Source: Eubacterium sp. (GTDB taxonomy: Bacteria; Bacillota; Clostridia; Lachnospirales; Lachnospiraceae). Taken from it: DNA of 64,000 nucleotides. The stretch lies in the NCBI GenBank assembly GCA_017634555.1, contig JAGBNF010000011.1, forward strand, positions 1 through 64,000. The letters run 5' to 3'. The notes under the pieces are model-generated. The model searched no databases. It worked only from the letters and a program-made list of their open reading frames with translations, and had not been told where the DNA came from. Every line of letters starts with the position of its first letter. The first letter of the stretch is position 1. Position numbers and translations under genes: made by a program. Shown here one piece after another: positions 1 through 64,000 of the stretch.

Positions 1-5
1 AATAT

Positions 6-78
6 TGGGGTATCGCCAAATGGTAAGGCAACGGACTCTGACTCCGTCATTTTCTAGGTTCGAATCCTAGTACCCCAG
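6..78 (+). tRNA. tRNA-Gln (CUG)
   Basis: The cloverleaf can be drawn by eye. Acceptor arms TGGGGTA/TACCCCA pair, the anticodon arm ACGGA/TCCGT closes loop CTCTGAC with anticodon CTG, and the T arm CTAGG-TTCGAAT-CCTAG is intact. The bases after discriminator G78 read CA rather than CCA, so the CCA tail is probably added enzymatically. The 3' half (36-78) is duplicated at 13102-13144, which makes this gene the integration target of the downstream element. The 3' part of the present gene is therefore supplied by the element. Confidence 0.95.
36..78 (+). repeat. attL: 43-bp direct repeat (tRNA-Gln 3' end)
   Basis: From the anticodon loop to the discriminator base this stretch is identical to 13102-13144. 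The flanking bases differ at both ends (a35/t13101 and c79/t13145), so the repeat is exactly 43 bp. Duplication of a tRNA 3' end around a tyrosine integrase gene is the usual sign of site-specific integration. The distance between copies gives an element of about 13.07 kb. Confidence 0.93.
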
Positions 79-85
79 CACTGGA

Positions 86-122
86 AGAGTTGATTTAGAG
101 ACAATCTGAATCAACTCTTTTT
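86..122 (+). terminator. Rho-independent terminator after tRNA-Gln
   Basis: The arms AGAGTTGATT (86-95) and AATCAACTCT (109-118) pair perfectly and are followed by a T run. It lies 8 bp after the tRNA inside the element, so the element carries its own terminator for the reconstituted tRNA. The host's original terminator is probably the one now at 13148-13180. Confidence 0.8.
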
Positions 123-243
123 CGTTATAATCCGCTAAAATAAAGGCTTTGAAGGATATATTTACTGATTTATACTGTTTTGTCCTGTCCAAATAATATC
201 AGTACAAATCAGTACAAAATTCGTGCAATAAACTAAAATATCA

Positions 244-264
244 CCTAACTTTCTAAAAGTTAGA
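244..264 (-). terminator. weak terminator-like hairpin after the repressor gene
   Basis: CTAACT and AGTTAG arms form a short AT-rich stem downstream of the leftward repressor gene, which ends at 306. The run of T on the minus strand is weak. It overlaps the subterminal repeat at 255-284, so either role is possible. The rest of 123-305 shows no gene; it contains two more GTACAAA half-sites near 198 and 209. Confidence 0.35.
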
Positions 265-284
265 TGATATGATAGATGGTATTT
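255..284 (+). repeat. left subterminal 30-bp repeat of the element
   Basis: This stretch matches 13011-13040 at 28 of 30 positions in the same orientation; the two mismatches are A/G and T/C. The copies lie 177 bp inside attL and 62 bp inside attR. Tyrosine integrases and Xis often bind arm sites in such places, so arm-type binding sites are an inference consistent with position. Confidence 0.6.
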
Positions 285-305
285 GAATAAAAATCTTTTA
301 CAGAT

Positions 306-788
306 TTACCAGCCTTTTATTGATTTGATATCCTTATCTCTTTCCGGATCTGTATGATTGATTAGTAGTGCATCAATCATATTAACTACATCTTTTCTTG
401 CACTATCATCCAGTCTGTAAAAGTTCGTAAGTATGTGATCCACATCCGGCATAGAATTTTTTCCATACATAAACATAAGTGGGAATATAGAATGCTTTAG
501 ATAGGTTTTAACTCTATTAGCATCAAGTTTTCCGCCGAGAGCATCCGGAAGTGTGGGATATATCTCTTCTTCTGTGATATCGCCGGAGAAGGGTACATTT
601 GAACAGATATCCTTTACATCTATTTCCAGTTCATTTGCAATACGTAGCGCAAAGTCAAATCTGATATGAGAATCATTTTGGATTATGTAATAAAGAGTAG
701 TCCTTCCAATGCCGGTTTTCCTGGATAACTCTCTTACACTCATATTTCTACTATCAAGTATTTCTTTTAAATTCTTTCCATCTCCCAT
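306..788 (-). CDS. XRE/cI-type HTH repressor of the mobile element
   Basis: This is a 160-aa protein with an N-terminal XRE helix-turn-helix in the first ~60 residues (VRELSRKTGIGRTTLYYII with the following helix) and an uncharacterised C-terminal half. The frame is open upstream, but the ATG at 788 is preceded by GAGG at good spacing, so the start is placed there. The gene is divergent from the xis-int genes. Repeated GTACAAAAACTGTAC boxes fill the shared intergenic region, which suggests that it represses the rightward promoter and its own transcription, as in other integrative elements. That control circuit is inference; the HTH is clear. Confidence 0.8.
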   Translation of the reverse strand: MGDGKNLKEILDSRNMSVRELSRKTGIGRTTLYYIIQNDSHIRFDFALRIANELEIDVKDICSNVPFSGDITEEEIYPTLPDALGGKLDANRVKTYLKHSIFPLMFMYGKNSMPDVDHILTNFYRLDDSARKDVVNMIDALLINHTDPERDKDIKSIKGW

Positions 789-812
789 AGTATATACCTC
801 GCTTTCGTTGTA

Positions 813-964
813 GTACAAAAACTGTACAAAAAATATATTACCATATTTGGACACAAAAAGGAAGAATTATTAAAGGTGTACAAAAACTGTACAAAATACA
901 AAAACGAGTATTGACACACCAGAATCCAGATGTTATAGTATACACAAGTACAAAAACTGGACAG
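813..964. promoter_or_regulatory. three operator repeats (GTAC pairs)
   Basis: GTACAAAAACTGTACAAAA occurs twice, identically, at 813-831 and 878-896, and a variant GTACAAAAACTGGACAG lies at 948-964. In the first two, two GTAC boxes are 11 bp apart, about one helical turn. One site sits just before the repressor start, one upstream of the rightward -35, and one just past its -10. The arrangement looks like a lysogeny-type switch read by the adjacent XRE repressor. Confidence 0.75.
911..939 (+). promoter_or_regulatory. sigma-A promoter for xis-int
   Basis: TTGACA (911-916), a 17-bp spacer and TATAGT (934-939) make a near-consensus promoter. It is bracketed by the GTAC operators at 878-896 and 948-964, so a bound repressor would block it directly. 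The first gene downstream starts at 1001. Confidence 0.82.
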
Positions 965-1000
965 CGAGAAAAAACAAAAACTAAACAGGAGGTAAAGTCT

Positions 1001-1195
1001 ATGAATGGAGAAGAATTAAAGGTTTTTACAGCCAAAGAGTTGTCGGAAGTTCTAAAGATAGGTCGTGATAAAGCGTATGCTTTGATCAGATCTAAGGGTT
1101 TTCCATCAATATGTATCGGTAAAAGGTATATCGTTACTGAGAAGGCACTTAATGAATGGCTGGTTCATTATGAGCATAAGAATTATGTTCTGTAA
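1001..1195 (+). CDS. Xis-like MerR-type HTH (HTH_17) protein
   Basis: This 64-aa protein has the excisionase-family DNA-binding pattern: FTAKELSEVLKIGRDKAYALI, then SKGFPSICIGKRYIV, then a C-terminal helix. The ATG at 1001 follows AGGAGG at ideal spacing. It lies directly between the regulated promoter and the integrase, where excisionases (recombination directionality factors) usually sit. An excision role is family-based inference; a purely regulatory role is possible. Confidence 0.8.
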   Translation: MNGEELKVFTAKELSEVLKIGRDKAYALIRSKGFPSICIGKRYIVTEKALNEWLVHYEHKNYVL

Positions 1196-1220
1196 GAAAA
1201 AGAAGAAAAGAGGTGATAAA

Positions 1221-2507
1221 GTGGCAGATGATAAAAAGAAAAGAGGCGCCAGAGGAAATGGTACATTTATAGAACGTAAGGACGGTACATTTATATATCG
1301 TAAGAGTCAGGGTTTAAATCCTAATGGTAAAAGAAAATACATTTCTGTGGTAGGTGAAACCAAGGCTATATGCGTAAGACGAATGAAGGAAAAGGAAGAG
1401 CTGTTAAAAAGAGAAAAGAATAAAATCTGCCTGAGTGATACAGATACTGTTGAAGAATTGTGTCAAAGACATCTGGCATATCAGATCCGAAATAAGGAAC
1501 TAAAACCAAAATCAATAGATAGACGAGAAGATACTATCAGAAATCAGATTGGAAAATATTCTTTAGGGAAGATGCAGATACAGGCAGTTAAGCCAGCGGA
1601 TATAGATAATCATATTAATGTTCTGATTGGTACAGGGTTATCTGTATCAACAATAAAGAAAAGTCTTGATGTGCTAAATGCTGCATACGAATGGGCTGTT
1701 GTAAGAGCTGAATTAACATTTAATCCTGTCCTACAGATAAAGAGAAGCATACAAAAGAGGTTATCTAAGCTTGGAGCTAAGGGTGCCGCTGATGCAGATG
1801 TAATAGTGCTATCTCGTGATGAAGAAGAACTGTTTTTAAGAGAAGCATTAAGAACAAATGAGAATAATGGTCAGTATAAATATGCTGGTGGATTATATGG
1901 ATCTCTGCTTCTTCATACAGGAATGAGAACTGGCGAGATGATAAGCCTCAGGTGGAAAGACTATGATGCAAGTAACGGTCTTTTAACTATTAATAAAAGT
2001 ACATCTATGACTCGAAATCGTAATGCAGATGATGATGAAGCAAAAAAATATGTTGCTGTCCAGGGTACTACAAAAAATCAAAAAGCAAGAGTCATCAAGC
2101 TATCTGAAGAAGCGATAAATGATTTGCGGAGAATAGCTGAAACGAATCTAGGGAAAACAGATGATCTGATTTGCAGAACAAAGACCGGAAAACAGTATAC
2201 TGCTACTATGCTGGAACATTGTATGGGAACCATTTATAAACATGTGAAGTTTATCACAAAAGTCAGCGGTTTGCATATTTTCAGGAGGACATTTGCTACA
2301 AGAATGTTTGAAAATGGAGCAGATGTTAAGGAGATAGCAGCTTACATCGGAGACCTGGAATCGACAACGATGCAGTATTATATAGCGGCTCGTCAGAAGA
2401 TGGTAGTTGGTGATTCTGTAAGACAGGTTGTTCCTCTTCCGGGAAGCAGAAATGTGAATAACGAAAAAAGAGATGCTCCTGCTGGTAACAAGAACATCTC
2501 AGAGTAG
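1221..2507 (+). CDS. tyrosine recombinase (integrase)
   Basis: This 428-aa site-specific integrase has an N-terminal AP2/arm-binding region (GTFIERKDGTFIYRKSQG), a SAM-like core-binding domain, and a C-terminal catalytic domain. The catalytic set is visible: Arg in HTGMRTGEM, His-x-x-Arg in LHIFRRTF, and the nucleophile Tyr in TTMQYYIAA. A GTG start at 1221 is chosen because AGAGG precedes it at 7 bp; the upstream ATG at 1152 overlaps xis and has no ribosome site. The enzyme should recombine the 43-bp tRNA-Gln core. The gene ends in a stop inside a short hairpin-containing spacer (2508-2602). Confidence 0.93.
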   Translation: MADDKKKRGARGNGTFIERKDGTFIYRKSQGLNPNGKRKYISVVGETKAICVRRMKEKEELLKREKNKICLSDTDTVEELCQRHLAYQIRNKELKPKSIDRREDTIRNQIGKYSLGKMQIQAVKPADIDNHINVLIGTGLSVSTIKKSLDVLNAAYEWAVVRAELTFNPVLQIKRSIQKRLSKLGAKGAADADVIVLSRDEEELFLREALRTNENNGQYKYAGGLYGSLLLHTGMRTGEMISLRWKDYDASNGLLTINKSTSMTRNRNADDDEAKKYVAVQGTTKNQKARVIKLSEEAINDLRRIAETNLGKTDDLICRTKTGKQYTATMLEHCMGTIYKHVKFITKVSGLHIFRRTFATRMFENGADVKEIAAYIGDLESTTMQYYIAARQKMVVGDSVRQVVPLPGSRNVNNEKRDAPAGNKNISE

Positions 2508-2602
2508 AAAGGAAAGTAGCCTCTCATACCCATTTCGCAAATAAAGTATAGCAGAGGCTCCTTCAATTTAAAAGACTAAGATTTTATAAGGAGACAAAAC
2601 TA

Positions 2603-3496
2603 TTGATACTGAAGAATAAAACACAGAACAACTTTACTATGATCAGTAATAATATTCTTCGCGATAATAGCCTTAAAATGATAGATCGTGGGGTGATATG
2701 CACGATATGCAGCCTTCCGGATGGTTGGGACTTTTCTGTAGCGGGTTTATGCAAAATTGTACCGGATGGAAAGGATGCAATAACAAAATCATTGAAGAGG
2801 CTGGAAACCAAAGGATATTTAAGACGAACAAGTGTACATGGTGATCATGGGCAGTTTAAATCACAGATAGAGGTTTTTACTGAAAAAGATTGTGGAGGGA
2901 AGGAATTACAATCAGTTGACCATGGCGGATTTACCATGGCGGATAATCCGTCACGGAGAAACCGTCACGGTTTAACCGCTGCGGTAAATCCGCCACAATA
3001 TAATACTGATTATATAAAACAAAATAGTAATAAAGATAATGATAAATCTATCATTCATTCAAAATCGGAAGATGAAGATTTAGAGATAATCACAGCAGAA
3101 TCAGAAGATGGATTGAATGAAGGAATGAATGATAACTCAAAGCTGGATTTATTCATAAACTCAACGAAGAAAAGAGTAGAATATGACAGGCTTATACAGT
3201 CAGTAAAAGTAGATGAAGCAGTATATGTGGATTTACTGGTAAGAATAATAGCAGAAGAATTATGTGATGCTGACAGTAAGTGTATTAAAGTGGCCGGAGT
3301 TTACATGGATGGTCCCTCGGCAGTATCACACCTGCTGAATTATAAGTTTGATGAGATATTTGCGGTTGCTAAAAATCTAAAAGCAGCGAATATTTCCATC
3401 AATAAACCTAAATCGTATTATATTACATCGCTTGACAATCAATTGAAGCTGAATAAGCCTGATGTGTATTTAAGATTAAATGTGGATGATGAATAG
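2603..3496 (+). CDS. replication initiator-like HTH_36/DnaD-type protein
   Basis: This is a 297-aa protein. Residues ~8-75 match the winged-helix start of plasmid/phage replisome organisers (FTMISNNILRDNSL, then LPDGWDFSVAGL and a second helix with TKSLKRLETKGYL). A Pro/Asn-rich linker (MADNPSRRNRH) follows, then a C-terminal helical part. The start is TTG at 2603, eight to nine bases after AAGGAG; the first ATG would remove part of the fold. With parM/parR and a relaxase downstream it points to autonomous replication of the excised element. The replication role is inferred from family architecture. Confidence 0.7.
   Translation: MILKNKTQNNFTMISNNILRDNSLKMIDRGVICTICSLPDGWDFSVAGLCKIVPDGKDAITKSLKRLETKGYLRRTSVHGDHGQFKSQIEVFTEKDCGGKELQSVDHGGFTMADNPSRRNRHGLTAAVNPPQYNTDYIKQNSNKDNDKSIIHSKSEDEDLEIITAESEDGLNEGMNDNSKLDLFINSTKKRVEYDRLIQSVKVDEAVYVDLLVRIIAEELCDADSKCIKVAGVYMDGPSAVSHLLNYKFDEIFAVAKNLKAANISINKPKSYYITSLDNQLKLNKPDVYLRLNVDDE
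2921..2994. repeat. GC-rich repeats inside rep: possible origin iterons
   Basis: Within the rep linker-coding region CATGGCGGAT occurs twice (2921-2930 and 2935-2944). GGCGGATTTACC (2924-2935) is exactly inverted at 2983-2994. AAACCGT-C-ACGGTTT forms a palindrome at 2959-2973. The block is distinctly GC-rich compared with its surroundings. Origins lying inside rep genes are known for this protein type, but the repeats could also merely reflect the repetitive NP-R linker of the protein. Confidence 0.5.
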
Positions 3497-3505
3497 GAGC
3501 AAAAA

Positions 3506-4431
3506 ATGGATAGAGTGAATTTTAATAATTATGAAATCATAGGTATAGACCATGGTTTTGGAAATATAAAGACAAGAAATACAACTTTCCGGGCGGGAAT
3601 AACAGTCAGCGATATAGAGAATGATATCGCTACGGATGTTGTGAAGTATCAGGATAAGTACCTGATCATCGGTGAAAACCATAAAAGCTTTGAGTCAGAT
3701 AAAGTAATAAATGATGCTTACTACTATCTGACGATAGCAGCATTGGCGAAAGAGATGAGAATCAGAAAGATCAGATCAGCAAAGCTGGTGCTTGCTGTAG
3801 GGCTTCCTCTTATGTGGGCGCAGGAACAGCGGGAAGTATTCAGAAATTATCTTATGCGTGAGAAGGAGCTGGAGTTTGAGTATAAAGGTGTATCCTACTC
3901 TGTCACTATTGAGAGAGTTCTGGTATTCACTCAGGGTTATGTGGCAATCATGGAACGTATTGGTAAACTGGACGGTATCTATTATGTTGCTGATATAGGA
4001 AATGGAACTATTAATGTTATGTACATAAACGATCATAGGATTAACAGCTCGAGATGCTTTACTGACCAGTTGGGGGTACGGAAGTATATCGAGAGTATCC
4101 AGAATGAAATTGCGAACAAGATGCAGAAGGACATCCCTTACGATATCTGTGAGGAATACCTGATAAAAGGAACTACTACCTTACCAGAGCGGATACAAAA
4201 CATTATGGATGAAACAGCCTGCAGGTATGTTGCTTTCATGGTAGGAAAGCTCAAGGAACATGGATATGATCCGGATTATATGAAGCTGATCTGCATGGGC
4301 GGGGCACTGGTATCGTAAAAAGATACTTACGCTTACCTGATGCAAATGTGGAATACATGGATGATATCAGAGCTACAGCGAAGGGCTATGAGCAGTTTGC
4401 TCTTGCTGCTCTCAGAAAAGAGATGAAGTGA
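3506..4431 (+). pseudogene. ParM/StbA-like actin partition ATPase, frameshifted
   Basis: The first 270 codons encode a ParM-family actin-like protein: IIGIDHGFGNIKT (phosphate 1), VADIGNGTINVMYI (phosphate 2) and LICMGGALV (adenosine motif). A TAA at 4316-4318 then ends the frame. The expected C-terminal helix (KRYLRLPDANVEYMDDIRAT) continues in the -1 frame from 4315 to the TGA at 4429-4431, just before parR. No slippery heptamer is visible at the junction, so an indel or a sequencing error is more likely than programmed frameshifting. If real, the polymerising ATPase lacks about 38 residues. Confidence 0.8.
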
Positions 4432-4432
4432 A

Positions 4433-4858
4433 ATGGGAAAGAATAAAAAATGTGTACACATCAGGTTTAATCTTGATGACAAGATGGAAGCTGATGTGTG
4501 GAAATGGCTTCATAGTGCAGCTGATGAGGAGCATAATTCCATGAATGGATTTGTGCTCCAGGTGCTAAGCAGGCAGATGTCCGGGAGTGATAACAGTGTT
4601 GCTTTACAGAATACTGTTATCGATTTACAGGACAGCGTGCAAAATATTATGTCTGATAGTCTGGTGGACAGACTTTCTGACAGAATAATCGAAAGGCTTA
4701 GCGCCAAGATGGACCTGACGGATTTACGCCTTAGTGTAAATCCATCTTCATCATCCGAGAACGGCAGTGGTTCGACAGATGATGGAGATTCGGTGTCAGG
4801 TGAATATCTGGAATCCAGTATTCCGGAGGAGGCACTGGATTTCATGGGTGGATATTAA
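4433..4858 (+). CDS. ParR-like centromere-binding protein
   Basis: This 141-aa protein begins with a ribbon-helix-helix-like pattern (HIRFNLDDKMEADVWKWL followed by SMNGFVLQVLSRQM), as in ParR partners of ParM. A Ser/Gly-rich acidic tail follows. It starts one base after the restored parM frame ends, in the same operon. Its stop codon lies in the arm of a hairpin whose GGTAGCA/TGCTACC element recurs 40 bp downstream; these are candidate ParR sites. Identification rests on gene order and size as much as on sequence. Confidence 0.65.
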   Translation: MGKNKKCVHIRFNLDDKMEADVWKWLHSAADEEHNSMNGFVLQVLSRQMSGSDNSVALQNTVIDLQDSVQNIMSDSLVDRLSDRIIERLSAKMDLTDLRLSVNPSSSSENGSGSTDDGDSVSGEYLESSIPEEALDFMGGY

Positions 4859-5150
4859 GTGGTAGCACTCTGCTACTACTTAATATTCAGATGTAGTTTG
4901 CGTGGTAGCAGTATGCTACCATATCGTTCCTGCCGGAGTGATATTTGTAAGATGCCGGTGACATCTTACAGTCGCAAAATACATCCATTATATCAGCCCA
5001 GAGGCTGATATCTACGGTGAAGCGGTACGGTTCCCCTCGGAGAGCACAAGTTCGTTTTGATGGCTTCGCTGTCAAAACTAATATTGTGTTACTCTTGGCA
5101 AGAGTAACAGAATCGCAGCTCCGCTTCGTCACCATCCTCCGAGATATTTT
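4856..5150. repeat. hairpin array: candidate oriT and/or parC
   Basis: Short hairpins are packed between parR and the relaxase. They are TAAGTGGTAGCA with its complement (4856-4882), GGTAGCA-GTA-TGCTACC (4904-4920), TGTAAGATG/CATCTTACA (4946-4970), ATATCAGCC-CAGA-GGCTGATAT (4990-5011), GTTTTGA/TCAAAAC (5054-5078) and GTTACTCTT-GGC-AAGAGTAAC (5088-5108). CTCGGAG and CTCCGAG near 5036 and 5136 can pair over the array. Transfer origins and ParR centromeres both occupy this position in plasmids. The nick site cannot be fixed by eye. Confidence 0.6.
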
Positions 5151-5211
5151 AGAAAGTGAATATATAGATTATGAAATATACTGTAAATTCAAAAGAGAAG
5201 GAGATGATCAA

Positions 5212-6762
5212 ATGGCTGGAAATCAGCGTTCCATATGTGTTGCCAAAGGAGCAGGCAGCATGGATCATAACAATAGGAAGTTTATTGCTGAAAATGTTGA
5301 TGAATATAGAACCAGGTTAAATAAAACTTATATTAGGGAAAATGAATTAGATGCTTATGAGAAATGCTTTGGAGATGCTGTAAGAGAGTATGATGCAAAA
5401 CAAACTCGAAAAAACAGAAGGATAGGCTCATCTAAGAATTATTGGAATAATGTAAGAACTTCAGGAAATGGAGAGAAAACATTTTATGAGATTATTGTTC
5501 AGGTCGGGAATATGTATGATTCCGAGTGCCTTACAGAAGGTGGCAGGGTGGCGCAGAAGATTCTTGATGAATATATGCAGTCTTTTAGGGAAAGGAATCC
5601 GAATATATATGTATTTAATGCCGTAATGCATCTTGATGAGAAAACACCGCATTTACACATTGATTATATTCCAATTGCAACAGGGTATAAGAATGGAATG
5701 TATAAAAGAAACAGTTTAGATAGAGCATTTAAACAAATGGGGATTGAGGTGAAAGGTAAAGTTGGAAAATATAATAACAGAACAATTGCCTGGGAGAACC
5801 GGGAAAAGGATTACATAGAGGAACTTCTTCATGAACATGGACTGGAGAGAGCACCTGATCAGGAGAACGATAGAGAACATCTATCTGTTGAGGAGTATAA
5901 AGCTGCTGTAGAAGCAATAAAAGATGAAGTAGAAGAGCTTCCAGCTCAAATTGAAGCTACAGCAATACCATTTACACAAAATGTAATGGTAAAAAAAGAA
6001 GACCTGGAAAAAATTGAGAAGCGGGCAAAGCTGTCAATGGTTCATGAGGAAACCTCAAAGAAGATTCGTGAGGAAACAGAGAAGGAACTGGATGAGATTA
6101 AGGAACAAAACCTGGAATCCAAGGAAATTAAGAATAGAGCGCGTTCGTATCTGAAAAGTGCTACGAGTAAGGCTGATGAGACGGAATATATAGCGGAAAA
6201 GAAAGCTGAAGAAATAATAGAGGCTGCAGAGAAGAAGTATGCTGAAGCTGAAGCCCAGAAGGAACTCTATATTGAAAAATATAATGAACAACCGGAATTG
6301 AATCAAAAATATGAGGAACTTCAAAGAATTCATGAAGAAGATACGGAGTCTATTAATATCCTTACTGATAAACTTATTGAGTCAAGGAAGGAGGTGGCTT
6401 CTCTTAAATCGGAGATAGTCGAATTAAAGAATTCAATTGAAAGTAAAATTATAGCAGCTACTGCATCATTAGAAAAACAGATTCAAGAGCTCAAAGGACA
6501 ATTGAAAGCTGCGTATACATATATAACTGATATTGTAAAAGCCAGTGGAATGCTTGCATATGATAACGGGGTATATAAGGTATCATTTACCGCTGTTCAG
6601 AAGAAACTGGTTGATGCAATTAGTTCTTTTGCTTCTAAGAAAGCAAGAGAGAATGGCTTCTCAGAATTAGCTGACGATATGGATAAACATGTCAATATTT
6701 CCAAAGAAATAGATTCCTATATTTGGCCTGATCAAAAAAGAAATCGAGGCATGTCACTGTAG
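5212..6762 (+). CDS. MobV-type relaxase (Mob/Pre)
   Basis: This 516-aa plasmid mobilization relaxase carries the hallmark metal-binding motif HLDEKTPHLHIDYIPI (HxDE..PHxH), typical of the MOB_V family. The conserved nicking-domain N-terminus is followed by a long Lys/Glu-rich coiled coil (about residues 260-450). ATG 5212 is chosen because AGGAG lies 8 bases upstream; the frame is open back to 5017, but that part covers the hairpin array and has no start site. The enzyme should nick oriT in the preceding array and be carried by a helper conjugation system, since no type IV secretion genes are present. Confidence 0.9.
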   Translation: MAGNQRSICVAKGAGSMDHNNRKFIAENVDEYRTRLNKTYIRENELDAYEKCFGDAVREYDAKQTRKNRRIGSSKNYWNNVRTSGNGEKTFYEIIVQVGNMYDSECLTEGGRVAQKILDEYMQSFRERNPNIYVFNAVMHLDEKTPHLHIDYIPIATGYKNGMYKRNSLDRAFKQMGIEVKGKVGKYNNRTIAWENREKDYIEELLHEHGLERAPDQENDREHLSVEEYKAAVEAIKDEVEELPAQIEATAIPFTQNVMVKKEDLEKIEKRAKLSMVHEETSKKIREETEKELDEIKEQNLESKEIKNRARSYLKSATSKADETEYIAEKKAEEIIEAAEKKYAEAEAQKELYIEKYNEQPELNQKYEELQRIHEEDTESINILTDKLIESRKEVASLKSEIVELKNSIESKIIAATASLEKQIQELKGQLKAAYTYITDIVKASGMLAYDNGVYKVSFTAVQKKLVDAISSFASKKARENGFSELADDMDKHVNISKEIDSYIWPDQKRNRGMSL

Positions 6763-7181
6763 TTATTAATTGGAAGTTGTTTTGAAAAAAGGATATAAGG
6801 ATTCTTATGCGAGCCTGAGGGATTTTTAAATTATATCTGACGATAATATTAACACTATTTCGGTTGAGATAGTTCGTATGCTTTTAAAATAGAAAAACTA
6901 TGGAGGGGTATATCAGGATGAGATTAAATTTACTCGGAAATCCATCTTAGCACCCCTTGAAAAGTATTCCTGATTACCATTATGATAGGAAAAGCCACGA
7001 GACCTTGCAGAAGTATTGATTCATTTGGTGGCTAGTTATCTCAACGGTCGTGCATCCATGAGACGTGCGTTATGTTGGTGTAATCAAAGGGCTTACAGGA
7101 GCAAAGCGTGCACAAGGTTTTATTAGGGATATAAAGGTTTTTATTCTTCTTGAAAGAACCCTGAGTGAAGACATGTAAGCG
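6763..7181. other. 419-bp stretch without an intact gene
   Basis: No convincing coding sequence is seen on either strand. A ribosome-site-like GGAGGGG precedes a ten-codon reading frame at about 6918-6950. A short Arg/Cys-rich open stretch around 7020-7125 ends in a stop and may be a decayed gene. The segment separates the relaxase from the cargo promoter and looks like an old insertion or deletion junction. Confidence 0.5.
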
Positions 7182-7210
7182 TTGACAAAGAACAATAAGA
7201 CTTGTACAAT
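7182..7210 (+). promoter_or_regulatory. strong promoter of the peptide cassette
   Basis: TTGACA (7182-7187), a 17-bp spacer and TACAAT (7205-7210) form a near-consensus sigma-A promoter. It lies 35 bp before the peptide gene's ATG, which has GGAGGTG as its ribosome site. The cassette therefore has its own promoter, independent of the mobilization genes. Confidence 0.85.
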
Positions 7211-7244
7211 GATAAAATAAATCAAAATTTGGAGGTGTTTTTTT

Positions 7245-7463
7245 ATGAGAGCGTTATCTAGAGAAGAACAAATTAAAATGTTAGGTGGAAGTGCTCATGA
7301 GAATGTTATTTATACTGGAGACACTTATATAGCAGACTGTGTCAAGTGTGATACATTTTGGGCGGGAACCACACGAAGTGATGTGCAAAGTTTAGCGTAT
7401 AAACATTATTTGAAAAAAGGGGGAGCTGCTGGCGGACACAGATATAGATGGATTAGTGATTAG
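7245..7463 (+). CDS. double-glycine leader peptide (bacteriocin or signal precursor)
   Basis: This is a 72-aa precursor. Its first 15 residues end in LSREEQIKMLGG, a close fit to the double-Gly leader consensus cut by C39 peptidase exporters, and such an exporter is encoded 2.3 kb downstream. Cleavage after Gly15 would release a 57-residue peptide starting SAHENVIY. The mature part has CVKC and two histidines in the pattern C-x2-C-x18-H-x10-H, which could hold zinc or support a disulfide, and a GGAAGGH segment near the end. I recognise no bacteriocin family. A strong ribosome site (GGAGGTG) precedes it. No modification enzyme is nearby. Confidence 0.75.
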   Translation: MRALSREEQIKMLGGSAHENVIYTGDTYIADCVKCDTFWAGTTRSDVQSLAYKHYLKKGGAAGGHRYRWISD

Positions 7464-7512
7464 ATTTCGAATTTGTATTTGTATTGTTTTTTAATATGGG
7501 ATATTAAGATTT

Positions 7513-7551
7513 TTGCACTTATGTAGGTTTTTAGAACTTATATAAGTGCAA
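7513..7551 (+). terminator. attenuator hairpin after the peptide gene
   Basis: The arms TTGCACTTAT (7513-7522) and ATAAGTGCAA (7542-7551) pair perfectly around a 19-nt loop, with no strong T run after them. Its place between precursor and export genes fits partial termination or message stabilisation, giving more precursor than exporter. Confidence 0.55.
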
Positions 7552-7574
7552 GTTCATATAGGACGATTGTAAAA

Positions 7575-9737
7575 ATGAAAAATAAGACGAATGTTTTTTT
7601 GATAATAGTATTGATACTATTGTTTGTAATATCAGGTTGTACAGAAAATATATCCGAGGAAGAAAATACTGCATCTAATATAAATAATATAAATGAAGAT
7701 GATGTAATTAAACATATTTATAGTTGTATTGCAGAAAAAGAAATAAATATAGATAATATTTTAGATTATTACATAGATCAAAATGATTGTTACATCGCTA
7801 ATGGATCAAATATATATAAGTATGATTTGAGCAACAATGAAATGACAATGATATACAGTTTTTCTGCATCACAAAAACTTGTAAAAATTTTTAAATTTAA
7901 CGATGTTGTAGTTTTAGCAGATAATTATTTAATCCTGATAGATAAATTTGGTAATGAACTAAAAAAAATAAAAACGGATTTATCTGATATTAATTCGGTT
8001 AACGAATTACTTTGTGATAAATCAGGGAATATATATTTGATATGTGACGATGAAATTATTATATATAATAATAATCTTGAAGTTATTGATTGTATCACCG
8101 GAGATGGAACATATATTGATGGGGCTGTCAGTTCTATGGGGAGGATTATTATATATGAGGAAGAGAATTATGATGTTGATAAAAGTTCCCCAGTGGTATA
8201 TGCATTAGATGAATCATTTAACAAAGAGTATATTGACAATATTATCCCATGTGCGTGTGAAAACACTAATGTATTATTGGATGGGGGCGATGACGATTTT
8301 TATTATTTATCTTATGATGGGATTTTATATTCATATAGCATAGAAGACAAGAAAAAAAATATTATCATTAAAGAATCGGATTCAATGTTGAGAGATGAAG
8401 ATATAACATCTTTTGCATCTAAAAATAATAAAGAATTTGTTAGGATAATAGACAATGATGAAGAGACAAAGTTGAAAGTGTATGGAAAGACTGAATCATT
8501 GAACTTTGAAGGTAAAAAAGTTATTAAAATTTTGACAAATAATAGATATGGTAAGCTCTTAGACGATGTCATTGATTTCAACGAAAATGATGGTGATTAC
8601 TACATTGAAATTGTTGAAGTTAATCAAAATATAGATGAACAGCTAGATTTATTAATTGCTAAAGGTGAGGTACCTGACATAATTGATGTCTCCTCGATAT
8701 CTTATGAGAAGTATTCATCAAAAGGATTATTTGAAGATCTTATACCTTATATAAATGAAGATGAAGAACTTAGCTTGTCTGATTTTCATAAGACTTATTT
8801 AGATAGTATGGTAAAAAACGGAAAGTTATTTATTGCGAGTGATGGCTTTTCTATAAATACTGTAATAGCAAACGAAAAGATGGTGGGAGAGATTGAAGGA
8901 TGGGACACAGAAGGTTTTATAGATTTTGTTTCTTGCTTACCTCAGGACTGCAAAGTATTTTGTCTTGATTCAAAAATGGATTATTTTAACACATTGATAA
9001 GTAGAAATACAGATAAATTTGTTGACTATGACTCTTTAGAATGCTCATTTGATAGCGCTGAATTTAAGAGTATTTTACGATTTTGTTGCGAATATGGGAG
9101 AGACTATTCAGATATGTCAGATGATGAAATAACAAGCTCGATTTTTAATGAATATCACGAGATTAGATGTGGTAATCAAGCATTACATGATGAAATAATA
9201 GAACCGTATGGATATGCTTCTTCTATTTCTGCTTTTGATGAATATACATTTGTTGGCTATCCAAATGAATCTAAAAACGGGCACTATATGAGGCTTAATA
9301 CTCAATTTTGTATTTCTTCTTTTTCAGAAGAGAAAGAAGGAGCGTGGAGGTTTATCAGAAGATATTTATCTTCTGATTATCAGGAGTCACTACTGATTGA
9401 AGAAGAGGCTTTTCCCACGAGAATTGATGTTTTTGAAAAAATGATGTTACGCATGAGAGATGAAAGCACATATTACGATGAATATGGAGATATTGTACCA
9501 CAATATTATTTAAAAGTTGACGAAAATTGGAATAGGCTAGAAAATGAAAAATTAAGTGAAGAAGATATGCATAAGTTAGAAAACTTGATTGACAATGTTC
9601 ATGGAGTTGAACATTATGACTATGCGTTGTTGGGAATTATACAAGAAGAATCTGAAAGATATTTTAATGGGGATATAAGTTTAAATGATGCTGTAGATAT
9701 AATACAAAACAGAGCGTTTGTATATATAAATGAATAA
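7575..9737 (+). CDS. large lipoprotein with solute-binding-like C-terminal half
   Basis: This 720-aa protein has a signal peptide and lipobox VISGC (Cys22), so it should be anchored outside the membrane. Residues ~50-330 read as repeated beta-strand blades (KYDLSNNEMTMIYSF, LVLIDKFGNELKKIK and similar), probably a propeller. Residues ~350-650 resemble an ABC sugar-type extracellular binding protein (LDLLIAKGEVPDIID, later EEKEGAWRFIRRYL). No importer permease is nearby; it is sandwiched between a leader peptide gene and its exporter. A role in peptide folding, immunity or reception is an inference. The composition is strikingly AT-rich. Confidence 0.7.
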   Translation: MKNKTNVFLIIVLILLFVISGCTENISEEENTASNINNINEDDVIKHIYSCIAEKEINIDNILDYYIDQNDCYIANGSNIYKYDLSNNEMTMIYSFSASQKLVKIFKFNDVVVLADNYLILIDKFGNELKKIKTDLSDINSVNELLCDKSGNIYLICDDEIIIYNNNLEVIDCITGDGTYIDGAVSSMGRIIIYEEENYDVDKSSPVVYALDESFNKEYIDNIIPCACENTNVLLDGGDDDFYYLSYDGILYSYSIEDKKKNIIIKESDSMLRDEDITSFASKNNKEFVRIIDNDEETKLKVYGKTESLNFEGKKVIKILTNNRYGKLLDDVIDFNENDGDYYIEIVEVNQNIDEQLDLLIAKGEVPDIIDVSSISYEKYSSKGLFEDLIPYINEDEELSLSDFHKTYLDSMVKNGKLFIASDGFSINTVIANEKMVGEIEGWDTEGFIDFVSCLPQDCKVFCLDSKMDYFNTLISRNTDKFVDYDSLECSFDSAEFKSILRFCCEYGRDYSDMSDDEITSSIFNEYHEIRCGNQALHDEIIEPYGYASSISAFDEYTFVGYPNESKNGHYMRLNTQFCISSFSEEKEGAWRFIRRYLSSDYQESLLIEEEAFPTRIDVFEKMMLRMRDESTYYDEYGDIVPQYYLKVDENWNRLENEKLSEEDMHKLENLIDNVHGVEHYDYALLGIIQEESERYFNGDISLNDAVDIIQNRAFVYINE

Positions 9738-9760
9738 AAATATAATAGGTTGGTGATTAA

Positions 9761-11905
9761 TTGAAATATCCGTTTATAAGACAACATGATAGAAAAGATT
9801 GTGGTGTTGTTGCTCTGGCAATGATATGTAAATATTATGGCCGAAAAGTGAAAATATCTCAAATGAGATCTGATGTTTGTTTAGATTCCAATGGAGTTAG
9901 CATATTGGGAATAACGGAAGCTGCATATCGATATGGGTTGTTAGCTTCGGCGGTAAGTGGTACAAGTGATGAACTTTTAAGTGATATTAAAGAACAAAAA
10001 TTACGTTTTCCATTTATCGCAAGAGTATTGAATGATGAGGGACTTTATCATTTTGTAGTAGTTTATGAGAAGAAAAATCAAAGATTTATTTATGGGAATC
10101 CGTCCGAAAACAGAATAAAAAGCATATTAATTGCTGATTTTTTAGAGATTTGGGCTGGTCAAATTATTACATTTACATCTGATGATAGCTATATTAATGA
10201 TTCTAAAATTGAATTTTCGCTAAAAAAATACCTGAAACTTATTATGAAATATAGAAGAATGATGGTTTCAATTATTTTATTAACGATAGTAATTATTTTG
10301 TTGGAACTATTAGGAATAATTGCTATAAGAAACATTTTTTCTGCAAGATGGAATACGTCAAATATGACAAAGAGTGTTTTTTACATTATTATACTATTAT
10401 TTGCTAATTTTTTTGTAAAATTAATTAACGGGGGATTTAGTGCAAGATATTCAAAAAAAATTCAAAAGGATATACTTGAAATATACTACTCCATTTTGTT
10501 ACGGCTTCCATTGGAATTCTTTGATATTAATTCAACAGGAGAATTGATGTCGAGATTTCAAGATGTTCAATATGTCGAAGGTTTTCTATCACAATCTATT
10601 TTGTCACTGATTATTGACTCAATAATGATAGCGATTTATGGTTTTTTTGCGTGTCGAATAAATATGGTGCTTGCATTTTTTGTTCTAATGCTTTTAATTG
10701 TTTTAGCTTTTGTTTCTATTCTTTATAAAGATAAAAATGAAGAACAAGTATCTAAGCTTAAAATGTATAATGCTCAAGTAAATGCGACGCTTAAATGTGA
10801 TATTGACGCAATTGAAACAATAAAGAGCTTTCAATATGAAAATGACAAAATTATACAGATGAGAGGGTTAATAGAAAAATACACAGAAATAATCAAAAAA
10901 AATAATATTCTGCTTAATTCGAAATCAGTAATAACTTCATTTCTAGATATGATTTGCGTTGTTTTTATCATTGTCTATGGTTCTTATCTCTGTCATGAGG
11001 GTGGCTTAAGTGTTAAGGATTTGTTTGTTTTTTATTTTTTAACAAGTTTGATAGCTGAGCCAATTAATAGATTAGTTAATCTATATACTGATTTACAATC
11101 TGTTGTTATTTCAGCTGAAAGAGCTGATGATATATATGATTCTATTAATGAAAATCAAATCCATAATGGCAACAAAGATTATTGTGAGGGAGATATACTT
11201 ATAAGAAATTTGAATTATGCATATGGATATGGAAATAAAGTCTTAACTGATATTAATATTAAATTTGAGAAGGGAAATAATTATGCGCTTGTTGGATGCA
11301 GCGGATGTGGGAAAACCACAGCTGCAAAACTTTTAGCAGGCTTACGAGAAGCGAAAGAAGGAGAAATATTTATAGGATGTGTTGATATGACACAAATAGC
11401 TATAGAATGCATTAGAAAAAAGATCATTTATTTGAGTAGTAAACCAGATATTTTCAATGATACAGTGATTAATAATATACAATGTGGTCTTAATGAAATT
11501 AGTCGTGAGGACATTACTAATTTATGTGCATATTTTGGATTGGATTCATTTATTTGTAATTTGCCGTTTGGTTATGATTCTATGTTAGAAGAAAATGGGA
11601 GAAATTTATCTGAGGGGCAAAAACAGAAGATTTCAATAATAAGAGCTATATTACATCGACCAAGTGTTATTATTCTCGATGAAGCAACGTGTTGTATAGA
11701 TTCCTATTATGAAGATAAAATTTTGAATTATTTAAAAGATGAAAAAAATATAACTGTTATAATAATATCTCATAATTTAAGGACAGTTAAACCTTGTTCA
11801 TGCATTTATGTTCTAGATAAAGGCAAGTTAATTGAATATGGCAATCATAGTGAGTTGATTAGTAATAAAGGATTATATTATTCTATGTTATACGGAGATG
11901 GATAA
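9761..11905 (+). CDS. C39 peptidase-containing ABC exporter (PCAT)
   Basis: This 714-aa bacteriocin-type transporter cuts double-Gly leaders and exports the peptide. The C39 domain (1-~140) shows RQHDRKDCGVVALAM with Cys14 and His97 in YHFVVVY; the third catalytic position, usually Asp before Pro, is Asn113 here (YGNPSE). Membrane segments follow (~165-440). The ATPase has Walker A GCSGCGKTT, signature LSEGQKQ and Walker B VIILDEATC. The start is TTG at 9761 after a GGTTGGTGA ribosome site. It matches the leader peptide upstream as its probable substrate. No HlyD-type accessory protein is seen. Confidence 0.9.
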   Translation: MKYPFIRQHDRKDCGVVALAMICKYYGRKVKISQMRSDVCLDSNGVSILGITEAAYRYGLLASAVSGTSDELLSDIKEQKLRFPFIARVLNDEGLYHFVVVYEKKNQRFIYGNPSENRIKSILIADFLEIWAGQIITFTSDDSYINDSKIEFSLKKYLKLIMKYRRMMVSIILLTIVIILLELLGIIAIRNIFSARWNTSNMTKSVFYIIILLFANFFVKLINGGFSARYSKKIQKDILEIYYSILLRLPLEFFDINSTGELMSRFQDVQYVEGFLSQSILSLIIDSIMIAIYGFFACRINMVLAFFVLMLLIVLAFVSILYKDKNEEQVSKLKMYNAQVNATLKCDIDAIETIKSFQYENDKIIQMRGLIEKYTEIIKKNNILLNSKSVITSFLDMICVVFIIVYGSYLCHEGGLSVKDLFVFYFLTSLIAEPINRLVNLYTDLQSVVISAERADDIYDSINENQIHNGNKDYCEGDILIRNLNYAYGYGNKVLTDINIKFEKGNNYALVGCSGCGKTTAAKLLAGLREAKEGEIFIGCVDMTQIAIECIRKKIIYLSSKPDIFNDTVINNIQCGLNEISREDITNLCAYFGLDSFICNLPFGYDSMLEENGRNLSEGQKQKISIIRAILHRPSVIILDEATCCIDSYYEDKILNYLKDEKNITVIIISHNLRTVKPCSCIYVLDKGKLIEYGNHSELISNKGLYYSMLYGDG

Positions 11906-11922
11906 TGTAGAGGACAATAGTT

Positions 11923-12405
11923 ATGAAAATGAGAGATGACGGTGGTCAGGCTGAAAGACAAAGAGAATATAATAGAATTATTGAAAAGGTAGAAGCATTA
12001 AATAATGAACTACATATTGAAAAAAACATTATAGATAATATAGAATTAAAAAAAATGATAAATCATGAAAAAATGGAAATAGGGCGTTTGTATTTAGTGT
12101 TGGGTGTGATTGGATTGATATTTTTGGTGTGCTATATAAAGCGTATTAATTCATCTGTATCAGGATGTATTTTTGCAATGGCTTTATCCTTCACAATTGC
12201 GGTTTGGAAGATGAGTATTTATAAATTTTTTAAGCCCTTTTATACAGAAATTTTATGGAAAGCTGAAGAAAGAGGAAAATCGGTCATGAAGGATAATTTG
12301 GAGAAAGAAGTCAAGGTACATAAAAAAAGAGTGGAAGACATTCAAAAGGAAATAGATTTATTAAATAAGAGTTTGTTAGATTACGATCATTACGATATTT
12401 TATAG
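11923..12405 (+). CDS. small coiled-coil membrane protein, possible immunity
   Basis: This 160-aa protein has an N-terminal coiled coil, two adjacent membrane helices (~residues 52-92: LYLVLGVIGLIFLVCYI and GCIFAMALSFTIAVW) and a C-terminal coiled coil. It starts 17 bp after the exporter gene with AGAGGA upstream, so it is the last gene of the cassette. No family is recognised. Small membrane proteins at the end of bacteriocin export operons are often immunity proteins, which is offered only as an inference from position. Confidence 0.6.
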   Translation: MKMRDDGGQAERQREYNRIIEKVEALNNELHIEKNIIDNIELKKMINHEKMEIGRLYLVLGVIGLIFLVCYIKRINSSVSGCIFAMALSFTIAVWKMSIYKFFKPFYTEILWKAEERGKSVMKDNLEKEVKVHKKRVEDIQKEIDLLNKSLLDYDHYDIL

Positions 12406-12518
12406 AAAAATGGCAGAAAAATAGATTTGTTTCAGTTATTCCTGAATCTGCCAGAAATGATTATTTCGCATACATAGTGAGGGGAGTCGAATAATGCGGG
12501 ACATAGAATGGTTAATAA

Positions 12519-12978
12519 TTGGCCGCTTCAGATGTTTTTGTTCTGGATCTGATTGAGGCATATGGCTCAGGAATACGTCGTGCTCAAAAGGCAATGAAGG
12601 ATAATAATTCTCCGCTACTTGTATTTGAATCTGATAATGATATAGATGATTACACTATGGTTACAGCGTATATTAATGAGGAGTTAGCAAGCATTCGGGA
12701 TAAGAAGGATAAACTTCAGTCAAACCGCAAAGAAGAAAATGTTGGGGGAAGACTCTCAGAAAAAGCGGATGTGCTATTGGATAGTTATGAAAAAACGTGA
12801 AGTAGCTTCTATGATTATTGACGAGATATCAAAGAATGGACAGATTACGATTCCAGAAATATCATAGATGATGAAAGTAACAGAACGAGCGGTTCAAAGA
12901 TACCTTAAAGAATTTCAGGAAAGTGGAATATTGGCGAGGGAAGGTAGCGATAAATCTGGAAGATGGATATTGTTATAA
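12519..12978 (+). pseudogene. decayed AlbA_2/COG2865-type regulator
   Basis: The first frame (12519-12800) contains LDLIEAYGSGIRRAQKAM, the C-terminal signature of AlbA_2-domain putative regulators. The expected winged-helix tail continues in another frame from 12787 (KKREVASMIIDEISKNGQ), stops at TAG 12865-12867, then resumes as ERAVQRYLKEFQESGIL to TAA 12976. The N-terminal AlbA_2 part is missing. A frameshift, a nonsense codon and a truncation mean it is a relic. Confidence 0.75.
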
Positions 12979-13010
12979 GTATTACGAAAAGGTATCAAAA
13001 TATTATGATA

Positions 13011-13040
13011 AAAAGTTAGATGGTACGATAGATGGTATTT
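13011..13040 (+). repeat. right subterminal 30-bp repeat of the element
   Basis: Direct counterpart of 255-284 with 28 of 30 identical bases. It lies 62 bp inside attR. No gene is seen between the end of the broken regulator (12978) and attR. Confidence 0.6.
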
Positions 13041-13101
13041 TAAGTGTAGTAATCAAATAAATGTAGTAAAATAGCAGAGTTAGGGGGTGCACAGCTACAC
13101 T

Positions 13102-13144
13102 CTCTGACTCCGTCATTTTCTAGGTTCGAATCCTAGTACCCCAG
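13102..13144 (+). repeat. attR: second copy of the tRNA-Gln 3' end
   Basis: Identical to 36-78 over 43 bp, but the upstream half of a tRNA is absent, so this copy is not a gene. It is the displaced original 3' end of the host tRNA-Gln and marks the right boundary of the integrated element. Confidence 0.93.
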
Positions 13145-13147
13145 TCG

Positions 13148-13180
13148 AGGACTTCAGATAAAACGCTGAAGTCCTTTTTC
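13148..13180 (+). terminator. original terminator of the host tRNA-Gln
   Basis: AGGACTTCAG (13148-13157) and CTGAAGTCCT (13166-13175) pair perfectly and are followed by TTTTTC. It directly follows attR, as expected for the chromosomal terminator that was separated from its tRNA by the insertion. From 13181 to 13354 no gene is seen. Confidence 0.85.
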
Positions 13181-13354
13181 TTTTCTAAGCCCATAAAATA
13201 AGGGGTTTCAGAGATTTTTCAAAGGATCAAATCTATCTAATCACATCTGTTTTTTACTCAGATTATTCAGCAATTTATTCCTGTTTATTACCCGAAAAAG
13301 TGGCCTTTTTCGACATGTGTTGTAACACGTCTATATTCACTTACCAAGACTAAT

Positions 13355-13414
13355 TTGACAAATGATAATAATCATGATATTGTATGGTTAGTTAGTTGAG
13401 TAACTAACCATACA
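13355..13414 (+). promoter_or_regulatory. promoter with perfect 14-bp inverted-repeat operator
   Basis: TTGACA (13355-13360), a 17-bp spacer and TATTGT (13378-13383) precede the GntR operon. TGTATGGTTAGTTA (13381-13394) is exactly inverted at 13401-13414 around GTTGAG. The operator overlaps the -10 end and start point, so binding should block transcription. YtrA-type GntR regulators autoregulate through similar palindromes, so the first gene of the operon is the likely ligand. Confidence 0.85.
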
Positions 13415-13442
13415 ACAGGCTTTGAGGAAGGAGGAGACCATT

Positions 13443-13820
13443 TTGGAAATTGATGAGAATTCTCTTACGCCATTATTTATCCAGATCGCAGAATGGATAG
13501 AAAGTGAAATATTATTGGGAAACATTGAAGAAGGGGAATGTATACCGTCTACAAATCAGTTTGCTTCTATATATGGAATAAATCCGGCTACTGCCAGGAA
13601 AGGTTTTGACCTCCTTACAGAAAAAGGAATCATATTTAAAAAACGTGGTATAGGTATGTTTGTTGCAGATGGAGCAAAAGAGAAATTGAGAGAAAAAGCA
13701 AAAACAAATCTAATAGAAGAACGTATTTCTCTTCTCGTTGATGATGCAAAAAAACTTGGAATTAGCAAATCGGAATTAATAGAAATTATAAGGAAATTTG
13801 AAAGCTGGGGTGATAGGTAA
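13443..13820 (+). CDS. GntR-family regulator, YtrA subfamily
   Basis: This 125-aa protein has the winged-helix domain (LTPLFIQIAEWIESEIL to IGMFVADG) and a short two-helix C-terminus without a ligand domain, which defines the YtrA subfamily. The frame is open from 13422, but TTG 13443 is preferred because AGGAGG lies nine bases before it and family members start right before xIDxxSxxP. Its stop overlaps the next start (TAATG), so it is co-transcribed with the ABC genes. In relatives, cell-wall stress lifts its repression. Confidence 0.88.
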   Translation: MEIDENSLTPLFIQIAEWIESEILLGNIEEGECIPSTNQFASIYGINPATARKGFDLLTEKGIIFKKRGIGMFVADGAKEKLREKAKTNLIEERISLLVDDAKKLGISKSELIEIIRKFESWGDR

Positions 13821-14710
13821 TGCATACAGTAGAGGTAAATGGAGTATTTAAAAGTTTTGGTAAAACAAAAGTTCTTAATGGTATAGATTTGAATTTGGAA
13901 GATGGGAAAACCTATGCACTTCTTGGCAGAAATGGATCAGGTAAAACTACATTGATGAATCTGATGTGCACAAAGTATATTCCAGATAAAGGTATGATAA
14001 AGATTCTTGATGAAGAGGCATATGAGAACGACAGAGTCTTGTCTGAAATATGTTTTATGAAGGATTATGTACCTGCCTTTGAAGATGTAAAACTGGTAGA
14101 TATCTATAAGTATGCTGAACGTTTTTATCAGAGATGGAACAAATCTCTTGAGGAAAAACTAACAAAAATGTTTGAACTAGACACAAAGAAGGTATATGGT
14201 TATTTGTCCAAAGGTCAGCAGACAGCTGCCGGACTTATAGTTGGTTTATGCAGCAGTACAAGAGTTTTACTCTTAGATGAAATATATTCAGGTCTTGATG
14301 CTGTTGCAAGAAAAGCACTTTATACAATTATTATGGAGGAACAGGAACGATATACAAGAACGCTTGTTCTATCGAGCCATCTTATAGATGAGATGACAAA
14401 TCTTTTTACGGATGTGATTATACTTCATAAAGGAAAGATTATTCTTAATGAATCTTTGGATATTATACAGGATAAGGCGAGAAAGCTTTCAGGCAGACAG
14501 AATATAGAAGATATATTATCGGGCAAAAATATATTGGGTAAATCTGAGATGGGACCGATTGAAGAAGTTTATATGTATGATGAATTATGCAAAGAAGAAT
14601 TTGAGGAACTAGGGAAAAGGGGTTATAAGGTAACTTCGATGAATCTTCAAGAGTTATTTACCTCTATGACTGGGAACTCAATAGATGATTCAGATAATGA
14701 AGATTCATAG
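13820..14710 (+). CDS. ABC transporter ATP-binding protein (YtrB-like)
   Basis: This 296-aa ATPase has Walker A GRNGSGKTT, a variant signature YLSKGQQ and Walker B RVLLLDEIYSGLD, followed by the switch His in LSSHL. The C-terminal ~80 residues are an accessory extension. It overlaps the GntR stop codon and precedes two membrane proteins, which it should power. By analogy with YtrABCDEF it is an envelope-stress or antibiotic-sensing exporter; the substrate is unknown. Confidence 0.88.
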   Translation: MHTVEVNGVFKSFGKTKVLNGIDLNLEDGKTYALLGRNGSGKTTLMNLMCTKYIPDKGMIKILDEEAYENDRVLSEICFMKDYVPAFEDVKLVDIYKYAERFYQRWNKSLEEKLTKMFELDTKKVYGYLSKGQQTAAGLIVGLCSSTRVLLLDEIYSGLDAVARKALYTIIMEEQERYTRTLVLSSHLIDEMTNLFTDVIILHKGKIILNESLDIIQDKARKLSGRQNIEDILSGKNILGKSEMGPIEEVYMYDELCKEEFEELGKRGYKVTSMNLQELFTSMTGNSIDDSDNEDS

Positions 14711-14725
14711 ATTATGGAGGGGGAT

Positions 14726-15280
14726 ATGCTTTTTGATTATAATTATGATCGCTGGGCACCAATAATTAAGAATTCATATATCATCCTTCTGGTTATTTTT
14801 GAGTGCATCTATGTATTTATAAATCCGCTGATAGATAAAGGATTTGAATTGAGAAGTGTATTTGACTTCAGAAGGGGCATAAATATTAAGAAAAACATTA
14901 TAAGTAATCTTATATGTATTGTTGTTATGTGGGCTGTGTATATTGCGTTATGTATCATTATATGTCGTTTAACATCTGAAGATATATCATTTACAGGACT
15001 TAGCACATTTCTATTTTTGGCGACATCAATATATATGTTGAATTCTGGAATGACTGTAAAAACAAGATATAAGGTGGTGTTAATAATACTATTCGCTTCG
15101 GCTCCGATAATCGCATTTCTTGGAGTGATCTATACAAATAATACGCTGAATTATTATGATCATTCTGTTGAAATATTTACAAATCGATTTATGGGCAGTA
15201 TTACAGCAATTTATGTGATTGCTTTTATAATAACCCTAATAATGTTTGTTCATTATTGGAAGAAGGAGGATGTGAGGTAA
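14726..15280 (+). CDS. ABC-associated membrane protein, five TM segments
   Basis: This 184-aa hydrophobic protein has about five predicted membrane helices (for example SYIILLVIFECIYVFI and IYVIAFIITLIMFVHYW). Of the two possible ATGs (14714, 14726), the second is chosen because GGAGGGGG immediately precedes it and would otherwise be coding. It sits between the ABC ATPase and another membrane protein and is probably one of the permease subunits. No sequence family is recognised. Confidence 0.72.
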   Translation: MLFDYNYDRWAPIIKNSYIILLVIFECIYVFINPLIDKGFELRSVFDFRRGINIKKNIISNLICIVVMWAVYIALCIIICRLTSEDISFTGLSTFLFLATSIYMLNSGMTVKTRYKVVLIILFASAPIIAFLGVIYTNNTLNYYDHSVEIFTNRFMGSITAIYVIAFIITLIMFVHYWKKEDVR

Positions 15281-15284
15281 TCTT

Positions 15285-16430
15285 ATGCGAAAGAATAAGA
15301 AATTAAACCTAAAAGATGCTGCTATTTTCGTTCTTTTTATCATTCTGTTTTTAATGGTATTCTTTCCGCTTTTCGCTTCTGTATATGGAGTGACGCAGGC
15401 AAGTTCTTTTCTTGAAGAATTGGAATTAAATTCTGAAAAAGGAATATGGATAGACTGGGCGGTAATTACTGGTATTTTTACTAAACTTATTTTGGATGGG
15501 CGTAAAAAGAAAAACCTTTATATGACATTCGGATTTAGTCGTAAAAAATATTATAGAGATACGTTTCGTAGTAATTCGATAAAAGCTTTAGTTTTTTCCT
15601 TTATAAGAACAATATATTTATTTGTATTGTCAGGTGGTTTTATAAAAGCTATTGCTTATGAGAATAATCAAGCTGAAATTGAATTGGCAAATCGCGCTTT
15701 GAAATGGATGGAAGAGCATCCGGATAAAAATGTTGAATTTAGCAGTTATGAGATGCCGAAATATATGCAGTCATTGCATTTTGTATATGACTCAGATAAA
15801 GTGATCGTTCCGATTCTTTATTTGTTTATTTCTAGCTTTATAATTTATATGATGCTTGTAATGAGTAAGGATATTTTGAATTACAATAAAGAATCAAAAA
15901 AGAGGACACAAATAAATGAGAATATTTCTCCAATAAGAAGTGGTATTAATAGAGTTACACATTATATAGTATTTACTCATGTTATATTGACATGGCTTTT
16001 ATGCTATTTTACAATGCCAATCCTTTATGCAGGAAGAGATTACGCAGATTATCGTCTTTATAAACGGATGTATAGCTATAGTGAACCATTGAGTTTTGAA
16101 AATAATAGTTCTGATTATGGTGTTATTGTTGATGGTTACTACATGGGAGAACACAAAGAACTAATTTACGGAGAGATAGCAGATATATCAAGTGAGATTG
16201 CTGAAAGAGCGTCTGTTTATAGAGAACATATGGGAATAATATCTTATGGAATAATGGTAATGTTAGTTCTTGGACGACATATACTAGAGTTTGTTCTTCC
16301 AAATGGAAAGCATGTGGCTTATGGAAGCGTTTTGCAAGCATGTTTTATGCTTCTGTTGATAGCATCATTTGTTATTACTTTGGTGGTACATAAAAAGAAG
16401 AGTTTGAAGATTACTGATTGGATTGGATAA
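15285..16430 (+). CDS. ABC-associated membrane protein with extracytoplasmic loops
   Basis: This 381-aa protein has an N-terminal membrane segment (AAIFVLFIILFLMVFFPLF), further segments near 100, 180, 235 and 325-370, and a soluble loop (~120-165). It begins four bases after the previous stop, with GAGG upstream, and ends the operon before a long hairpin. Likely the second permease half of the YtrA-regulated transporter. Function beyond that is not visible. Confidence 0.7.
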   Translation: MRKNKKLNLKDAAIFVLFIILFLMVFFPLFASVYGVTQASSFLEELELNSEKGIWIDWAVITGIFTKLILDGRKKKNLYMTFGFSRKKYYRDTFRSNSIKALVFSFIRTIYLFVLSGGFIKAIAYENNQAEIELANRALKWMEEHPDKNVEFSSYEMPKYMQSLHFVYDSDKVIVPILYLFISSFIIYMMLVMSKDILNYNKESKKRTQINENISPIRSGINRVTHYIVFTHVILTWLLCYFTMPILYAGRDYADYRLYKRMYSYSEPLSFENNSSDYGVIVDGYYMGEHKELIYGEIADISSEIAERASVYREHMGIISYGIMVMLVLGRHILEFVLPNGKHVAYGSVLQACFMLLLIASFVITLVVHKKKSLKITDWIG

Positions 16431-16471
16431 AAATAACGAAACAAATCGTTTCTTAAATTGATACTTGAATT

Positions 16472-16536
16472 AAAACCCGTTTTATTCAGCAACAAAAGCA
16501 AAAAGGTAAGCTTTTCCGCTGGATAAAACGGGTTTT
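16472..16536. terminator. long bidirectional hairpin terminator
   Basis: Arms of 19 bp (16472-16490 and 16518-16536) pair with one mismatch; each starts or ends with AAAACCCG or CGGGTTTT. The structure lies between convergent genes (ABC operon and fic), so it can stop transcription from both sides. Confidence 0.75.
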
Positions 16537-16562
16537 AAGTGCTATATAATCGATATTTACAT

Positions 16563-17576
16563 CTACAAGGATTTAACAATCCAATATCCATTTTTCTTAG
16601 CACCGGATCTGTCAAGAATTTGTTGTTCTTTCAATGAGCTGATGGCTCTTGTGATAGTAGGTCTGCTGAAACCGGTCAGATTGATTAATTCAGTTATTGT
16701 AATATTATTGTTCGTCTTTATGAGATCCAGAATCTTTTTTTCTTTGATAGATAGATTTAAAGTATCATTTAAAGTATCATTTTCTAAATTTAAAGTATCA
16801 TCATTAATAGACTGGTTGTATTCAGTGATCGATTTCTCAAGGTTTTCTATGTGATGTTTCACCATAAATTCAACAAATATATCGGGATTACCATATTCCT
16901 GTGATGCTGTCAGTGATTTAATATATTCTTCACGACACTCTTTTTTTACGATGGACGGAATGACACCGAATTCTGCCTGAAGCATATTCATTACCAGGCG
17001 AGACATTCTTCCATTTCCGTCAGCCCAGGGATGGATATAAACAAGATTATAATGAGCCATAAAACTCAGCTCATATATTTTATCAATATCAGTTATGGAA
17101 ATTTTCTGCCTCTGTGCATTTAACCAGTTACAGAAATCTTCAAGTCGTTGCGGTACCTTTTGGTAAGACATATAGCTTTTACCACCGCGGCCGGCGGTAA
17201 CATTTAGGAGTCGGAGATCACCATTAGCACTACTAAAGTTTCCTAGCATAGTATTGTATTCTGTTCCGGTGTTTTTCATAACCATTCCAGAGAGATGACA
17301 GAGCAATTTGATGCTGTAATCAGTGTGTTGATCTGCTAAAGCCAGAGCTTCAGTGTAAGCATTCTTAAGATCCAGATTCATAAGCTGTTCCACGAGAGGC
17401 TTATTAGGACTGATACCATCATCAAACATTAATCGGTTCTCAACTTCAGTTACTGTAGAGCCTTCCACAGCCGTAGAATGAGTAATGATAGAATATAAAT
17501 AGAGCTTATCATAATCTATCTGATCTGGTATTCCAAGAAGCTTATATTCTTTTATAATATCAGTCAGTTTGCTCAT
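16563..17576 (-). CDS. Fic-domain protein with C-terminal HTH
   Basis: This 337-aa protein transfers AMP or a related group to target hydroxyls. The Fic core motif HPWADGNGRMSR (HPFx[D/E]GNGR type) is intact. An N-terminal inhibitory helix motif STAVEGS ([S/T]xxxEG) places it among self-inhibited class II Fic proteins. Residues ~250-275 contain repeats of DTLN(L) encoded by tandem 13-bp units, then a winged helix (ITELINLTGFSRPTITRAI). GGAGG precedes the ATG. Such Fic-HTH proteins are common and often chromosomal; the target is unknown. Confidence 0.9.
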   Translation of the reverse strand: MSKLTDIIKEYKLLGIPDQIDYDKLYLYSIITHSTAVEGSTVTEVENRLMFDDGISPNKPLVEQLMNLDLKNAYTEALALADQHTDYSIKLLCHLSGMVMKNTGTEYNTMLGNFSSANGDLRLLNVTAGRGGKSYMSYQKVPQRLEDFCNWLNAQRQKISITDIDKIYELSFMAHYNLVYIHPWADGNGRMSRLVMNMLQAEFGVIPSIVKKECREEYIKSLTASQEYGNPDIFVEFMVKHHIENLEKSITEYNQSINDDTLNLENDTLNDTLNLSIKEKKILDLIKTNNNITITELINLTGFSRPTITRAISSLKEQQILDRSGAKKNGYWIVKSL

Positions 17577-17685
17577 CTTTCTTTCCTCCGTCTTGTATTC
17601 TTCGTATGTGTATTAGTCATCGGAATCTTCTTGCTACGCTTGGGCATAAGCTTTCTTTATTCTTTCATAATCACTTATAACCATT

Positions 17686-18528
17686 CTATTTCAGCATATT
17701 TAATTCCTTTTTATTACCTTTAACTATAATAGAATGATTATCAAACAATCCGCCATCATGATAATGAACAATATATCCAGCGTATATCATGATTTCTATG
17801 GATTCGGGAAATATACGATTATAGAACTCTTCTTCAGTTATATGAGCCTCTCCTTTTTTATCAGCCAATTCATTGGCGAGAGAGGTTAGTCTTTCGGCTG
17901 CATATCGACGCATTTCCTTGTCGTGAACTTCAAAATCACGCACAAATGACTCCAGCTTCGATACAGTATCTCTAGCCTGCCAGTCTTTGCGGATTATTAA
18001 TGAAACTGTTCTTCCTTTGTACTCAAACATACTGCAAAAGCAATTGTATGTTTTATCGAGCAGTAGATTTCCGAACATTTTTGTCTCAAGATAGATTGGT
18101 ATATCATTTTCTTTAACGTAAGCTTCGTACAGATTATCAAGGAAATACTCCATGCGACATTCACGAATAACCTCTAAGGGATATAAAACATTATTATCTA
18201 TCTGCATAGCTGCACGGATGTGATATATTATTCCGCCTTTGAAAAGGCTCTTATGAATTTCTGAATCGTATTCATCCGGCCTCATTTCCCAAAGAAGGGT
18301 ACCTTTTTCACTGCAATGCTCGTCCGTGTCAAAGTCTATATATCCAAGAGTCGTCAGAGATGCCATATGATTTGATTCCTGATCCATTACGGTACTGTTA
18401 TAGCATAACGGCTCATCATTGCTAACTATAATTAAATATTCATGTGGCTCTTCGTTCCAATAAGGTTTATAGGCCTCAGAAACAGTACCAAAACCAACTT
18501 TATAAGGATAATCAATTTTTAACTCCAA
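17686..18528 (-). CDS. DUF2262-domain protein
   Basis: This is a 280-aa cytosolic protein. The C-terminal ~150 residues match the DUF2262 pattern: VRDFEVHDKEMRRYAAERL, then EAHITEEEFYNRI, ending HYHDGGLFDNHSIIVKG. The N-terminal part is not recognised. The start is TTG at 18528 with a weak upstream AGGTG, so it is uncertain. DUF2262 proteins occur among polymorphic-toxin immunity-like proteins; that role is not shown here. It lies next to fic on the same strand, 109 bp apart. Confidence 0.7.
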   Translation of the reverse strand: MELKIDYPYKVGFGTVSEAYKPYWNEEPHEYLIIVSNDEPLCYNSTVMDQESNHMASLTTLGYIDFDTDEHCSEKGTLLWEMRPDEYDSEIHKSLFKGGIIYHIRAAMQIDNNVLYPLEVIRECRMEYFLDNLYEAYVKENDIPIYLETKMFGNLLLDKTYNCFCSMFEYKGRTVSLIIRKDWQARDTVSKLESFVRDFEVHDKEMRRYAAERLTSLANELADKKGEAHITEEEFYNRIFPESIEIMIYAGYIVHYHDGGLFDNHSIIVKGNKKELNMLK

Positions 18529-18755
18529 TTATATGTTTACACCTGTTCTTGCTCATTTTCAATTCCTATATGTGGTATACATTGGGTTTTCTCTTCTTCA
18601 GAAGAGGCTTCCTTCAGTTTGGTATTTTTGCGTTGACGTAATGCATCCCATATCTAAATATTATACCTCCGGATATATAGCGTTGTAAAACACGTTGTAA
18701 TATATATGAATAAAATTGCTTGAAATATTGATGATTATAGTATAATTAAATATAT

Positions 18756-20009
18756 GTGTATTATTATATGGATTATGTGTTTTTTAATGTTGAGGTTGAG
18801 GATTTGAGTAATAACTATGACTTACTAAACAACATAATAAAGATGGAATATAAGCTGATCCTAATAGCGGTTCTGGTGTATCTGGGAATAATCCTGATAA
18901 TGACACTGATTGCGGCACCTCTTCTCTCAGATAAAAAGAAGGACATTACCAGTCTGAGTTTTGGTCTGGCTATTATACTTACCTATGTCAGAGTTTTTGT
19001 TGCAGGAGCAGGTATTATACTTTTTTGTGTAGCTAATCCGATTCGCATTATGATACAGCATTTCAAACTGATAAATGAAGTTGAACCGTCAGGTAATAAG
19101 ATTGGTCTCATTCTTCTTATTCTTTTGCCGCTTCTTGTGGTGCTGATAATAGTACTGTTTGGAAAGAAGATACTGAAACTGTTCACGTATTTGATTTATA
19201 AAGACGGGAAGGACGCACATGCAGCTGATCCGAGTACATTTATAAAACCGGAAGACTTCGTGAAGGAACTGCAGCAGAGAGGACTATACTTTGAAGCGAC
19301 GGATGAAGGGCTTTTAAGAAAGCTTAATTCGCCATATCAGGAAAATATAGATAAACATGGAACATCGGATTATTATTCAAAAGCATCTATAAAAAGACTT
19401 GCTTTGGAGGATGAAATATCGGATAGGGTCTATAATGACAGATTTGAAGATGATAATTCCTACAGATGTACTCCTGATGAGGATATAAAAGCCCCAGGGT
19501 ACTATTATAATTCTATACTGATCCTTCCGAAGGGAGAGGATAAGCTTCGCTATGCAGCTATCGGAAGATATTTATATCAGACCAGGGGAAGTAATAAAAC
19601 GAATCCTTATAAAGAAGATTATTATATAGAGTGTAAGATATTCTGTCTGGATTCTAAAATATATGCACTCATCGGACTGGGAGAAAGCGAGATAGTAGAT
19701 AAGGCGGTAGAGGGATATCGGAAGCCGTATTATATAGTTCTTGCGGAGGAGAATCATATAACAACATATTTGAAGGGAGTGTATTATCCATACGGTTCCT
19801 TAGAACATCATTATTATGAGGTTGAAGTTCATCCAAATGTTATTGATGGCATAAAGGACAACAGGTATCCGGTCAGAAAGGTTGAAAGGGTTGATATAGA
19901 TACAATAAACAGATATTGCCGGGAACTTCAGGAGGGAATACTTAAGAAGTCCATAGATGAATATCGTGGTCATATTGAAAAACAAAATGAACCTATGAGT
20001 AATCCATGA
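18756..20009 (+). CDS. membrane protein of unknown function
   Basis: This 417-aa protein has about three membrane segments in the first 150 residues (LILIAVLVYLGIILIMTLI, FVAGAGIILFCVANPI, IGLILLILLPLLVVLII) and a ~260-residue cytosolic domain rich in Tyr. A TATAAT at 18741-18746 lies only about ten bases before GTG 18756, and no ribosome site is visible, so the message may be nearly leaderless; ATG 18768 is the alternative. No family is recognised. Confidence 0.6.
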   Translation: MYYYMDYVFFNVEVEDLSNNYDLLNNIIKMEYKLILIAVLVYLGIILIMTLIAAPLLSDKKKDITSLSFGLAIILTYVRVFVAGAGIILFCVANPIRIMIQHFKLINEVEPSGNKIGLILLILLPLLVVLIIVLFGKKILKLFTYLIYKDGKDAHAADPSTFIKPEDFVKELQQRGLYFEATDEGLLRKLNSPYQENIDKHGTSDYYSKASIKRLALEDEISDRVYNDRFEDDNSYRCTPDEDIKAPGYYYNSILILPKGEDKLRYAAIGRYLYQTRGSNKTNPYKEDYYIECKIFCLDSKIYALIGLGESEIVDKAVEGYRKPYYIVLAEENHITTYLKGVYYPYGSLEHHYYEVEVHPNVIDGIKDNRYPVRKVERVDIDTINRYCRELQEGILKKSIDEYRGHIEKQNEPMSNP

Positions 20010-20022
20010 CAATATTAGTATT

Positions 20023-20697
20023 ATGAGGAAAAGAATTCTAAGAATTTTAAAAATAATAATAATCTTACTGGCTGTCATATGGTTCTGGATATGGGCATCA
20101 CTGAACATTTATTTCTATAACATTCCGGATGGTTATTCAAAAAAACACTACTCCTATGAGGATGCCCTGGAATATGCACGTTCTATTGATCCGAACGCAG
20201 AGGTTGATGAGAATTACATTGAGATAGATTACAGCCAATACAGTCATTCAACCCTTCGTATATGGAAAGCCCATATCAATGGACATGACGTTCATGTTGC
20301 CAGCTATCCTCATTCTGTTATGGGCAAGGCTATCTGGGAGTCTCCTATCAGTATTATGATGGAAGCATATTCTTCAAAGGACTGCTACTACCTGACGACG
20401 GATGATTATCTATATACGATTATGCCTATTTTTAAGAATTATCCTGAACTTGGAGAAGTAAGTATAAACATGGATGAATATAACAGTCTCACTTCTTCAA
20501 GGCAGTTTGATTCCATAACCAAGGATGAACTGCGTGAATTATATGATGAGTATTCTAAGGTTACTGATGACCTCAAATACAATAGTCATCCGATCAAGTA
20601 CAATTTCTATTTTACGATAGGTGGAAAAGAGTACTGTTTTGAGTATGTGTCTGAGGATGAATACGATAGAATATATAGAGATATATTTTACCCATAA
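20023..20697 (+). CDS. membrane-anchored protein of unknown function
   Basis: This 224-aa protein has a positively charged N-terminus and one membrane segment (IIIILLAVIWFWIWASLNIYF) that acts as an uncleaved anchor or signal. The rest is a soluble, probably extracytoplasmic domain. It follows the previous gene by 13 bp and is likely translated from the same transcript. It ends 12 bp before the tRNA-like 20709-20727 repeat. I recognise no family. Confidence 0.6.
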   Translation: MRKRILRILKIIIILLAVIWFWIWASLNIYFYNIPDGYSKKHYSYEDALEYARSIDPNAEVDENYIEIDYSQYSHSTLRIWKAHINGHDVHVASYPHSVMGKAIWESPISIMMEAYSSKDCYYLTTDDYLYTIMPIFKNYPELGEVSINMDEYNSLTSSRQFDSITKDELRELYDEYSKVTDDLKYNSHPIKYNFYFTIGGKEYCFEYVSEDEYDRIYRDIFYP

Positions 20698-20708
20698 AGG
20701 GAAAATTG

Positions 20709-20727
20709 CTAGGTTCGAATCCTAGTA
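20709..20727 (+). repeat. third T-arm copy: possible old attachment site
   Basis: Nineteen bases are identical to the T-arm region of tRNA-Gln (52-72 area and 13119-13138 area), but the acceptor stem and anticodon halves are missing and the downstream bases differ. A terminator follows at once, as with the two full att copies. It may be the worn far end of an older insertion spanning 13145-20727, or the relic of another tRNA gene. Confidence 0.6.
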
Positions 20728-20740
20728 TCTAAGCTTAAAG

Positions 20741-20767
20741 GCCTCGGTGAATTACCGAGGCTTTTTC
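20741..20767 (+). terminator. Rho-independent terminator
   Basis: GCCTCGGT (20741-20748) pairs with ACCGAGGC (20754-20761) and TTTTTC follows. It ends transcription from the membrane-protein pair, or from a former tRNA whose T-arm relic precedes it. Confidence 0.85.
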
Positions 20768-20859
20768 TATATATAGTACATAAATTATGTTAGAATTAGG
20801 CGGAGATAAATTTTATCGATAAAAGAGAGTCAAAGTCTAAAGTTAAGACAAGGAGAATT

Positions 20860-20958
20860 ATGGTTAATAAAGAATTGCTTCAACAAAAAATTAATCTTCA
20901 AAAAATACAAAACTTGATGAAACAAGTAAATGGCATTGATATTTATAGTCTGAAGTGA
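20860..20958 (+). CDS. 32-aa small ORF upstream of proS
   Basis: The ATG at 20860 is preceded by AAGGAGA at good spacing, and 32 codons end in TGA. The product is amphipathic and Gln/Lys/Leu-rich (KELLQQKINLQKIQNLMKQV), a single helix in outline. It could be a genuine small protein or the surviving N-terminus of a deleted gene at the edge of the putative island. No homologue is recognised. Confidence 0.4.
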   Translation: MVNKELLQQKINLQKIQNLMKQVNGIDIYSLK

Positions 20959-20999
20959 TTTATCAAAAGATGAATGGAATATATACAGATTTTAATGAC

Positions 21000-21027
21000 T
21001 TGATTTAATATCCTGTTATGTTAGAAT
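21000..21027 (+). promoter_or_regulatory. candidate proS promoter
   Basis: TTGATT (21000-21005) and TAGAAT (21022-21027) are separated by 16 bp and lie 45 bp before the ATG. No T-box leader is seen in front of proS, unlike pheS at the other end of the window. Confidence 0.5.
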
Positions 21028-21071
21028 CTTATAGTTGTATATATTTATATAAAGACATAGGAGGGTATGTT

Positions 21072-22817
21072 ATGAAATTATCAAATATGGTAGGAGAGAG
21101 ATTTAAAGAGCGTCCATCGGAGTGCGTGATTGATTCACATGCATTTTCCGTAAGAGGAGGCTATATCAAGTATGTTGCCAACGGCATTTATTCTCTTTAC
21201 CCCCCTATGAAAAGAGTAACAGCCAAAATCGAAAATATAATCAGAGAAGAAATGGATGCGGCAGATTCACAGGAAGTACTTTTCCCTGTTGTTCTTCCGG
21301 GATCTCTCTGGGAGGAGTCCGGAAGATTCGAAAGCGTTGGAGAGGAGCTTCTGAGATTCAAGGATAGAAGTGATTCATCCATGGTTCTCGGTATGACTCA
21401 TGAAGAGGCAGCCGTACAGATGGTACGCGAATGGGGAAATACCTACGCTAAATATCCATTTTCAATATATCAGATTCAGACAAAGTTCAGAGACGAAGCT
21501 CGTCCTAGAGCCGGTCTTATCAGAGTAAGAGAGTTTACTATGAAGGATGCATATTCCTTCCATACCTCTCAGGAGGATCTTGAGAAATACTATGATGTTA
21601 TGGCTAATTCATACTTCAGAATTTTCGAAAGAGCCGGAATACCTGAGGTTATATCTGTTAAGTCTGATTCCGGTATGATCGGAGGAAGTGTATCTCACGA
21701 ATATATGCTTCTTGTGGATGCAGGAGAGGATTCTATAGTTCTCTGCGAAGACTGCGGTTACAGTGCAAATATGGAAGCAGCTGATACAACTGTGGATAAC
21801 AGCGGATGCGCACCTGCTGCAGAACTTAAGAAGGTTCATACACCGGACTGCAAGACGATCGAAGCAGTCTGCACATTCCTCGGAAGCAAAGTAGAAGAGT
21901 CATGTAAGGCGGTTATCTACCAGAAGAACATGACTGACGAATATGTAGTAGTTTTCATTAGAGGAGACTACGAAGTTAATGAGACTAAGCTTACAAATCT
22001 TTTAGGAGACAAGGTTCACGCAGCAGTTATTACAGAAGAGTGCGGACTCTGCGCAGGATTCTGTGGACCATACAAGCAGGAAGCTAAGTGCCAGATCCTT
22101 TTCGATAAGACTCTTGAGGGTATCGAAAATCTGTGCTGCGGCGCAAATGAAGTGGATTATCACTATACAGGCCTTAATATCAAGCGTGATATCGGTGATG
22201 TAGAATATGTAGATGTATCCAAGATCAGAACTGGAGATATCTGCCCTTGCTGTGGTAAGAAGACCATAAAGATCAGCAGAGGTATTGAAGTAGGAAATAT
22301 ATTCCAGCTCGGCACAAAGTATTCCAAGTCTATGGGCATGACATATACAGATGTAGACGGAAGCGTAAAGACACCTATTATGGGATGTTACGGTATCGGT
22401 GTTGGAAGACTTGCAGCCAGCGTTATGGAAGCTAAGCATGATGACTACGGCCCGATCTGGCCTATTACAATTGCTCCTTGGCAGGTACATTTATGCTGCA
22501 TGAGACCTGATAATGAAGATTGCAAGACTGCTGCCGATAATATCTATAAAGAGCTTCAGAATGCAGGCGTTGAAGTAATATATGATGACAGAAAAGTTCA
22601 GGCCGGCGTAATGTTTGCCGATGCGGACTTACTGGGTGTACCTGTAAGAGTAACAGTAGGACCTAAGAATATAGCTAACGGTCAGGTTGAGCTTTCTACA
22701 AGAGATAAGAGTGTTAAGACTCTTGTGGCACTTGATGATTCTGTAAAGGAGATTCAGGCACTTATTGCCAACCTTTATGCAGAGATCAACTCCAAGGTCA
22801 GAGAGAGAATACAGTAG
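21072..22817 (+). CDS. proS: prolyl-tRNA synthetase, bacterial type
   Basis: This 581-aa class II synthetase charges tRNA-Pro. Motif 2 (TKFRDEARPRAGLIRVREFTMKDAYSFH) and motif 3 region (GCYGIGVGRLAASVMEA) are clear, with the bacterial-type editing insertion between them (~residues 225-380) and the C-terminal anticodon-binding domain (IAPWQVHLCCM onward). Length fits the bacterial family. ATG 21072 is chosen over the frame's earlier ATG at 21018 because GGAGGGTA precedes it and the protein then begins at the conserved MKLSNMVGERF. An alpha/beta hydrolase follows 15 bp later. Confidence 0.95.
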   Translation: MKLSNMVGERFKERPSECVIDSHAFSVRGGYIKYVANGIYSLYPPMKRVTAKIENIIREEMDAADSQEVLFPVVLPGSLWEESGRFESVGEELLRFKDRSDSSMVLGMTHEEAAVQMVREWGNTYAKYPFSIYQIQTKFRDEARPRAGLIRVREFTMKDAYSFHTSQEDLEKYYDVMANSYFRIFERAGIPEVISVKSDSGMIGGSVSHEYMLLVDAGEDSIVLCEDCGYSANMEAADTTVDNSGCAPAAELKKVHTPDCKTIEAVCTFLGSKVEESCKAVIYQKNMTDEYVVVFIRGDYEVNETKLTNLLGDKVHAAVITEECGLCAGFCGPYKQEAKCQILFDKTLEGIENLCCGANEVDYHYTGLNIKRDIGDVEYVDVSKIRTGDICPCCGKKTIKISRGIEVGNIFQLGTKYSKSMGMTYTDVDGSVKTPIMGCYGIGVGRLAASVMEAKHDDYGPIWPITIAPWQVHLCCMRPDNEDCKTAADNIYKELQNAGVEVIYDDRKVQAGVMFADADLLGVPVRVTVGPKNIANGQVELSTRDKSVKTLVALDDSVKEIQALIANLYAEINSKVRERIQ

Positions 22818-22832
22818 TTTAGCGAGTATATT

Positions 22833-23396
22833 ATGAAAAAATTAGCAGTTGTTTTTCCGGGAATCGGATATACAGTTGATAAGCCCCTTCTATATTACGG
22901 ACGTAAGATTCTTAAAGAAGCAGGCTATGATATAAAAGTGTTGAATTATACGGGACTTGGTTCTGTAAATATAAAAGGCGATGCAGATAAAATGAAAGAG
23001 GCATTTGACCTCATCTTTTCAAAGACCGAAGAGTATCTGGAGGATACTGAATGGGATGAATATGATGAAATCCTGTTTCTTTCAAAAAGCATAGGAACGA
23101 TTACAGCATCAGCTTATGCCGAAAAATACGGCTTGAACGATAAGAACATCAGAAATGTGCTTTATACGCCGCTGGAGTATACCTTCGCATATCATCCAAA
23201 ATCTGCGATAGCCTTCACCGGTACGGCTGATTCGTGGTGTGTCCCGACAGATGTTATGAAGCTGGCGGCAGACAGCAGCATTCCTATATATTCTTACGAA
23301 AATGCGGATCACTCTCTTGAAACAGGGGATATTCAGCATGATATAGAGACCATCAGGGATGTAATGGAGAAGACAGCAGACTTTATAAATGGATAA
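22833..23396 (+). CDS. alpha/beta-hydrolase-fold protein
   Basis: This 187-aa small hydrolase has the nucleophile-elbow-like sequence LFLSKSIGTITA with Ser in SKSIG and a C-terminal candidate His in NADHSLETGD; VFPGIGYT near the start would form the oxyanion region. It follows proS by 15 bp and ends in its own terminator. The substrate cannot be told. Confidence 0.7.
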   Translation: MKKLAVVFPGIGYTVDKPLLYYGRKILKEAGYDIKVLNYTGLGSVNIKGDADKMKEAFDLIFSKTEEYLEDTEWDEYDEILFLSKSIGTITASAYAEKYGLNDKNIRNVLYTPLEYTFAYHPKSAIAFTGTADSWCVPTDVMKLAADSSIPIYSYENADHSLETGDIQHDIETIRDVMEKTADFING

Positions 23397-23413
23397 ATAA
23401 TATGAATTCTTCG

Positions 23414-23457
23414 AAGTATTCCTTTCGCTCTTTCGAGAGTCTAAGGAATACTTTTTT
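23414..23457 (+). terminator. Rho-independent terminator
   Basis: AAGTATTCCTT (23414-23424) pairs with AAGGAATACTT (23443-23453), with an inner CTC/GAG stem, and a T run follows. It closes the proS-hydrolase unit. Confidence 0.9.
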
Positions 23458-23473
23458 ATTGTGCGATATGGGC

Positions 23474-23522
23474 TTGACAGGATAAAAAATAACTGTTATT
23501 ATCATATTATCAATATGATAAT
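23474..23522 (+). promoter_or_regulatory. promoter with ATTATC-N5-GATAAT operator (site A)
   Basis: TTGACA (23474-23479), a 17-bp spacer and TATTAT (23497-23502) are followed at 23506-23522 by ATTATC-AATAT-GATAAT. The palindrome extends to 15-bp arms at about 23495-23527. The same core occurs at 27538, 42282, 42304 and 63335, always at a promoter of an uncharacterised gene. Confidence 0.75.
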
Positions 23523-23582
23523 AACAACGAGAGAGTAGACGATAGACTTATAGATATAGAGAAATGTCAGGAGGAATACCAT

Positions 23583-24854
23583 ATGTATCCACAGAATCCA
23601 ACATATCAGCCGCAGCGGCCTCCATATCCATATCAGCCACAGCAAATGCCGCAGTATCAGCCACAGCCTTTAAGAGCACAGGGCCCGGCCATGACCTATA
23701 ATGAACCGGTAAGTCCGCTTGTTCAGACTATGGCACAGAGAAATGCTGAGATTATTGAGAATAAAAAGAAAACAAAGAAGCAGAAGCCGAATAAAAAGAT
23801 GAGCCCTTCGATGATGTATGTTATCATCGGATCATGTGCAGTGGTTATCATAGCACTTCTTGTAACGCTTATAGTAGTTATGGGCGGAAAAGACAGAGGT
23901 ACTCAGACTGCATCTAATGACACAACAGAATCAACATTCGGAGGTATCGGTTCTGATATCACAGACGAAGAGGAAGCATCGGAGTATTATGCATCTAGGG
24001 GGAATGATTACGAGATATTTAATATCGGTGAGACATGGACGGTAGATGGACAATGGTCGCTGACTATACTCGGAGCTAAGAAGACGGAAGAACGTAATAA
24101 GTATAGTGACAAAGAACCTGAAGCAGTATATATAGTTGATTATATATATACAAACATTGGATATGATGATTCCATTATGGATGGAGTATTTTTCTCACTG
24201 GATGATACGATCATTGACAGCAAGGGTAGATATGGATACTCATATTTGGGAAATGTAACCCATTATGCTCAGGCGGCTCCATTGGGGGCAACATGCATAG
24301 CACAGGCATGTATAGGTCTGGATCATGATGGTACATTTAGGATAAGTATGAGTAAATATGATAATGATGCACATCCGCATAATGCTGAATTTATAATTGA
24401 CCCAAGCAAAGAAGCTTATGATGTAACACATTCATCAATTGATACAGCAGATGCTCCGACTTTGGAAATAGGCGAGACCTGGACAGTAGACGGACAGTGG
24501 TCAATTACAGTTACGGGAGTCAGAGAAGCTGAGAGACGAAATGATTTCAGCGATAAGAACCCGGAAAAAATATATCTGGTTGAATATACATACACTAATC
24601 TCGGCTATGAAGATGATTTTACGGAGGGACTGTATATTACAGTTGATGACATGGTTGTCGACAGCAAGGGAGTGATGGGATATTCGTATCCGGGAGATAT
24701 TAAGGAGTATCCAAAACCGATACAGGTCGGAGAAACCTTGAAAGCTGAGTCATGTATAGGCGTAGAAAATGCAGGTGACTTTAGAGTATCGATAATAAAA
24801 TATGATGGCAATAAAAATAAGCAGAAGGAAACCTTTATGATCAAGGTTAACTAA
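23583..24854 (+). CDS. membrane-anchored protein with two tandem DUF4352-like domains
   Basis: This 423-aa protein has a Pro/Gln/Tyr-rich cytosolic N-terminus (PYPYQPQQMPQYQPQP), a Lys-rich stretch, one membrane helix (~80-103, MMYVIIGSCAVVIIALLVTLI) and two duplicated extracytoplasmic domains. Each starts IGETWTVDGQWS(L/I)T and runs ~120 residues (about 150-280 and 295-423), like the Ig-like DUF4352 group. AGGAGG precedes the ATG. It is controlled by operator site A. Function is unknown; such anchored beta domains often act in envelope sensing or adhesion. Confidence 0.72.
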   Translation: MYPQNPTYQPQRPPYPYQPQQMPQYQPQPLRAQGPAMTYNEPVSPLVQTMAQRNAEIIENKKKTKKQKPNKKMSPSMMYVIIGSCAVVIIALLVTLIVVMGGKDRGTQTASNDTTESTFGGIGSDITDEEEASEYYASRGNDYEIFNIGETWTVDGQWSLTILGAKKTEERNKYSDKEPEAVYIVDYIYTNIGYDDSIMDGVFFSLDDTIIDSKGRYGYSYLGNVTHYAQAAPLGATCIAQACIGLDHDGTFRISMSKYDNDAHPHNAEFIIDPSKEAYDVTHSSIDTADAPTLEIGETWTVDGQWSITVTGVREAERRNDFSDKNPEKIYLVEYTYTNLGYEDDFTEGLYITVDDMVVDSKGVMGYSYPGDIKEYPKPIQVGETLKAESCIGVENAGDFRVSIIKYDGNKNKQKETFMIKVN

Positions 24855-24861
24855 GCAGATC

Positions 24862-24897
24862 AGCGGAGCGTGCGAATATGCATCAGCTCCGCTTTTG
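24862..24897 (+). terminator. Rho-independent terminator
   Basis: AGCGGAG (24862-24868) pairs with CTCCGCT (24887-24893), followed by TTTT. It separates the duplicated-domain protein from the arabinofuranosidase gene. Confidence 0.75.
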
Positions 24898-24998
24898 TGT
24901 GCAAAAAATGAGAAGTGATATGTTATATTGTTAAGTAGTGGGTTTTGAAAATATATGGTTTTATTGGAATATAAATAATGAGATTCAGGAGGTAAAAA

Positions 24999-27485
24999 AT
25001 GAGTAGTTTAAATATAAAAACAGCTGAAAAGCTTTTCCCGACTGCACCGGATCTGTACGGCTTATTTTTTGAAGATATCAGTCATGCCGGAGACGGCGGT
25101 TTATATCCTGAGCTTCTGAGAAATCGTTCCTTTGAGGATTCGATCATGCCGGAGGGATGTACCTCTTCAGATGGAGGAAAAACCTTTGTATCTCCTACAG
25201 GATGGATAGAAGAATTCAATAACGGCGAGGGAATGAGTGATTGGGTGAAGAACAATCATATTCCGCCTACGAGTATTCCGGCCTGGTATGCTGAAAATAC
25301 AGAGATGACACTGGACACGGATACAGTACTTAATACAAAGCGCAAGGTGTCTCTTAAGGTGGATTTTAAGGCCGGAGGAGAGCTTCGAAATATAGGCTAT
25401 ACAGGAGTGCCTCAGAAAGCAGGAGATTCCTATAACTTTTACATGTTTGCACGTTCAGAAAATGGAGCGGTACTGACACTCGAGATAAGAGATAAAGGGC
25501 AGGTATCAGCTTCAGCTGAGATTGAGATCAAGGCCGGAGACTGGACCAGATATGACGCAGTTCTTACAGCGACACTTACAACCGGCAGTGCTGAGTTCTG
25601 TATAAAGGGTGCCGATGATATAAGTCTGAACATCGGTTTTACATCGCTGATGCCAGCAGAAACCTTTATGGGACATGGCCTCAGAAAGGATCTTGCTGAG
25701 AAGCTCCGTGATATGAATCCGGCATTTCTCAGATTTCCGGGAGGCTGTATAGTAGAAGGCTTCTCCATGGAGACAGTATGGTATTTCAGAAATACCATCG
25801 GACCTGTATGGGAACGTCCGTCTCACTGGCTGCTGTGGCATTACCGCGCGACCAACGGACTGGGATATCATGAGTATCTTCAGCTCTGCGAGGATCTGGG
25901 TGTTGCACCACTTTATGTAGTAAACTGCGGAATGACCTGTCAGGGACGCTGTCCGAGATATTTTGAGGAAGAAGAGCAGAAGGATATGCTGGAAGATATT
26001 CTGGCTGCTCTGGAATATGCTCTTGGAGATTCAAGTACCAAGTGGGGAGCAGTTCGTGCTGCAAATGGCCACGAGGCACCATTCAGACTGGATTATCTGG
26101 AAATAGGCAATGAGAATTCGGGACCGGAATATGACTGGCGTTTTGATGCTATAAGAGATGCCGTATTGGAACGTTATCCGGATCTTATCATTGTGGCTAA
26201 TGACCGAGGAAAGACTAAGAAGCTTAAGACGGATATAGCAGATGATCATTATTACAACATGCCTGAGTTTTTTGCTGAGGGCATTCATCTGTATGATGAT
26301 TATGACAGATCCGAGCCGGATGTTTTTGTCGGAGAGTTTTCGGTTAATCAGACTTACGAAGGTCAGCTCCGTGCAGCCATCGGTGAGGCAATGTTCATGC
26401 TTGGTATGGAACGCAATCAGGATAAGGTTAAGCTCGCTGCCTATGCACCGCTTTTCCAGCATGTAAATTACAGCTCATGGTTCCCGAACCTTATAATATA
26501 TGATAACAGCAGAAGCTTCGTAATTCCTTCATACTACAGCTTCCGAGTATTAGGCGGCAACAGAGGTGAAAATGTGGTCTATTCCGAAGAGGATGTAAAG
26601 AAGATTTATTACGATATTCACGGTCTTCCTGCACTGTCCGGTGATGATGGTGTGAAGTACAGGAATCCTGTATGGAACGGAAAATCTATGGAAGTATCCA
26701 GAAATATCATGGCTCGTTCAGAGGTAGATTCAGATAATGAGATTACAGTATATAGAGACCTTCCTGCAGACCTGCCTGACTTCCCGTTTAAGATATATCC
26801 GCTTGTTACTCTGGGAGATGATCTGGAAGCAAGAGGCGGTGTATTTGAGGTTGATGCATACTATGAACCGGGAAAGGATATAGCACTGGGAGTTCTTGCA
26901 TCTCCGAAGCCGCTGTCCTATTATGACAGGACAAATCCGAATCCTACAGATCCTTGGAGCATGAGATTTCTTGAAGTATCCCGCTGGATACTGTCAGAAG
27001 GAAAGTCTTATGTGGCTCGTGACAGCTTCCCGGCAAAGGCTATTTCTGAAGCTAAGGAGGTAAGTCTTAAAGAAAATGATTTCAACCATCTGAAGTATAC
27101 GGTATCAGGTCATGAAATCACGTTGGAAGTAAATGGTGAGGTGATCGATACAGTAGAACTGCCTTACTATCCTGCTATGGGTACTGTGGTTACTGATACG
27201 GATGATGAGGTTATCGTAAAGATAGTTAACTTCTCCGATGAAGGTGAAAAGGTTGAAATAACTCTGGACGTAGATGTAGAATCGCACTATACCGTAAATG
27301 TTCTGACAGGAGCAGCGGAGGATGAGAATAGTCTTGAGGCTCCGGAAAATGTCTCGGATAAGATTCATCAGGCTGAAGGAGCTGATCGTAAATTCACATA
27401 TGAGGCTCCGGCACTGTCAGTCAATGCGTTGAGATTAAAGAAATGCTGTCTTAAACGGAAAGACTGCGGAGAAGCTGTATATTAA
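24999..27485 (+). CDS. GH51 alpha-L-arabinofuranosidase
   Basis: This 828-aa enzyme releases arabinose from arabinan or arabinoxylan fragments. Hallmarks of GH51 are LYGLFFEDISHAGDGGLYPELLRNRSFE at the start (conserved N-terminal strand), FLRFPGGC, the acid/base Glu in EIGNEN (Glu372) and the nucleophile Glu in VGEFSV (Glu446). A CBM4_9-like beta insertion covers about residues 90-215, and the C-terminal beta domain is complete. No signal peptide, so it is cytosolic and acts on imported oligosaccharides. AGGAGG precedes the ATG. It stands alone between two unrelated units. Confidence 0.94.
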   Translation: MSSLNIKTAEKLFPTAPDLYGLFFEDISHAGDGGLYPELLRNRSFEDSIMPEGCTSSDGGKTFVSPTGWIEEFNNGEGMSDWVKNNHIPPTSIPAWYAENTEMTLDTDTVLNTKRKVSLKVDFKAGGELRNIGYTGVPQKAGDSYNFYMFARSENGAVLTLEIRDKGQVSASAEIEIKAGDWTRYDAVLTATLTTGSAEFCIKGADDISLNIGFTSLMPAETFMGHGLRKDLAEKLRDMNPAFLRFPGGCIVEGFSMETVWYFRNTIGPVWERPSHWLLWHYRATNGLGYHEYLQLCEDLGVAPLYVVNCGMTCQGRCPRYFEEEEQKDMLEDILAALEYALGDSSTKWGAVRAANGHEAPFRLDYLEIGNENSGPEYDWRFDAIRDAVLERYPDLIIVANDRGKTKKLKTDIADDHYYNMPEFFAEGIHLYDDYDRSEPDVFVGEFSVNQTYEGQLRAAIGEAMFMLGMERNQDKVKLAAYAPLFQHVNYSSWFPNLIIYDNSRSFVIPSYYSFRVLGGNRGENVVYSEEDVKKIYYDIHGLPALSGDDGVKYRNPVWNGKSMEVSRNIMARSEVDSDNEITVYRDLPADLPDFPFKIYPLVTLGDDLEARGGVFEVDAYYEPGKDIALGVLASPKPLSYYDRTNPNPTDPWSMRFLEVSRWILSEGKSYVARDSFPAKAISEAKEVSLKENDFNHLKYTVSGHEITLEVNGEVIDTVELPYYPAMGTVVTDTDDEVIVKIVNFSDEGEKVEITLDVDVESHYTVNVLTGAAEDENSLEAPENVSDKIHQAEGADRKFTYEAPALSVNALRLKKCCLKRKDCGEAVY

Positions 27486-27513
27486 GTATACATCAGCCTT
27501 TTTTAAAATGTGG

Positions 27514-27554
27514 TTGACAAGATATAATCATTATGTTATTATCTGCAAGATAAT
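27514..27554 (+). promoter_or_regulatory. promoter with ATTATC-N5-GATAAT operator (site B)
   Basis: TTGACA (27514-27519), a 17-bp spacer and TATTAT (27537-27542). The operator ATTATC-TGCAA-GATAAT (27538-27554) overlaps the -10 and the start point. The gene begins at 27604. Confidence 0.75.
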
Positions 27555-27603
27555 ATGTATTTCCGAAAGAAATACAAATAAAGGGAAATGAGGATAAAAA
27601 AAC

Positions 27604-28221
27604 ATGGAAAATGTAGCGATTGAGGGAATCAGTAATTTAAATGTAGTAACAAATCTTTTTTCACAGGTGGGATGTGTTGAAGCGGATAATTGTATTCTGG
27701 TGACAACAAATCGTGATTTTGTCGGAGGTTCAAATCCGGGTAATATGCTGACCACAAATGCAACTATCGCAGGCGCAAAAAATGGTGGACTTGTAGGCGG
27801 CCTTGTTGCCGGTGCGGTGGCGGGAGCAATCAATACATCCGTACAGAATCAGGTTAATGAGTTTCACAGCACTCTGGATGCAAGACAGAAGATAGCATTT
27901 GACAGAAGTACTTATGCCGGATTTCTTATAAATGTGCTTTCTACAGGTATAGGGGTTATTCCGTTAAGAAACAGCGGACAGATAGTTCCTAAGGTTAAGG
28001 ATCTGATTACAGATGTAGAGCATTTTTTCTTTATCAATTACAATGAGCTTGAAGATAAGCAGCTTAAGAAGCTGCCGCTCAATTTTTCATCAATGCAGTT
28101 TGCGATGTGTTTTAAGAATACAGGAAAGCTGAAGGTTTATACTCCTTGGCAGCTGCCTAAGAAGCATAAGCTCATACCATATCAGGAGGCGAACTTTAAT
28201 AAATTAGCGGCCAGATTTTAA
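27604..28221 (+). CDS. glycine-zipper protein of unknown function
   Basis: This 205-aa protein has a glycine-zipper-like hydrophobic stretch at ~60-80 (GGLVGGLVAGAVAGAINT) that may insert in or associate with membranes. The rest looks soluble, with no signal peptide. The region around it has Asn/Thr-rich strands. It is preceded by operator site B and overlaps the convergent gene on the other strand by four bases. No family is recognised. Confidence 0.6.
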   Translation: MENVAIEGISNLNVVTNLFSQVGCVEADNCILVTTNRDFVGGSNPGNMLTTNATIAGAKNGGLVGGLVAGAVAGAINTSVQNQVNEFHSTLDARQKIAFDRSTYAGFLINVLSTGIGVIPLRNSGQIVPKVKDLITDVEHFFFINYNELEDKQLKKLPLNFSSMQFAMCFKNTGKLKVYTPWQLPKKHKLIPYQEANFNKLAARF

Positions 28222-28898
28222 CTGTTCGTTTCTTCAAGTATCATTTCGTCTGAGAAGGAATCGGCCAGGCAGAAAACGATTATGATCGGTAGCCAGCAGT
28301 ATGCAGCTGCTCCGCCTATGCTTTTAAAGTAGTCCTTCATATTGTAGGAATTTAATTCAGCCTCGGTCAGCCTCTGCAGATCAATCGGTGCTGCACCGGA
28401 AAGACCGCAGAAGATTGCAGCAGCCCAGATCAGGAGACCAAGTAATACGAATGAAATGATAATCTTGATCTTGCTGCGTCCTTTAAGCTTTATAGCCGGG
28501 ATTGCTGATAATATAATTGAAATGATCAATGCTGTAAGCATTACAAATTTAGATGAAAAAAATGTCAGAAAGGGAACAAGAATAAACAGCATGCATCCGC
28601 TGAACAGCAGGACTGAGCTGATGGTAAAGCGTTTTGATAAAGGTTCGAATTTACCGAAGGTATCCTTCAGTCGAAGAAGTATGAGTATTCCGTAAGCGAG
28701 AAGTGCCGGGATATGTATGGCAGCTTTGCTCATTGATAATTCGAACTGATCGATGATCCGCCAATGGCAGATAGTGAAAACAACCATTATCAAACATATT
28801 AATATTTCATAACAGTATAATGTGCGCTTCATTTTCTTTCCTTTATGAAATAGTACATCGATAAGTAAGAGTATAATAAATGCGGCAGCATATATCAA
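28218..28898 (-). CDS. polytopic membrane protein of unknown function
   Basis: This 226-aa protein has about seven hydrophobic segments and a C-terminal acidic tail. The longest frame starts with TTG at 28898 and gives one extra membrane helix (IYAAAFIILLLIDVLF). ATG 28832 has a better ribosome site (AAAGGAAAG) and is a real alternative start. It is convergent with the glycine-zipper gene, overlapping by four bases. No family is recognised. Confidence 0.6.
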   Translation of the reverse strand: MIYAAAFIILLLIDVLFHKGKKMKRTLYCYEILICLIMVVFTICHWRIIDQFELSMSKAAIHIPALLAYGILILLRLKDTFGKFEPLSKRFTISSVLLFSGCMLFILVPFLTFFSSKFVMLTALIISIILSAIPAIKLKGRSKIKIIISFVLLGLLIWAAAIFCGLSGAAPIDLQRLTEAELNSYNMKDYFKSIGGAAAYCWLPIIIVFCLADSFSDEMILEETNS

Positions 28899-28975
28899 TG
28901 TTTGGCAGAAAATACTCCGATTGAATGATATACATTAAAATATCCGTTTACTATAATTATATCTAGTGAACGTTA

Positions 28976-29000
28976 AAAAATGGCGTTTGTCGCCATTTTT
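28976..29000. terminator. bidirectional terminator-like hairpin
   Basis: AAAAATGGCG (28976-28985) and CGCCATTTTT (28991-29000) pair around TTTGT, with A and T runs on both sides. It lies upstream of both flanking genes, so it may end transcription that enters the region or work as an attenuator for the gene at 29039. Confidence 0.65.
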
Positions 29001-29038
29001 TTGTTGCGCTTAAATGTAATACTTGAGAGGGACATAAT

Positions 29039-29626
29039 ATGACGACTGACATCGAGAGAAAAGAACCATCGGCATGGGTGATATGGGCTGAGCAGACTGA
29101 CGTTTTTATAGGTACACTGATAGTATTCTCGCTTATTATCGCTGTTGCCGTTTTTTTTGCATATATAGGGATCAGTAATCATTTAGCATATTCCGGCGCT
29201 CCATTTCATCAGGAGGTTGAGTGTACAGCGATAAGGGTTGATGAGATCGAACGCGAACAGGAAGTCTATGATGATTATTATAAGGATGAACCTGAGCATA
29301 TCAGAAAACAGCATATGAAAACGGAAAAGTATAAGGTGTATGTTTCTGAATGGGAATACTACATAAATGATGAGAGGAAAACACTGACCGTTACTGATAA
29401 ATATCTGACCACTCATAAGGTCGGAGATAAGATGACCAAGAAAATGTACAGCCGCGATGGAGTTGAATATAAGTTTGCCAGCTTTGACGGACTTACGGAC
29501 TTCGTGCTCGGTATATGTTTAATGATCATTGCATTATTCACGTTCCTGATAGTAGGCGTGATCCTGGAGAGGATAAAGCTTGCTAAAAAAGGAAAACTTA
29601 AAAAGAAGAGAAAGAAAAAAAGATAA
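29039..29626 (+). CDS. two-TM protein with DUF3592-like middle
   Basis: This 195-aa protein has membrane helices near 25-50 and 155-178 with an extracytoplasmic ~100-residue domain between them (ECTAIRVDEIEREQEVYDDY, later YINDERKTLTVTDKYLT), the layout of DUF3592 proteins. The C-terminus is strongly basic (KKGKLKKKRKKKR). GAGAGGGA precedes the ATG. A similar layout is seen in the protein encoded at 50347-51072. Function is unknown. Confidence 0.62.
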   Translation: MTTDIERKEPSAWVIWAEQTDVFIGTLIVFSLIIAVAVFFAYIGISNHLAYSGAPFHQEVECTAIRVDEIEREQEVYDDYYKDEPEHIRKQHMKTEKYKVYVSEWEYYINDERKTLTVTDKYLTTHKVGDKMTKKMYSRDGVEYKFASFDGLTDFVLGICLMIIALFTFLIVGVILERIKLAKKGKLKKKRKKKR

Positions 29627-29755
29627 GTTTATAGTATATAAAAATCGCTATTTGTGGCGATGTGGGTTTAAAATCCTTATGATAGAATCTCCCTGAAGTG
29701 TTTATATATGTGATATTTGCAAATATATTTCACGAGAGAACAGGAGGGATTCAAT

Positions 29756-31072
29756 ATGAGAAAAAGATTGTTAACAGGGGCATTGGTTATAGCGATGGTG
29801 GCATCACTTTCTGCCTGTGGTGATAGTGCAGACACAACAACTGCAACAACAGCAGCTGCAACAGAAGCAGCAACCGAGGCGGATACAGAGGCAGCAACAG
29901 AAAGCACGGAAGCTCAAGTTAAGGATGAAGGTGTGACTGAAGAAGCTACAGAAGCAGCTTCGGAAGAAACAACCGAGGCCGGATCAGAGGCTGCATCGGG
30001 TGAGCTTACAAAAGAGAAGTATGACTCCATGACAGCAGAAGATCTGCTTGCTATGGCAAATATACAGGATACACAGAATCTTACTGATGATGAGTATTAC
30101 TGGCTGCTTGATACGTATAAATTCGTTGATATCGATTATGATAAGCTGGAGATGGATTATTTCAACAGCATAACGTATGCGGCATTGAAGCAGTGTAAGG
30201 GTGGCAGCTCTCATCGTATCATGGACAGACTTGTAACCAGTGAATATCCGCAGGTAAGAGGCGTTGGCTACGGCAGTGTTTCAGGCTTCTTCGGAGCATC
30301 GGACAAGAATGTGGATAAACTTGTTAAGGCGCTTGAGAGTGAGACTGATGAGTACTGTCTCTTCAAAGCAGTAGATGGTCTGTCAAATGAAATGGCTAAA
30401 GATCCTAAGGTTGCTGAGTTTATCTTTAAAATGGCGGAGCATCCGAATCCACTGATAAGAAAAAGAACAGCGATTGCTATCGGAAATACATGGTCTATAG
30501 GAGTAGAGGGAACAGTAGATAAGATCATAGAGCTGATGCATGATGAAGATATTGAGGTCAGAAAGAATGCTGTTGAGTATGCAGGAAAGCTTCATGATGA
30601 TGCGGTTGTTGAGCCTATAGTTGAGATCCTTAATGATCCTGCACAGGCTAAGGTTCATGGTTCAGCCATCAGGGGACTTGCATATATGTGGCTTGATTTC
30701 CCATTCCATAAGGAAACAAGTGAAGCTGCTTACAGAGCTACTATGGATTATTATTCAAAGACACCTCGTAATCAGGATGTACCTGCATGGGATGGAATAG
30801 GAGCGTTTGATACAGTATCCGAAAAAGCATTAACTGACAATGACTGGTATAGTAAAGCCACGTACTTCGATCCGGATGAATTTTCTTCGATAATGGCAGA
30901 TGTAATAGCAGACCCGGATGTGAACTGGCTTGCCAGAGGATGCGCTATGAAGGCGGTACATTCGCTTGCTCCGGATCATTTCGATTCACTTGAAGACGCA
31001 GCAAATGCGTGTGGTGATCAGAAGGCTGTTGATGAGTTTAATAAACAGAAAGAAAAGTACGCAAGCGAGTAA
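29756..31072 (+). CDS. HEAT-repeat lipoprotein
   Basis: This 438-aa surface lipoprotein has signal peptide and lipobox SLSAC, a ~60-residue low-complexity Thr/Glu/Ala linker, and a helical domain with HEAT/PBS-lyase-like repeats (KDPKVAEFIFKMAEHPNPLIRKR, DEDIEVRKNAVEYAGKL and the next, VHGSAIRGLAYMW). ATG 29756 is chosen because AGGAGG is upstream and the signal peptide then begins MRKRLL. A terminator follows. HEAT repeats suggest a protein-binding role outside the membrane; no partner is evident. Confidence 0.78.
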   Translation: MRKRLLTGALVIAMVASLSACGDSADTTTATTAAATEAATEADTEAATESTEAQVKDEGVTEEATEAASEETTEAGSEAASGELTKEKYDSMTAEDLLAMANIQDTQNLTDDEYYWLLDTYKFVDIDYDKLEMDYFNSITYAALKQCKGGSSHRIMDRLVTSEYPQVRGVGYGSVSGFFGASDKNVDKLVKALESETDEYCLFKAVDGLSNEMAKDPKVAEFIFKMAEHPNPLIRKRTAIAIGNTWSIGVEGTVDKIIELMHDEDIEVRKNAVEYAGKLHDDAVVEPIVEILNDPAQAKVHGSAIRGLAYMWLDFPFHKETSEAAYRATMDYYSKTPRNQDVPAWDGIGAFDTVSEKALTDNDWYSKATYFDPDEFSSIMADVIADPDVNWLARGCAMKAVHSLAPDHFDSLEDAANACGDQKAVDEFNKQKEKYASE

Positions 31073-31096
31073 TTGAATAATCAAACATGATACTAG

Positions 31097-31143
31097 AATG
31101 TGACAGTTGGGATTGATTATCAGGCTCGACTGTCACATTTTGT
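31097..31143 (+). terminator. Rho-independent terminator
   Basis: AATGTGACAGT (31097-31107) pairs with ACTGTCACATT (31129-31139) and T residues follow. It closes the HEAT lipoprotein gene. Confidence 0.85.
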
Positions 31144-31230
31144 TATTGTAGAATTACTATATGATACAAGTACCGGTAAGCTAAAACGCGGCAATCTGAA
31201 TATCGTAGAAATACAATATCGAGGTATATT

Positions 31231-32829
31231 ATGATCAGTAACACTCAAAGAAAAAAAATAATGCTCCATATCGCAGCATTTATGATCATAATGCTATATA
31301 ACTACCTGAATACATTTATTCCGGGAAGCTCCCATGATATCATTTCGTTTTCTTACATGGGATTTGTTGTTGTATGGTACCTCTCCATAAAAGAAAGAGT
31401 GATAAATGACAGTATGCGGAGATTTTTCTTTATCGGCGCGCTGTCTCTCGTTCTTCTTTTTATATTGCGTCTTGCAAGATGGAATTATTTCGGAATGTAT
31501 GAGATGCCGAATGAGCTGCTCAGATATATGAATTACATTCCGCTCATCCTTATCCCGATGGTATCACTGAACTCTGCACTTATGGTCGGGGTATATAATC
31601 ATGAGAAAACACGGCGGCTGATAGCAATGCTGTGGATAGTGGGAATCGGGCTCTGTGCTCTCGTGGTTACGAATACATTTCACAATTTTGCATTTAGGAT
31701 AAAGGATAGTAATCCGGACAGCTTCAGCTACAGCTATGGTCCGGGCTACTACATCATCGTTTTTTTCTCGCTAACATCGATCATATCCGCATTTATAATC
31801 CTGATACACAGGTGCCGCCTTTCCACAAGCAGAAGGCTGGCATTTATTCCGATACTTACGTTGGTGGTCGGAATCGCGCTTATTGCGGTTTATTTTGTAT
31901 CCGGAGGAGCTCCGAAGCTGTTCGGGTCGAAGCTGTATAATCTTCAGGAGGTTTATATCTTTCTCTATATTGCATTCTGGGAGAGCTGTATACAGATAGG
32001 ACTGATTCCGACAAATTCGGATTACGGAAAGGTATTCGAGGCATCGGGACTGGATGCTTATATATGCGATATAAATGATAAGACGGTTTACAGCACGAAA
32101 AACTACACGCCACATGAGGGAAGTGATGATTACAGAGTTACCGAACAGGATATCAGGGGAGGAAAGGTTGTCTGGCAGGATGACATTTCATCCGTAAAGG
32201 AGATCAGGGCCTCTCTTATCGAGGTTACAAAGGAGCTTGCCGATGAGAATGAGCTGCTTGAACTTGAGCATGAAATGAGCAGCAGGAAGGAAGAGCTGGA
32301 GTCTCTCAGGAATCTTTATGACGAACTCTATGATTCCGTAAATCCGGAGATAAGGAGTCTCAGAAAGCTTCTTACAGATATAAGGCAGAACGGTTCCGAT
32401 GAACTGCCGCTTATCAGACAGGCGGCCGTCCTCGGTGCATTTATCAAGAGGCGTTCCAACCTTTCGATCCTCGCGCACAACTCGAACGAGATAGATATGA
32501 AGGAACTGGAATATTCGCTTCGTGAATCCATGTATTATCTGTCTCTCGCAAATGTGAAATGCAGCGTCATGATGGGCGGCAGAGGCAGTGTTCCGGCAGA
32601 AGTCCTGATAAGGATGTATGAGATATTCCATGCGGTTTCTTCGGAGCTTATAGGGAAGAAATGCAATATCATGGTAAATGTATCCGGGCCGGAAAAGCTT
32701 TCAATGAAGATAATGATAGACAGCCTTGTGGGCGAAGATTTTACAGAGAGATTAAAAGACAGGTTTAAGGAAGGACTTGAAGTGTCCTATGATAAGGATG
32801 AAGGGATAACGTATATCATATGCAGATAA
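31231..32829 (+). CDS. 7TM sensor protein lacking a kinase ATPase domain
   Basis: This 532-aa protein has about seven membrane helices (~10-260), matching the N-terminal 7TM region of some histidine kinases, then a PAS-like bit (FEASGLDAYICDINDKTVYST) and a coiled coil. In the last ~200 residues no N, G1 or G2 box of a histidine-kinase ATPase can be found, so it may be a sensor or pseudokinase. Its end overlaps the next kinase gene, and a LuxR regulator follows. A sensing subunit feeding the second protein is an inference. Confidence 0.7.
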   Translation: MISNTQRKKIMLHIAAFMIIMLYNYLNTFIPGSSHDIISFSYMGFVVVWYLSIKERVINDSMRRFFFIGALSLVLLFILRLARWNYFGMYEMPNELLRYMNYIPLILIPMVSLNSALMVGVYNHEKTRRLIAMLWIVGIGLCALVVTNTFHNFAFRIKDSNPDSFSYSYGPGYYIIVFFSLTSIISAFIILIHRCRLSTSRRLAFIPILTLVVGIALIAVYFVSGGAPKLFGSKLYNLQEVYIFLYIAFWESCIQIGLIPTNSDYGKVFEASGLDAYICDINDKTVYSTKNYTPHEGSDDYRVTEQDIRGGKVVWQDDISSVKEIRASLIEVTKELADENELLELEHEMSSRKEELESLRNLYDELYDSVNPEIRSLRKLLTDIRQNGSDELPLIRQAAVLGAFIKRRSNLSILAHNSNEIDMKELEYSLRESMYYLSLANVKCSVMMGGRGSVPAEVLIRMYEIFHAVSSELIGKKCNIMVNVSGPEKLSMKIMIDSLVGEDFTERLKDRFKEGLEVSYDKDEGITYIICR

Positions 32830-34094
32830 TGCAGATCCTAAAAGTGAATATCCCATATGAACTGATGATCCTCAGAGGGATCTTTTTCCTGTGGGCGGCA
32901 ATACTTTTACTTGGATTTGTCTACAGACTTTTCGAAGCCATAAGGAGCAGGAGAAATCCGAGGCTGATCGGTCTTATGATAATTTCGGTGGTTATATGCT
33001 TTCTTATTACGATTGTAGTCGAAGAGGGAATCCTTCTAAAGGAGGGGACAGAATATGTAGTCGGTATCGCAGTGGTTCTGGCGACAATGACGGTCATAGC
33101 TTTGATACAGCTGATAGTAAGTATAAGAAACAAAAGGCGTCGTGTTGATCTGAATTCCGTTAAGGAATCGGTAGACAAGCTGGTCACAGGAGTATGCTAC
33201 TATTTTGAGGACGGAAGGATAAAACTTCATAATCTCAGTATGGAAAAGATATGGAGAACTCTTACGGGACGCAGTCTTATGGACGGAAGCAAATTGTGGG
33301 AGGCCCTTTCGGAAGGCAGGGCTAATCTTGGAACCTGTATAAAAGAGGGAGATAATCCAATCTATGAGCTGCCCGGCGGAGAAGTGCGAAGCTTCAGACG
33401 AACATATATCGAGACCGATGGAATGAGACTGTATGAGGTTCTGGCGGCTGATGTTGCAGAGGAGTTTGCACTTATCAGCAATCTTGAGGAGAAGGAAGAG
33501 AGATTAAGATACAGAGGCGCCCGCCTTAAGGCATTGGGTGAAAAGATCGATGCGCTCAATATCGAGAAGGAAATACTTAATTCGAAGATAAGGCTGCATG
33601 ATGATTGGGGACGTGCACTTCTTACCGCGAAGGCCTATATGGAAAATCCGGATGATGATACGAAAAAGGAATTTCTGTCTATATGGGAGCGGAACATTTC
33701 CTATGTTGAGGAAAATGTACCGTCTCTCGCAAAGGATGCCTATGATGATATTATCCGAAGCGCCGAGTCGCTGGGGCTTGGAATAGATATAGAGGGCGAG
33801 CTTCCGGAGGATTATGAGATGAGAAATGTGGTCATTCAGGCCATGACGGTATGTCTCAGCAACATGGTTAAGCATGCCGAAGGAAAGAGGCTCGCTGTAA
33901 AGGCTGAGGAGAGTGAAGGAAGATATACGGTTACACTGACAAATGACGGAGAAAGCCCGGAGGAGATCATCGAGGAGAAGGGCGGACTCAAGAATTTAAG
34001 GAAGAAGGTAGAGTCACAGGGCTGGCAGATGAAGGTGGAAAGCAGTCCTCGTTTCAGACTCTTCATAGAAATGGGGGATAGAAATGGCATATAA
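32820..34094 (+). CDS. sensor histidine kinase, LiaS/NarX-like
   Basis: This 424-aa protein has about three N-terminal membrane helices, a PAS-like middle, a HisKA_3-type phosphoacceptor in KIRLHDDWGRALL and an ATPase domain with an N box (CLSNMVKHAEGKRLAV) and a G1-like TNDGE segment plus GGLKNLRKKVESQGW. It overlaps the previous gene by ten bases and the next by eleven, so the three form one operon. It should phosphorylate the LuxR-type regulator encoded next. Confidence 0.85.
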   Translation: MQIMQILKVNIPYELMILRGIFFLWAAILLLGFVYRLFEAIRSRRNPRLIGLMIISVVICFLITIVVEEGILLKEGTEYVVGIAVVLATMTVIALIQLIVSIRNKRRRVDLNSVKESVDKLVTGVCYYFEDGRIKLHNLSMEKIWRTLTGRSLMDGSKLWEALSEGRANLGTCIKEGDNPIYELPGGEVRSFRRTYIETDGMRLYEVLAADVAEEFALISNLEEKEERLRYRGARLKALGEKIDALNIEKEILNSKIRLHDDWGRALLTAKAYMENPDDDTKKEFLSIWERNISYVEENVPSLAKDAYDDIIRSAESLGLGIDIEGELPEDYEMRNVVIQAMTVCLSNMVKHAEGKRLAVKAEESEGRYTVTLTNDGESPEEIIEEKGGLKNLRKKVESQGWQMKVESSPRFRLFIEMGDRNGI

Positions 34095-34707
34095 AGTACT
34101 TATAGTTGATGATCAGAAGATGCAGCGGATCGCGCTGGAAACAAGCCTCTCAGAGAATCCGGATTATCAGATAGTGGATTCCATAGGAAATGCGGAAATG
34201 GCTGTAAGCTTTGCACGGAGCAAGGCACTTGACCTGATAATAATGGATATAGTAATGACTGCGGGACTTAACGGAATAGAAGCTGCTGCAACCATAAAGA
34301 AGGAGCATCCGAATATAAAGATAATTCTTGTAACGAGCATGCCGGAGGTTTCTTATATCGAGAAGGCGAAGGAAGCCGGAGCGGAGGGAATGTGGTATAA
34401 GGAATATGAAGAGCTGCCGCTGATGAAGGTTATAGAGAAGGTTCTTGCAGGCGAAACGGTTTATCCGGAGGAGACGCCGGTGCTCTCCATAGGAAATGCT
34501 TCAAGTGATGAATTTACATCCAGAGAGCTGGACGTTCTAAGGAAGGTGGTTTACGGTTACACAGATCAGGAAATTGCGGATATGCTCAACATGAGCAGAT
34601 GGACCGTGAGGACTCATGTAAAAAGTCTTATGCAGAAAACAGGATTTAAGAATCGTGTGGAGCTCGCCGTAAATGTGCGGTCCTCGGGACTTGTAATCGA
34701 TGAATAG
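34084..34707 (+). CDS. NarL/LuxR-type response regulator
   Basis: This 207-aa protein has a receiver domain (VLIVDDQKMQ, phosphoacceptor Asp in LIIMDIVM, switch Thr in LVTSMPE, Lys in MWYKEYEE) and a C-terminal LuxR helix-turn-helix (FTSRELDVLRKVVYGYTDQEIADML). It overlaps the kinase gene and should be its output. Targets are unknown; the operon has no clear operator. Confidence 0.92.
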   Translation: MAYKVLIVDDQKMQRIALETSLSENPDYQIVDSIGNAEMAVSFARSKALDLIIMDIVMTAGLNGIEAAATIKKEHPNIKIILVTSMPEVSYIEKAKEAGAEGMWYKEYEELPLMKVIEKVLAGETVYPEETPVLSIGNASSDEFTSRELDVLRKVVYGYTDQEIADMLNMSRWTVRTHVKSLMQKTGFKNRVELAVNVRSSGLVIDE

Positions 34708-34730
34708 GAAAATGATACGCCGCTCAGTTT

Positions 34731-34889
34731 ATGATGTATGTCATGACGGAGATGGCGTATTTTCACGCGAAGAAGACATCAAAGAAGCTGGATTATCCGG
34801 AAGAAATAGCAAAGATCCAGGCAGATATAAATGACATAAAGGTTATTATCTCAACGATAAGAGATATACAACCATCTGCACCATTATAA
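34731..34889 (+). CDS. 52-aa small ORF or gene relic
   Basis: A 52-codon frame follows the response regulator. The sequence (FHAKKTSKKLDYPEEIAKIQ) forms one predicted helix. No ribosome site is visible before ATG 34731 or the nearby ATG, so it may be a remnant. A terminator follows 20 bp after its stop. Confidence 0.3.
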   Translation: MMYVMTEMAYFHAKKTSKKLDYPEEIAKIQADINDIKVIISTIRDIQPSAPL

Positions 34890-34908
34890 ATTTATGAAAC
34901 AGTTTAAA

Positions 34909-34940
34909 CGGCACACGAGATGATCGTGTGTCGTTTTTTC
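34909..34940 (+). terminator. Rho-independent terminator
   Basis: GGCACACGA and TCGTGTGTC pair around GATGA (34909-34933), followed by GTTTTTTC. It separates the sensor operon from the ABC operon; the next promoter begins 40 bp later. Confidence 0.85.
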
Positions 34941-34979
34941 GTAAGAAAATGTGCGGGATTCATTCTTGGTTTTGTGTTA

Positions 34980-35010
34980 TTGACTCATCCCCAAGGGCAG
35001 GGTTTATAGT
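34980..35010 (+). promoter_or_regulatory. MerR-type promoter (19-bp spacer) of the split ABC operon
   Basis: TTGACT (34980-34985) and TATAGT (35005-35010) are 19 bp apart, the long spacing that MerR-family activators correct. The spacer holds the dyad CCC-CAA-GGG typical of drug-sensing MerR sites. A MerR gene closes the operon, so autoregulation is likely. The start point would fall about 35 bp before ATG 35051, supporting that start. Confidence 0.8.
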
Positions 35011-35050
35011 GGGATTTAAGAGAAAACTAATCCGTATCGGAGGGGATGAA

Positions 35051-35974
35051 ATGTCGGTACTTCGTACATTAATTAAGAGAAATAAAGTATGGGTCATGGC
35101 ATCGGTCATGCTGTCACTCATCGCAAATCTCACGCAGATGATCTACATGTATTATGTGGGCGAGCTTGTAAATAAGATTGAATCCAGAACGGCGGTGAGC
35201 ATCGTATTTATAGTCCTGTTGGCAGCCTTAATAGGATTAAGTGTGATAACGCTTTTTATGAATCAGTATGTGGGCCGTATTGCCGCAGAAAAAATGGCGC
35301 ATACACTCAGAATGGGCTATGCCGCGAAGATGATACACCGATCCGTGGAGCATGGAAAAGAATGCGACACGGCGTCGATAATGTCGGTGGCACAGAATGA
35401 GCTTGCACAGGCAGACGGGTATCTCGTAAATGTATTCTTTGATATCACGGGAATGCTCCTTATGGGAATCCTTGCAACGGTATTTATGTTTATTCAAAAT
35501 GTAATCCTTACCCTCGTGCTTCTTATTCCGACTCTTTTCATTCTGGTATACGTCGGATTCTCAAGCAGAAGTCTTTCATCGATAGTATCCGCAGCGCAGA
35601 ATGAAAAAATGAAGATGAATAAGGCAGGCTTTGCGGCAGTTCACGCATTTCCTGCGATAAAGACCTTTGAGGGCGAAGAGCTATGCAGGAAGGCGATGGA
35701 TGAAAGGCTGATCAGCTGGACAAAGCATCAGACAAAGGTCGGAAGGTTTTCGGCTTTGTATAATACACTTTCGGGAATCATGTCCCGTGTTCCTCTGATG
35801 ATGATGCTTCTGGCAGGCGGATATATGGTCATTAAGGGAAAGATACTGATGGGTACGCTCGTGCTTTTCCTTAATCTTCAGAACAGTCTTACACAGTCCA
35901 TAATGAATCTTCCGAACTGGATCGCAGGCTTTAAGGTGTTTACGACAAATCTGTCTAGAGTTGATATAGAGTGA
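35051..35974 (+). CDS. ABC exporter membrane subunit without ATPase
   Basis: This 307-aa protein consists only of a type-1 exporter membrane domain with about six helices (VMASVMLSLIANLTQMIYMYYVGELV, later VFMFIQNVILTLVLLIP). It ends where a fused ATPase would usually begin. ATG 35051 is preferred to the frame's earlier start at 34928 because GGAGGGG precedes it and the MerR promoter lies just upstream. The ATPase is the next gene. Such split arrangements are less common than fused half-transporters. Confidence 0.82.
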   Translation: MSVLRTLIKRNKVWVMASVMLSLIANLTQMIYMYYVGELVNKIESRTAVSIVFIVLLAALIGLSVITLFMNQYVGRIAAEKMAHTLRMGYAAKMIHRSVEHGKECDTASIMSVAQNELAQADGYLVNVFFDITGMLLMGILATVFMFIQNVILTLVLLIPTLFILVYVGFSSRSLSSIVSAAQNEKMKMNKAGFAAVHAFPAIKTFEGEELCRKAMDERLISWTKHQTKVGRFSALYNTLSGIMSRVPLMMMLLAGGYMVIKGKILMGTLVLFLNLQNSLTQSIMNLPNWIAGFKVFTTNLSRVDIE

Positions 35975-35984
35975 GGATACGAAA

Positions 35985-36623
35985 ATGATAGAATTAAATA
36001 ATGTGACATATACATATGAGAATCATCCGGTTTTCGAGCACATTTCTCTTAAGGTTGAGAAGGGTCAGAAGGTCGGAATAGTAGGTGAAAGCGGATGCGG
36101 AAAGAGCACGCTTCTTAAATTGATTGCGGGACTCTATGCTCCGACAGAGGGAAGTGTGATCGTTGCGGGAGAAAGTGTTCCTACTAATATCACGAAGAAG
36201 GTTTCGGTGGTAATGCAGTCACCGATGCTGCTGCCCCTTACCATACGAGAGAATATAACCATGGGGCATGAATATTCTTCCACGTGGATAGACAGAGTTG
36301 TTGATGCTGCGAATATCAGAAGCTGGATAGACACCCTCGATAAAGGTCTTGATACTTATCTCGGTGACCGTGCGGATGAGCTGTCCGGAGGTCAGGCACA
36401 GCGTATAGCCATAGCGAGAGCCATATGCAAAGATGCTGATATCCTTCTGCTTGATGAACCGACTTCTGCGCTGGACGGCGAAAATGCAGCGTCCGTTCTT
36501 GAAGCATTAAATCGTTATGCGGCTGATAAAACCGTGATACATGTAACCCATAGGCCTGAGCATCTATCCGGTTACGACCGCATTTTCTCCATGAAGGCAG
36601 GTGAGATATCGGATGAATCATAA
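35985..36623 (+). CDS. ABC exporter ATP-binding subunit
   Basis: This 212-aa stand-alone ATPase has Walker A GESGCGKST, Q loop VVMQSPM, signature ELSGGQAQRIAI, Walker B ILLLDEPTSALD and switch His in HVTHRPEHL. It is of exporter type (MsbA-like) and lies between two exporter membrane subunits. It probably drives the heterodimer of both. It overlaps the next gene by eleven bases. Confidence 0.92.
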   Translation: MIELNNVTYTYENHPVFEHISLKVEKGQKVGIVGESGCGKSTLLKLIAGLYAPTEGSVIVAGESVPTNITKKVSVVMQSPMLLPLTIRENITMGHEYSSTWIDRVVDAANIRSWIDTLDKGLDTYLGDRADELSGGQAQRIAIARAICKDADILLLDEPTSALDGENAASVLEALNRYAADKTVIHVTHRPEHLSGYDRIFSMKAGEISDES

Positions 36624-37608
36624 GGTCATTAAAATTCTTAAAGAGCTCGGATTATGGAAAACATTTGTCATAGTAATGATCTTGAGATCACCCTTTGATT
36701 TTTTGAATTCCGTGCTTAATGCAAATATGCTGGAAAGCTTTATACGTCTGACAGACCAAAGAGACAGTAATAATCTTTCCAGGACTTTCTGGGTATTCCT
36801 GCTGCTCACTTTTCTGCTGTTTGCTTACAACGCAAGCATCTGGGCAACCGTTGCGGTAAAGACAGATATGATGCTGCACAGACGCCTCAGAATGAAGCTG
36901 CTTGAATCAATGCTGTCACGTACTCAGCAGGAAATGGAAGAATACTCGGAAGGTGACTGGATTACCCGAATCAACAGTGACGTGGATAAAGTGGCGGATT
37001 ATCTGACAGCGCCGATAAATTTTATGCATTCCATGATCGCCGTTGTCAATTTTGTACTTTCGTCGGTGATACTTATACTTCTCAATCCAACACTGTTCGG
37101 TATATCAATATTTCTAATGATACCGTTCTTCATACTTAGCAGTATCGTGATAGTAAAAAATATTCCGAAGTTCAGAAAGAACGCACAGGAATCCTTCGCA
37201 AGGTATACGAACTGGATGGGGCCTATAGTTGAATCGGGAGATGCAATCGCGGTTTTTGGCGGACAGGATATCGTGCTGGAAAAGGTCAGAGAAGAAAGCG
37301 AGAAGATAATGCGGGAAAATGTGAAAGCACATAAAAGGACTGCATGGTCTTCTGCAGTGACCGCCACATCCGGAATGACGGGTTATATATTGCTTCTCCT
37401 CATCGGAAATAGTATGATTGGAACTAAGGTAAGGGATATTGCCGAGCTTATGAAGATAACGCAGTACCGCGGCCATATGATGATGGGCATTATGTGTGTA
37501 AATGCGGGCATAAACAATATGAAGACAAACCTTACCGGTGCAGTAAGAGTTGATGAGATCCTTGAAGGCAGAGATGATCGGGAGATTATAGAGAAGAAGG
37601 CTTCATGA
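36613..37608 (+). CDS. second ABC exporter membrane subunit without ATPase
   Basis: This 331-aa protein has six membrane helices and the coupling-helix region (EYSEGDWITRINSDVDKV, FGGQDIVLEKV) characteristic of type-1 exporters, with no ATPase domain. ATG 36613 overlaps the ATPase stop and fits translational coupling. Together with 35051-35974 it would form the membrane pair around one ATPase gene product, used twice. Confidence 0.82.
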   Translation: MNHKVIKILKELGLWKTFVIVMILRSPFDFLNSVLNANMLESFIRLTDQRDSNNLSRTFWVFLLLTFLLFAYNASIWATVAVKTDMMLHRRLRMKLLESMLSRTQQEMEEYSEGDWITRINSDVDKVADYLTAPINFMHSMIAVVNFVLSSVILILLNPTLFGISIFLMIPFFILSSIVIVKNIPKFRKNAQESFARYTNWMGPIVESGDAIAVFGGQDIVLEKVREESEKIMRENVKAHKRTAWSSAVTATSGMTGYILLLLIGNSMIGTKVRDIAELMKITQYRGHMMMGIMCVNAGINNMKTNLTGAVRVDEILEGRDDREIIEKKAS

Positions 37609-38105
37609 CAGAGGTAAACGGTATGGATGAAAATACAGATTTTCAATTACTGAAGATAGGCGAGCTTGCGGCTATGGCGGGTATATCCGTAAAGGCCATG
37701 AGAGTTTATGAGAAGAAGGATATAATAAAGCCCGTTCATGTGGATGATGAAACCGGATATCGTTATTATTCGGCGGGGCAGCTGCAGCAGCTGGAGGCAC
37801 TGCTTGCACTTCAGGATATGGGGGTTACACTGAATGAGATCGCACTCATCATGTCCGGCCAATGCAGCAAGGAAGAAATGTCTGAGCTTGTCGAAAAGAA
37901 GAAGGCAGTTCTGCAGGAGCTTATCTGGAAGACCGAAGCTAAGAAGAAGGCACTCGATAATATCAACAGAGACTTCGAACAGTGGGCGGTAAATGATAAG
38001 ACCGCAGAGATGACTGATGAAGAAAGAGCGAAGAGCCTTGCAAAGCTTGCAGTATTAAATGAGGAAAATGTGCGCCAGATCTTAAGTGAAGTAGTATGGC
38101 TATAA
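37605..38105 (+). CDS. MerR-family regulator of the ABC operon
   Basis: This 166-aa protein has the MerR winged helix (LKIGELAAMAGISVKAMRVYEKK and YRYYSAGQLQQLEALL) and a coiled-coil dimerisation helix, with a short C-terminus that may bind an effector. It overlaps the exporter gene's stop (ATGA). It probably activates the 19-bp-spacer promoter at 34980, turning on the exporter when a toxic compound is present. This is inference from operon design. Confidence 0.9.
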   Translation: MTEVNGMDENTDFQLLKIGELAAMAGISVKAMRVYEKKDIIKPVHVDDETGYRYYSAGQLQQLEALLALQDMGVTLNEIALIMSGQCSKEEMSELVEKKKAVLQELIWKTEAKKKALDNINRDFEQWAVNDKTAEMTDEERAKSLAKLAVLNEENVRQILSEVVWL

Positions 38106-38111
38106 AAAAGG

Positions 38112-38141
38112 ACACCCGGAAGTTAATTCCGGGTGTTTTTG
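38112..38141 (+). terminator. Rho-independent terminator
   Basis: ACACCCGGAA (38112-38121) pairs with TTCCGGGTGT (38127-38136) and TTTTTG follows. It ends the ABC-MerR operon before the convergent rml genes. Confidence 0.93.
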
Positions 38142-38175
38142 GGTTAGTATATAAAATTAATATGTTATGCGATTT

Positions 38176-38748
38176 TTAGAGTCCGCGCTCCTTCATATAT
38201 TCCTTAATGCCACTCCACTTATGATCCTTATCGGATATAGTGAGGTCTTCTACTGACATTCCTTCAGGCATTATCCAATCGATACCGATATCAGGATCTG
38301 ACCAGAGAAGGCCGCCCTCATCATTTGGATGATAGAAATCGGTACATTTATAAGCAAATTCAGCATAATCGGAAAGAACGATGAAGCCGTGTGCGAAATT
38401 CTTTGGAATGAAATACTGCTTCTTGTTCTCGGCTGAAAGTACAACACCATGCCACTTTCCGAATGTCTTTGAACCCTCTCTAAGATCTACGGCAACATCA
38501 AATACTGTACCGCTGACTACTCTTACGAGCTTATCCTGAGGGAATTCCTTCTGGAAATGGAGTCCTCTGAGAACACCCTTCTTGGATGCTGACTGATTGT
38601 CCTGAACAAATGTCATATCTATTCCGACTTCCTTCATGTCATTGTAGTTGTATGTCTCCATGAAGTAGCCACGCTCATCACCGAAGATTGTAGGTGTGAT
38701 AACCTTAAGTCCTTCGATTTCACATTCTTCTACCTGTATTTTACCCAT
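38176..38748 (-). CDS. rfbC: dTDP-4-dehydrorhamnose 3,5-epimerase
   Basis: This 190-aa RmlC epimerase inverts C3 and C5 of dTDP-4-keto-6-deoxyglucose on the way to dTDP-rhamnose. The cupin fold motifs FGDERGYFMETY, VLRGLHFQ (catalytic His) and AEFAYKCTDFYHP (Tyr) are present. It follows rmlB by 14 bp on the same strand. The companion rmlA and rmlD genes are not in this window, so the pathway is split across the genome or shared with another sugar route. Confidence 0.95.
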   Translation of the reverse strand: MGKIQVEECEIEGLKVITPTIFGDERGYFMETYNYNDMKEVGIDMTFVQDNQSASKKGVLRGLHFQKEFPQDKLVRVVSGTVFDVAVDLREGSKTFGKWHGVVLSAENKKQYFIPKNFAHGFIVLSDYAEFAYKCTDFYHPNDEGGLLWSDPDIGIDWIMPEGMSVEDLTISDKDHKWSGIKEYMKERGL

Positions 38749-38762
38749 GATTGATTTCTCCT

Positions 38763-39782
38763 TTATCTATTTCCATACATCTTTTCGTAATAGTTCTGGT
38801 ATTCGCCTGAAATGATCGGCTCCCACCATTCCTGATTATCAAGATACCACTTGATCGTCTTCTTGATTCCGTCGGCAAACATTGTCTCAGGAAGCCATCC
38901 GAGCTCGTTGTGGATCTTTGTAGGATCGATAGCATATCTCATGTCATGACCCTTACGGTCAGCAACATATGTGATAAGGCTTTCAGGCTTTCCGAGTTCC
39001 TTGCAGATAAGCTTAACGATATCGATATTCTTCATCTCGTTGTGACCGCCGATGTTGTAAACCTCACCGACTCTTCCGTTATGGATAACAAGGTCGATAG
39101 CCTTGCAGTGATCCTCTACATACAGCCAGTCTCTGACATTAAGACCTTCACCGTAAACAGGAAGTGGCTTGTCATGAAGTGTATTGATGATCATGAGCGG
39201 AATAAGCTTCTCAGGGAAGTGGTATGGTCCGTAATTGTTTGAGCAGCGGCTGATAGAAACCGGAAGACCGAAGGTTCTGTGATATGCGAGAACCAGAAGG
39301 TCTGCACCTGCCTTTGATGAGCTGTATGGGCTGCTTGTATGGATAGGTGTCTCCTCTGTGAAGAAGAGGTCAGGTCTGTCGAGTGGAAGATCTCCGTAAA
39401 CCTCGTCAGTAGATACCTGATGATATCTCTTGATTCCATACTTTCTGCAGGCATCCATAAGAACAGATGTTCCGATTACGTTTGTCTCAAGGAAGATTGA
39501 CGGATTCTCGATAGAACGGTCAACGTGGCTCTCGGCTGCAAAGTTTACAACCATATCCGGATGCTCTTCCTCGAAGAGCTTCTCTACTGCAGCTCTGTCA
39601 GTAATGCTTTCCTTTACAAATCTGAAATTTGGATTATCCATAACAGGAGCAAGTGTTGAAAGATTGCCTGCGTATGTGAGGCAGTCAAGACACACGATCC
39701 TGTAATCAGGATACTTATTTAACATGTGAAAGATAAAATTGCTGCCGATGAAACCGGCACCGCCTGTAACTATGATTGTCAT
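38763..39782 (-). CDS. rfbB: dTDP-glucose 4,6-dehydratase
   Basis: This 339-aa SDR enzyme converts dTDP-glucose to dTDP-4-keto-6-deoxyglucose. It shows the NAD-binding GGAGFIGSN, the active-site STDEVYGDL, and the YSSSKAGAD catalytic Tyr/Lys pair. AAAGGAG precedes the ATG on its strand. It forms an operon with rfbC, apparently read from a MerR-type promoter at 39871-39901. Confidence 0.95.
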   Translation of the reverse strand: MTIIVTGGAGFIGSNFIFHMLNKYPDYRIVCLDCLTYAGNLSTLAPVMDNPNFRFVKESITDRAAVEKLFEEEHPDMVVNFAAESHVDRSIENPSIFLETNVIGTSVLMDACRKYGIKRYHQVSTDEVYGDLPLDRPDLFFTEETPIHTSSPYSSSKAGADLLVLAYHRTFGLPVSISRCSNNYGPYHFPEKLIPLMIINTLHDKPLPVYGEGLNVRDWLYVEDHCKAIDLVIHNGRVGEVYNIGGHNEMKNIDIVKLICKELGKPESLITYVADRKGHDMRYAIDPTKIHNELGWLPETMFADGIKKTIKWYLDNQEWWEPIISGEYQNYYEKMYGNR

Positions 39783-39839
39783 ATTGTAACTCCTTTCGTG
39801 TTATCAAATTATCTGAATGTTTAAAACTTAATGCGCGCG

Positions 39840-39855
39840 TGATAATTAATTATCA
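39840..39855. promoter_or_regulatory. 16-bp perfect palindrome upstream of rfbB
   Basis: TGATAATTAATTATCA is a perfect palindrome lying between the rfbB start and its MerR-type promoter, in the 5' leader. Half-sites are those of the ATTATC-N5-GATAAT family but in the opposite order. Its role is unclear; it may be a regulator-binding site. Confidence 0.45.
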
Positions 39856-39870
39856 AATTCAACTGTTAAC

Positions 39871-39901
39871 ACTATAAAGGGTGACGTTACGTCATGTGCA
39901 A
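39871..39901 (-). promoter_or_regulatory. MerR-type promoter of rfbB-rfbC
   Basis: On the minus strand TTGCAC (39901-39896) and TATAGT (39876-39871) are separated by 19 bp. The spacer holds the dyad TGACGT-A-ACGTCA (39882-39894). This is the layout of promoters activated by MerR proteins. A MerR-methyltransferase fusion gene ends only 18 bp upstream, on the same strand. Confidence 0.7.
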
Positions 39902-39918
39902 GCACTTTTTTTGAAAAA

Positions 39919-41151
39919 TTAGAATGCCTTGAAAAATCCGGCTTCTTTGGTGATTTTGAAGCCTTTTCTATGTGATACTTTTTTCTCTATATATGACTTA
40001 AAGTCTTTATATTTATCTACGATATACTGATTTTGGTTGCCGTGACAGGACATTATGTACTCGAGAAGAGGCTCAGCCTTATCAACGATAAGAGCATCAT
40101 CATAGATGTTCTTTTCTACATTATCAAAGTATTTACTTAGTATTTCGGCACCGTTATCGAGACCAAATACACTGTAAAGATCTGTTGCCGAAAGATCTAT
40201 TCTTTCATCAAAGCCTTTAACGAGTTCGGTTATCTCATGCATATGCTTCTGTCCGTATGTACTTGCATAGAGTACTCCGCCGAGCTTAAGGACTCTTCTT
40301 ATTTCCTTTGCGGCATCCTCGGGATTGTCACAGTAGAAGAGTGTATGATTTGCAATTACCACATCAAAGCTGTCTTCGGGATATGGGATATTGTTGCAGT
40401 CAAACTCCTCAAAGCTGATTATCTTTTTTAGTCTGTTGATGTTAACGGTCGGAACAGATTTATGTTCAACTTCATTGAATATGGCTTTTGAAGCATCCTG
40501 AAGCATACCTCCCGAGATATCGGAAAGGATGATAGAGGTTCCGCGGCCTGTTGGTATATTATCGGAATTCTCAACCCAGAGAGCACCGTTACCGCAGCCT
40601 ATCTCAAGAATCTTCATTCCCGATTTAAGCTTCATTTCTCTGAAAAGCCATGGGAACCAGCCTTCCTTATTTACAGAATAAAGCTTATGCAGGCGGATTC
40701 TTGCCGATACGTTGTTGGCATTATGATACTGGATATTGAGACTGTTCTCCATACTTGTAAGATTGATGAGACGGAGCATTTTCTCCCAGTCGATCTCGCG
40801 GCCTTCCTCGTAGGCGGCAAGAGTATCGTTTATAGCCTTCTGCACCAGCATCATCTGGTCAATCTTATCATTGATGAGTGTCTGCTGCAGCTTCATGGAG
40901 TCTACCATGAAGTTTTTGTCGTCAGCCTTTACCATCAGCTCCTTTATCTCATCCAATGAAAATCCGAGATATTTGTAAAGCAGTATCTGCTGGAGACGAA
41001 CAAGGTCATCAGATGTATAGTATCTGGAGCCTGTGGCTTCATCCACATAGCTCGGCTTAAGTATATTCTGTTTATCATAGAACCTTACGGTCCTTACGGA
41101 AACTTTGGCCATCTTGGCAAAACGGCCGGAGGATATATAACGTTCGTCCAT
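39919..41151 (-). CDS. MerR regulator fused to a SAM-dependent methyltransferase
   Basis: This 410-aa protein has an N-terminal MerR domain (FAKMAKVSVRTVRFYDKQ and YYTSDDLVRLQQILLYKYLGF, ~1-115) and a class I methyltransferase in the second half: motif I ILEIGCGNGALW, then DVVIANHTLFY and LKLGGVLYASTYG. ATG 41151 is preferred over 41166 because GGAG lies nine bases before it. It is divergent from a CPBP-protease gene. Whether methyl transfer acts on the ligand (self-inactivating drug sensing) or on another target is unknown. Confidence 0.88.
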   Translation of the reverse strand: MDERYISSGRFAKMAKVSVRTVRFYDKQNILKPSYVDEATGSRYYTSDDLVRLQQILLYKYLGFSLDEIKELMVKADDKNFMVDSMKLQQTLINDKIDQMMLVQKAINDTLAAYEEGREIDWEKMLRLINLTSMENSLNIQYHNANNVSARIRLHKLYSVNKEGWFPWLFREMKLKSGMKILEIGCGNGALWVENSDNIPTGRGTSIILSDISGGMLQDASKAIFNEVEHKSVPTVNINRLKKIISFEEFDCNNIPYPEDSFDVVIANHTLFYCDNPEDAAKEIRRVLKLGGVLYASTYGQKHMHEITELVKGFDERIDLSATDLYSVFGLDNGAEILSKYFDNVEKNIYDDALIVDKAEPLLEYIMSCHGNQNQYIVDKYKDFKSYIEKKVSHRKGFKITKEAGFFKAF

Positions 41152-41374
41152 ACGTCCAATCTCCATTTAGTGACAGCATATGAAATACGGATTGCCCATT
41201 TCTGACGAAATTCTCGCAATCCTGGAAATACTCAGAAATCAAGTCATATTATAGCATAGTTTATTGGAACTGGTATATTTAAGAAACAGTTTAGAAATAC
41301 AGAAGAATCAGATTAAGACTATTTCTTTGGGATATTGTACTATGACTATGCTAAGTATAAAGGAGATGAAAAAA

Positions 41375-42220
41375 ATGAGAGAAACAATTAAAAAGAAAAC
41401 AGTAATATCATGTATGGTCATATTTGCGATTCTGATCTTCGTTCATGGATTTGAAGCAATCGTAATTCGTATGGATGAGACAGTAGTTGGGGAAAACTTC
41501 ATTAATAAGGTTTTCGGAATCCTTGTATTTGTAGTTATCCTTAGAATACTGGGATGGAAAAAGGAAGATATAGGATTTAAGAAGGATGGAGCAGTAAAAT
41601 GTATAGGAATTGGACTGGTGCTTGCGGTTATTTCCTTTATTATTGCCTACAGTGCAGAGGTTATCATCCTTAAGGCAGGCGGACATGACATTGGTTTCGG
41701 AATCTTCACAACAGGCTTTTCACTTACAGGAGAGGCAGAGGTTCATACAGGAATCGGATTCATACTGATGTGCATTTTCTTTAACATTATAAATGTTGTC
41801 ATGGAAGAGGGTACTTTCAGAGGACTCTTTAATAAGATCGTAGGAATAAATCATTCACAGAGATTTGCGATTCTCTTTCAGGCGATTTTATTCGGTGTTT
41901 GGCATATAGTAACTCCGATGCATAATCTGATCGATGGCGATATAAGTGTTGGCGCATTTGTCGGACTCAGCGTAGGATATATCATTCTTGCAGGTATGAT
42001 GGGAATTAAGTGGGGACTTCTTTATAGAATGACCGGAAGTCTTTATGCAGGAATGGCAGATCACTTCTTCAATAACTGCATAGCAACAAATCTTCTTCAT
42101 GTAACGACAGAGAGCGGTACAGATGAGATGATGATAGTTCGTGTTATGATCGCACAGCTTCTGTCCTTCGTGGCAATACTGCTGATTTCTAAGAAAGTGC
42201 AGAGTACAGAGCAGAACTAA
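41375..42220 (+). CDS. CPBP-family intramembrane protease (CAAX-like)
   Basis: This 281-aa membrane protein has about eight helices and the family catalytic set: EE in VVMEEGTFRGLF, a His in ILFGVWHIV and the last motif ADHFFNNC. ATG 41375 follows AAAGGAG; the frame is open from 41264, but no start site precedes it. Divergent from the MerR-methyltransferase gene, so the pair may share control. Bacterial members can process peptides or confer bacteriocin immunity; the substrate is unknown. Confidence 0.87.
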   Translation: MRETIKKKTVISCMVIFAILIFVHGFEAIVIRMDETVVGENFINKVFGILVFVVILRILGWKKEDIGFKKDGAVKCIGIGLVLAVISFIIAYSAEVIILKAGGHDIGFGIFTTGFSLTGEAEVHTGIGFILMCIFFNIINVVMEEGTFRGLFNKIVGINHSQRFAILFQAILFGVWHIVTPMHNLIDGDISVGAFVGLSVGYIILAGMMGIKWGLLYRMTGSLYAGMADHFFNNCIATNLLHVTTESGTDEMMIVRVMIAQLLSFVAILLISKKVQSTEQN

Positions 42221-42240
42221 TCAGTAAAAGACAGCTTATT

Positions 42241-42266
42241 GAGACGGTTTCGGCCGTCTCTTTTTT
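42241..42266 (+). terminator. Rho-independent terminator
   Basis: GAGACGG (42241-42247) pairs with CCGTCTC (42254-42260) and TTTTTT follows. It lies just before the next promoter. Confidence 0.9.
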
Positions 42267-42274
42267 AATTTGAC

Positions 42275-42320
42275 TTGACATATTATCAAAACGATATTAA
42301 CATATTATCAAAGTGATAAT
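42275..42320 (+). promoter_or_regulatory. promoter with two ATTATC-N5-GATAAT-type operators (site C)
   Basis: TTGACA (42275-42280). The first operator ATTATC-AAAAC-GATATT (42282-42298) fills the spacer up to a poor -10 (TAACAT, 42298-42303). The second, ATTATC-AAAGT-GATAAT (42304-42320), covers the start region. The gene begins at 42340 with GAAGGAG. Two tandem operators suggest tight or cooperative control. Confidence 0.7.
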
Positions 42321-42339
42321 ATGAAAGAGAAGGAGCATT

Positions 42340-43479
42340 ATGGAAAAAACTTCCGGAAAAAAGATAGTAAAAAGAATTGTTATAGCTGCTATAGCCGTTA
42401 TAGTAGTTATTCTGATGGCACCACTTTGCCGATATATGTGGATGAGATTCAGGGTGCTTGGAAATATGAAAAGAATCTATAAGGATGCACATTTTGTAAA
42501 TTTCAGCTGTGACAGTAAGCCTATACCGGAAGGCCACCTGGACAGTTATGTATGGTATGGAGGTGAGGAGCCGGAGGGACCACTCTATGCATTTACAATA
42601 GAAGATTCTGAAGGTAGAAACGGATGGGGTTACGCCAGAAAAGATGGGACGGTAATACTGGATAATTATTCAGGCATATATTATCTTCAGGATACGATAG
42701 ATTACTTTGAAAGAGTGGTTGACTTTCAGACTAATTTTCCTGAACTGGAATGCACTCCTGTACGTGTCAGTCCTGAGAATTCAAGGCGTCTGGTGTATAC
42801 GGAGGACTGTTCGACTTTTGAAGGGTACATGAAGGCTCGCCTGGTTGGGTCAATGTCTTGGACAGGACAGGGATTTTCGGGAATAGGTGTCGGACTGAAT
42901 ACAGACGATTATCAATATGTATATGATATTAATCAGATTCTGCGTCAGGCTGATTTTGAGGTGTGTGTGGAATATATGACTACACGTGAAGACATAACGG
43001 ACGAAGACTTAAAGGGAACAGGTTTTGAATTGGGACATTATTATCCTTTTGGGGCAGAAAGATATGATACAGCTGTTCTTGGAGATATGAGTATGTATGA
43101 AAGAATGAAAGAACAGGATCATCCGTTGTTTGTAATTGAGATAACTAAGAAAGGAACGCTGGCGGAAAGTTATACATTAAATTACAATGGTAGTATAACT
43201 AAAAAGGATGAAGAAAAAGGTACTGAAGAGCAAAGGAAAATATCGGATGAGGACTATATAAAAATCTATAGATTTGCAAGTGGGACTCATTTTGATATCA
43301 AAAAGGCATTTACTTCAGGAGATGAAGAAAGTGACAGGCATATAAAGGTTACACTATTTAATTTCTGGACCAGAAAAGATGGGAAAGAGATGCATTTTGA
43401 ATATAAGCTGTATGATGTAGATGAGCCGGATGATAAGCTGTGTCCTATCATGGAACTTATAGAGGGGTATTTTGAATGA
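42340..43479 (+). CDS. membrane-anchored protein of unknown function
   Basis: This 379-aa protein has one N-terminal membrane helix (IVKRIVIAAIAVIVVILMAPL) and a large extracytoplasmic domain. No known fold is evident by eye. Its last four bases overlap the start of the following lipoprotein gene (ATGA), so the two are coupled. It is controlled by operator site C. Confidence 0.65.
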   Translation: MEKTSGKKIVKRIVIAAIAVIVVILMAPLCRYMWMRFRVLGNMKRIYKDAHFVNFSCDSKPIPEGHLDSYVWYGGEEPEGPLYAFTIEDSEGRNGWGYARKDGTVILDNYSGIYYLQDTIDYFERVVDFQTNFPELECTPVRVSPENSRRLVYTEDCSTFEGYMKARLVGSMSWTGQGFSGIGVGLNTDDYQYVYDINQILRQADFEVCVEYMTTREDITDEDLKGTGFELGHYYPFGAERYDTAVLGDMSMYERMKEQDHPLFVIEITKKGTLAESYTLNYNGSITKKDEEKGTEEQRKISDEDYIKIYRFASGTHFDIKKAFTSGDEESDRHIKVTLFNFWTRKDGKEMHFEYKLYDVDEPDDKLCPIMELIEGYFE

Positions 43480-44618
43480 ATAAGATAAGGTATATTGTAC
43501 TATTGATAATGCTTATATCTTTTACGGGCTGCGGAGTAACAAAAGAGACGGTCGTCGCTACAGAACAGAGTACCGGAGCAGATACAGAGGAAAGTATTGA
43601 AACACGGATAGAGAGTGTGGAGGTACTTTCTGCTGAGAAAAATCCTAATAACATATGGGATATCAGATGGCCGTATTATTATTGTCAGGGGGGCGAGAAT
43701 GTTCAGTTTCCAGATTCCGTATCCATGAGTGATGAAGATATGGATATACTGCTTCAGTTTTATAATGAGTATGATAATGATACATATAAGGCGGATAAAG
43801 ATTTCCTATGCTATGTAATAATAGGAGTGATGAGTGGTAATACACATACGGGTAAAATTATCTACATATATGATGAATACCCTGAAGGATTTGAAAGCAT
43901 AGTTGATGTAATAAACAGAATTTGCGGTGGAGATAAAGAGTATCTTACGATGACAGGAAAGATTCAGGAGATAACTCCGGAATACTTTACTGCGCTTACC
44001 GGAATAGATGACAGTAAGGTACATGATGGGACTGTAGAAGAGGTTATAGAACATCTGAATATCAGAAATATTCAGGATATGAAGTGGTACAATAAGAACT
44101 GGACCATAGACGATGTTGTTCAAAACTATTCACTGTGCAGATACCTTCCATACGAGGTAAAGCAGGCGGCAAGTACGGACGCAGGGTGTAAGGAATATGC
44201 CGAAAAGCTGGCAGAGGAACTGGGGGCAGCCGGTAATGTGACTAAGGTATATTCTGAACATAAATCCGGTCATGAATGGTATGAGATACATTATAAGGAT
44301 CAGGCTATCCGGGTATATAGATCTGAACAGGTGGCAGATGATATCCAAGAAAAAAATGGATTAATAGACAGTTATTATTATAGCCTTACACTTGAGGAAG
44401 ATACGTCGGATTATGGACCTCTTGAAAGCCATCTTCTGTTTGACTTTGTCTATAGTGATGACTCTAAATTTATAATAGCAGTAGAAATCAGTTATGACGA
44501 CAAGAAGGATTATTTCTATGAGGTTGCACAGGCAGCAGAGAGAATTGATACCGGAGAAAATATATCAACCGTGACTGATGCGACTGAAGATAAGGGTGCA
44601 TTGGAAGAAGATGAGTAA
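43476..44618 (+). CDS. lipoprotein, likely front half of a longer protein
   Basis: This 380-aa lipoprotein has lipobox ISFTGC after a short signal peptide, a Thr/Glu linker and a soluble domain. It starts inside the end of the previous gene. Its TAA (44616-44618) is followed in the same frame by ten open codons and then the next gene's reading frame with a TEA-type linker. The two parts read as one two-domain lipoprotein interrupted by a stop. Function is unknown. Confidence 0.7.
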   Translation: MNKIRYIVLLIMLISFTGCGVTKETVVATEQSTGADTEESIETRIESVEVLSAEKNPNNIWDIRWPYYYCQGGENVQFPDSVSMSDEDMDILLQFYNEYDNDTYKADKDFLCYVIIGVMSGNTHTGKIIYIYDEYPEGFESIVDVINRICGGDKEYLTMTGKIQEITPEYFTALTGIDDSKVHDGTVEEVIEHLNIRNIQDMKWYNKNWTIDDVVQNYSLCRYLPYEVKQAASTDAGCKEYAEKLAEELGAAGNVTKVYSEHKSGHEWYEIHYKDQAIRVYRSEQVADDIQEKNGLIDSYYYSLTLEEDTSDYGPLESHLLFDFVYSDDSKFIIAVEISYDDKKDYFYEVAQAAERIDTGENISTVTDATEDKGALEEDE

Positions 44619-44648
44619 AAAGGGGATAAAAATGATTCTTCTGGTGAA

Positions 44649-45497
44649 GTGACTGAGAAGGTTACAGAAGCTGTGACGGAAGCTGCGACAGAAGCTCCGA
44701 AGGAGAACGTCGATTCTGAACTCTATGATTCCTTCAGCAATAATGAAGCAAAGGTCTTATATAGAGGCGGTGAGGGAATCAGAACGGCAACCTTGTTTCC
44801 ACTTGGACAGGCTCTTGAAGAAGGGCAGTCATACACCATTAATCAGATTGTGTTTCTGTTAAAAAACTTACCAAGTATACCGGATACATTTGAGCCGGAC
44901 ATAAAATATGAGAGGATCGATTGCGGTCAGGACGGTGTGCAGGAGCTTCTGGTGGATATGATATCCGGAAGTTCTGAAATGTATATGATAATAAAAGATA
45001 TAGATGGTGAGCTGGTTCTATGTTATGCGGAGGAATTTACAAATTCAAAAGATGCTTCACCTCATTATATAGAGTATAAGCTGAATCCTGATTGTACCAC
45101 CAGCCGGATTATGTCTGAAGGTAAGGTGGATATGACAGAGTATGCCATTATCGACGGAAATGGTGATTACCATCTTTATTATGGGTTAAAGAAAACGACC
45201 ACATTTTATACTACCTGCTATGTGAAGAATGGCGATAATTCTATAGAGGTGTCACCGGATGGGCTTGATAGTGAACATATAGTTTTATACGATTATTACT
45301 TCTCGGATGATGAGCATTTTATGTCATATTCGATGATCGATGATAACGGAAATGATATAACAACGGATGCTGACTATGAAGATTCCAATGCAATTAAGAA
45401 GCGCTTTGCAGAATCGGGAGTTAAGACATATTCCAATAAAGAGATAGAAGAAATGCTCAGCGAAAGAGCGAAGGAAATAGGATATCCTGCGAAATAA
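44649..45497 (+). CDS. second half of the split lipoprotein
   Basis: This frame of 282 codons begins with a linker (TEKVTEAVTEAATEAPKEN) and a domain of ~250 residues. It has no signal peptide or lipobox, and the only nearby start is GTG 44649 without a convincing ribosome site. It is in frame with the preceding lipoprotein gene across TAA 44616-44618. Without readthrough, the product would stay in the cytosol or not be made. It may be a broken gene or a readthrough case. Confidence 0.6.
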   Translation: MTEKVTEAVTEAATEAPKENVDSELYDSFSNNEAKVLYRGGEGIRTATLFPLGQALEEGQSYTINQIVFLLKNLPSIPDTFEPDIKYERIDCGQDGVQELLVDMISGSSEMYMIIKDIDGELVLCYAEEFTNSKDASPHYIEYKLNPDCTTSRIMSEGKVDMTEYAIIDGNGDYHLYYGLKKTTTFYTTCYVKNGDNSIEVSPDGLDSEHIVLYDYYFSDDEHFMSYSMIDDNGNDITTDADYEDSNAIKKRFAESGVKTYSNKEIEEMLSERAKEIGYPAK

Positions 45498-45594
45498 GCA
45501 TACATACTTAAGAAAGCTATAGTGCAAAGATGCAGCATTATATGATAAAATTGAAATGTCGGTTCACAATACTAATTTATTTGGGGGAAAAGAT

Positions 45595-46260
45595 ATGAAA
45601 AAGATTTTGATTTTAGAGGATGAGGAAGGAATCAGAGACGAGCTGGTGATACTTCTTTCAACCTCGGGATATAATGCTGAAGCACTTACTTCTTTTGATA
45701 ATTCAGTGGAGGATATTCTGAAGGCGGCTCCGGATATGGTGCTTCTTGATATCAATCTTCCGGTTAAGAACGGTAAGGACATTCTGCGTGAACTGCGTGC
45801 AAAGTCCGATGTTCCGGTAATAATGGTTACCAGCAGTGATGCTGAGAGAGATGAGCTTATATCCATCGGATATGGTGCGGATGATTATGTTACAAAGCCG
45901 TATAATCCGACACTGCTCCTGCTCAGAATGGGAAATATATTCAAGCGTCTTGGCGGTTCTCAGGATATTGCCGAATATGGTGATGTAAGTATCGACTTCA
46001 GAAGAAGCATGATAATAGCAAAGGACGGAAGCGAGACTGTACTTTCAAAGAATGAGATGCTTATACTTTCATTCCTTTATAACAATAAGGGACAGATAGT
46101 GAGCCGTGACGATCTTATGACGGATCTCTGGAATAACAGTGAATATCTGAATGATAATGCGCTTACTGTAAACATCAGCAGACTTCGCAGCAAGCTTGCG
46201 GATGCGGGAATGGAAAATGCAATCGAGACCCGTAAGGGACAGGGGTATATCTTATTATGA
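45595..46260 (+). CDS. OmpR/PhoB-type response regulator, BceR-like
   Basis: This 221-aa protein has a receiver domain (ILILEDEEGI, phosphoacceptor in MVLLDINLP, switch in VTSSD, Lys in VTKPYNP) and a winged-helix output domain (VLSKNEMLILSFLYNNKGQIV). ATG 45595 follows GGGGGAAAAG; the frame is open from 45556. It overlaps the kinase gene (ATGA) and is followed by a BceAB-type transporter whose promoter region carries a perfect BceR box. Confidence 0.92.
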   Translation: MKKILILEDEEGIRDELVILLSTSGYNAEALTSFDNSVEDILKAAPDMVLLDINLPVKNGKDILRELRAKSDVPVIMVTSSDAERDELISIGYGADDYVTKPYNPTLLLLRMGNIFKRLGGSQDIAEYGDVSIDFRRSMIIAKDGSETVLSKNEMLILSFLYNNKGQIVSRDDLMTDLWNNSEYLNDNALTVNISRLRSKLADAGMENAIETRKGQGYILL

Positions 46261-47333
46261 CATTTAAAAGGTATCTTAAGGACAAAACCGTAGAGCTTCT
46301 GGTTTCTTTTGTGGCATGCCTTATTATTGTGTGGCTGCTTGTGGTGTTCAGGCTGAATGCGGTTGCGGTAGTCATGATTGCGGGACTCTATGCGCTGTCA
46401 GGAATAATCTGCCTTCTGCATGATTACAACAGGAGAAAGGATTTCTATAATAATCTGACAAAGAATACAGAGCTCCTGGATAAGGCATATCTCGTACTTG
46501 AAACTATGGATGAGCCGGATTTTATAGAGGGCAAGATCATATATGATGCACTTTATGAGATTGATAAATCCATGGCTGAAAATGTAGCCGTATATCAGAA
46601 GCAGGGAAGTGACTTTTCTGAATATATAGAAATGTGGATCCATGAGGTAAAGCTTCCTCTTTCGGCCATCAGCCTTAAGCTTCATAACCTTGTCAGCGCC
46701 GAAACAGCGGATGAAGGTGCATTGGATACAAGGATCGATGAATATAGGAAGCTGCTTACGGAAACAAGAAGAGTTGAGTCTTATATCAATCAGGTTCTTT
46801 ATTATGTAAGATCCGGAAATGCGGAGCGGGACTACCACATTTCCAAGATAAGCCTTGCTGATCTGATCCACGAAACAGCTATGACATACAGGGAGAATCT
46901 TCAGGACAACGACATTAATTTCATGATCGAAACCGGAGACCTGGATATAAAAGCAACGGAAGTAAATACCGACCAGAAATGGATGGTCTTCATAATGGGA
47001 CAGCTGATCGCCAACTGTATAAAGTATAAGCGTGAAGGTGTTGAACCTTATGTGAAGATCATTACCGAGAAGAGCGGATCGGGAGAACTGGTCAGTATCG
47101 CTGTTGAGGATAATGGTATAGGAATCCCTGCAGAAGATCTGAAAAGAGTATTTGAAAAATCCTTTACAGGCCATAATGGTCAGACCAGAACCCGCTCAAC
47201 GGGAATGGGACTCTACATAGTAAAAGAGTTATGCGGTAAGCTGGGACATGATGTGAAGATTGAATCCGAACAGGGCAGCTGGACCAGAGTAACCATAGGA
47301 ATAAAAAATAATGAATATTACGGGGTTGTATGA
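46257..47333 (+). CDS. intramembrane-sensing histidine kinase, BceS-like
   Basis: This 358-aa kinase has two closely spaced N-terminal membrane helices with almost no outside loop (~12-55), as in BceS-type kinases that sense through the transporter. The phosphoacceptor His is in MWIHEVKLPLSA. The ATPase domain has GQLIANCIKY, VEDNGIGIP and STGMGLYIVKELC. It overlaps the regulator gene and precedes the transporter genes. In homologous systems BceAB flux activates this kinase on exposure to cell-wall-targeting peptides. Confidence 0.92.
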   Translation: MTFKRYLKDKTVELLVSFVACLIIVWLLVVFRLNAVAVVMIAGLYALSGIICLLHDYNRRKDFYNNLTKNTELLDKAYLVLETMDEPDFIEGKIIYDALYEIDKSMAENVAVYQKQGSDFSEYIEMWIHEVKLPLSAISLKLHNLVSAETADEGALDTRIDEYRKLLTETRRVESYINQVLYYVRSGNAERDYHISKISLADLIHETAMTYRENLQDNDINFMIETGDLDIKATEVNTDQKWMVFIMGQLIANCIKYKREGVEPYVKIITEKSGSGELVSIAVEDNGIGIPAEDLKRVFEKSFTGHNGQTRTRSTGMGLYIVKELCGKLGHDVKIESEQGSWTRVTIGIKNNEYYGVV

Positions 47334-47347
47334 TCCCGGAGCCAATA

Positions 47348-47361
47348 TTACAATTTTGTAA
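47348..47361. promoter_or_regulatory. BceR-type binding site
   Basis: TTACA-ATTT-TGTAA exactly fits the published TNACA-N4-TGTAA inverted repeat bound by BceR-like regulators. It lies 148 bp before the transporter ATPase gene and just past the kinase gene, where BceR sites control bceAB. The interval up to 47509 contains no gene. Confidence 0.85.
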
Positions 47362-47509
47362 TGTTAAGTAATATTAGAAATACGACATCCTCTTTCTTAG
47401 GGTTTATTATAGTCATTGTCAAGGAAATGTACTTTGACTCTAAACCATAAGTAAAGAGGAGTTTTTTGACAGCGGATAAGGATGCAGGAACTCCGGAAAG
47501 GAATTATAA

Positions 47510-48277
47510 ATGAGTGAGATACTGAAAATTGATAGCATCGAGAAATATTACGGCAGCAAATCTTCACTTACAAAAGCACTCGATAATGTTTCATTCGTAG
47601 TAGAGGAGGGAGAGTATGTGGCTATAATGGGAGCCAGCGGAAGCGGAAAGACAACGCTTCTTAACTGCATTTCCACTATAGACAGAGTTACATCCGGTCA
47701 TATATATGTAGCGGGAGAGGATATTACCAAGCTTAAGGGAAATAACCTTAACCGATTCAGACGCGAGGAGCTGGGATTTGTATTTCAGGATTTCAATCTT
47801 CTGGATACCATGACAGCTTATGAAAATATTGCGCTGGCGCTTTCAATTCAGGGTAAGGATGCCAAGGTGATCGATGAGAAGATCCGCAGCATGGCTTCAC
47901 AGCTCGGAATTGATGAGGTGCTGAACAAGTATCCTTATCAAATGAGTGGAGGCCAGAAGCAGAGGGTTGCTGCTGCACGTGCCATCATCACAGAGCCGAA
48001 ACTGGTTCTTGCAGATGAGCCTACAGGAGCACTTGATTCCAAGTCAAGCAAGATGCTTCTTGAGAGCTTCAAGTATCTGAACGAGAGTATTCCGGCAACA
48101 ATCCTGATGGTTACACATGATGCATTTACAGCTTCATATTCAAAGAGAGTTATCTTCATCAAGGACGGAAAGATATTCAATGAGATAATCAGAGGCGGAC
48201 GTAACAGAAAAGAATTCTTCAATGAGATAATCGATGTTATATCTCTCTTAGGAGGTGACGCAGGCGATGCTCTTTAA
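47510..48277 (+). CDS. BceA-like ABC ATPase
   Basis: This 255-aa ATPase of the MacB/BceA group has Walker A GASGSGKTT, Q loop VFQDFNLLD, signature QMSGGQKQRVAA and Walker B LVLADEPTGALDSKSS. It overlaps the permease gene by eleven bases. With the permease it should form a resistance transporter and co-sensor for peptide antibiotics such as bacitracin-like or lantibiotic compounds; the exact drug cannot be read from sequence. Confidence 0.94.
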   Translation: MSEILKIDSIEKYYGSKSSLTKALDNVSFVVEEGEYVAIMGASGSGKTTLLNCISTIDRVTSGHIYVAGEDITKLKGNNLNRFRREELGFVFQDFNLLDTMTAYENIALALSIQGKDAKVIDEKIRSMASQLGIDEVLNKYPYQMSGGQKQRVAAARAIITEPKLVLADEPTGALDSKSSKMLLESFKYLNESIPATILMVTHDAFTASYSKRVIFIKDGKIFNEIIRGGRNRKEFFNEIIDVISLLGGDAGDAL

Positions 48278-50288
48278 ACTTGCATTAAAAAATATAAAGA
48301 AGAGTGTGAAGGATTATTCCATATATTTCTTTACCCTTGTAATAGGCGTTATCGTATTCTACGTTTTCAATGCACTTGAAACTCAGACAGCGATGTTAAA
48401 TGTAGCCGATTCCACCAGAAGTGTTATAGAGCTTCTGAACATATTCCTCAGTGGTGTCAGCGTGTTCGTAGCTATAATACTTGGTGCACTGATCATATAT
48501 GCCGGAAACTTTCTGATCAAGAGAAGAAAGAAGGAATTCGGTGTGTATCTTACACTCGGTATGAGCAAGAGGAGAATGTCAACAATACTTCTTACTGAGA
48601 CGATCATTATCGGAATCCTCTCACTTGTTATCGGACTGATTGTAGGAACTGCATTATCACAGTTCATGAGTGTTGCGGTTGCAAATATCTTTGAAGCGGA
48701 TATGACAAGCTTTACATTTGTCTTCTCTGCAAAGGCTGCAATCAAGACATGTGTTTATTTTGGAATAATGTATCTGATCGTAATGATATTCAATACGGTG
48801 TCTATCGGAAAATGTAAGCTTATCGATCTTCTGCATGGATCAAAGAAGGAAGAAAAGCTGAAGCTCAGAAATCCTATCGTATGTCTGATCATCTTTATCA
48901 TTGCGGCAGTTGCACTGGCTATAGATTATTATTGTGTAACAGTTAAGCTGAATGATTTTCAGTCACCTAAGGTACTTATAGTAATCCTTGTGGTAGGTGC
49001 TGTATCAACCTTCCTTGTTTTCTGGTCTGTATCAGGAAGCATACTGACAATCGTAACAAAGATGAAGGGCCTTTATTTCAAGCGCCTCAACAGCTTTGTA
49101 CTCAGACAGTTCAGCAGCAAGGCAAATACTATGGTAATGTCAATGTCGGTTATATGCCTTATGCTTTTCCTTACCATAGTTCTTCTCGGAAGCTCTATAA
49201 GTCTGACAAGATCGCTTAACAGCAATCTGAGAAAGCTTGTACCATGCGAGTTCCAGGTTAAGTATTTTTATGAAGAGGAAACAAAGAGTATAACCGATGC
49301 GCTTACTGAGAAAGGGTTTGACTTAAGTAAATTAGATAATACGGAGAGCGTTAAGTTTTATGAGTTCAATGATCTTACAATGGCTGACACAATTGGAGAG
49401 TATCTTACTCCTGCTCTTAACCATTATACCTTTGTTACGATGGATAGTACTGAAACTTTAGTTTCTCTTACAGATTATAACAAGATAGCAAGAATCTTCG
49501 GAGCAGAGGAGCTTAAGCTCGCAGAAGATGAGTATGCGATGGTAGGTGATCTTTCTGTAGTAGTGGCAGCAAGAACAAATGCGATAAAGGCCGGACACAG
49601 CTTTACATTTAACGGACATACACTTACACCGGGATATCTCGATTGTAAGCAGGGCGCAATCATGATGAGCATGAATAAATGTAATGAAGGTGTTGTGGTT
49701 GTAAATGATGAGGTTCTTGAAGGATTAGCATCATCCTGGCAGGTGCTTTATGCAGATTATTCCTGTGTGGGTAATGATGATATCGAAAGTACCGAGAACT
49801 ATGTAAATGATTTCTTCAAGGATGACAGTTTAAGTGATGAAGGCCTCTTCTATGCGACAAGAAGCATTATGAAATCTGATTCCATAGGAATCGGAGCGCT
49901 GGCTACATTTATCAGTCTGTATGTGGGAATCATCTTCCTTATTGCAAGTGCAGCTATCCTTTCACTTAAGGAGCTTTCAGAAAGTGCTGACAATGTGGAG
50001 AGATATTCGGTACTCAGAAGAATCGGTACAGATGAGAAGATGATAAATAAGGCACTGTTCAGTCAGATCGGAATGTTCTTTGCCTTCCCTATGGTGCTTG
50101 CCATAATACATTCAATATTCGGACTTAAGTCTACAAATATGATCTTTGAAGTATTCGGTTCGGAAGGACTTGGATTATCTATAGCAATCACTGCACTTAT
50201 TATTGTTCTGATATATGGAGGTTATTTCCTTCTTACATACTTTACAAGTAAGAGGATCATCGCAGATTATACTTACAGACAGCAGTAA
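48267..50288 (+). CDS. BceB-like FtsX-domain permease
   Basis: This 673-aa permease begins with LKNIKKSVKDYSIYF, the typical BceB N-terminus. It has about ten membrane helices in two FtsX blocks and a large extracytoplasmic domain (~315-520) between them. ATG 48267 is chosen because GGAGGTG precedes it at 48251. The large domain binds the antibiotic in homologues. Ends at a strong terminator. Confidence 0.92.
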   Translation: MLFKLALKNIKKSVKDYSIYFFTLVIGVIVFYVFNALETQTAMLNVADSTRSVIELLNIFLSGVSVFVAIILGALIIYAGNFLIKRRKKEFGVYLTLGMSKRRMSTILLTETIIIGILSLVIGLIVGTALSQFMSVAVANIFEADMTSFTFVFSAKAAIKTCVYFGIMYLIVMIFNTVSIGKCKLIDLLHGSKKEEKLKLRNPIVCLIIFIIAAVALAIDYYCVTVKLNDFQSPKVLIVILVVGAVSTFLVFWSVSGSILTIVTKMKGLYFKRLNSFVLRQFSSKANTMVMSMSVICLMLFLTIVLLGSSISLTRSLNSNLRKLVPCEFQVKYFYEEETKSITDALTEKGFDLSKLDNTESVKFYEFNDLTMADTIGEYLTPALNHYTFVTMDSTETLVSLTDYNKIARIFGAEELKLAEDEYAMVGDLSVVVAARTNAIKAGHSFTFNGHTLTPGYLDCKQGAIMMSMNKCNEGVVVVNDEVLEGLASSWQVLYADYSCVGNDDIESTENYVNDFFKDDSLSDEGLFYATRSIMKSDSIGIGALATFISLYVGIIFLIASAAILSLKELSESADNVERYSVLRRIGTDEKMINKALFSQIGMFFAFPMVLAIIHSIFGLKSTNMIFEVFGSEGLGLSIAITALIIVLIYGGYFLLTYFTSKRIIADYTYRQQ

Positions 50289-50320
50289 TTACGGAATGGA
50301 TAACCAAATAATATAACAAA

Positions 50321-50348
50321 AACCGGCCCACTCGGGCCGGTTCCTTTT
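50321..50348 (+). terminator. Rho-independent terminator
   Basis: AACCGGCCC (50321-50329) and GGGCCGGTT (50334-50342) pair perfectly, with CCTTTT after. It lies between the permease and the convergent gene. Confidence 0.92.
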
Positions 50349-51072
50349 ATCTCATCCACCACGTTTTTCCTGTAAATCCCATTTGTATTCGGCGATATAT
50401 TACATAGAGAACGAATGCATATATTGCTGCTGCGACTACGAAAACAAACCAGGTTCTGGATTTCTTGTCTGCTTTTGGTTTAACTGATTCCTCTGCGGAC
50501 TGACGATGATTTTCCGAAGGGTCACTTACCTTGTAAACAACATCAATCTTGGTATTTGCCTTGATCTCATTGAGAGAATCATATTCTCCGTGGTACTTCT
50601 TTCCTTCTGCCTCGAATTCATAGGTTGCCGTAAAGACCTTTTCGGTTGAGGTTACTGTAACACCTCCGCCGCCCTGGGTTACCTGTTTTCTGGAGGTTGT
50701 AACTTCCTTAACATAGCCTTCGGTAACCAGAGTTGCGTTCTCATCAGGTGTAGAAGCCTGTTTCAATGTTTTAAAAAATAATGGGATCATAACAACGGCA
50801 TAGATTACAATTAATCCGATCAAAAATATGGATCGTGCGTTAAATGATACATTTCTTGAACTTGTTTTTATTTTTACACTGCGATCAAAGTTATTAACCT
50901 TGTTAGTTGTGTATGTGTATGGATCATCGTCATCGAGATGACTCTTGGCATAAAGGTCGTCATAGGTGTGATCGAAGGATTCATGCGAAGGTCTGTATGT
51001 GTTATTATTGCCATAATTGTTATTGAAATTATTATTTCTGTTATTGTCGTTATTGTCATTTTTAAGCTGCAT
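50347..51072 (-). CDS. DUF3592-like membrane protein with Asn-rich start
   Basis: This is a 241-aa protein. Residues ~4-27 are mostly Asn (NNRNNNFNNNYGNNNTY), an unstructured cytosolic tail. Membrane helices lie near 83-105 and 210-230, with a DUF3592-type extracytoplasmic domain between (GYVKEVTTSRKQV, later FEAEGKKYHGEYDSL). It begins 10 bp after the importer ATPase gene ends, on the same strand. No function can be assigned. Confidence 0.65.
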   Translation of the reverse strand: MQLKNDNNDNNRNNNFNNNYGNNNTYRPSHESFDHTYDDLYAKSHLDDDDPYTYTTNKVNNFDRSVKIKTSSRNVSFNARSIFLIGLIVIYAVVMIPLFFKTLKQASTPDENATLVTEGYVKEVTTSRKQVTQGGGGVTVTSTEKVFTATYEFEAEGKKYHGEYDSLNEIKANTKIDVVYKVSDPSENHRQSAEESVKPKADKKSRTWFVFVVAAAIYAFVLYVIYRRIQMGFTGKTWWMR

Positions 51073-51082
51073 TATGTTTCCC

Positions 51083-51925
51083 CTAAAGCTGTTTTATATT
51101 ATTCCAAATTTCCTCGTAGTATGATACTACATCGACACCGTAAATGTCATTAAGAATTTCTTTGGTAAGGGCTTCCCGTGAAGGTCCTTTTTTTATGATA
51201 TTTCCATCCTTCATAAGCAGGATGTTATCTGTGAGAGTTGCGGCTGTCCCGATGTCGTGGAATACGGAAATTACAGTATTCGGATAAGACACACCGTTTA
51301 TTTCGGTCTGCCGTGATGCCCAGTCTCTGAGATAGGAAATAAGCTCGACATGATATTTCAGATCGAGATGATTGGTAGGTTCATCAAGCAGTATTATTGG
51401 TGTTTCCTGTGCTATGGTCCTTGCAAGCATGACACGCTGGAGCTGTCCTCCCGACAGTTCAGAAAGCTGCTTCTTCCTGATGCCGCTTAGACCTGTGGCT
51501 TCAATGGCGTTTTCTGTTATTTCTTTATCATGCTTTGAGCTTCTGCCCAGCATTTCACCGAGACTGTTTCCCGAGTGAGCATATCTTCCGAGTAATACCG
51601 AGTCATATACGGTATATGAAAAGTAGATGGAAGTGAACTGCGGCATCATTGCTATATAACGGGCAAGCTCTCTCTTGGAGAGAGAAGACAGTTCTTTTTC
51701 CTCTAAGGTATCGGAATTGCTGTTCGGGTTGGCTGCGGTGGAGAGCCGCACATTTCCTGTGTAGGGAAGAATTCCTGCGAGGACACGGAGCAGGGTAGTC
51801 TTTCCTGAGCCGTTAGGGCCGAGTATTCCCCAGATGCCTCCATCCGTAAAGCTTACGGAGATGTCGTTAAGTATGAAGTTGTTCTTTTCGTATCCGGCGG
51901 ATACCTTGTCTAAACGTATATTCAT
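51083..51925 (-). CDS. ABC importer ATPase, FecE/BtuD type
   Basis: This 280-aa ATPase has Walker A GPNGSGKTT, Q loop MPQF, signature QLSELSGGQLQRVML and Walker B IILLDEPTNHLD. It is the energy subunit of a siderophore/cobalamin-type importer with the two genes upstream on the same strand. Cobalamin is preferred as substrate because a B12-dependent methionine synthase unit begins just past the binding-protein gene, but ferric siderophores cannot be excluded. Confidence 0.9.
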   Translation of the reverse strand: MNIRLDKVSAGYEKNNFILNDISVSFTDGGIWGILGPNGSGKTTLLRVLAGILPYTGNVRLSTAANPNSNSDTLEEKELSSLSKRELARYIAMMPQFTSIYFSYTVYDSVLLGRYAHSGNSLGEMLGRSSKHDKEITENAIEATGLSGIRKKQLSELSGGQLQRVMLARTIAQETPIILLDEPTNHLDLKYHVELISYLRDWASRQTEINGVSYPNTVISVFHDIGTAATLTDNILLMKDGNIIKKGPSREALTKEILNDIYGVDVVSYYEEIWNNIKQL

Positions 51926-51965
51926 AGCTCAGTGTCTCCATATGGATTTCATGGTGTCAGGGGTA

Positions 51966-52991
51966 TCAGTTCTCGGCGGCAGCGTTGTCACGTTTCCTGA
52001 AGAACAGGATTATGAAGAACGGTGCTCCGAGCAAAGCGGTCACGGCGCCTACAGGAATCTCTCGCGGTGAGAGGATTGTTCTTGCTATAAGATCCATGAC
52101 TGACATGAATGCACCTCCGTAGAGGAAGCTCATCGGGATCACTACCTTGTGTCGTGAACCGAAGATCCTGCGTACACTGTGTGGAGCAACAAGATCGATA
52201 AAGCCGATGGTTCCGGTGAAGGCAACCGACACGCCTGTAAGAAGTGCGGTAAGCATTATGAGAAGGATCTTATGATGCCTTGTGTTGACGCCCATTGACA
52301 TGGCCTGGTCATCGCCGAAGGTCATGATATCCAGCTCTCTTGAGAAGAGCATCAGGATAAATGTGATTATAAGGCATAACGGGATTAAGATCTTCACATG
52401 TATCCAGTTCCTTGCTGAGAAGGAGCCCATCATCCAGAAATATATCTGCTGTGAATGATCAGGGAATAGTGCCGCAAGAAGCGTCAGCATGGCACTTACG
52501 AAAAGCGATATTACCATTCCTATAAGGATGATCGTATAGCTGTGAATGTTGCGGTCAATCCTGCTCGAGAAGACCAATACGAAAAATACTGTTAAGAGCG
52601 CAAAAACAAAACCTGTTGCGGGAAGCAGGATACTTCTGAGTGTAAAGGATTGAATTCCGGATATGATAATGATCGCGGCTCCTATGGCAGAACCGGATGA
52701 GACGCCCATCGTGTAGGATGAGGCAAGTGGATTCTGGAGTAGTGACTGCATGACAGCACCACTGACCGATAATGCTCCTCCGACAAAGAATGCCACAAGG
52801 GCTCTCGGTACACGTATACTCCAGTAAATGGATACAGTCATCGGATCGACACTTTCCGGAAGACTGCGGCCGAAAAGTTTATGCATAGTAATATAAAGTG
52901 CATCAGGGAGCGACACGTAGACGCTCCCTATATTTATGCACAGTATAAGAATAGTTATACAAATGATTAAAGACAGAATATATTTTTTCAT
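51966..52991 (-). CDS. ABC importer permease, FecCD/BtuC type
   Basis: This 341-aa permease has about ten helices and FecCD hallmarks SIRVPRALVAFFVGGALSVSG, GVSSGSAIGAA and FIDLVAPHSVRRIFGSRH. It lies between the binding protein and the ATPase in one operon (spacings 38 and 40 bp). It moves the ligand across the inner membrane. Confidence 0.93.
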   Translation of the reverse strand: MKKYILSLIICITILILCINIGSVYVSLPDALYITMHKLFGRSLPESVDPMTVSIYWSIRVPRALVAFFVGGALSVSGAVMQSLLQNPLASSYTMGVSSGSAIGAAIIIISGIQSFTLRSILLPATGFVFALLTVFFVLVFSSRIDRNIHSYTIILIGMVISLFVSAMLTLLAALFPDHSQQIYFWMMGSFSARNWIHVKILIPLCLIITFILMLFSRELDIMTFGDDQAMSMGVNTRHHKILLIMLTALLTGVSVAFTGTIGFIDLVAPHSVRRIFGSRHKVVIPMSFLYGGAFMSVMDLIARTILSPREIPVGAVTALLGAPFFIILFFRKRDNAAAEN

Positions 52992-53029
52992 ATTGATCCT
53001 TATACTAATCTTTAATCAGAAGCTGATGC

Positions 53030-54106
53030 TTAGTTGAAATCAGCGAACTCGTCAGGATATACCTTCTTAGCCATCTCGATCATAGCATCTACTACGTGAT
53101 TGTTTGGCTGGTTACTTGCGTCTGCATCTATATAATATACTTCATCGTTCTTGATTGCATTAACATTTTCCCATCCTGTTGTAGACTTGATAGCATTTTC
53201 TACGTCAGCAATGTAATTTACGTTTGTAACGATTACATCAGGGTTCATAGCGATTGCTTCTTCCTCTGAAATAGCAATCCAGCCTTCCTGATCGCCTGTA
53301 ATGTTAGTAGCACCGATTCCTGTGATCATCTCGTCAAGGTATGTTCCCTTTCCGAATGTGTAGATTGAAGGATAATCAGCTGTTGGAAGTGAGATCATGA
53401 AGAGAATGCTCTTCTTTGTCTCGATAGTTGAAGCTGTTGCCTTAACCTCGTCCACCTGAGCCTCGAACTCCTTGATAAGCTCTGCAGCCTTATCCTCAGC
53501 ACCTACAGCTGAACCGATGAACTCAAGATCTGTAACGATCTCAGCAAATGATGTGCTTGATGGGATATCTGCAACACAGATTCCTGCATTTCTTACAGCC
53601 TGGAATGCATCCTCGCCACCGAAGCTGCTCATTCCTGATGTGAAGATGATGTCAGGCTTAAGAGCAACGAGTGCTTCGCAATCAGGATTCATCATATCGA
53701 ACTGCTTGATATCTACAGGAAGCTGCTCCATATATGCAGCAGAGTTAGTATCAATAGCAACGATCTTATCTGAAAGACCGAGGTCGATAAGGAAACGTGT
53801 TGTTGATGGAGCCATTGAAACGATTGTGTTAACTTCTTCAGGAATGAAGATCTTGTTTCCTGCTCTGTCTACAGCGTTTGATGCTGCGTCTGTTGTTGAT
53901 GCTGCAACTGCTGCATCTGATGTAGTAGCTGCCTCAGTAGTAGCTTCAGTAGTTGCCTCTGTAGTTGCTTCAGTAGTTGCTTCTGTTGTAACTTCTGTAG
54001 TACCTTCAGAAACTGCTACTGTTGCCTCCTCTGTCTTGCCACAGCCTGTCATAACTGAGAAGGCCATAACTGCAGAAATTGCAAGAGTAATGAGTTTCTT
54101 TTTCAT
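53030..54106 (-). CDS. importer substrate-binding lipoprotein, BtuF/FhuD type
   Basis: This 358-aa protein has lipobox MTGC, a linker of repeated TTEA units (~30-62) and a two-lobed periplasmic-binding fold (TIVSMAPSTTRFLIDLGLSDKI, LKPDIIFTSGM, MNPDVIVTNV). It is the first gene of the importer operon, with a good promoter at 54150-54178 and no cobalamin riboswitch. Size and fold suit cobalamin or siderophore binding; context favours cobalamin. Confidence 0.9.
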   Translation of the reverse strand: MKKKLITLAISAVMAFSVMTGCGKTEEATVAVSEGTTEVTTEATTEATTEATTEATTEAATTSDAAVAASTTDAASNAVDRAGNKIFIPEEVNTIVSMAPSTTRFLIDLGLSDKIVAIDTNSAAYMEQLPVDIKQFDMMNPDCEALVALKPDIIFTSGMSSFGGEDAFQAVRNAGICVADIPSSTSFAEIVTDLEFIGSAVGAEDKAAELIKEFEAQVDEVKATASTIETKKSILFMISLPTADYPSIYTFGKGTYLDEMITGIGATNITGDQEGWIAISEEEAIAMNPDVIVTNVNYIADVENAIKSTTGWENVNAIKNDEVYYIDADASNQPNNHVVDAMIEMAKKVYPDEFADFN

Positions 54107-54149
54107 AATTTTTTCTCCTTGGTTATATAATAAAATTTACCAATACGCT

Positions 54150-54178
54150 ATAATAGCACAAAAGTATTTATATGGCAA
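54150..54178 (-). promoter_or_regulatory. promoter of the importer operon
   Basis: On the minus strand TTGCCA (54178-54173), a 17-bp spacer and TATTAT (54155-54150) precede the binding-protein gene. The leader (54107-54149) is too short for a cobalamin riboswitch, and no B12-box sequence is seen. Confidence 0.7.
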
Positions 54179-54275
54179 AAACAAAAAAATAGGTTTTATT
54201 CATAGCTTTTATTTATGGGTCTTATATAGTAAAATCTCATGTAGAGTTTTTTCAAATATTTATAGGTGAAATATT

Positions 54276-54929
54276 ATGGAAGTAAACAGAAGAGAAGTGG
54301 AAAGATATCTGGGCTACAGAGGTCTTTCTGTAATAGACGATAAAATGAAATCGATAATCGAGGAATGTATCACCGACATGACGGATGCGGTGACTCCGAG
54401 GGAAACACATAAGACGTTTCCTATCGTATGGGATGCTTCGGGCGAGGGCTGCAGCTTTAGTGATATAAGAGTGAACGGTGGCAATCTGGTCAGAAATCTG
54501 AAGGGCTGTCATGAGATAGTTATGATGGCGGTTACGATCGGACCGGGGGCTGACAGACTCGTAAGGCGAGCCGAGCTGAGAGATATGCTGAAGGCTTATA
54601 CCTATCAGGCGGTGGGAGCGGCCGCTGTAGAAGCCTGGTGTGATGAGGTGAATGAGATGATCCGTAAGGAAGCGGATGAGAGAGGACTCTTTACGAGACC
54701 GAGATTTTCCCCGGGATACGGAGATTTTCCTCTGGAGGTTCAGAAGGATTTTGAACGGATACTTGAGATGCCGAGGTCTATAGGTGTTTCGCTGTCAGAG
54801 AGTCTGCTGATGACGCCTACGAAGTCCATTACGGCTGTCATTGGTCTTTCAGATAAATCAACCGAATGTCATAGAGCAGGATGTGAAGAATGCAATATGC
54901 ATGAGACCTGCGAATACAGCCGGGCATAA
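54276..54929 (+). CDS. MetH reactivation-domain protein
   Basis: This 217-aa protein corresponds to the C-terminal activation domain of cobalamin-dependent methionine synthase, here as a separate gene. Family features include VMMAVTIGPGADRLVRRAE, FSPGYGDFPLEVQKDFERIL and the tail with Cys residues (CHRAGCEEC). It would bind SAM and reactivate MetH whose cobalamin has oxidised. It is 35 bp upstream of metH on the same strand and divergent from the importer. Confidence 0.9.
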   Translation: MEVNRREVERYLGYRGLSVIDDKMKSIIEECITDMTDAVTPRETHKTFPIVWDASGEGCSFSDIRVNGGNLVRNLKGCHEIVMMAVTIGPGADRLVRRAELRDMLKAYTYQAVGAAAVEAWCDEVNEMIRKEADERGLFTRPRFSPGYGDFPLEVQKDFERILEMPRSIGVSLSESLLMTPTKSITAVIGLSDKSTECHRAGCEECNMHETCEYSRA

Positions 54930-54964
54930 AATAAAAGTACAATGGTAGATGAGGTAATAAGGAT

Positions 54965-57394
54965 ATGAGAAAAGCATTAAGAGATAGATTGGGTAAAGAA
55001 TGGCTGTTCTGTGACGGAGGAACGGGTACATTTCTCCAGGAGCATGGACTCCAGGGAGGAGAGCTTCCGGAGACCTGGAATGTTACACATCCGGAGGTTA
55101 TTCTCGAACTCTATGAAAGCTACCTTGCGGCAGGAGCCGATATATTTAATACGAATACATTTGGACTCAACAGTCTGAAGTTCCCGGGAAGGATCGAGGA
55201 ACTGATGGATGCTGCAGTCAGTCTTGCTAAGCAGGCACGTATAAATACAGGCAGAGAGGATGCTTATATAGCTATCGATATCGGACCTACAGGAAAGCTT
55301 CTTGAACCTATGGGAGATCTGAGCTTTGACAGAGCCGTGGAGCTTTTTGGTGAAGCGATGGCTGCCGGTGAGAAAGCAGGTGGTGACCTGATTCTCATTG
55401 AAACCATGAGTGACAGCTACGAGGCCAAGGCGGCAGTGCTTGCAGCAAAGGAATGTACGAATCTGCCGGTTATAGTCACAACGGTTTATGATCAGAAGGG
55501 TAAGCTCCTTACCGGTGGAAATGTGGACTCTACAGTAGCTATGCTGGAGGGACTCGGAGTAGACGCGCTGGGAATAAACTGCGGAATGGGTCCCGACCTT
55601 ATGATACCTATGGTGGAAAGAATGGTGGAGGTTGCATCAGTTCCGATAGTTATCAATCCAAATGCAGGACTTCCAAGAACCGAAGGTAATAAGACAGTTT
55701 TCGATGTAACTCCTGAAGAGTTTTCTGACATAATGTGTAAGATTGCCGACATGGGTGTACAGGTTCTGGGCGGATGCTGCGGAACTACTCCGGAGCATAT
55801 AAGACAGACTGCGGAGAAGGTAAGAAAAAGAGAATTTCATCCAAATACTCCAAAGGATATTACGATTGTTTCTTCTTTCTGCCAGGCGGTCATCTGTGAC
55901 AGAAAGCCTATAATCATAGGTGAGAGAATCAATCCTACAGGAAAGAAGAGATTCAAGCAGGCACTTCGTGATAATGATATAGATTACATTCTCTCGCAGG
56001 GACTCGAGCAGGAGGATGCGGGAGCAGATATTCTGGATGTAAATGTAGGTCTTCCAGAGATTGACGAGCCAAAGATGATGAGAGAGGTTGTTACAAGACT
56101 TCAGGGAGTTACGGGACTTCCGCTCCAGCTTGATACAACCGATATCACAGCTCTGGAACAGGGACTGCGTTACTATAACGGAAAGGCTATGATCAATTCC
56201 GTTAACGGTAAGCAGGAGGTTATAAAAGAGGTTATGCCTCTTGTAAAGAAATACGGAGGCGTTCTGGTCGGACTTGCGCTTGATGAGGACGGAATTCCGG
56301 AAACAGCTGACGGAAGAATCAAGGTTGCCGAAAAGATTTATAAGGCAGCGGATGAATACGGTATCCCGAGAAAGGATATTGTTATTGATGGTCTCTGCAT
56401 GACAGTATCATCAGATTCGTCATCAGCGCTTACAACTCTCGAAACACTTAGAAGGATCAGGGATGAATATCATGGACACTCCATACTCGGTGTCTCAAAC
56501 ATTTCCTTCGGACTTCCTGAGAGACAGATAATAAATGCATACTTCCTCACTATGGCTATGCAGATGGGTCTGTCCTTTGCTATCATGAATCCGAACAATG
56601 CACAGATGATGTCCGCTTACTGGTCATTCCTTGCACTTTCGGATCTGGATCCGCAGTGTATGGGATATATAAATGCGTGTGCAAACTCACAGTTCTCGGT
56701 TATCTCATCCGGTTCGGCTGCGGCCGCTCCGGCGAGTGCTGCACCGGCTGGCGGAAACGCTTCGTCCGGCGAAGGCGTTTCACAGCTTTATTCTGCAATT
56801 GAAAGAGGTATGACCGGCGTTGCGGAAAGTGCCATGAAGGAAGCTATTAAGGATAAGGATCCTTTGGAAGTTATTAATGATGAACTTATCCCGGCACTTG
56901 ATAAGGTAGGAAAGGGCTTTGAGAAGGGAACGGTTTTCCTTCCACAGCTTCTTATGAGTGCGGATGCCGCAAAGGCGGCTTTCGAGGTGGTCAAGCAGGT
57001 TATGGCAGATAAGCCGAGAGAACTTAAGGGTAAGGTTATCATAGCAACTGTTAAGGGCGATATCCATGATATCGGCAAGAACATCGTTAAGGTTATGCTG
57101 GAGAATTATGGATATGATGTAATAGATCTTGGTAAGGATGTTCCGCCGGAAGTAATCGTGGATAGAGCTATACAGGATGATGTTCCGCTGGTGGGACTCA
57201 GCGCGCTTATGACTACAACGGTTGTCAGCATGGAGGACACCATAAAGCTTCTCCGTGAGAAGAAGCCGGATACTAAGGTTGTGGTCGGCGGTGCTGTTAT
57301 GACACAGGAATATGCAGACCAGATCGGTGCTGACTGCTATGCAAAGGATGCTATGGCTACAGTCAGATATGCGGACGAGGTATTTGGAAACTAA
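54965..57394 (+). CDS. metH: cobalamin-dependent methionine synthase (no activation domain)
   Basis: This 809-aa enzyme transfers the methyl group from methyl-tetrahydrofolate to homocysteine. Domains in order are homocysteine-binding (1-~285, zinc-ligand Cys in GINCGM and GGCCGTTPEH), pterin-binding (~310-580, IIGERINPTGKKRFKQAL), cobalamin cap helices (~600-690) and B12-binding (DIHDIGKNIV with the lower axial His, ~700-809). The usual fourth, SAM-binding activation domain is missing and is supplied by the upstream gene, as in many Clostridia. An Ala/Pro-rich linker (~585-605) precedes the cap. Confidence 0.95.
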   Translation: MRKALRDRLGKEWLFCDGGTGTFLQEHGLQGGELPETWNVTHPEVILELYESYLAAGADIFNTNTFGLNSLKFPGRIEELMDAAVSLAKQARINTGREDAYIAIDIGPTGKLLEPMGDLSFDRAVELFGEAMAAGEKAGGDLILIETMSDSYEAKAAVLAAKECTNLPVIVTTVYDQKGKLLTGGNVDSTVAMLEGLGVDALGINCGMGPDLMIPMVERMVEVASVPIVINPNAGLPRTEGNKTVFDVTPEEFSDIMCKIADMGVQVLGGCCGTTPEHIRQTAEKVRKREFHPNTPKDITIVSSFCQAVICDRKPIIIGERINPTGKKRFKQALRDNDIDYILSQGLEQEDAGADILDVNVGLPEIDEPKMMREVVTRLQGVTGLPLQLDTTDITALEQGLRYYNGKAMINSVNGKQEVIKEVMPLVKKYGGVLVGLALDEDGIPETADGRIKVAEKIYKAADEYGIPRKDIVIDGLCMTVSSDSSSALTTLETLRRIRDEYHGHSILGVSNISFGLPERQIINAYFLTMAMQMGLSFAIMNPNNAQMMSAYWSFLALSDLDPQCMGYINACANSQFSVISSGSAAAAPASAAPAGGNASSGEGVSQLYSAIERGMTGVAESAMKEAIKDKDPLEVINDELIPALDKVGKGFEKGTVFLPQLLMSADAAKAAFEVVKQVMADKPRELKGKVIIATVKGDIHDIGKNIVKVMLENYGYDVIDLGKDVPPEVIVDRAIQDDVPLVGLSALMTTTVVSMEDTIKLLREKKPDTKVVVGGAVMTQEYADQIGADCYAKDAMATVRYADEVFGN

Positions 57395-58314
57395 AGAATA
57401 TTTGAGAATACAGTCATAAGAGCTGTAATAGTTATAATAGAGACTGCAGTTGTTACTGCAATTGCAGTCGAAAGAAGCTCTGTATCAAGTCCCATTTTCT
57501 CGGCAGTGATCATCGGAAGATTACCGATAGGTACGGATGCCATAAGTGTTACACCGAGGATGGCATCACGGTTTACGGAAAAGGCGCGGAGTACCAGTGC
57601 CACCATTATAGGAACAAGTATCATTCTTATGAGAACGTAGCCCCATATCCGCACATTTTTCAGACCGCCTATAAGATTTGATCTGGCGATGGATACACCT
57701 AGTATTACCATCGAAAGAAAGACGGTCGGATTTCCGATGTAGCTTATGCTGTTGCTGATGATCGGAGGCGGTGTCAGATTGAACCAGAATACGACAAGTG
57801 CGAGAACCGCCATGATTGTTCCGGGACTGAAGACACGCTTCAGATTCATTTTCTCTTTTCCGGCACTCAGTACGGTAATTCCGTGAGTATAGAAAAGAAG
57901 GCTGTACATAACATTTACTATGATCACATAGAGAATTGCGTTTTCCGGAAGGATCGCACGGGCTATCGGGATTCCGATAAAGCCGGTGTTTGTATAGACT
58001 GTCATCATATTATAGTAACGTCTGTCATCAGGCTTAACTCTGAGGATACGCGGAAGTATAAGTCCGAGTACTATCAGAAACGCATAGAAGATAACGCCTA
58101 TTACCATTCCGATTACCAGATCCTTTCTGGTTGCGGTGATATTTCCCGTCAGTATAGAAGCAAGTATCAGAGCGGGATTACAGATATCCACGACGATGGT
58201 AGAAAGCTTTGGTGAAGTGTTGCTGTCAACAACACCCTTCTTATATAGATAGATACCGATTGTAACCAGAATGACGATAACGCCCATCTGCTGTAATATT
58301 ACTGAAGTGCCCAT
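57391..58314 (-). CDS. AEC-family transporter
   Basis: This 307-aa protein has about ten helices with the AEC family pattern (FIGIPIARAILPENAILYVI, NPTVFLSMVILGVSIARS, MASVPIGNLPMI). Family members are auxin-efflux or malate/organic-acid carriers. It is convergent with metH, overlapping its end by four bases. Substrate is unknown. Confidence 0.88.
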   Translation of the reverse strand: MGTSVILQQMGVIVILVTIGIYLYKKGVVDSNTSPKLSTIVVDICNPALILASILTGNITATRKDLVIGMVIGVIFYAFLIVLGLILPRILRVKPDDRRYYNMMTVYTNTGFIGIPIARAILPENAILYVIIVNVMYSLLFYTHGITVLSAGKEKMNLKRVFSPGTIMAVLALVVFWFNLTPPPIISNSISYIGNPTVFLSMVILGVSIARSNLIGGLKNVRIWGYVLIRMILVPIMVALVLRAFSVNRDAILGVTLMASVPIGNLPMITAEKMGLDTELLSTAIAVTTAVSIITITALMTVFSNIL

Positions 58315-58425
58315 AAAATTCCCTCAAAACCTATTAAATAAAAGAAAAAAACGAAAAATCGTTTCCTATTATAGCGTACTGATGGATGATGTCAAAAGAA
58401 TTTTTTGTGGAGGACATGTGATTCT

Positions 58426-58454
58426 TTGACACGGAGTTTTGCATATAGTAAAAT
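58426..58454 (+). promoter_or_regulatory. promoter of the DHH phosphoesterase gene
   Basis: TTGACA (58426-58431), a 17-bp spacer and TAAAAT (58449-58454) lie about 40 bp before ATG 58494. Confidence 0.8.
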
Positions 58455-58493
58455 TACCTATGTAAGAAACGGTTGTCATCCGGAGGGGGTACG

Positions 58494-60002
58494 ATGAAAC
58501 TAAAAGAACTTCTTAAATTTAATGATATTGTAATTCAGTGTCATGATAATCCTGATGCTGATGCGCTGGCTTCGGGCTATGCGCTTTACTGGTATTTTGA
58601 AAAAATGGGTAAGACCCCGAAGTTTATCTACAGGGGTAGAAATGAGATTCAGAAGAGTAATCTTCTCATGATGGTCAGTGCACTGGAGGTGCCTGTTGAC
58701 TATGCACCGAATTTTTACGATAAGCCGGAGCTTTTGGTTACGGTGGACTGTCAGTACGGTCAGTCGAATATTACAAAGACCGAGGCTGAGAATATCGCGG
58801 TTATAGATCATCATCAGGTTACAAGTGATCTTCCTGAGCTCTCGGAGGTAAGGAGCACGGTGGGAAGCTGTGCGACTGTATTATGGGATATGATCTCTGA
58901 GGAAGGTCTTGATTTCAAGGAGGATAAGCTGCTTTCAACAGCGCTTTATTATGGACTCTATACAGATACGTCCAGACTTTCAGAGCTGAATCATCCGCTG
59001 GACAGAGATATGATCGAAGATCTCGATGTAAGTATGAGCATCATCACTGAGATGAGTAACTCAAACATTTCTCTGGAGGAGCTTAAGATAACAGGAAGAG
59101 CAATCCTCGATTATAATTATTACGGAAAGAATAAATACCTTATTATAAATGCTGAAAAATGTGATCCTAATATCCTTGGGGTTATAAGCGATTTTTCAAT
59201 GGAAACCACGGGAGTAAATGTATGCGTTGCATATTATATCAGTCCCGAGGAACTGAAATTCTCAGTACGAAGCTGTGTAAGAGAGGTTCATGCAAATGAG
59301 GTTGCCGCATGCATTTCCGAAGGAATCGGTGGTGGCGGCGGACATCTGAACAAGGCGGGCGGAGCTATATATCCGGATAAGCTTGCTGAGATGGGCGTGA
59401 GCTACGATCTTAAATCAGTCAACGATCTTTTTGTGAAGAGACTTGATGATTATTATGATAAGTATGAGATCATATATGCAAAGGATACACTGCTTGATAC
59501 TTCTGAGATGAAGAAGTATGAGAAGCAGCCGCAGGAGCTGGGATATGTAAAGCTTTCAGAGGTATTCCCGCTGAATACCATGATAGAGATCAGAACCCTC
59601 GAAGGAGATATCAGTATACGTCTTGATGACGATAAGTATCTGATGATCGGAATTGAAGGAGAGGTTTATCCGATCAGCAAGGAGAAGCTGGAGAAGAGCT
59701 ACGTTCCTACAGGCAAACCTTACGGAAAAAAGTTCGAATATGAGCCGAGCATCAGAAATCTTTTTACCGATGAGAAGAAAAATGTAATGTCTGTTGCCAA
59801 GGGCGTCATAAGTTCCGGAAAGACCAGAATATATGCGAAGCCGCTGGACAGATATATAAAGCTCTTTACGACATGGAACGATCAGAAGTATTATTCCGGT
59901 AAGCCGGGAGATTATATAGCTGTAAGAGAAGATGATGAGCATGACATTTATATTATAAACGGAAGATTCTTCGATCAGCTTTATAAAGAGATTGTTGATT
60001 AA
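58494..60002 (+). CDS. DHH-family phosphoesterase, NrnA-like N-terminus
   Basis: This 502-aa protein has the DHH metal motifs CHDNPDADALASG, VDCQYG and VIDHHQV, and the DHHA1 motif GGGGGHLNKAGGA (~residue 280). Such enzymes cleave nanoRNA or cyclic dinucleotide products. The C-terminal ~170 residues extend beyond the usual NrnA length (~320) and are not recognised. ATG 58494 follows CGGAGGGGG; the longer frame from 58473 is less likely. Ends at a strong terminator. Confidence 0.85.
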   Translation: MKLKELLKFNDIVIQCHDNPDADALASGYALYWYFEKMGKTPKFIYRGRNEIQKSNLLMMVSALEVPVDYAPNFYDKPELLVTVDCQYGQSNITKTEAENIAVIDHHQVTSDLPELSEVRSTVGSCATVLWDMISEEGLDFKEDKLLSTALYYGLYTDTSRLSELNHPLDRDMIEDLDVSMSIITEMSNSNISLEELKITGRAILDYNYYGKNKYLIINAEKCDPNILGVISDFSMETTGVNVCVAYYISPEELKFSVRSCVREVHANEVAACISEGIGGGGGHLNKAGGAIYPDKLAEMGVSYDLKSVNDLFVKRLDDYYDKYEIIYAKDTLLDTSEMKKYEKQPQELGYVKLSEVFPLNTMIEIRTLEGDISIRLDDDKYLMIGIEGEVYPISKEKLEKSYVPTGKPYGKKFEYEPSIRNLFTDEKKNVMSVAKGVISSGKTRIYAKPLDRYIKLFTTWNDQKYYSGKPGDYIAVREDDEHDIYIINGRFFDQLYKEIVD

Positions 60003-60010
60003 TATGATAA

Positions 60011-60060
60011 AATAACGCCGGACAGGCCTGATATCAGGCTTGCCCGGCGTTATTTTGTTT
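60011..60060. terminator. Rho-independent terminator between convergent genes
   Basis: AATAACGCCGG (60011-60021) pairs with CCGGCGTTATT (60044-60054), with an inner GCCTG/CAGGC stem and T residues after. It serves the DHH gene and probably also the TIR gene from the other side. Confidence 0.92.
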
Positions 60061-60061
60061 A

Positions 60062-63000
60062 TCAATCGTCATCGGTTATTCCATACTGTGACTTATAGTC
60101 ATCGGAAAGCTCTTCTCCATGAAGGAAGTCGCGTCCCTTTTCAATCAGATGCTCCGTTGTGTAATGTTCGAAATAACCCATTCGGTATGATTTCGTATTC
60201 TCTCTGGAATATGTGATAAAGCGGTCGGTAGGCTTATGGTGTCCGACACAGTAAGTAATCGGGGCAACCTCTACCCAGGACTCGGTATTGATCACACAGA
60301 GTGTCTGCATTGATGTAAAGTAGAGAAGATGATTCTCGTTATCAAATTCAAAATGTGTTTCCTGTGACTGTGTTGTGCTCAGCAAGGCTTCGCATTTACC
60401 GAGAAAATGTCCGTCTGTAATGGAATATCTGTAAAGTATTCCGTTTGAAAATGCGATAAGTATCTGATCATCAGTCTTAGGATCACCGTCATCATAAAAT
60501 GAGATTCCGTTTGCTGTGTAACCTGCGGAGTTTAAGCTGAAGAGCTCTTTGCCCGCCGAATCGATCATAATGGTTCTTTTACCGTCGGAAAGAAGATATT
60601 TTCCGTCGATACTATTGTCTGATATAAGCATTGCAGATTCCCAGTCATCCTCAATCTCAGCAGAAACCACATTTCCTGTTTCGGTATTAATGAAATAAAC
60701 AAAGTTTTCCAGTGAGTAGAGTATGGTATTCTGCTCAGGATAGAATTTAGGCGCTGATGTGGCATACTGCGATACACCCTCAGGAAGCGGATAGTCCTTT
60801 GAAATCTTATTCTTTATATCATATACAGTGATGTAAGCCTGCTCATAGGTAGGAGCATTGGCAAATACCAGGTAGCCGTTAACTGTACATGATTTTGGAG
60901 CACTTGTTAGTGTGGCTTCAGAAAGCTTGTCTGTTGATATCTTGCCGGTTTTAATCTCAACGGTCAAAAGCTCTATGCCGTTCATGGAGCCTTTGAGAAT
61001 ATATATATTGTTTCTGTCACTATGAACAATACTGTATCTGGAAACACAATATGGGTCTTCGTCTATGAGCATAGTTTGAGCTGTTTCGAAATCTGTAAGA
61101 TCATAGGTTGTCAGATATAGTTTTCCGTCATCATCATAATGAAAAACTCCCAATGCGGTGTCGCTGAGTGAATAATCGCTGCATTCCGTAATGACAGTAC
61201 CGTAGTCGATTTCTTTCCATTCATCATCGTATACATTGAAGCCGTAACATAAAATTTCATTTCCGCTCTTCATGGTATAGATACTACTGGTATACTCAGC
61301 CTGGACCAGATCACCTGAAAAATATGGAATCAGAGCTAAAGTATTTTCATCTGTAGGTGCGGCATAATTACCGCTTGTTGTGATAAAGGTTGGTTTTCCG
61401 TCCTTGTTGAAGTCGCTGACATTCACTATGGAATCATTAGTGTTATAGTTACGTATAGTCTCACCGGTCTTAATATTATATGTGGTTGCTACATTTCCCG
61501 AATAGTATAATATAGTATCATTGCTAACAGTCTTATCAAACCTAAAGAATCCACTTCTTATAGATGTATCAGTACATGTGAAGTCTGTATTCCATTTCTC
61601 CTTCAGATCAGCAGGTGAGTAGCATTGAATATGTGTAGTGTCTTTTGATACGAATTCTATTCCTGAGAAAGACATGCTGGTGTCGTATACACCGATTACG
61701 GTTGACGTAAGAAGGTTATCATCATCAAACCAATATAAGCTGCTTATGTATTCTTCTGTAGGTTCTCCGTATATTATTTTTTGGGTTTCCAGATCATATA
61801 CACAGAGGATACTCTCGTTGTAGTTTGGTGACAAAATATAAGCGATTTTTTTACAGTTCGGAGACATGATTCCGGATCTGATAAATGCATTAAATTCAGG
61901 CTCTTTCCCGTCCTTGGCAAGAGGAATATTGATGGTTTCGGTGAGTGTTCCGTTGGCACGATTAAGCTTTACAACAGTATCTTTTGAACCGGATTTCATA
62001 TATATATATTCGGAATCCGAACCGAGAAGAGCGTCATCGTAGAAATTATCCGTCTCAGCTGTATAGGTCCATTTTATGGTTCCGTTATTACAATCAAGAC
62101 AGTTGATACTAGTATCTCCCCAGAAGATAAGTTCTTCTGAACTGATAAATGTGAGATCCTCGGTACCGGAAGATTTTCTGTTCGAGGAAAAATCGGACAA
62201 TATAGATAAATTGGTTTCAGTATTCCATACGCCGATGTTTCCTGCCTGATCATAAGCTGCAAGATACTTTCCGTTTTGAGCTACCTCGAAAGCGGTGATA
62301 TGATCCGGAAGACTATATACCCATTCCGGGAAAATATTTGAAGGTGTTGAAGTAACATATGAAAATGTAGCGTCAGTTATGGCGCGTTCAGCTTCCGGTG
62401 TTACGGGGCGTTGGTCATTTTCATCCTTCGGAAGAGCCTCTAAAGCCAGCTGCACAGCAAGAACACGCTCCTGATCTTCGAGAAGATGCAGCGATTCGTT
62501 AGCAAGGAATATGGATTGGTTTCTCAGAGAATTGAGATAATTTGTTTTAATCTGATTCCTGCTTTGGTACATATAAACCCCAAATCCACCAGCAGCAAGT
62601 GTGATAGCACTGAAAATAAGGCCCATACGCTGCATTACATATTGTCTGCGGCGGTTCATGAGCTCATCATAGCTGCATCCGATAAGGGCACTGGCAAGTC
62701 GCGGAAGTTCAACCTTCTTTGCTTTTCTGAACGGCATTCTGTAGTCACAGGAAAGCGGCTCGATAGGTGTTTGGACGGTCTGATACATACCGTTGTTGTC
62801 AATGACAGTACGCTCTTCATATTTAAGAACATCAGGAATTACATCCTGCGGTTCTCCGTTAACAAGTACCGTGAGAATCTGATTCTTAGTGTGATTGCGG
62901 AGAAAGAATTCAATCTCGCGCTGTACCCATATGGATTCCTTGGTATTTGTGGAGCAGATGACTATGAGATAGTCGGAATTATACAGAGCATGAGAGATCG

Positions 63001-63193
63001 TATCCGTAAGGTTGCTTGTGATAGGAAGCTCATCCTTATCGCGGAATATCTGCTGAATACGCTTCATCCCGGTCTGCTTCCTGATCTTGTGAGGGATATG
63101 GAATCTCTCAAGACCACGCTGGACAGCTTCCGCAACCTTGATATCCTCAGGCGCATGTCTGTATGAAATAAACGCATTATAATGATCAATCAT
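60062..63193 (-). CDS. TIR-domain protein with TM helix and beta-propeller
   Basis: This 1043-aa protein has an N-terminal TIR domain (~1-150) with YNAFISYRHA, LYNSDYLIVICSTNT and the conserved WVQREIEFF (Glu is the usual NAD-cleaving residue). One membrane helix follows (~192-212, LIFSAITLAAGGFGVYMY), then a large extracytoplasmic or cytosolic beta-propeller-like region of repeated blades (LAAYDQAGNIGVWNTET, WDDNTNL-type). It starts at ATG 63193 with GAAGGT upstream. The gene is alone and is driven by operator site D. TIR-propeller proteins are frequent in this group and mostly unstudied; NAD cleavage or a sensing role is possible. Confidence 0.85.
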   Translation of the reverse strand: MIDHYNAFISYRHAPEDIKVAEAVQRGLERFHIPHKIRKQTGMKRIQQIFRDKDELPITSNLTDTISHALYNSDYLIVICSTNTKESIWVQREIEFFLRNHTKNQILTVLVNGEPQDVIPDVLKYEERTVIDNNGMYQTVQTPIEPLSCDYRMPFRKAKKVELPRLASALIGCSYDELMNRRRQYVMQRMGLIFSAITLAAGGFGVYMYQSRNQIKTNYLNSLRNQSIFLANESLHLLEDQERVLAVQLALEALPKDENDQRPVTPEAERAITDATFSYVTSTPSNIFPEWVYSLPDHITAFEVAQNGKYLAAYDQAGNIGVWNTETNLSILSDFSSNRKSSGTEDLTFISSEELIFWGDTSINCLDCNNGTIKWTYTAETDNFYDDALLGSDSEYIYMKSGSKDTVVKLNRANGTLTETINIPLAKDGKEPEFNAFIRSGIMSPNCKKIAYILSPNYNESILCVYDLETQKIIYGEPTEEYISSLYWFDDDNLLTSTVIGVYDTSMSFSGIEFVSKDTTHIQCYSPADLKEKWNTDFTCTDTSIRSGFFRFDKTVSNDTILYYSGNVATTYNIKTGETIRNYNTNDSIVNVSDFNKDGKPTFITTSGNYAAPTDENTLALIPYFSGDLVQAEYTSSIYTMKSGNEILCYGFNVYDDEWKEIDYGTVITECSDYSLSDTALGVFHYDDDGKLYLTTYDLTDFETAQTMLIDEDPYCVSRYSIVHSDRNNIYILKGSMNGIELLTVEIKTGKISTDKLSEATLTSAPKSCTVNGYLVFANAPTYEQAYITVYDIKNKISKDYPLPEGVSQYATSAPKFYPEQNTILYSLENFVYFINTETGNVVSAEIEDDWESAMLISDNSIDGKYLLSDGKRTIMIDSAGKELFSLNSAGYTANGISFYDDGDPKTDDQILIAFSNGILYRYSITDGHFLGKCEALLSTTQSQETHFEFDNENHLLYFTSMQTLCVINTESWVEVAPITYCVGHHKPTDRFITYSRENTKSYRMGYFEHYTTEHLIEKGRDFLHGEELSDDYKSQYGITDDD

Positions 63194-63329
63194 ACCTTCA
63201 ACCTCAAATAGTTAATGATAATGTCACACATCCTATTATATGAAAAAATACATCATCTTTCAATGACGTGGATGTGGGTCCAACATAGTTACATACTAAT
63301 ATAATGCCCATAATTTCTGTCTTAGATAT

Positions 63330-63358
63330 ATCATATAATCAAAATGATAATAAGTCAA
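63330..63358 (-). promoter_or_regulatory. promoter with ATTATC-N5-GATAAT operator (site D)
   Basis: On the minus strand TTGACT (63358-63353), a 17-bp spacer and TATGAT (63335-63330). The operator ATTATC-ATTTT-GATTAT (63351-63335) fills the spacer exactly, so a bound regulator must exclude polymerase. It drives the TIR-domain gene 137 bp away; the leader 63194-63329 shows no gene. Confidence 0.75.
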
Positions 63359-63409
63359 TGGGAATTTTCTGAATTATATATGAAATGTACCGCTTTTCAA
63401 AATTGATGC

Positions 63410-63438
63410 TTGACTTTAGCAAAGCGTTAAGTCATAAT
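63410..63438 (+). promoter_or_regulatory. promoter of the T-box/pheS unit
   Basis: TTGACT (63410-63415), a 17-bp spacer and CATAAT (63433-63438) lie just before the T-box leader. The start point would be near 63445. Confidence 0.75.
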
Positions 63439-63461
63439 ATCTGAATAAATCAAATATCGAC

Positions 63462-63737
63462 TAGCTGAGATGGTGCAACAAGTGTATAGAGAGGCTGTTT
63501 GCAGTCTCATTCGTCAACAGAGAGGTGGGGTCACCGGCTGAAAGCCCCGTCAGACTGAGCTATACATCATCTTCACACCGGAGCTTCCCAGATGAAGGTT
63601 TACTGTGTAGTTTGGGACGTTGGAGAACGTTAAACTTCTAATGAGTGTCGCAGTTTCTTTACAGACTGCGGAATCAGGGTGGTACCACGGAATAGTAATA
63701 GTTCGTCCCTGCATCGTAAGATGCAGGGACTATTTTT
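63462..63737 (+). ncRNA. T-box leader, Phe-specific
   Basis: The leader senses uncharged tRNA-Phe and lets pheS be transcribed. The T-box sequence CAGGGTGGTACCACGG is at 63675-63690 and is followed by a terminator, GTCCCTGCATC/GATGCAGGGAC (63705-63730), with a T run. Stem I begins at GGTG (63472-63475), which pairs with CACC (63576-63579); the internal loop on its 3' side holds TTC (63572-63574), a Phe codon and the likely specifier. GTATAG/CTATAC closes the upper stem. AGAGAG motifs are present. Confidence 0.93.
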
Positions 63738-63755
63738 GTGCGTTAGTTGAGCCAA

Positions 63756-63856
63756 TGTCATATGCGGAGCATATGACAAAATTCTGTGAACAGACTCGCA
63801 TTTATGCGAAAGTCTGTTTATCAGAATTTATGTCATATCTGCCGAAGGCAGATATG
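63756..63856. repeat. three perfect hairpins between T-box and pheS
   Basis: TGTCATATGC-GGA-GCATATGACA (63756-63778) has 10-bp arms. A three-tier hairpin spans 63779-63829 (AAATTCTG/CAGAATTT, CAGACT/AGTCTG, CGCAT/ATGCG). CATATCTGCC-GAA-GGCAGATATG (63834-63856) again has 10-bp arms. The style, including 3-nt loops, resembles the hairpin array at 4856-5108. The stretch 63738-63929 has no gene and lies in the 5' leader of pheS. Confidence 0.75.
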
Positions 63857-63929
63857 CGACTTTGGCGAGACCGCATCATGAGCATGGAGCGTAGCGGAAT
63901 GCGAAGTACAATTTAGGAGGAAACAGAGT

Positions 63930-64000
63930 ATGAAGGAAATGCTTGAGAAAATCAGAGTAGAAGCCGAGAAGAAGATTGCTGAATCACTTACACCTGAAGC
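63930..64000 (+). CDS. pheS: phenylalanyl-tRNA synthetase alpha subunit (partial)
   Basis: Only the first 23 codons are inside the window: MKEMLEKIRVEAEKKIAES, the N-terminal coiled-coil start of PheS. AGGAGG precedes the ATG at 63930. The Phe-specific T-box immediately upstream supports the assignment, and pheT should follow beyond the window. Confidence 0.88.
   Translation, partial: MKEMLEKIRVEAEKKIAESLTPE

Follow-up and report, generated by a model that had tools for sequence, protein, structure and literature searches.

A mobile cassette predicted to encode a secreted zinc-finger-like peptide, a C39 exporter and a candidate immunity lipoprotein

The window, by which we mean the whole 64,000-nucleotide stretch of Eubacterium sp. 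DNA that was analysed, contains an element of 13.07 kb. It is integrated at tRNA-Gln, has exact ends at 36-78 and 13102-13144, and carries integrase, ParM-like and MobV genes as well as a peptide cassette. Outside the cassette, the following features were found.

36..78, plus strand: left attachment repeat, 43 bp, in the tRNA-Gln(ctg) gene at 6-79 (ARAGORN; perfect 43-bp direct repeat)
306..854, minus strand: Cro/C1-type HTH regulator of the element (Pfam HTH_26, E 8.9e-10)
911..1195, plus strand: HTH_17 protein, putatively excisionase-like (Pfam HTH_17, E 6.7e-10)
1152..2507, plus strand: tyrosine integrase (Pfam Phage_integrase, E 9.3e-19)
2603..3496, plus strand: HTH_36 protein, putatively replication-initiator-like (Pfam HTH_36, E 1.5e-08)
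3506..4318, plus strand: ParM/actin-like partition protein (Pfam ALP_N, E 9.4e-12; PHROG partition protein, E 1.1e-27)
4433..4858, plus strand: small protein, weak ribbon-helix-helix match (Pfam RHH_4, E 0.028, under the cut-off)
5017..6762, plus strand: MobV/Mob_Pre-type relaxase (Pfam Mob_Pre, E 1.1e-10, over the cut-off; NCBIfam MobV, 35.7 bits, below the cut-off of 100)
12519..12800, plus strand: RecG C-terminal-like fragment (HATPase_c_4) inside the element (Pfam, E 0.0034, under the cut-off)
13102..13144, plus strand: right attachment repeat, 43 bp (perfect direct repeat)

Its integrase, relaxase and attachment repeats class it as an integrated mobilizable element. The preliminary description had taken the cassette for mobile cargo that is far more AT-rich than its surroundings, and both points held. 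The cassette lies between the 43-bp ends and has a GC content of 28.8%, compared with 37.3% in the element backbone to its left, 34.1% in the neighbouring island (13145-20708) and 41.8% in the remaining window. We regard the gene set on this small element as a horizontally mobile cassette, its transfer being predicted from the genes, and the element as a possible route for the spread of the trait. All parts that had been listed for the cassette (promoter, precursor, hairpin, lipoprotein, exporter and small membrane protein) are present.

7182..7210, plus strand: sigma-70-type promoter TTGACA-N17-TACAAT, 11/12 consensus matches
7245-7463, plus strand: 72-aa precursor gene (ORF with double-glycine leader)
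7245..7289, plus strand: 15-aa double-glycine leader with L-12, E-8, Q-7, M-4, G-2 and G-1 (sequence; 15-residue leaders in 8/8 aligned precursors)
7290..7463, plus strand: mature 57-aa peptide, C-x2-C-x18-H-x10-H, with a predicted zinc-finger-like core and a calculated mass of about 6385 Da when reduced and metal-free (alignment, structure model)
7513..7551, plus strand: RNA hairpin of 18 pairs between the precursor and lipoprotein genes (centroid fold)
7575..9737, plus strand: 720-aa lipoprotein with an N-terminal beta-propeller-like part and a C-terminal solute-binding domain, proposed immunity factor (lipobox-like ISGC; profile search; tree)
9761..11905, plus strand: peptidase-containing ABC exporter with C39, transmembrane and ATPase domains (Pfam)
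11923..12405, plus strand: 160-aa membrane protein (hydrophobic segments)

The promoter, which had been called strong, is the sole 11/12 match within 6.7-13.0 kb; looser sites in this region (46 in total) were not above the 43.4 found in shuffles. The stretch 7464-7574 folds with a z of -5.1, and 0/200 shuffles folded equally well. The hairpin had been described as an attenuator. The structure itself is real, but a T-run is absent and the terminator scan was empty, so that an attenuator or terminator reading was dropped and the attenuator role is unproven. A strong hairpin directly 3' of the precursor gene was also observed in 4/5 other precursor-lipoprotein loci, the exception being L061 (z -0.65), and none was found downstream of the two precursors of L170 (z -1.1 and -2.8). 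The hairpin probably serves to keep the precursor transcript in excess over the downstream genes.

The leader of the precursor reads MRALSREEQIKMLGG. In the excerpted text of PMC6363468, double-glycine leaders are of the L(-12)-x3-E(-8)-L(-7) type and end in GG, GA or GS; here L-12, E-8 and GG are present and position -7 is Q, not L. The exporter matched Peptidase_C39 (E 2.3e-28), ABC_membrane (1.7e-25) and ABC_tran (5.1e-25) of Pfam, all over the cut-off. NCBIfam TIGR01193 was the best of 188 models with 405.5 bits, below its curated naming cut-off of 523.85. The C39 domain contains the cysteine (DCG) and the histidine (HFVVVY), and the position of the catalytic aspartate is occupied by Asn in the window, L061 and L121 and by Asp in L119, L123 and L170. 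The closest solved relative is 4ry2, which we take to be PCAT1. We strongly infer that cleavage after Gly-Gly by the C39 exporter yields a secreted 57-residue peptide, as had been predicted before. Like class II bacteriocin systems with C39 exporters, the cassette combines a 15-aa GG leader with a dedicated peptidase-exporter, and as for these unmodified peptides no modification enzyme was recognised.

The C-x(2-4)-C pair and one histidine are common to 8 related precursors in the alignment, and the AlphaFold model of the peptide has a confident beta-beta-alpha core. All 8 of the weak matches of the precursor profile to the PDB were zinc-finger proteins, and Foldseek of the peptide gave no PDB match at E 0.001. 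The model suggests, with moderate confidence, a small zinc-finger-like domain with a knuckle of C17 and C20, H39 in the helix and H50, which may bind zinc. The model resembles C2H2 zinc fingers, including AFV1p06 of an archaeal virus (2lvh), in its beta-beta-alpha order, CxxC knuckle and helix histidine. The C2H2 motif is C-x(2-4)-C-x12-H-x(3-5)-H. The window peptide differs in its spacing (x2, x18, x10), in an additional C-terminal strand and in its predicted exit via a C39 exporter; the classical spacing x2, x12, x4 (C-x2-C-x12-H-x4-H) occurs in only 1/8 peptides, the second one of L170. Such a fold would make it a folded metal-binding peptide rather than an amphipathic pore former. Unlike class II bacteriocins, the peptide is predicted to be zinc-finger-like, and its precursor belongs to none of the families in Pfam, NCBIfam and PHROGs; its bacteriocin activity is a prediction. 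The precursor had no match among plasmids, and 45 pattern matches of its alignment to viral contigs yielded 0 confirmed.

The unit of precursor, lipoprotein and exporter also occurs in two further species of this genus, and the gene order is identical in three loci, namely the window, L119 and L123. The conservation of the 72-aa ORF beside C39 exporters, on which the cassette idea had been made to depend, was thus observed. In the L061/L121 type, a variant present in the window's own genome and in one more species, the set includes an ABC ATPase and two membrane proteins. One further precursor-lipoprotein pair, outside these loci, was found in L176. Since precursor, lipoprotein and exporter recur jointly elsewhere, and precursor and lipoprotein once more, the cassette is more than a chance assembly. 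The adjacency count of 5/61 includes the window and is 4/60 without it; it used only matches starting in the C39 domain, scored 18 candidates per genome and left out two truncated matches that start at residues 81 and 82. Because the lipoprotein had led to the genus loci, and these in turn supplied the precursor profile, the profile matches them by construction. A double-glycine pattern scan of 83 loci yielded 21 matches, of which 7 were the precursors reported here; it is no independent test, because the known leaders guided the choice of pattern.

The lipoprotein gene lies between the precursor and exporter genes in the window, L119 and L123, as a chaperone or export accessory of the peptide might. 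We consider this role very unlikely. In L061 the lipoprotein and exporter genes are separated; in L170 such precursors are accompanied by an exporter and the lipoprotein is missing; and in L127 a member of the lipoprotein clade is found with a small protein whose signal looks Sec-type by eye, the C39 exporter being absent from the fetched stretch.

With a 14-row profile, the C-terminal half of the lipoprotein (profile positions 365-748) aligned at E 4.5e-42 to CbpC (7x0o), a sugar-type protein and the closest solved structure, presumably a cello-oligosaccharide binding protein. The window protein alone reached 20.8 bits for the solute-binding domain, below the Pfam cut-off of 27. Its predicted structure was of low quality (mean pLDDT 51.5) and was left out of the fold search. 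There was no match to plasmids or viral contigs and one phage record, covered to 54%. The survey of the wide family covered part of the lipoprotein places: 80 fetched regions (79 via lipoprotein matches, 1 via a weak match of the precursor) and, in addition, L170, L176 and the window. MalF/MalG-type permeases were located within 9 kb of 54/102 surveyed genes, a number that includes two L073 genes with a distant permease match, relabelled for the tree. A lactococcin-972 label for L073 found support in neither Pfam nor NCBIfam and was dropped. The tree was built without nine of the 102 genes, each below 600 aa in length.

The lipoprotein could accordingly be an ordinary sugar-binding protein and a chance passenger of a system of precursor and exporter only, a reading also in line with the CbpC alignment and with L170, which lacks it. 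We judge this decidedly unlikely, since 6/6 exporter-linked lipoproteins form one supported clade without such permeases, the gene order is identical in three loci, and the L176 lipoprotein, which groups with importer-type genes, represents a second, separate pairing with a precursor. Because the importer label outranked the exporter label in the survey, permease absence near exporter-linked genes was checked apart; MalF/MalG had no match anywhere in the window, nor in what was fetched of L061, L119, L121, L123 and L176 (the contigs of L123 and L176 are only 8.4 kb). The preliminary description had staked the cassette on the lipoprotein not belonging to an ordinary importer system. This is half borne out, as many relatives are importer-associated but the exporter-linked members stand apart. 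Compared with CbpC-type proteins, the lipoprotein has an extra N-terminal propeller-like part and the cassette lacks importer permeases.

Conserved zinc-ligand-like residues and the surface binding protein encoded next to the precursor would also fit a zinc scavenger (zincophore) that the lipoprotein captures when zinc-loaded. The probability of this is very slight: by eye no zinc importer was recognised in the cassette, and the solute-binding domain belongs to the sugar type, not to the ZnuA type. Alternatively, the peptide might carry a signal between cells, with the lipoprotein acting as its receptor on the surface or as a binding protein for its uptake. Signals are also among the substrates of C39 exporters, according to the excerpt of PMC6363468. 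The solute-binding domain would suit such a role, and a related domain in a 1077-aa membrane protein (L221, on another element), BlaR1-like by eye, suggests that ligand sensing is possible. We hold the signal reading to be unlikely: inspection by eye revealed no histidine kinase, response regulator or oligopeptide permease, either in the cassette or beside the L119/L123 unit, and the mature peptides, with 39-57 aa and probably folded, are large for a pheromone.

Between receptor, chaperone and immunity factor, which had been left as a choice, the gene context leans to immunity. In class II operons the protection gene directly follows the structural gene, and the lipoprotein gene is in this position. 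The lipoprotein (lipobox-like ISGC) is encoded near the peptide gene as are LanI proteins (NisI, SpaI, PepI), alone in the window type and together with the ABC ATPase and the membrane protein pair in the L061/L121 type, comparable to LanI with LanFEG. It differs from LanI by its much larger size (about 720 aa), its propeller-like part with a solute-binding domain and a cassette in which no lanthipeptide enzymes were seen.

We therefore favour, with belief about evenly divided, a bacteriocin-like secreted-peptide system with a LanI-like immunity lipoprotein derived from solute-binding proteins. The precursor would be made from the element-borne cassette beside exporter and lipoprotein, and cleavage after Gly-Gly by the C39 peptidase/ABC exporter would bring the 57-residue peptide, with moderate confidence a folded zinc-finger-like domain, outside the cell. 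By analogy, and again with moderate confidence, the sugar-type-derived lipoprotein would remain at the producer surface and bind the peptide or its receptor site for self-protection; in the second architecture it is encoded with the ATPase and the two membrane proteins. Peptide secretion is well supported, and the immunity role is deduced: a descendant of nutrient-binding proteins may protect the producer. Neither a zinc-finger bacteriocin nor an immunity lipoprotein of the solute-binding type was among the literature matches listed. If the reading is right, folded domains of the zinc-finger-like kind leave bacteria as double-glycine peptides, the fold being new for bacteriocins among the matches listed, self-protection is achieved by a lipoprotein recruited from nutrient-binding proteins, and a candidate receptor class is suggested.

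A more specific, rather doubtful possibility is that zinc-finger bacteriocins target propeller/solute-binding importers common in Lachnospiraceae and that the lipoprotein is a decoy, a permease-stripped copy of the target's binding protein that soaks up the peptide. The separate capture of an importer-type lipoprotein in L176 would be expected under such target mimicry. MobV elements with other lipoproteins of the family would then carry orphan immunity cargo.

The exporter-linked clade also holds the gene of L127. This locus was kept as lactococcin-972-like because two of its proteins match models of that operon, below the cut-off; the small secreted protein had no match to lactococcin-972 models. 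Unlike such operons, the window cassette is without a DUF1430-type membrane protein and uses C39 export instead of a Sec signal.

The small membrane protein had been described with two transmembrane segments; one is clear (about 50-77) and the second is weak (about 77-99). It is outside the conserved unit, since none of the 60 other genus genomes searched had a match to it.

If the favoured reading is right, the precursor profile and the lipoprotein clade provide a searchable pair for Lachnospiraceae of rumen and gut. Neither a C39 peptidase domain nor a lipoprotein adjoins the weak precursor matches of G200, G251 and G356; near the one in G200 there are two ABC transporters, which lack C39. 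Further weak precursor matches were seen in G134, G271, G378, G421, G480 and G487.

The window comprises bases 1-64000 of contig 6 in an assembly of 2.33 Mb that is 72% complete. The parts of the cassette named in the preliminary description were each found in the window sequence where it had placed them, and the cassette was, as described, more AT-rich than its surroundings, with 28.8% GC, whereas the backbone of the element on its left side has 37.3%, the neighbouring island 34.1% and the remaining window 41.8%. It had also been called the cargo of a mobilizable element, and this was borne out by two enclosing repeats and by the genes for an integrase and a MobV-type relaxase between them. 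The repeats are placed as follows:

6-79, tRNA-Gln gene
36-78, left repeat of 43 bp within the tRNA-Gln gene, a perfect match to 13102-13144
13102-13144, right repeat of 43 bp, a perfect copy of 36-78

The region of about 13.07 kb between the repeats encodes, in this order, an HTH regulator, an excisionase-like protein, a tyrosine integrase, an HTH_36 protein, a ParM-like protein and the MobV-type relaxase, followed by the cassette, and is an integrated element carrying mobilization genes. A third copy of the tRNA-Gln repeat, 19 bp long, was seen at 20709-20727, which suggests that window 13145-20727 is a second, tandem island. Its content is a GntR regulator, an ABC transporter ATPase with two proteins without Pfam family, a Fic protein and a DUF2262 protein.

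Related cassettes were first reached through lipoprotein searches, and the named carriers were Lachnospiraceae or Eubacterium assemblies, which makes it probable that the window, too, comes from a Lachnospiraceae genome. The precursor had no match in the family libraries Pfam, NCBIfam and PHROGs, and when it was searched alone against 299 family genomes, only itself and two weak matches were returned. In two other species of the genus (loci L119 and L123), precursor, lipoprotein and C39 exporter followed each other as in the window, with a second lipoprotein 3' of the exporter in L123. The loci L121 and L061, the latter from the window's own genome, combined precursor, C39 exporter and lipoprotein with an ABC ATPase and two membrane proteins, and differed from each other in gene order; the two L061 membrane proteins matched no Pfam permease family. 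A search of genome contigs confirmed 3 of 20 candidate stretches, namely two that by their length and match correspond to the L119 and L123 contigs, and L176, where a precursor is accompanied by two lipoprotein genes, the second cut off by the contig end. L170, from another genus, had two precursors of the cassette type and a C39 exporter, with no lipoprotein within 19 kb. The lipoprotein was present at 6 of the 7 loci with this precursor type, and the precursor type at 5/5 exporter-lipoprotein loci of the genus. The 160-aa protein had no match in the 60 other genus genomes. At L170 8107-8271 (minus strand), a 54-aa double-glycine precursor was seen whose mature part reads C-x2-C-x12-H-x4-H, the textbook C2H2 spacing.

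In the window leader MRALSREEQIKMLGG, positions -12, -8 and -4 are L, E and M, and Q replaces the Leu that the double-glycine consensus places at -7 (PMC6363468). A strong hairpin followed the precursor gene in the window (fold z -5.1), the L119 contig (L174, -5.6), the L123 contig (L175, -6.0), L176 (-6.5) and L121 (-4.1); none was observed in L061 (z -0.65). Its position was constant across loci and the sequences were different. The hairpin would keep the precursor RNA in excess.

Of the 61 C39 exporters listed for the genus, 5 lay no more than 6 kb from the lipoprotein, where 0.38 would be expected (Poisson 4.6e-5). This figure overstates the independence of the pairing, since the genus loci were found via the lipoprotein and the count includes the window; the other 56 exporters had no such lipoprotein within this distance. 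Six fetched regions around exporters without the lipoprotein contained, on reading, no precursor of the cassette type, and other double-glycine peptides were present in L215, L216 and L217. In the C39 domain of the window exporter (9761-11905), Asn occupies the position of the expected Asp, the third catalytic residue. This Asn is common to L061 and L121 and does not occur in L119, L123 and L170.

The lipoprotein was matched at E 1e-8 in 37/299 family and 29/61 genus genomes. When 80 fetched regions (79 from lipoprotein matches), L170, L176 and the window were surveyed, 102 lipoprotein genes could be classed: 54 had MalF/MalG-type permeases nearby, 8 lay close to a double-glycine precursor or a C39 exporter, and 40 were classed as other. 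The typical importer-like locus L050 combines the lipoprotein with two BPD_transp_1 permeases and an HlyD-like protein. With a 14-row profile, the C-terminal half matched CbpC (E 4.5e-42) and other sugar-binding proteins; the N-terminal part weakly matched LST8 and SEC12 (E 2.1e-4 to 0.0065), two beta-propeller proteins. In a tree made by a quick method from 93 rows of 600 aa or more, with the window row on a long branch, the 6 exporter-linked lipoproteins and one other row (L127) formed one set (SH-aLRT 98). The linkage label, including the precursor-linked L176, changed 3 times vs 6.8 in shuffles (0/500 as low). The operon of L127 gave matches to bact_immun_7tm (E 7.2e-09) and the L_ocin_972_ABC ATPase (E 7e-74), both below the cut-off. 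The L176 lipoprotein was grouped with importer-type and other rows, which suggests that it was recruited separately, in a second event.

Gene content, conservation and mobility features of the cassette are shown by the sequence. Most likely, it would export a small folded peptide and the lipoprotein would protect the producer. The reading is weaker in three respects: the unmatched 160-aa protein, the Asn at the third catalytic position of the window exporter, and the 56 of 61 listed genus exporters that lack a nearby lipoprotein. Export and cleavage of the peptide are strongly predicted; a zinc fold of the mature peptide is predicted with moderate confidence, and a putative lipoprotein-based immunity is proposed, by analogy, with moderate confidence as well. 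LanI lipoproteins are described (PMC4239024) to act by peptide binding or target shielding, alone or with the LanFEG transporter. These two modes are mirrored by the cassette architectures without and with the ABC ATPase and two membrane proteins, a functional analogy and not family membership.

Members of the wide lipoprotein family were also seen elsewhere. In two species (L152, G320:C18, and L222, G317:C88), a MobV fragment precedes a 785-aa lipoprotein with 783/786 translated positions identical, stop counted; lipoproteins of this kind are thus recurrent cargo of such MobV-bearing elements. In L073 (G268:C7:89000-108900), three family lipoproteins are interspersed with small proteins, which by eye carry Sec-type signals, and with ~570-aa membrane proteins that matched no bacteriocin model. 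A protein related to the lipoprotein's C-terminal half is encoded at 18812-19957 of MT835833.1, a human faecal record that bears the name Bacteriophage sp. Another MobV-bearing element, L221 (G317:C84) 365-6445, encodes a 115-aa double-glycine-type peptide, a BlaI-like regulator and a BlaR1-like membrane protein of 1077 aa (names by eye). The latter is in part similar to the lipoprotein (22% over 440 aa), which would fit a sensor role of this domain.
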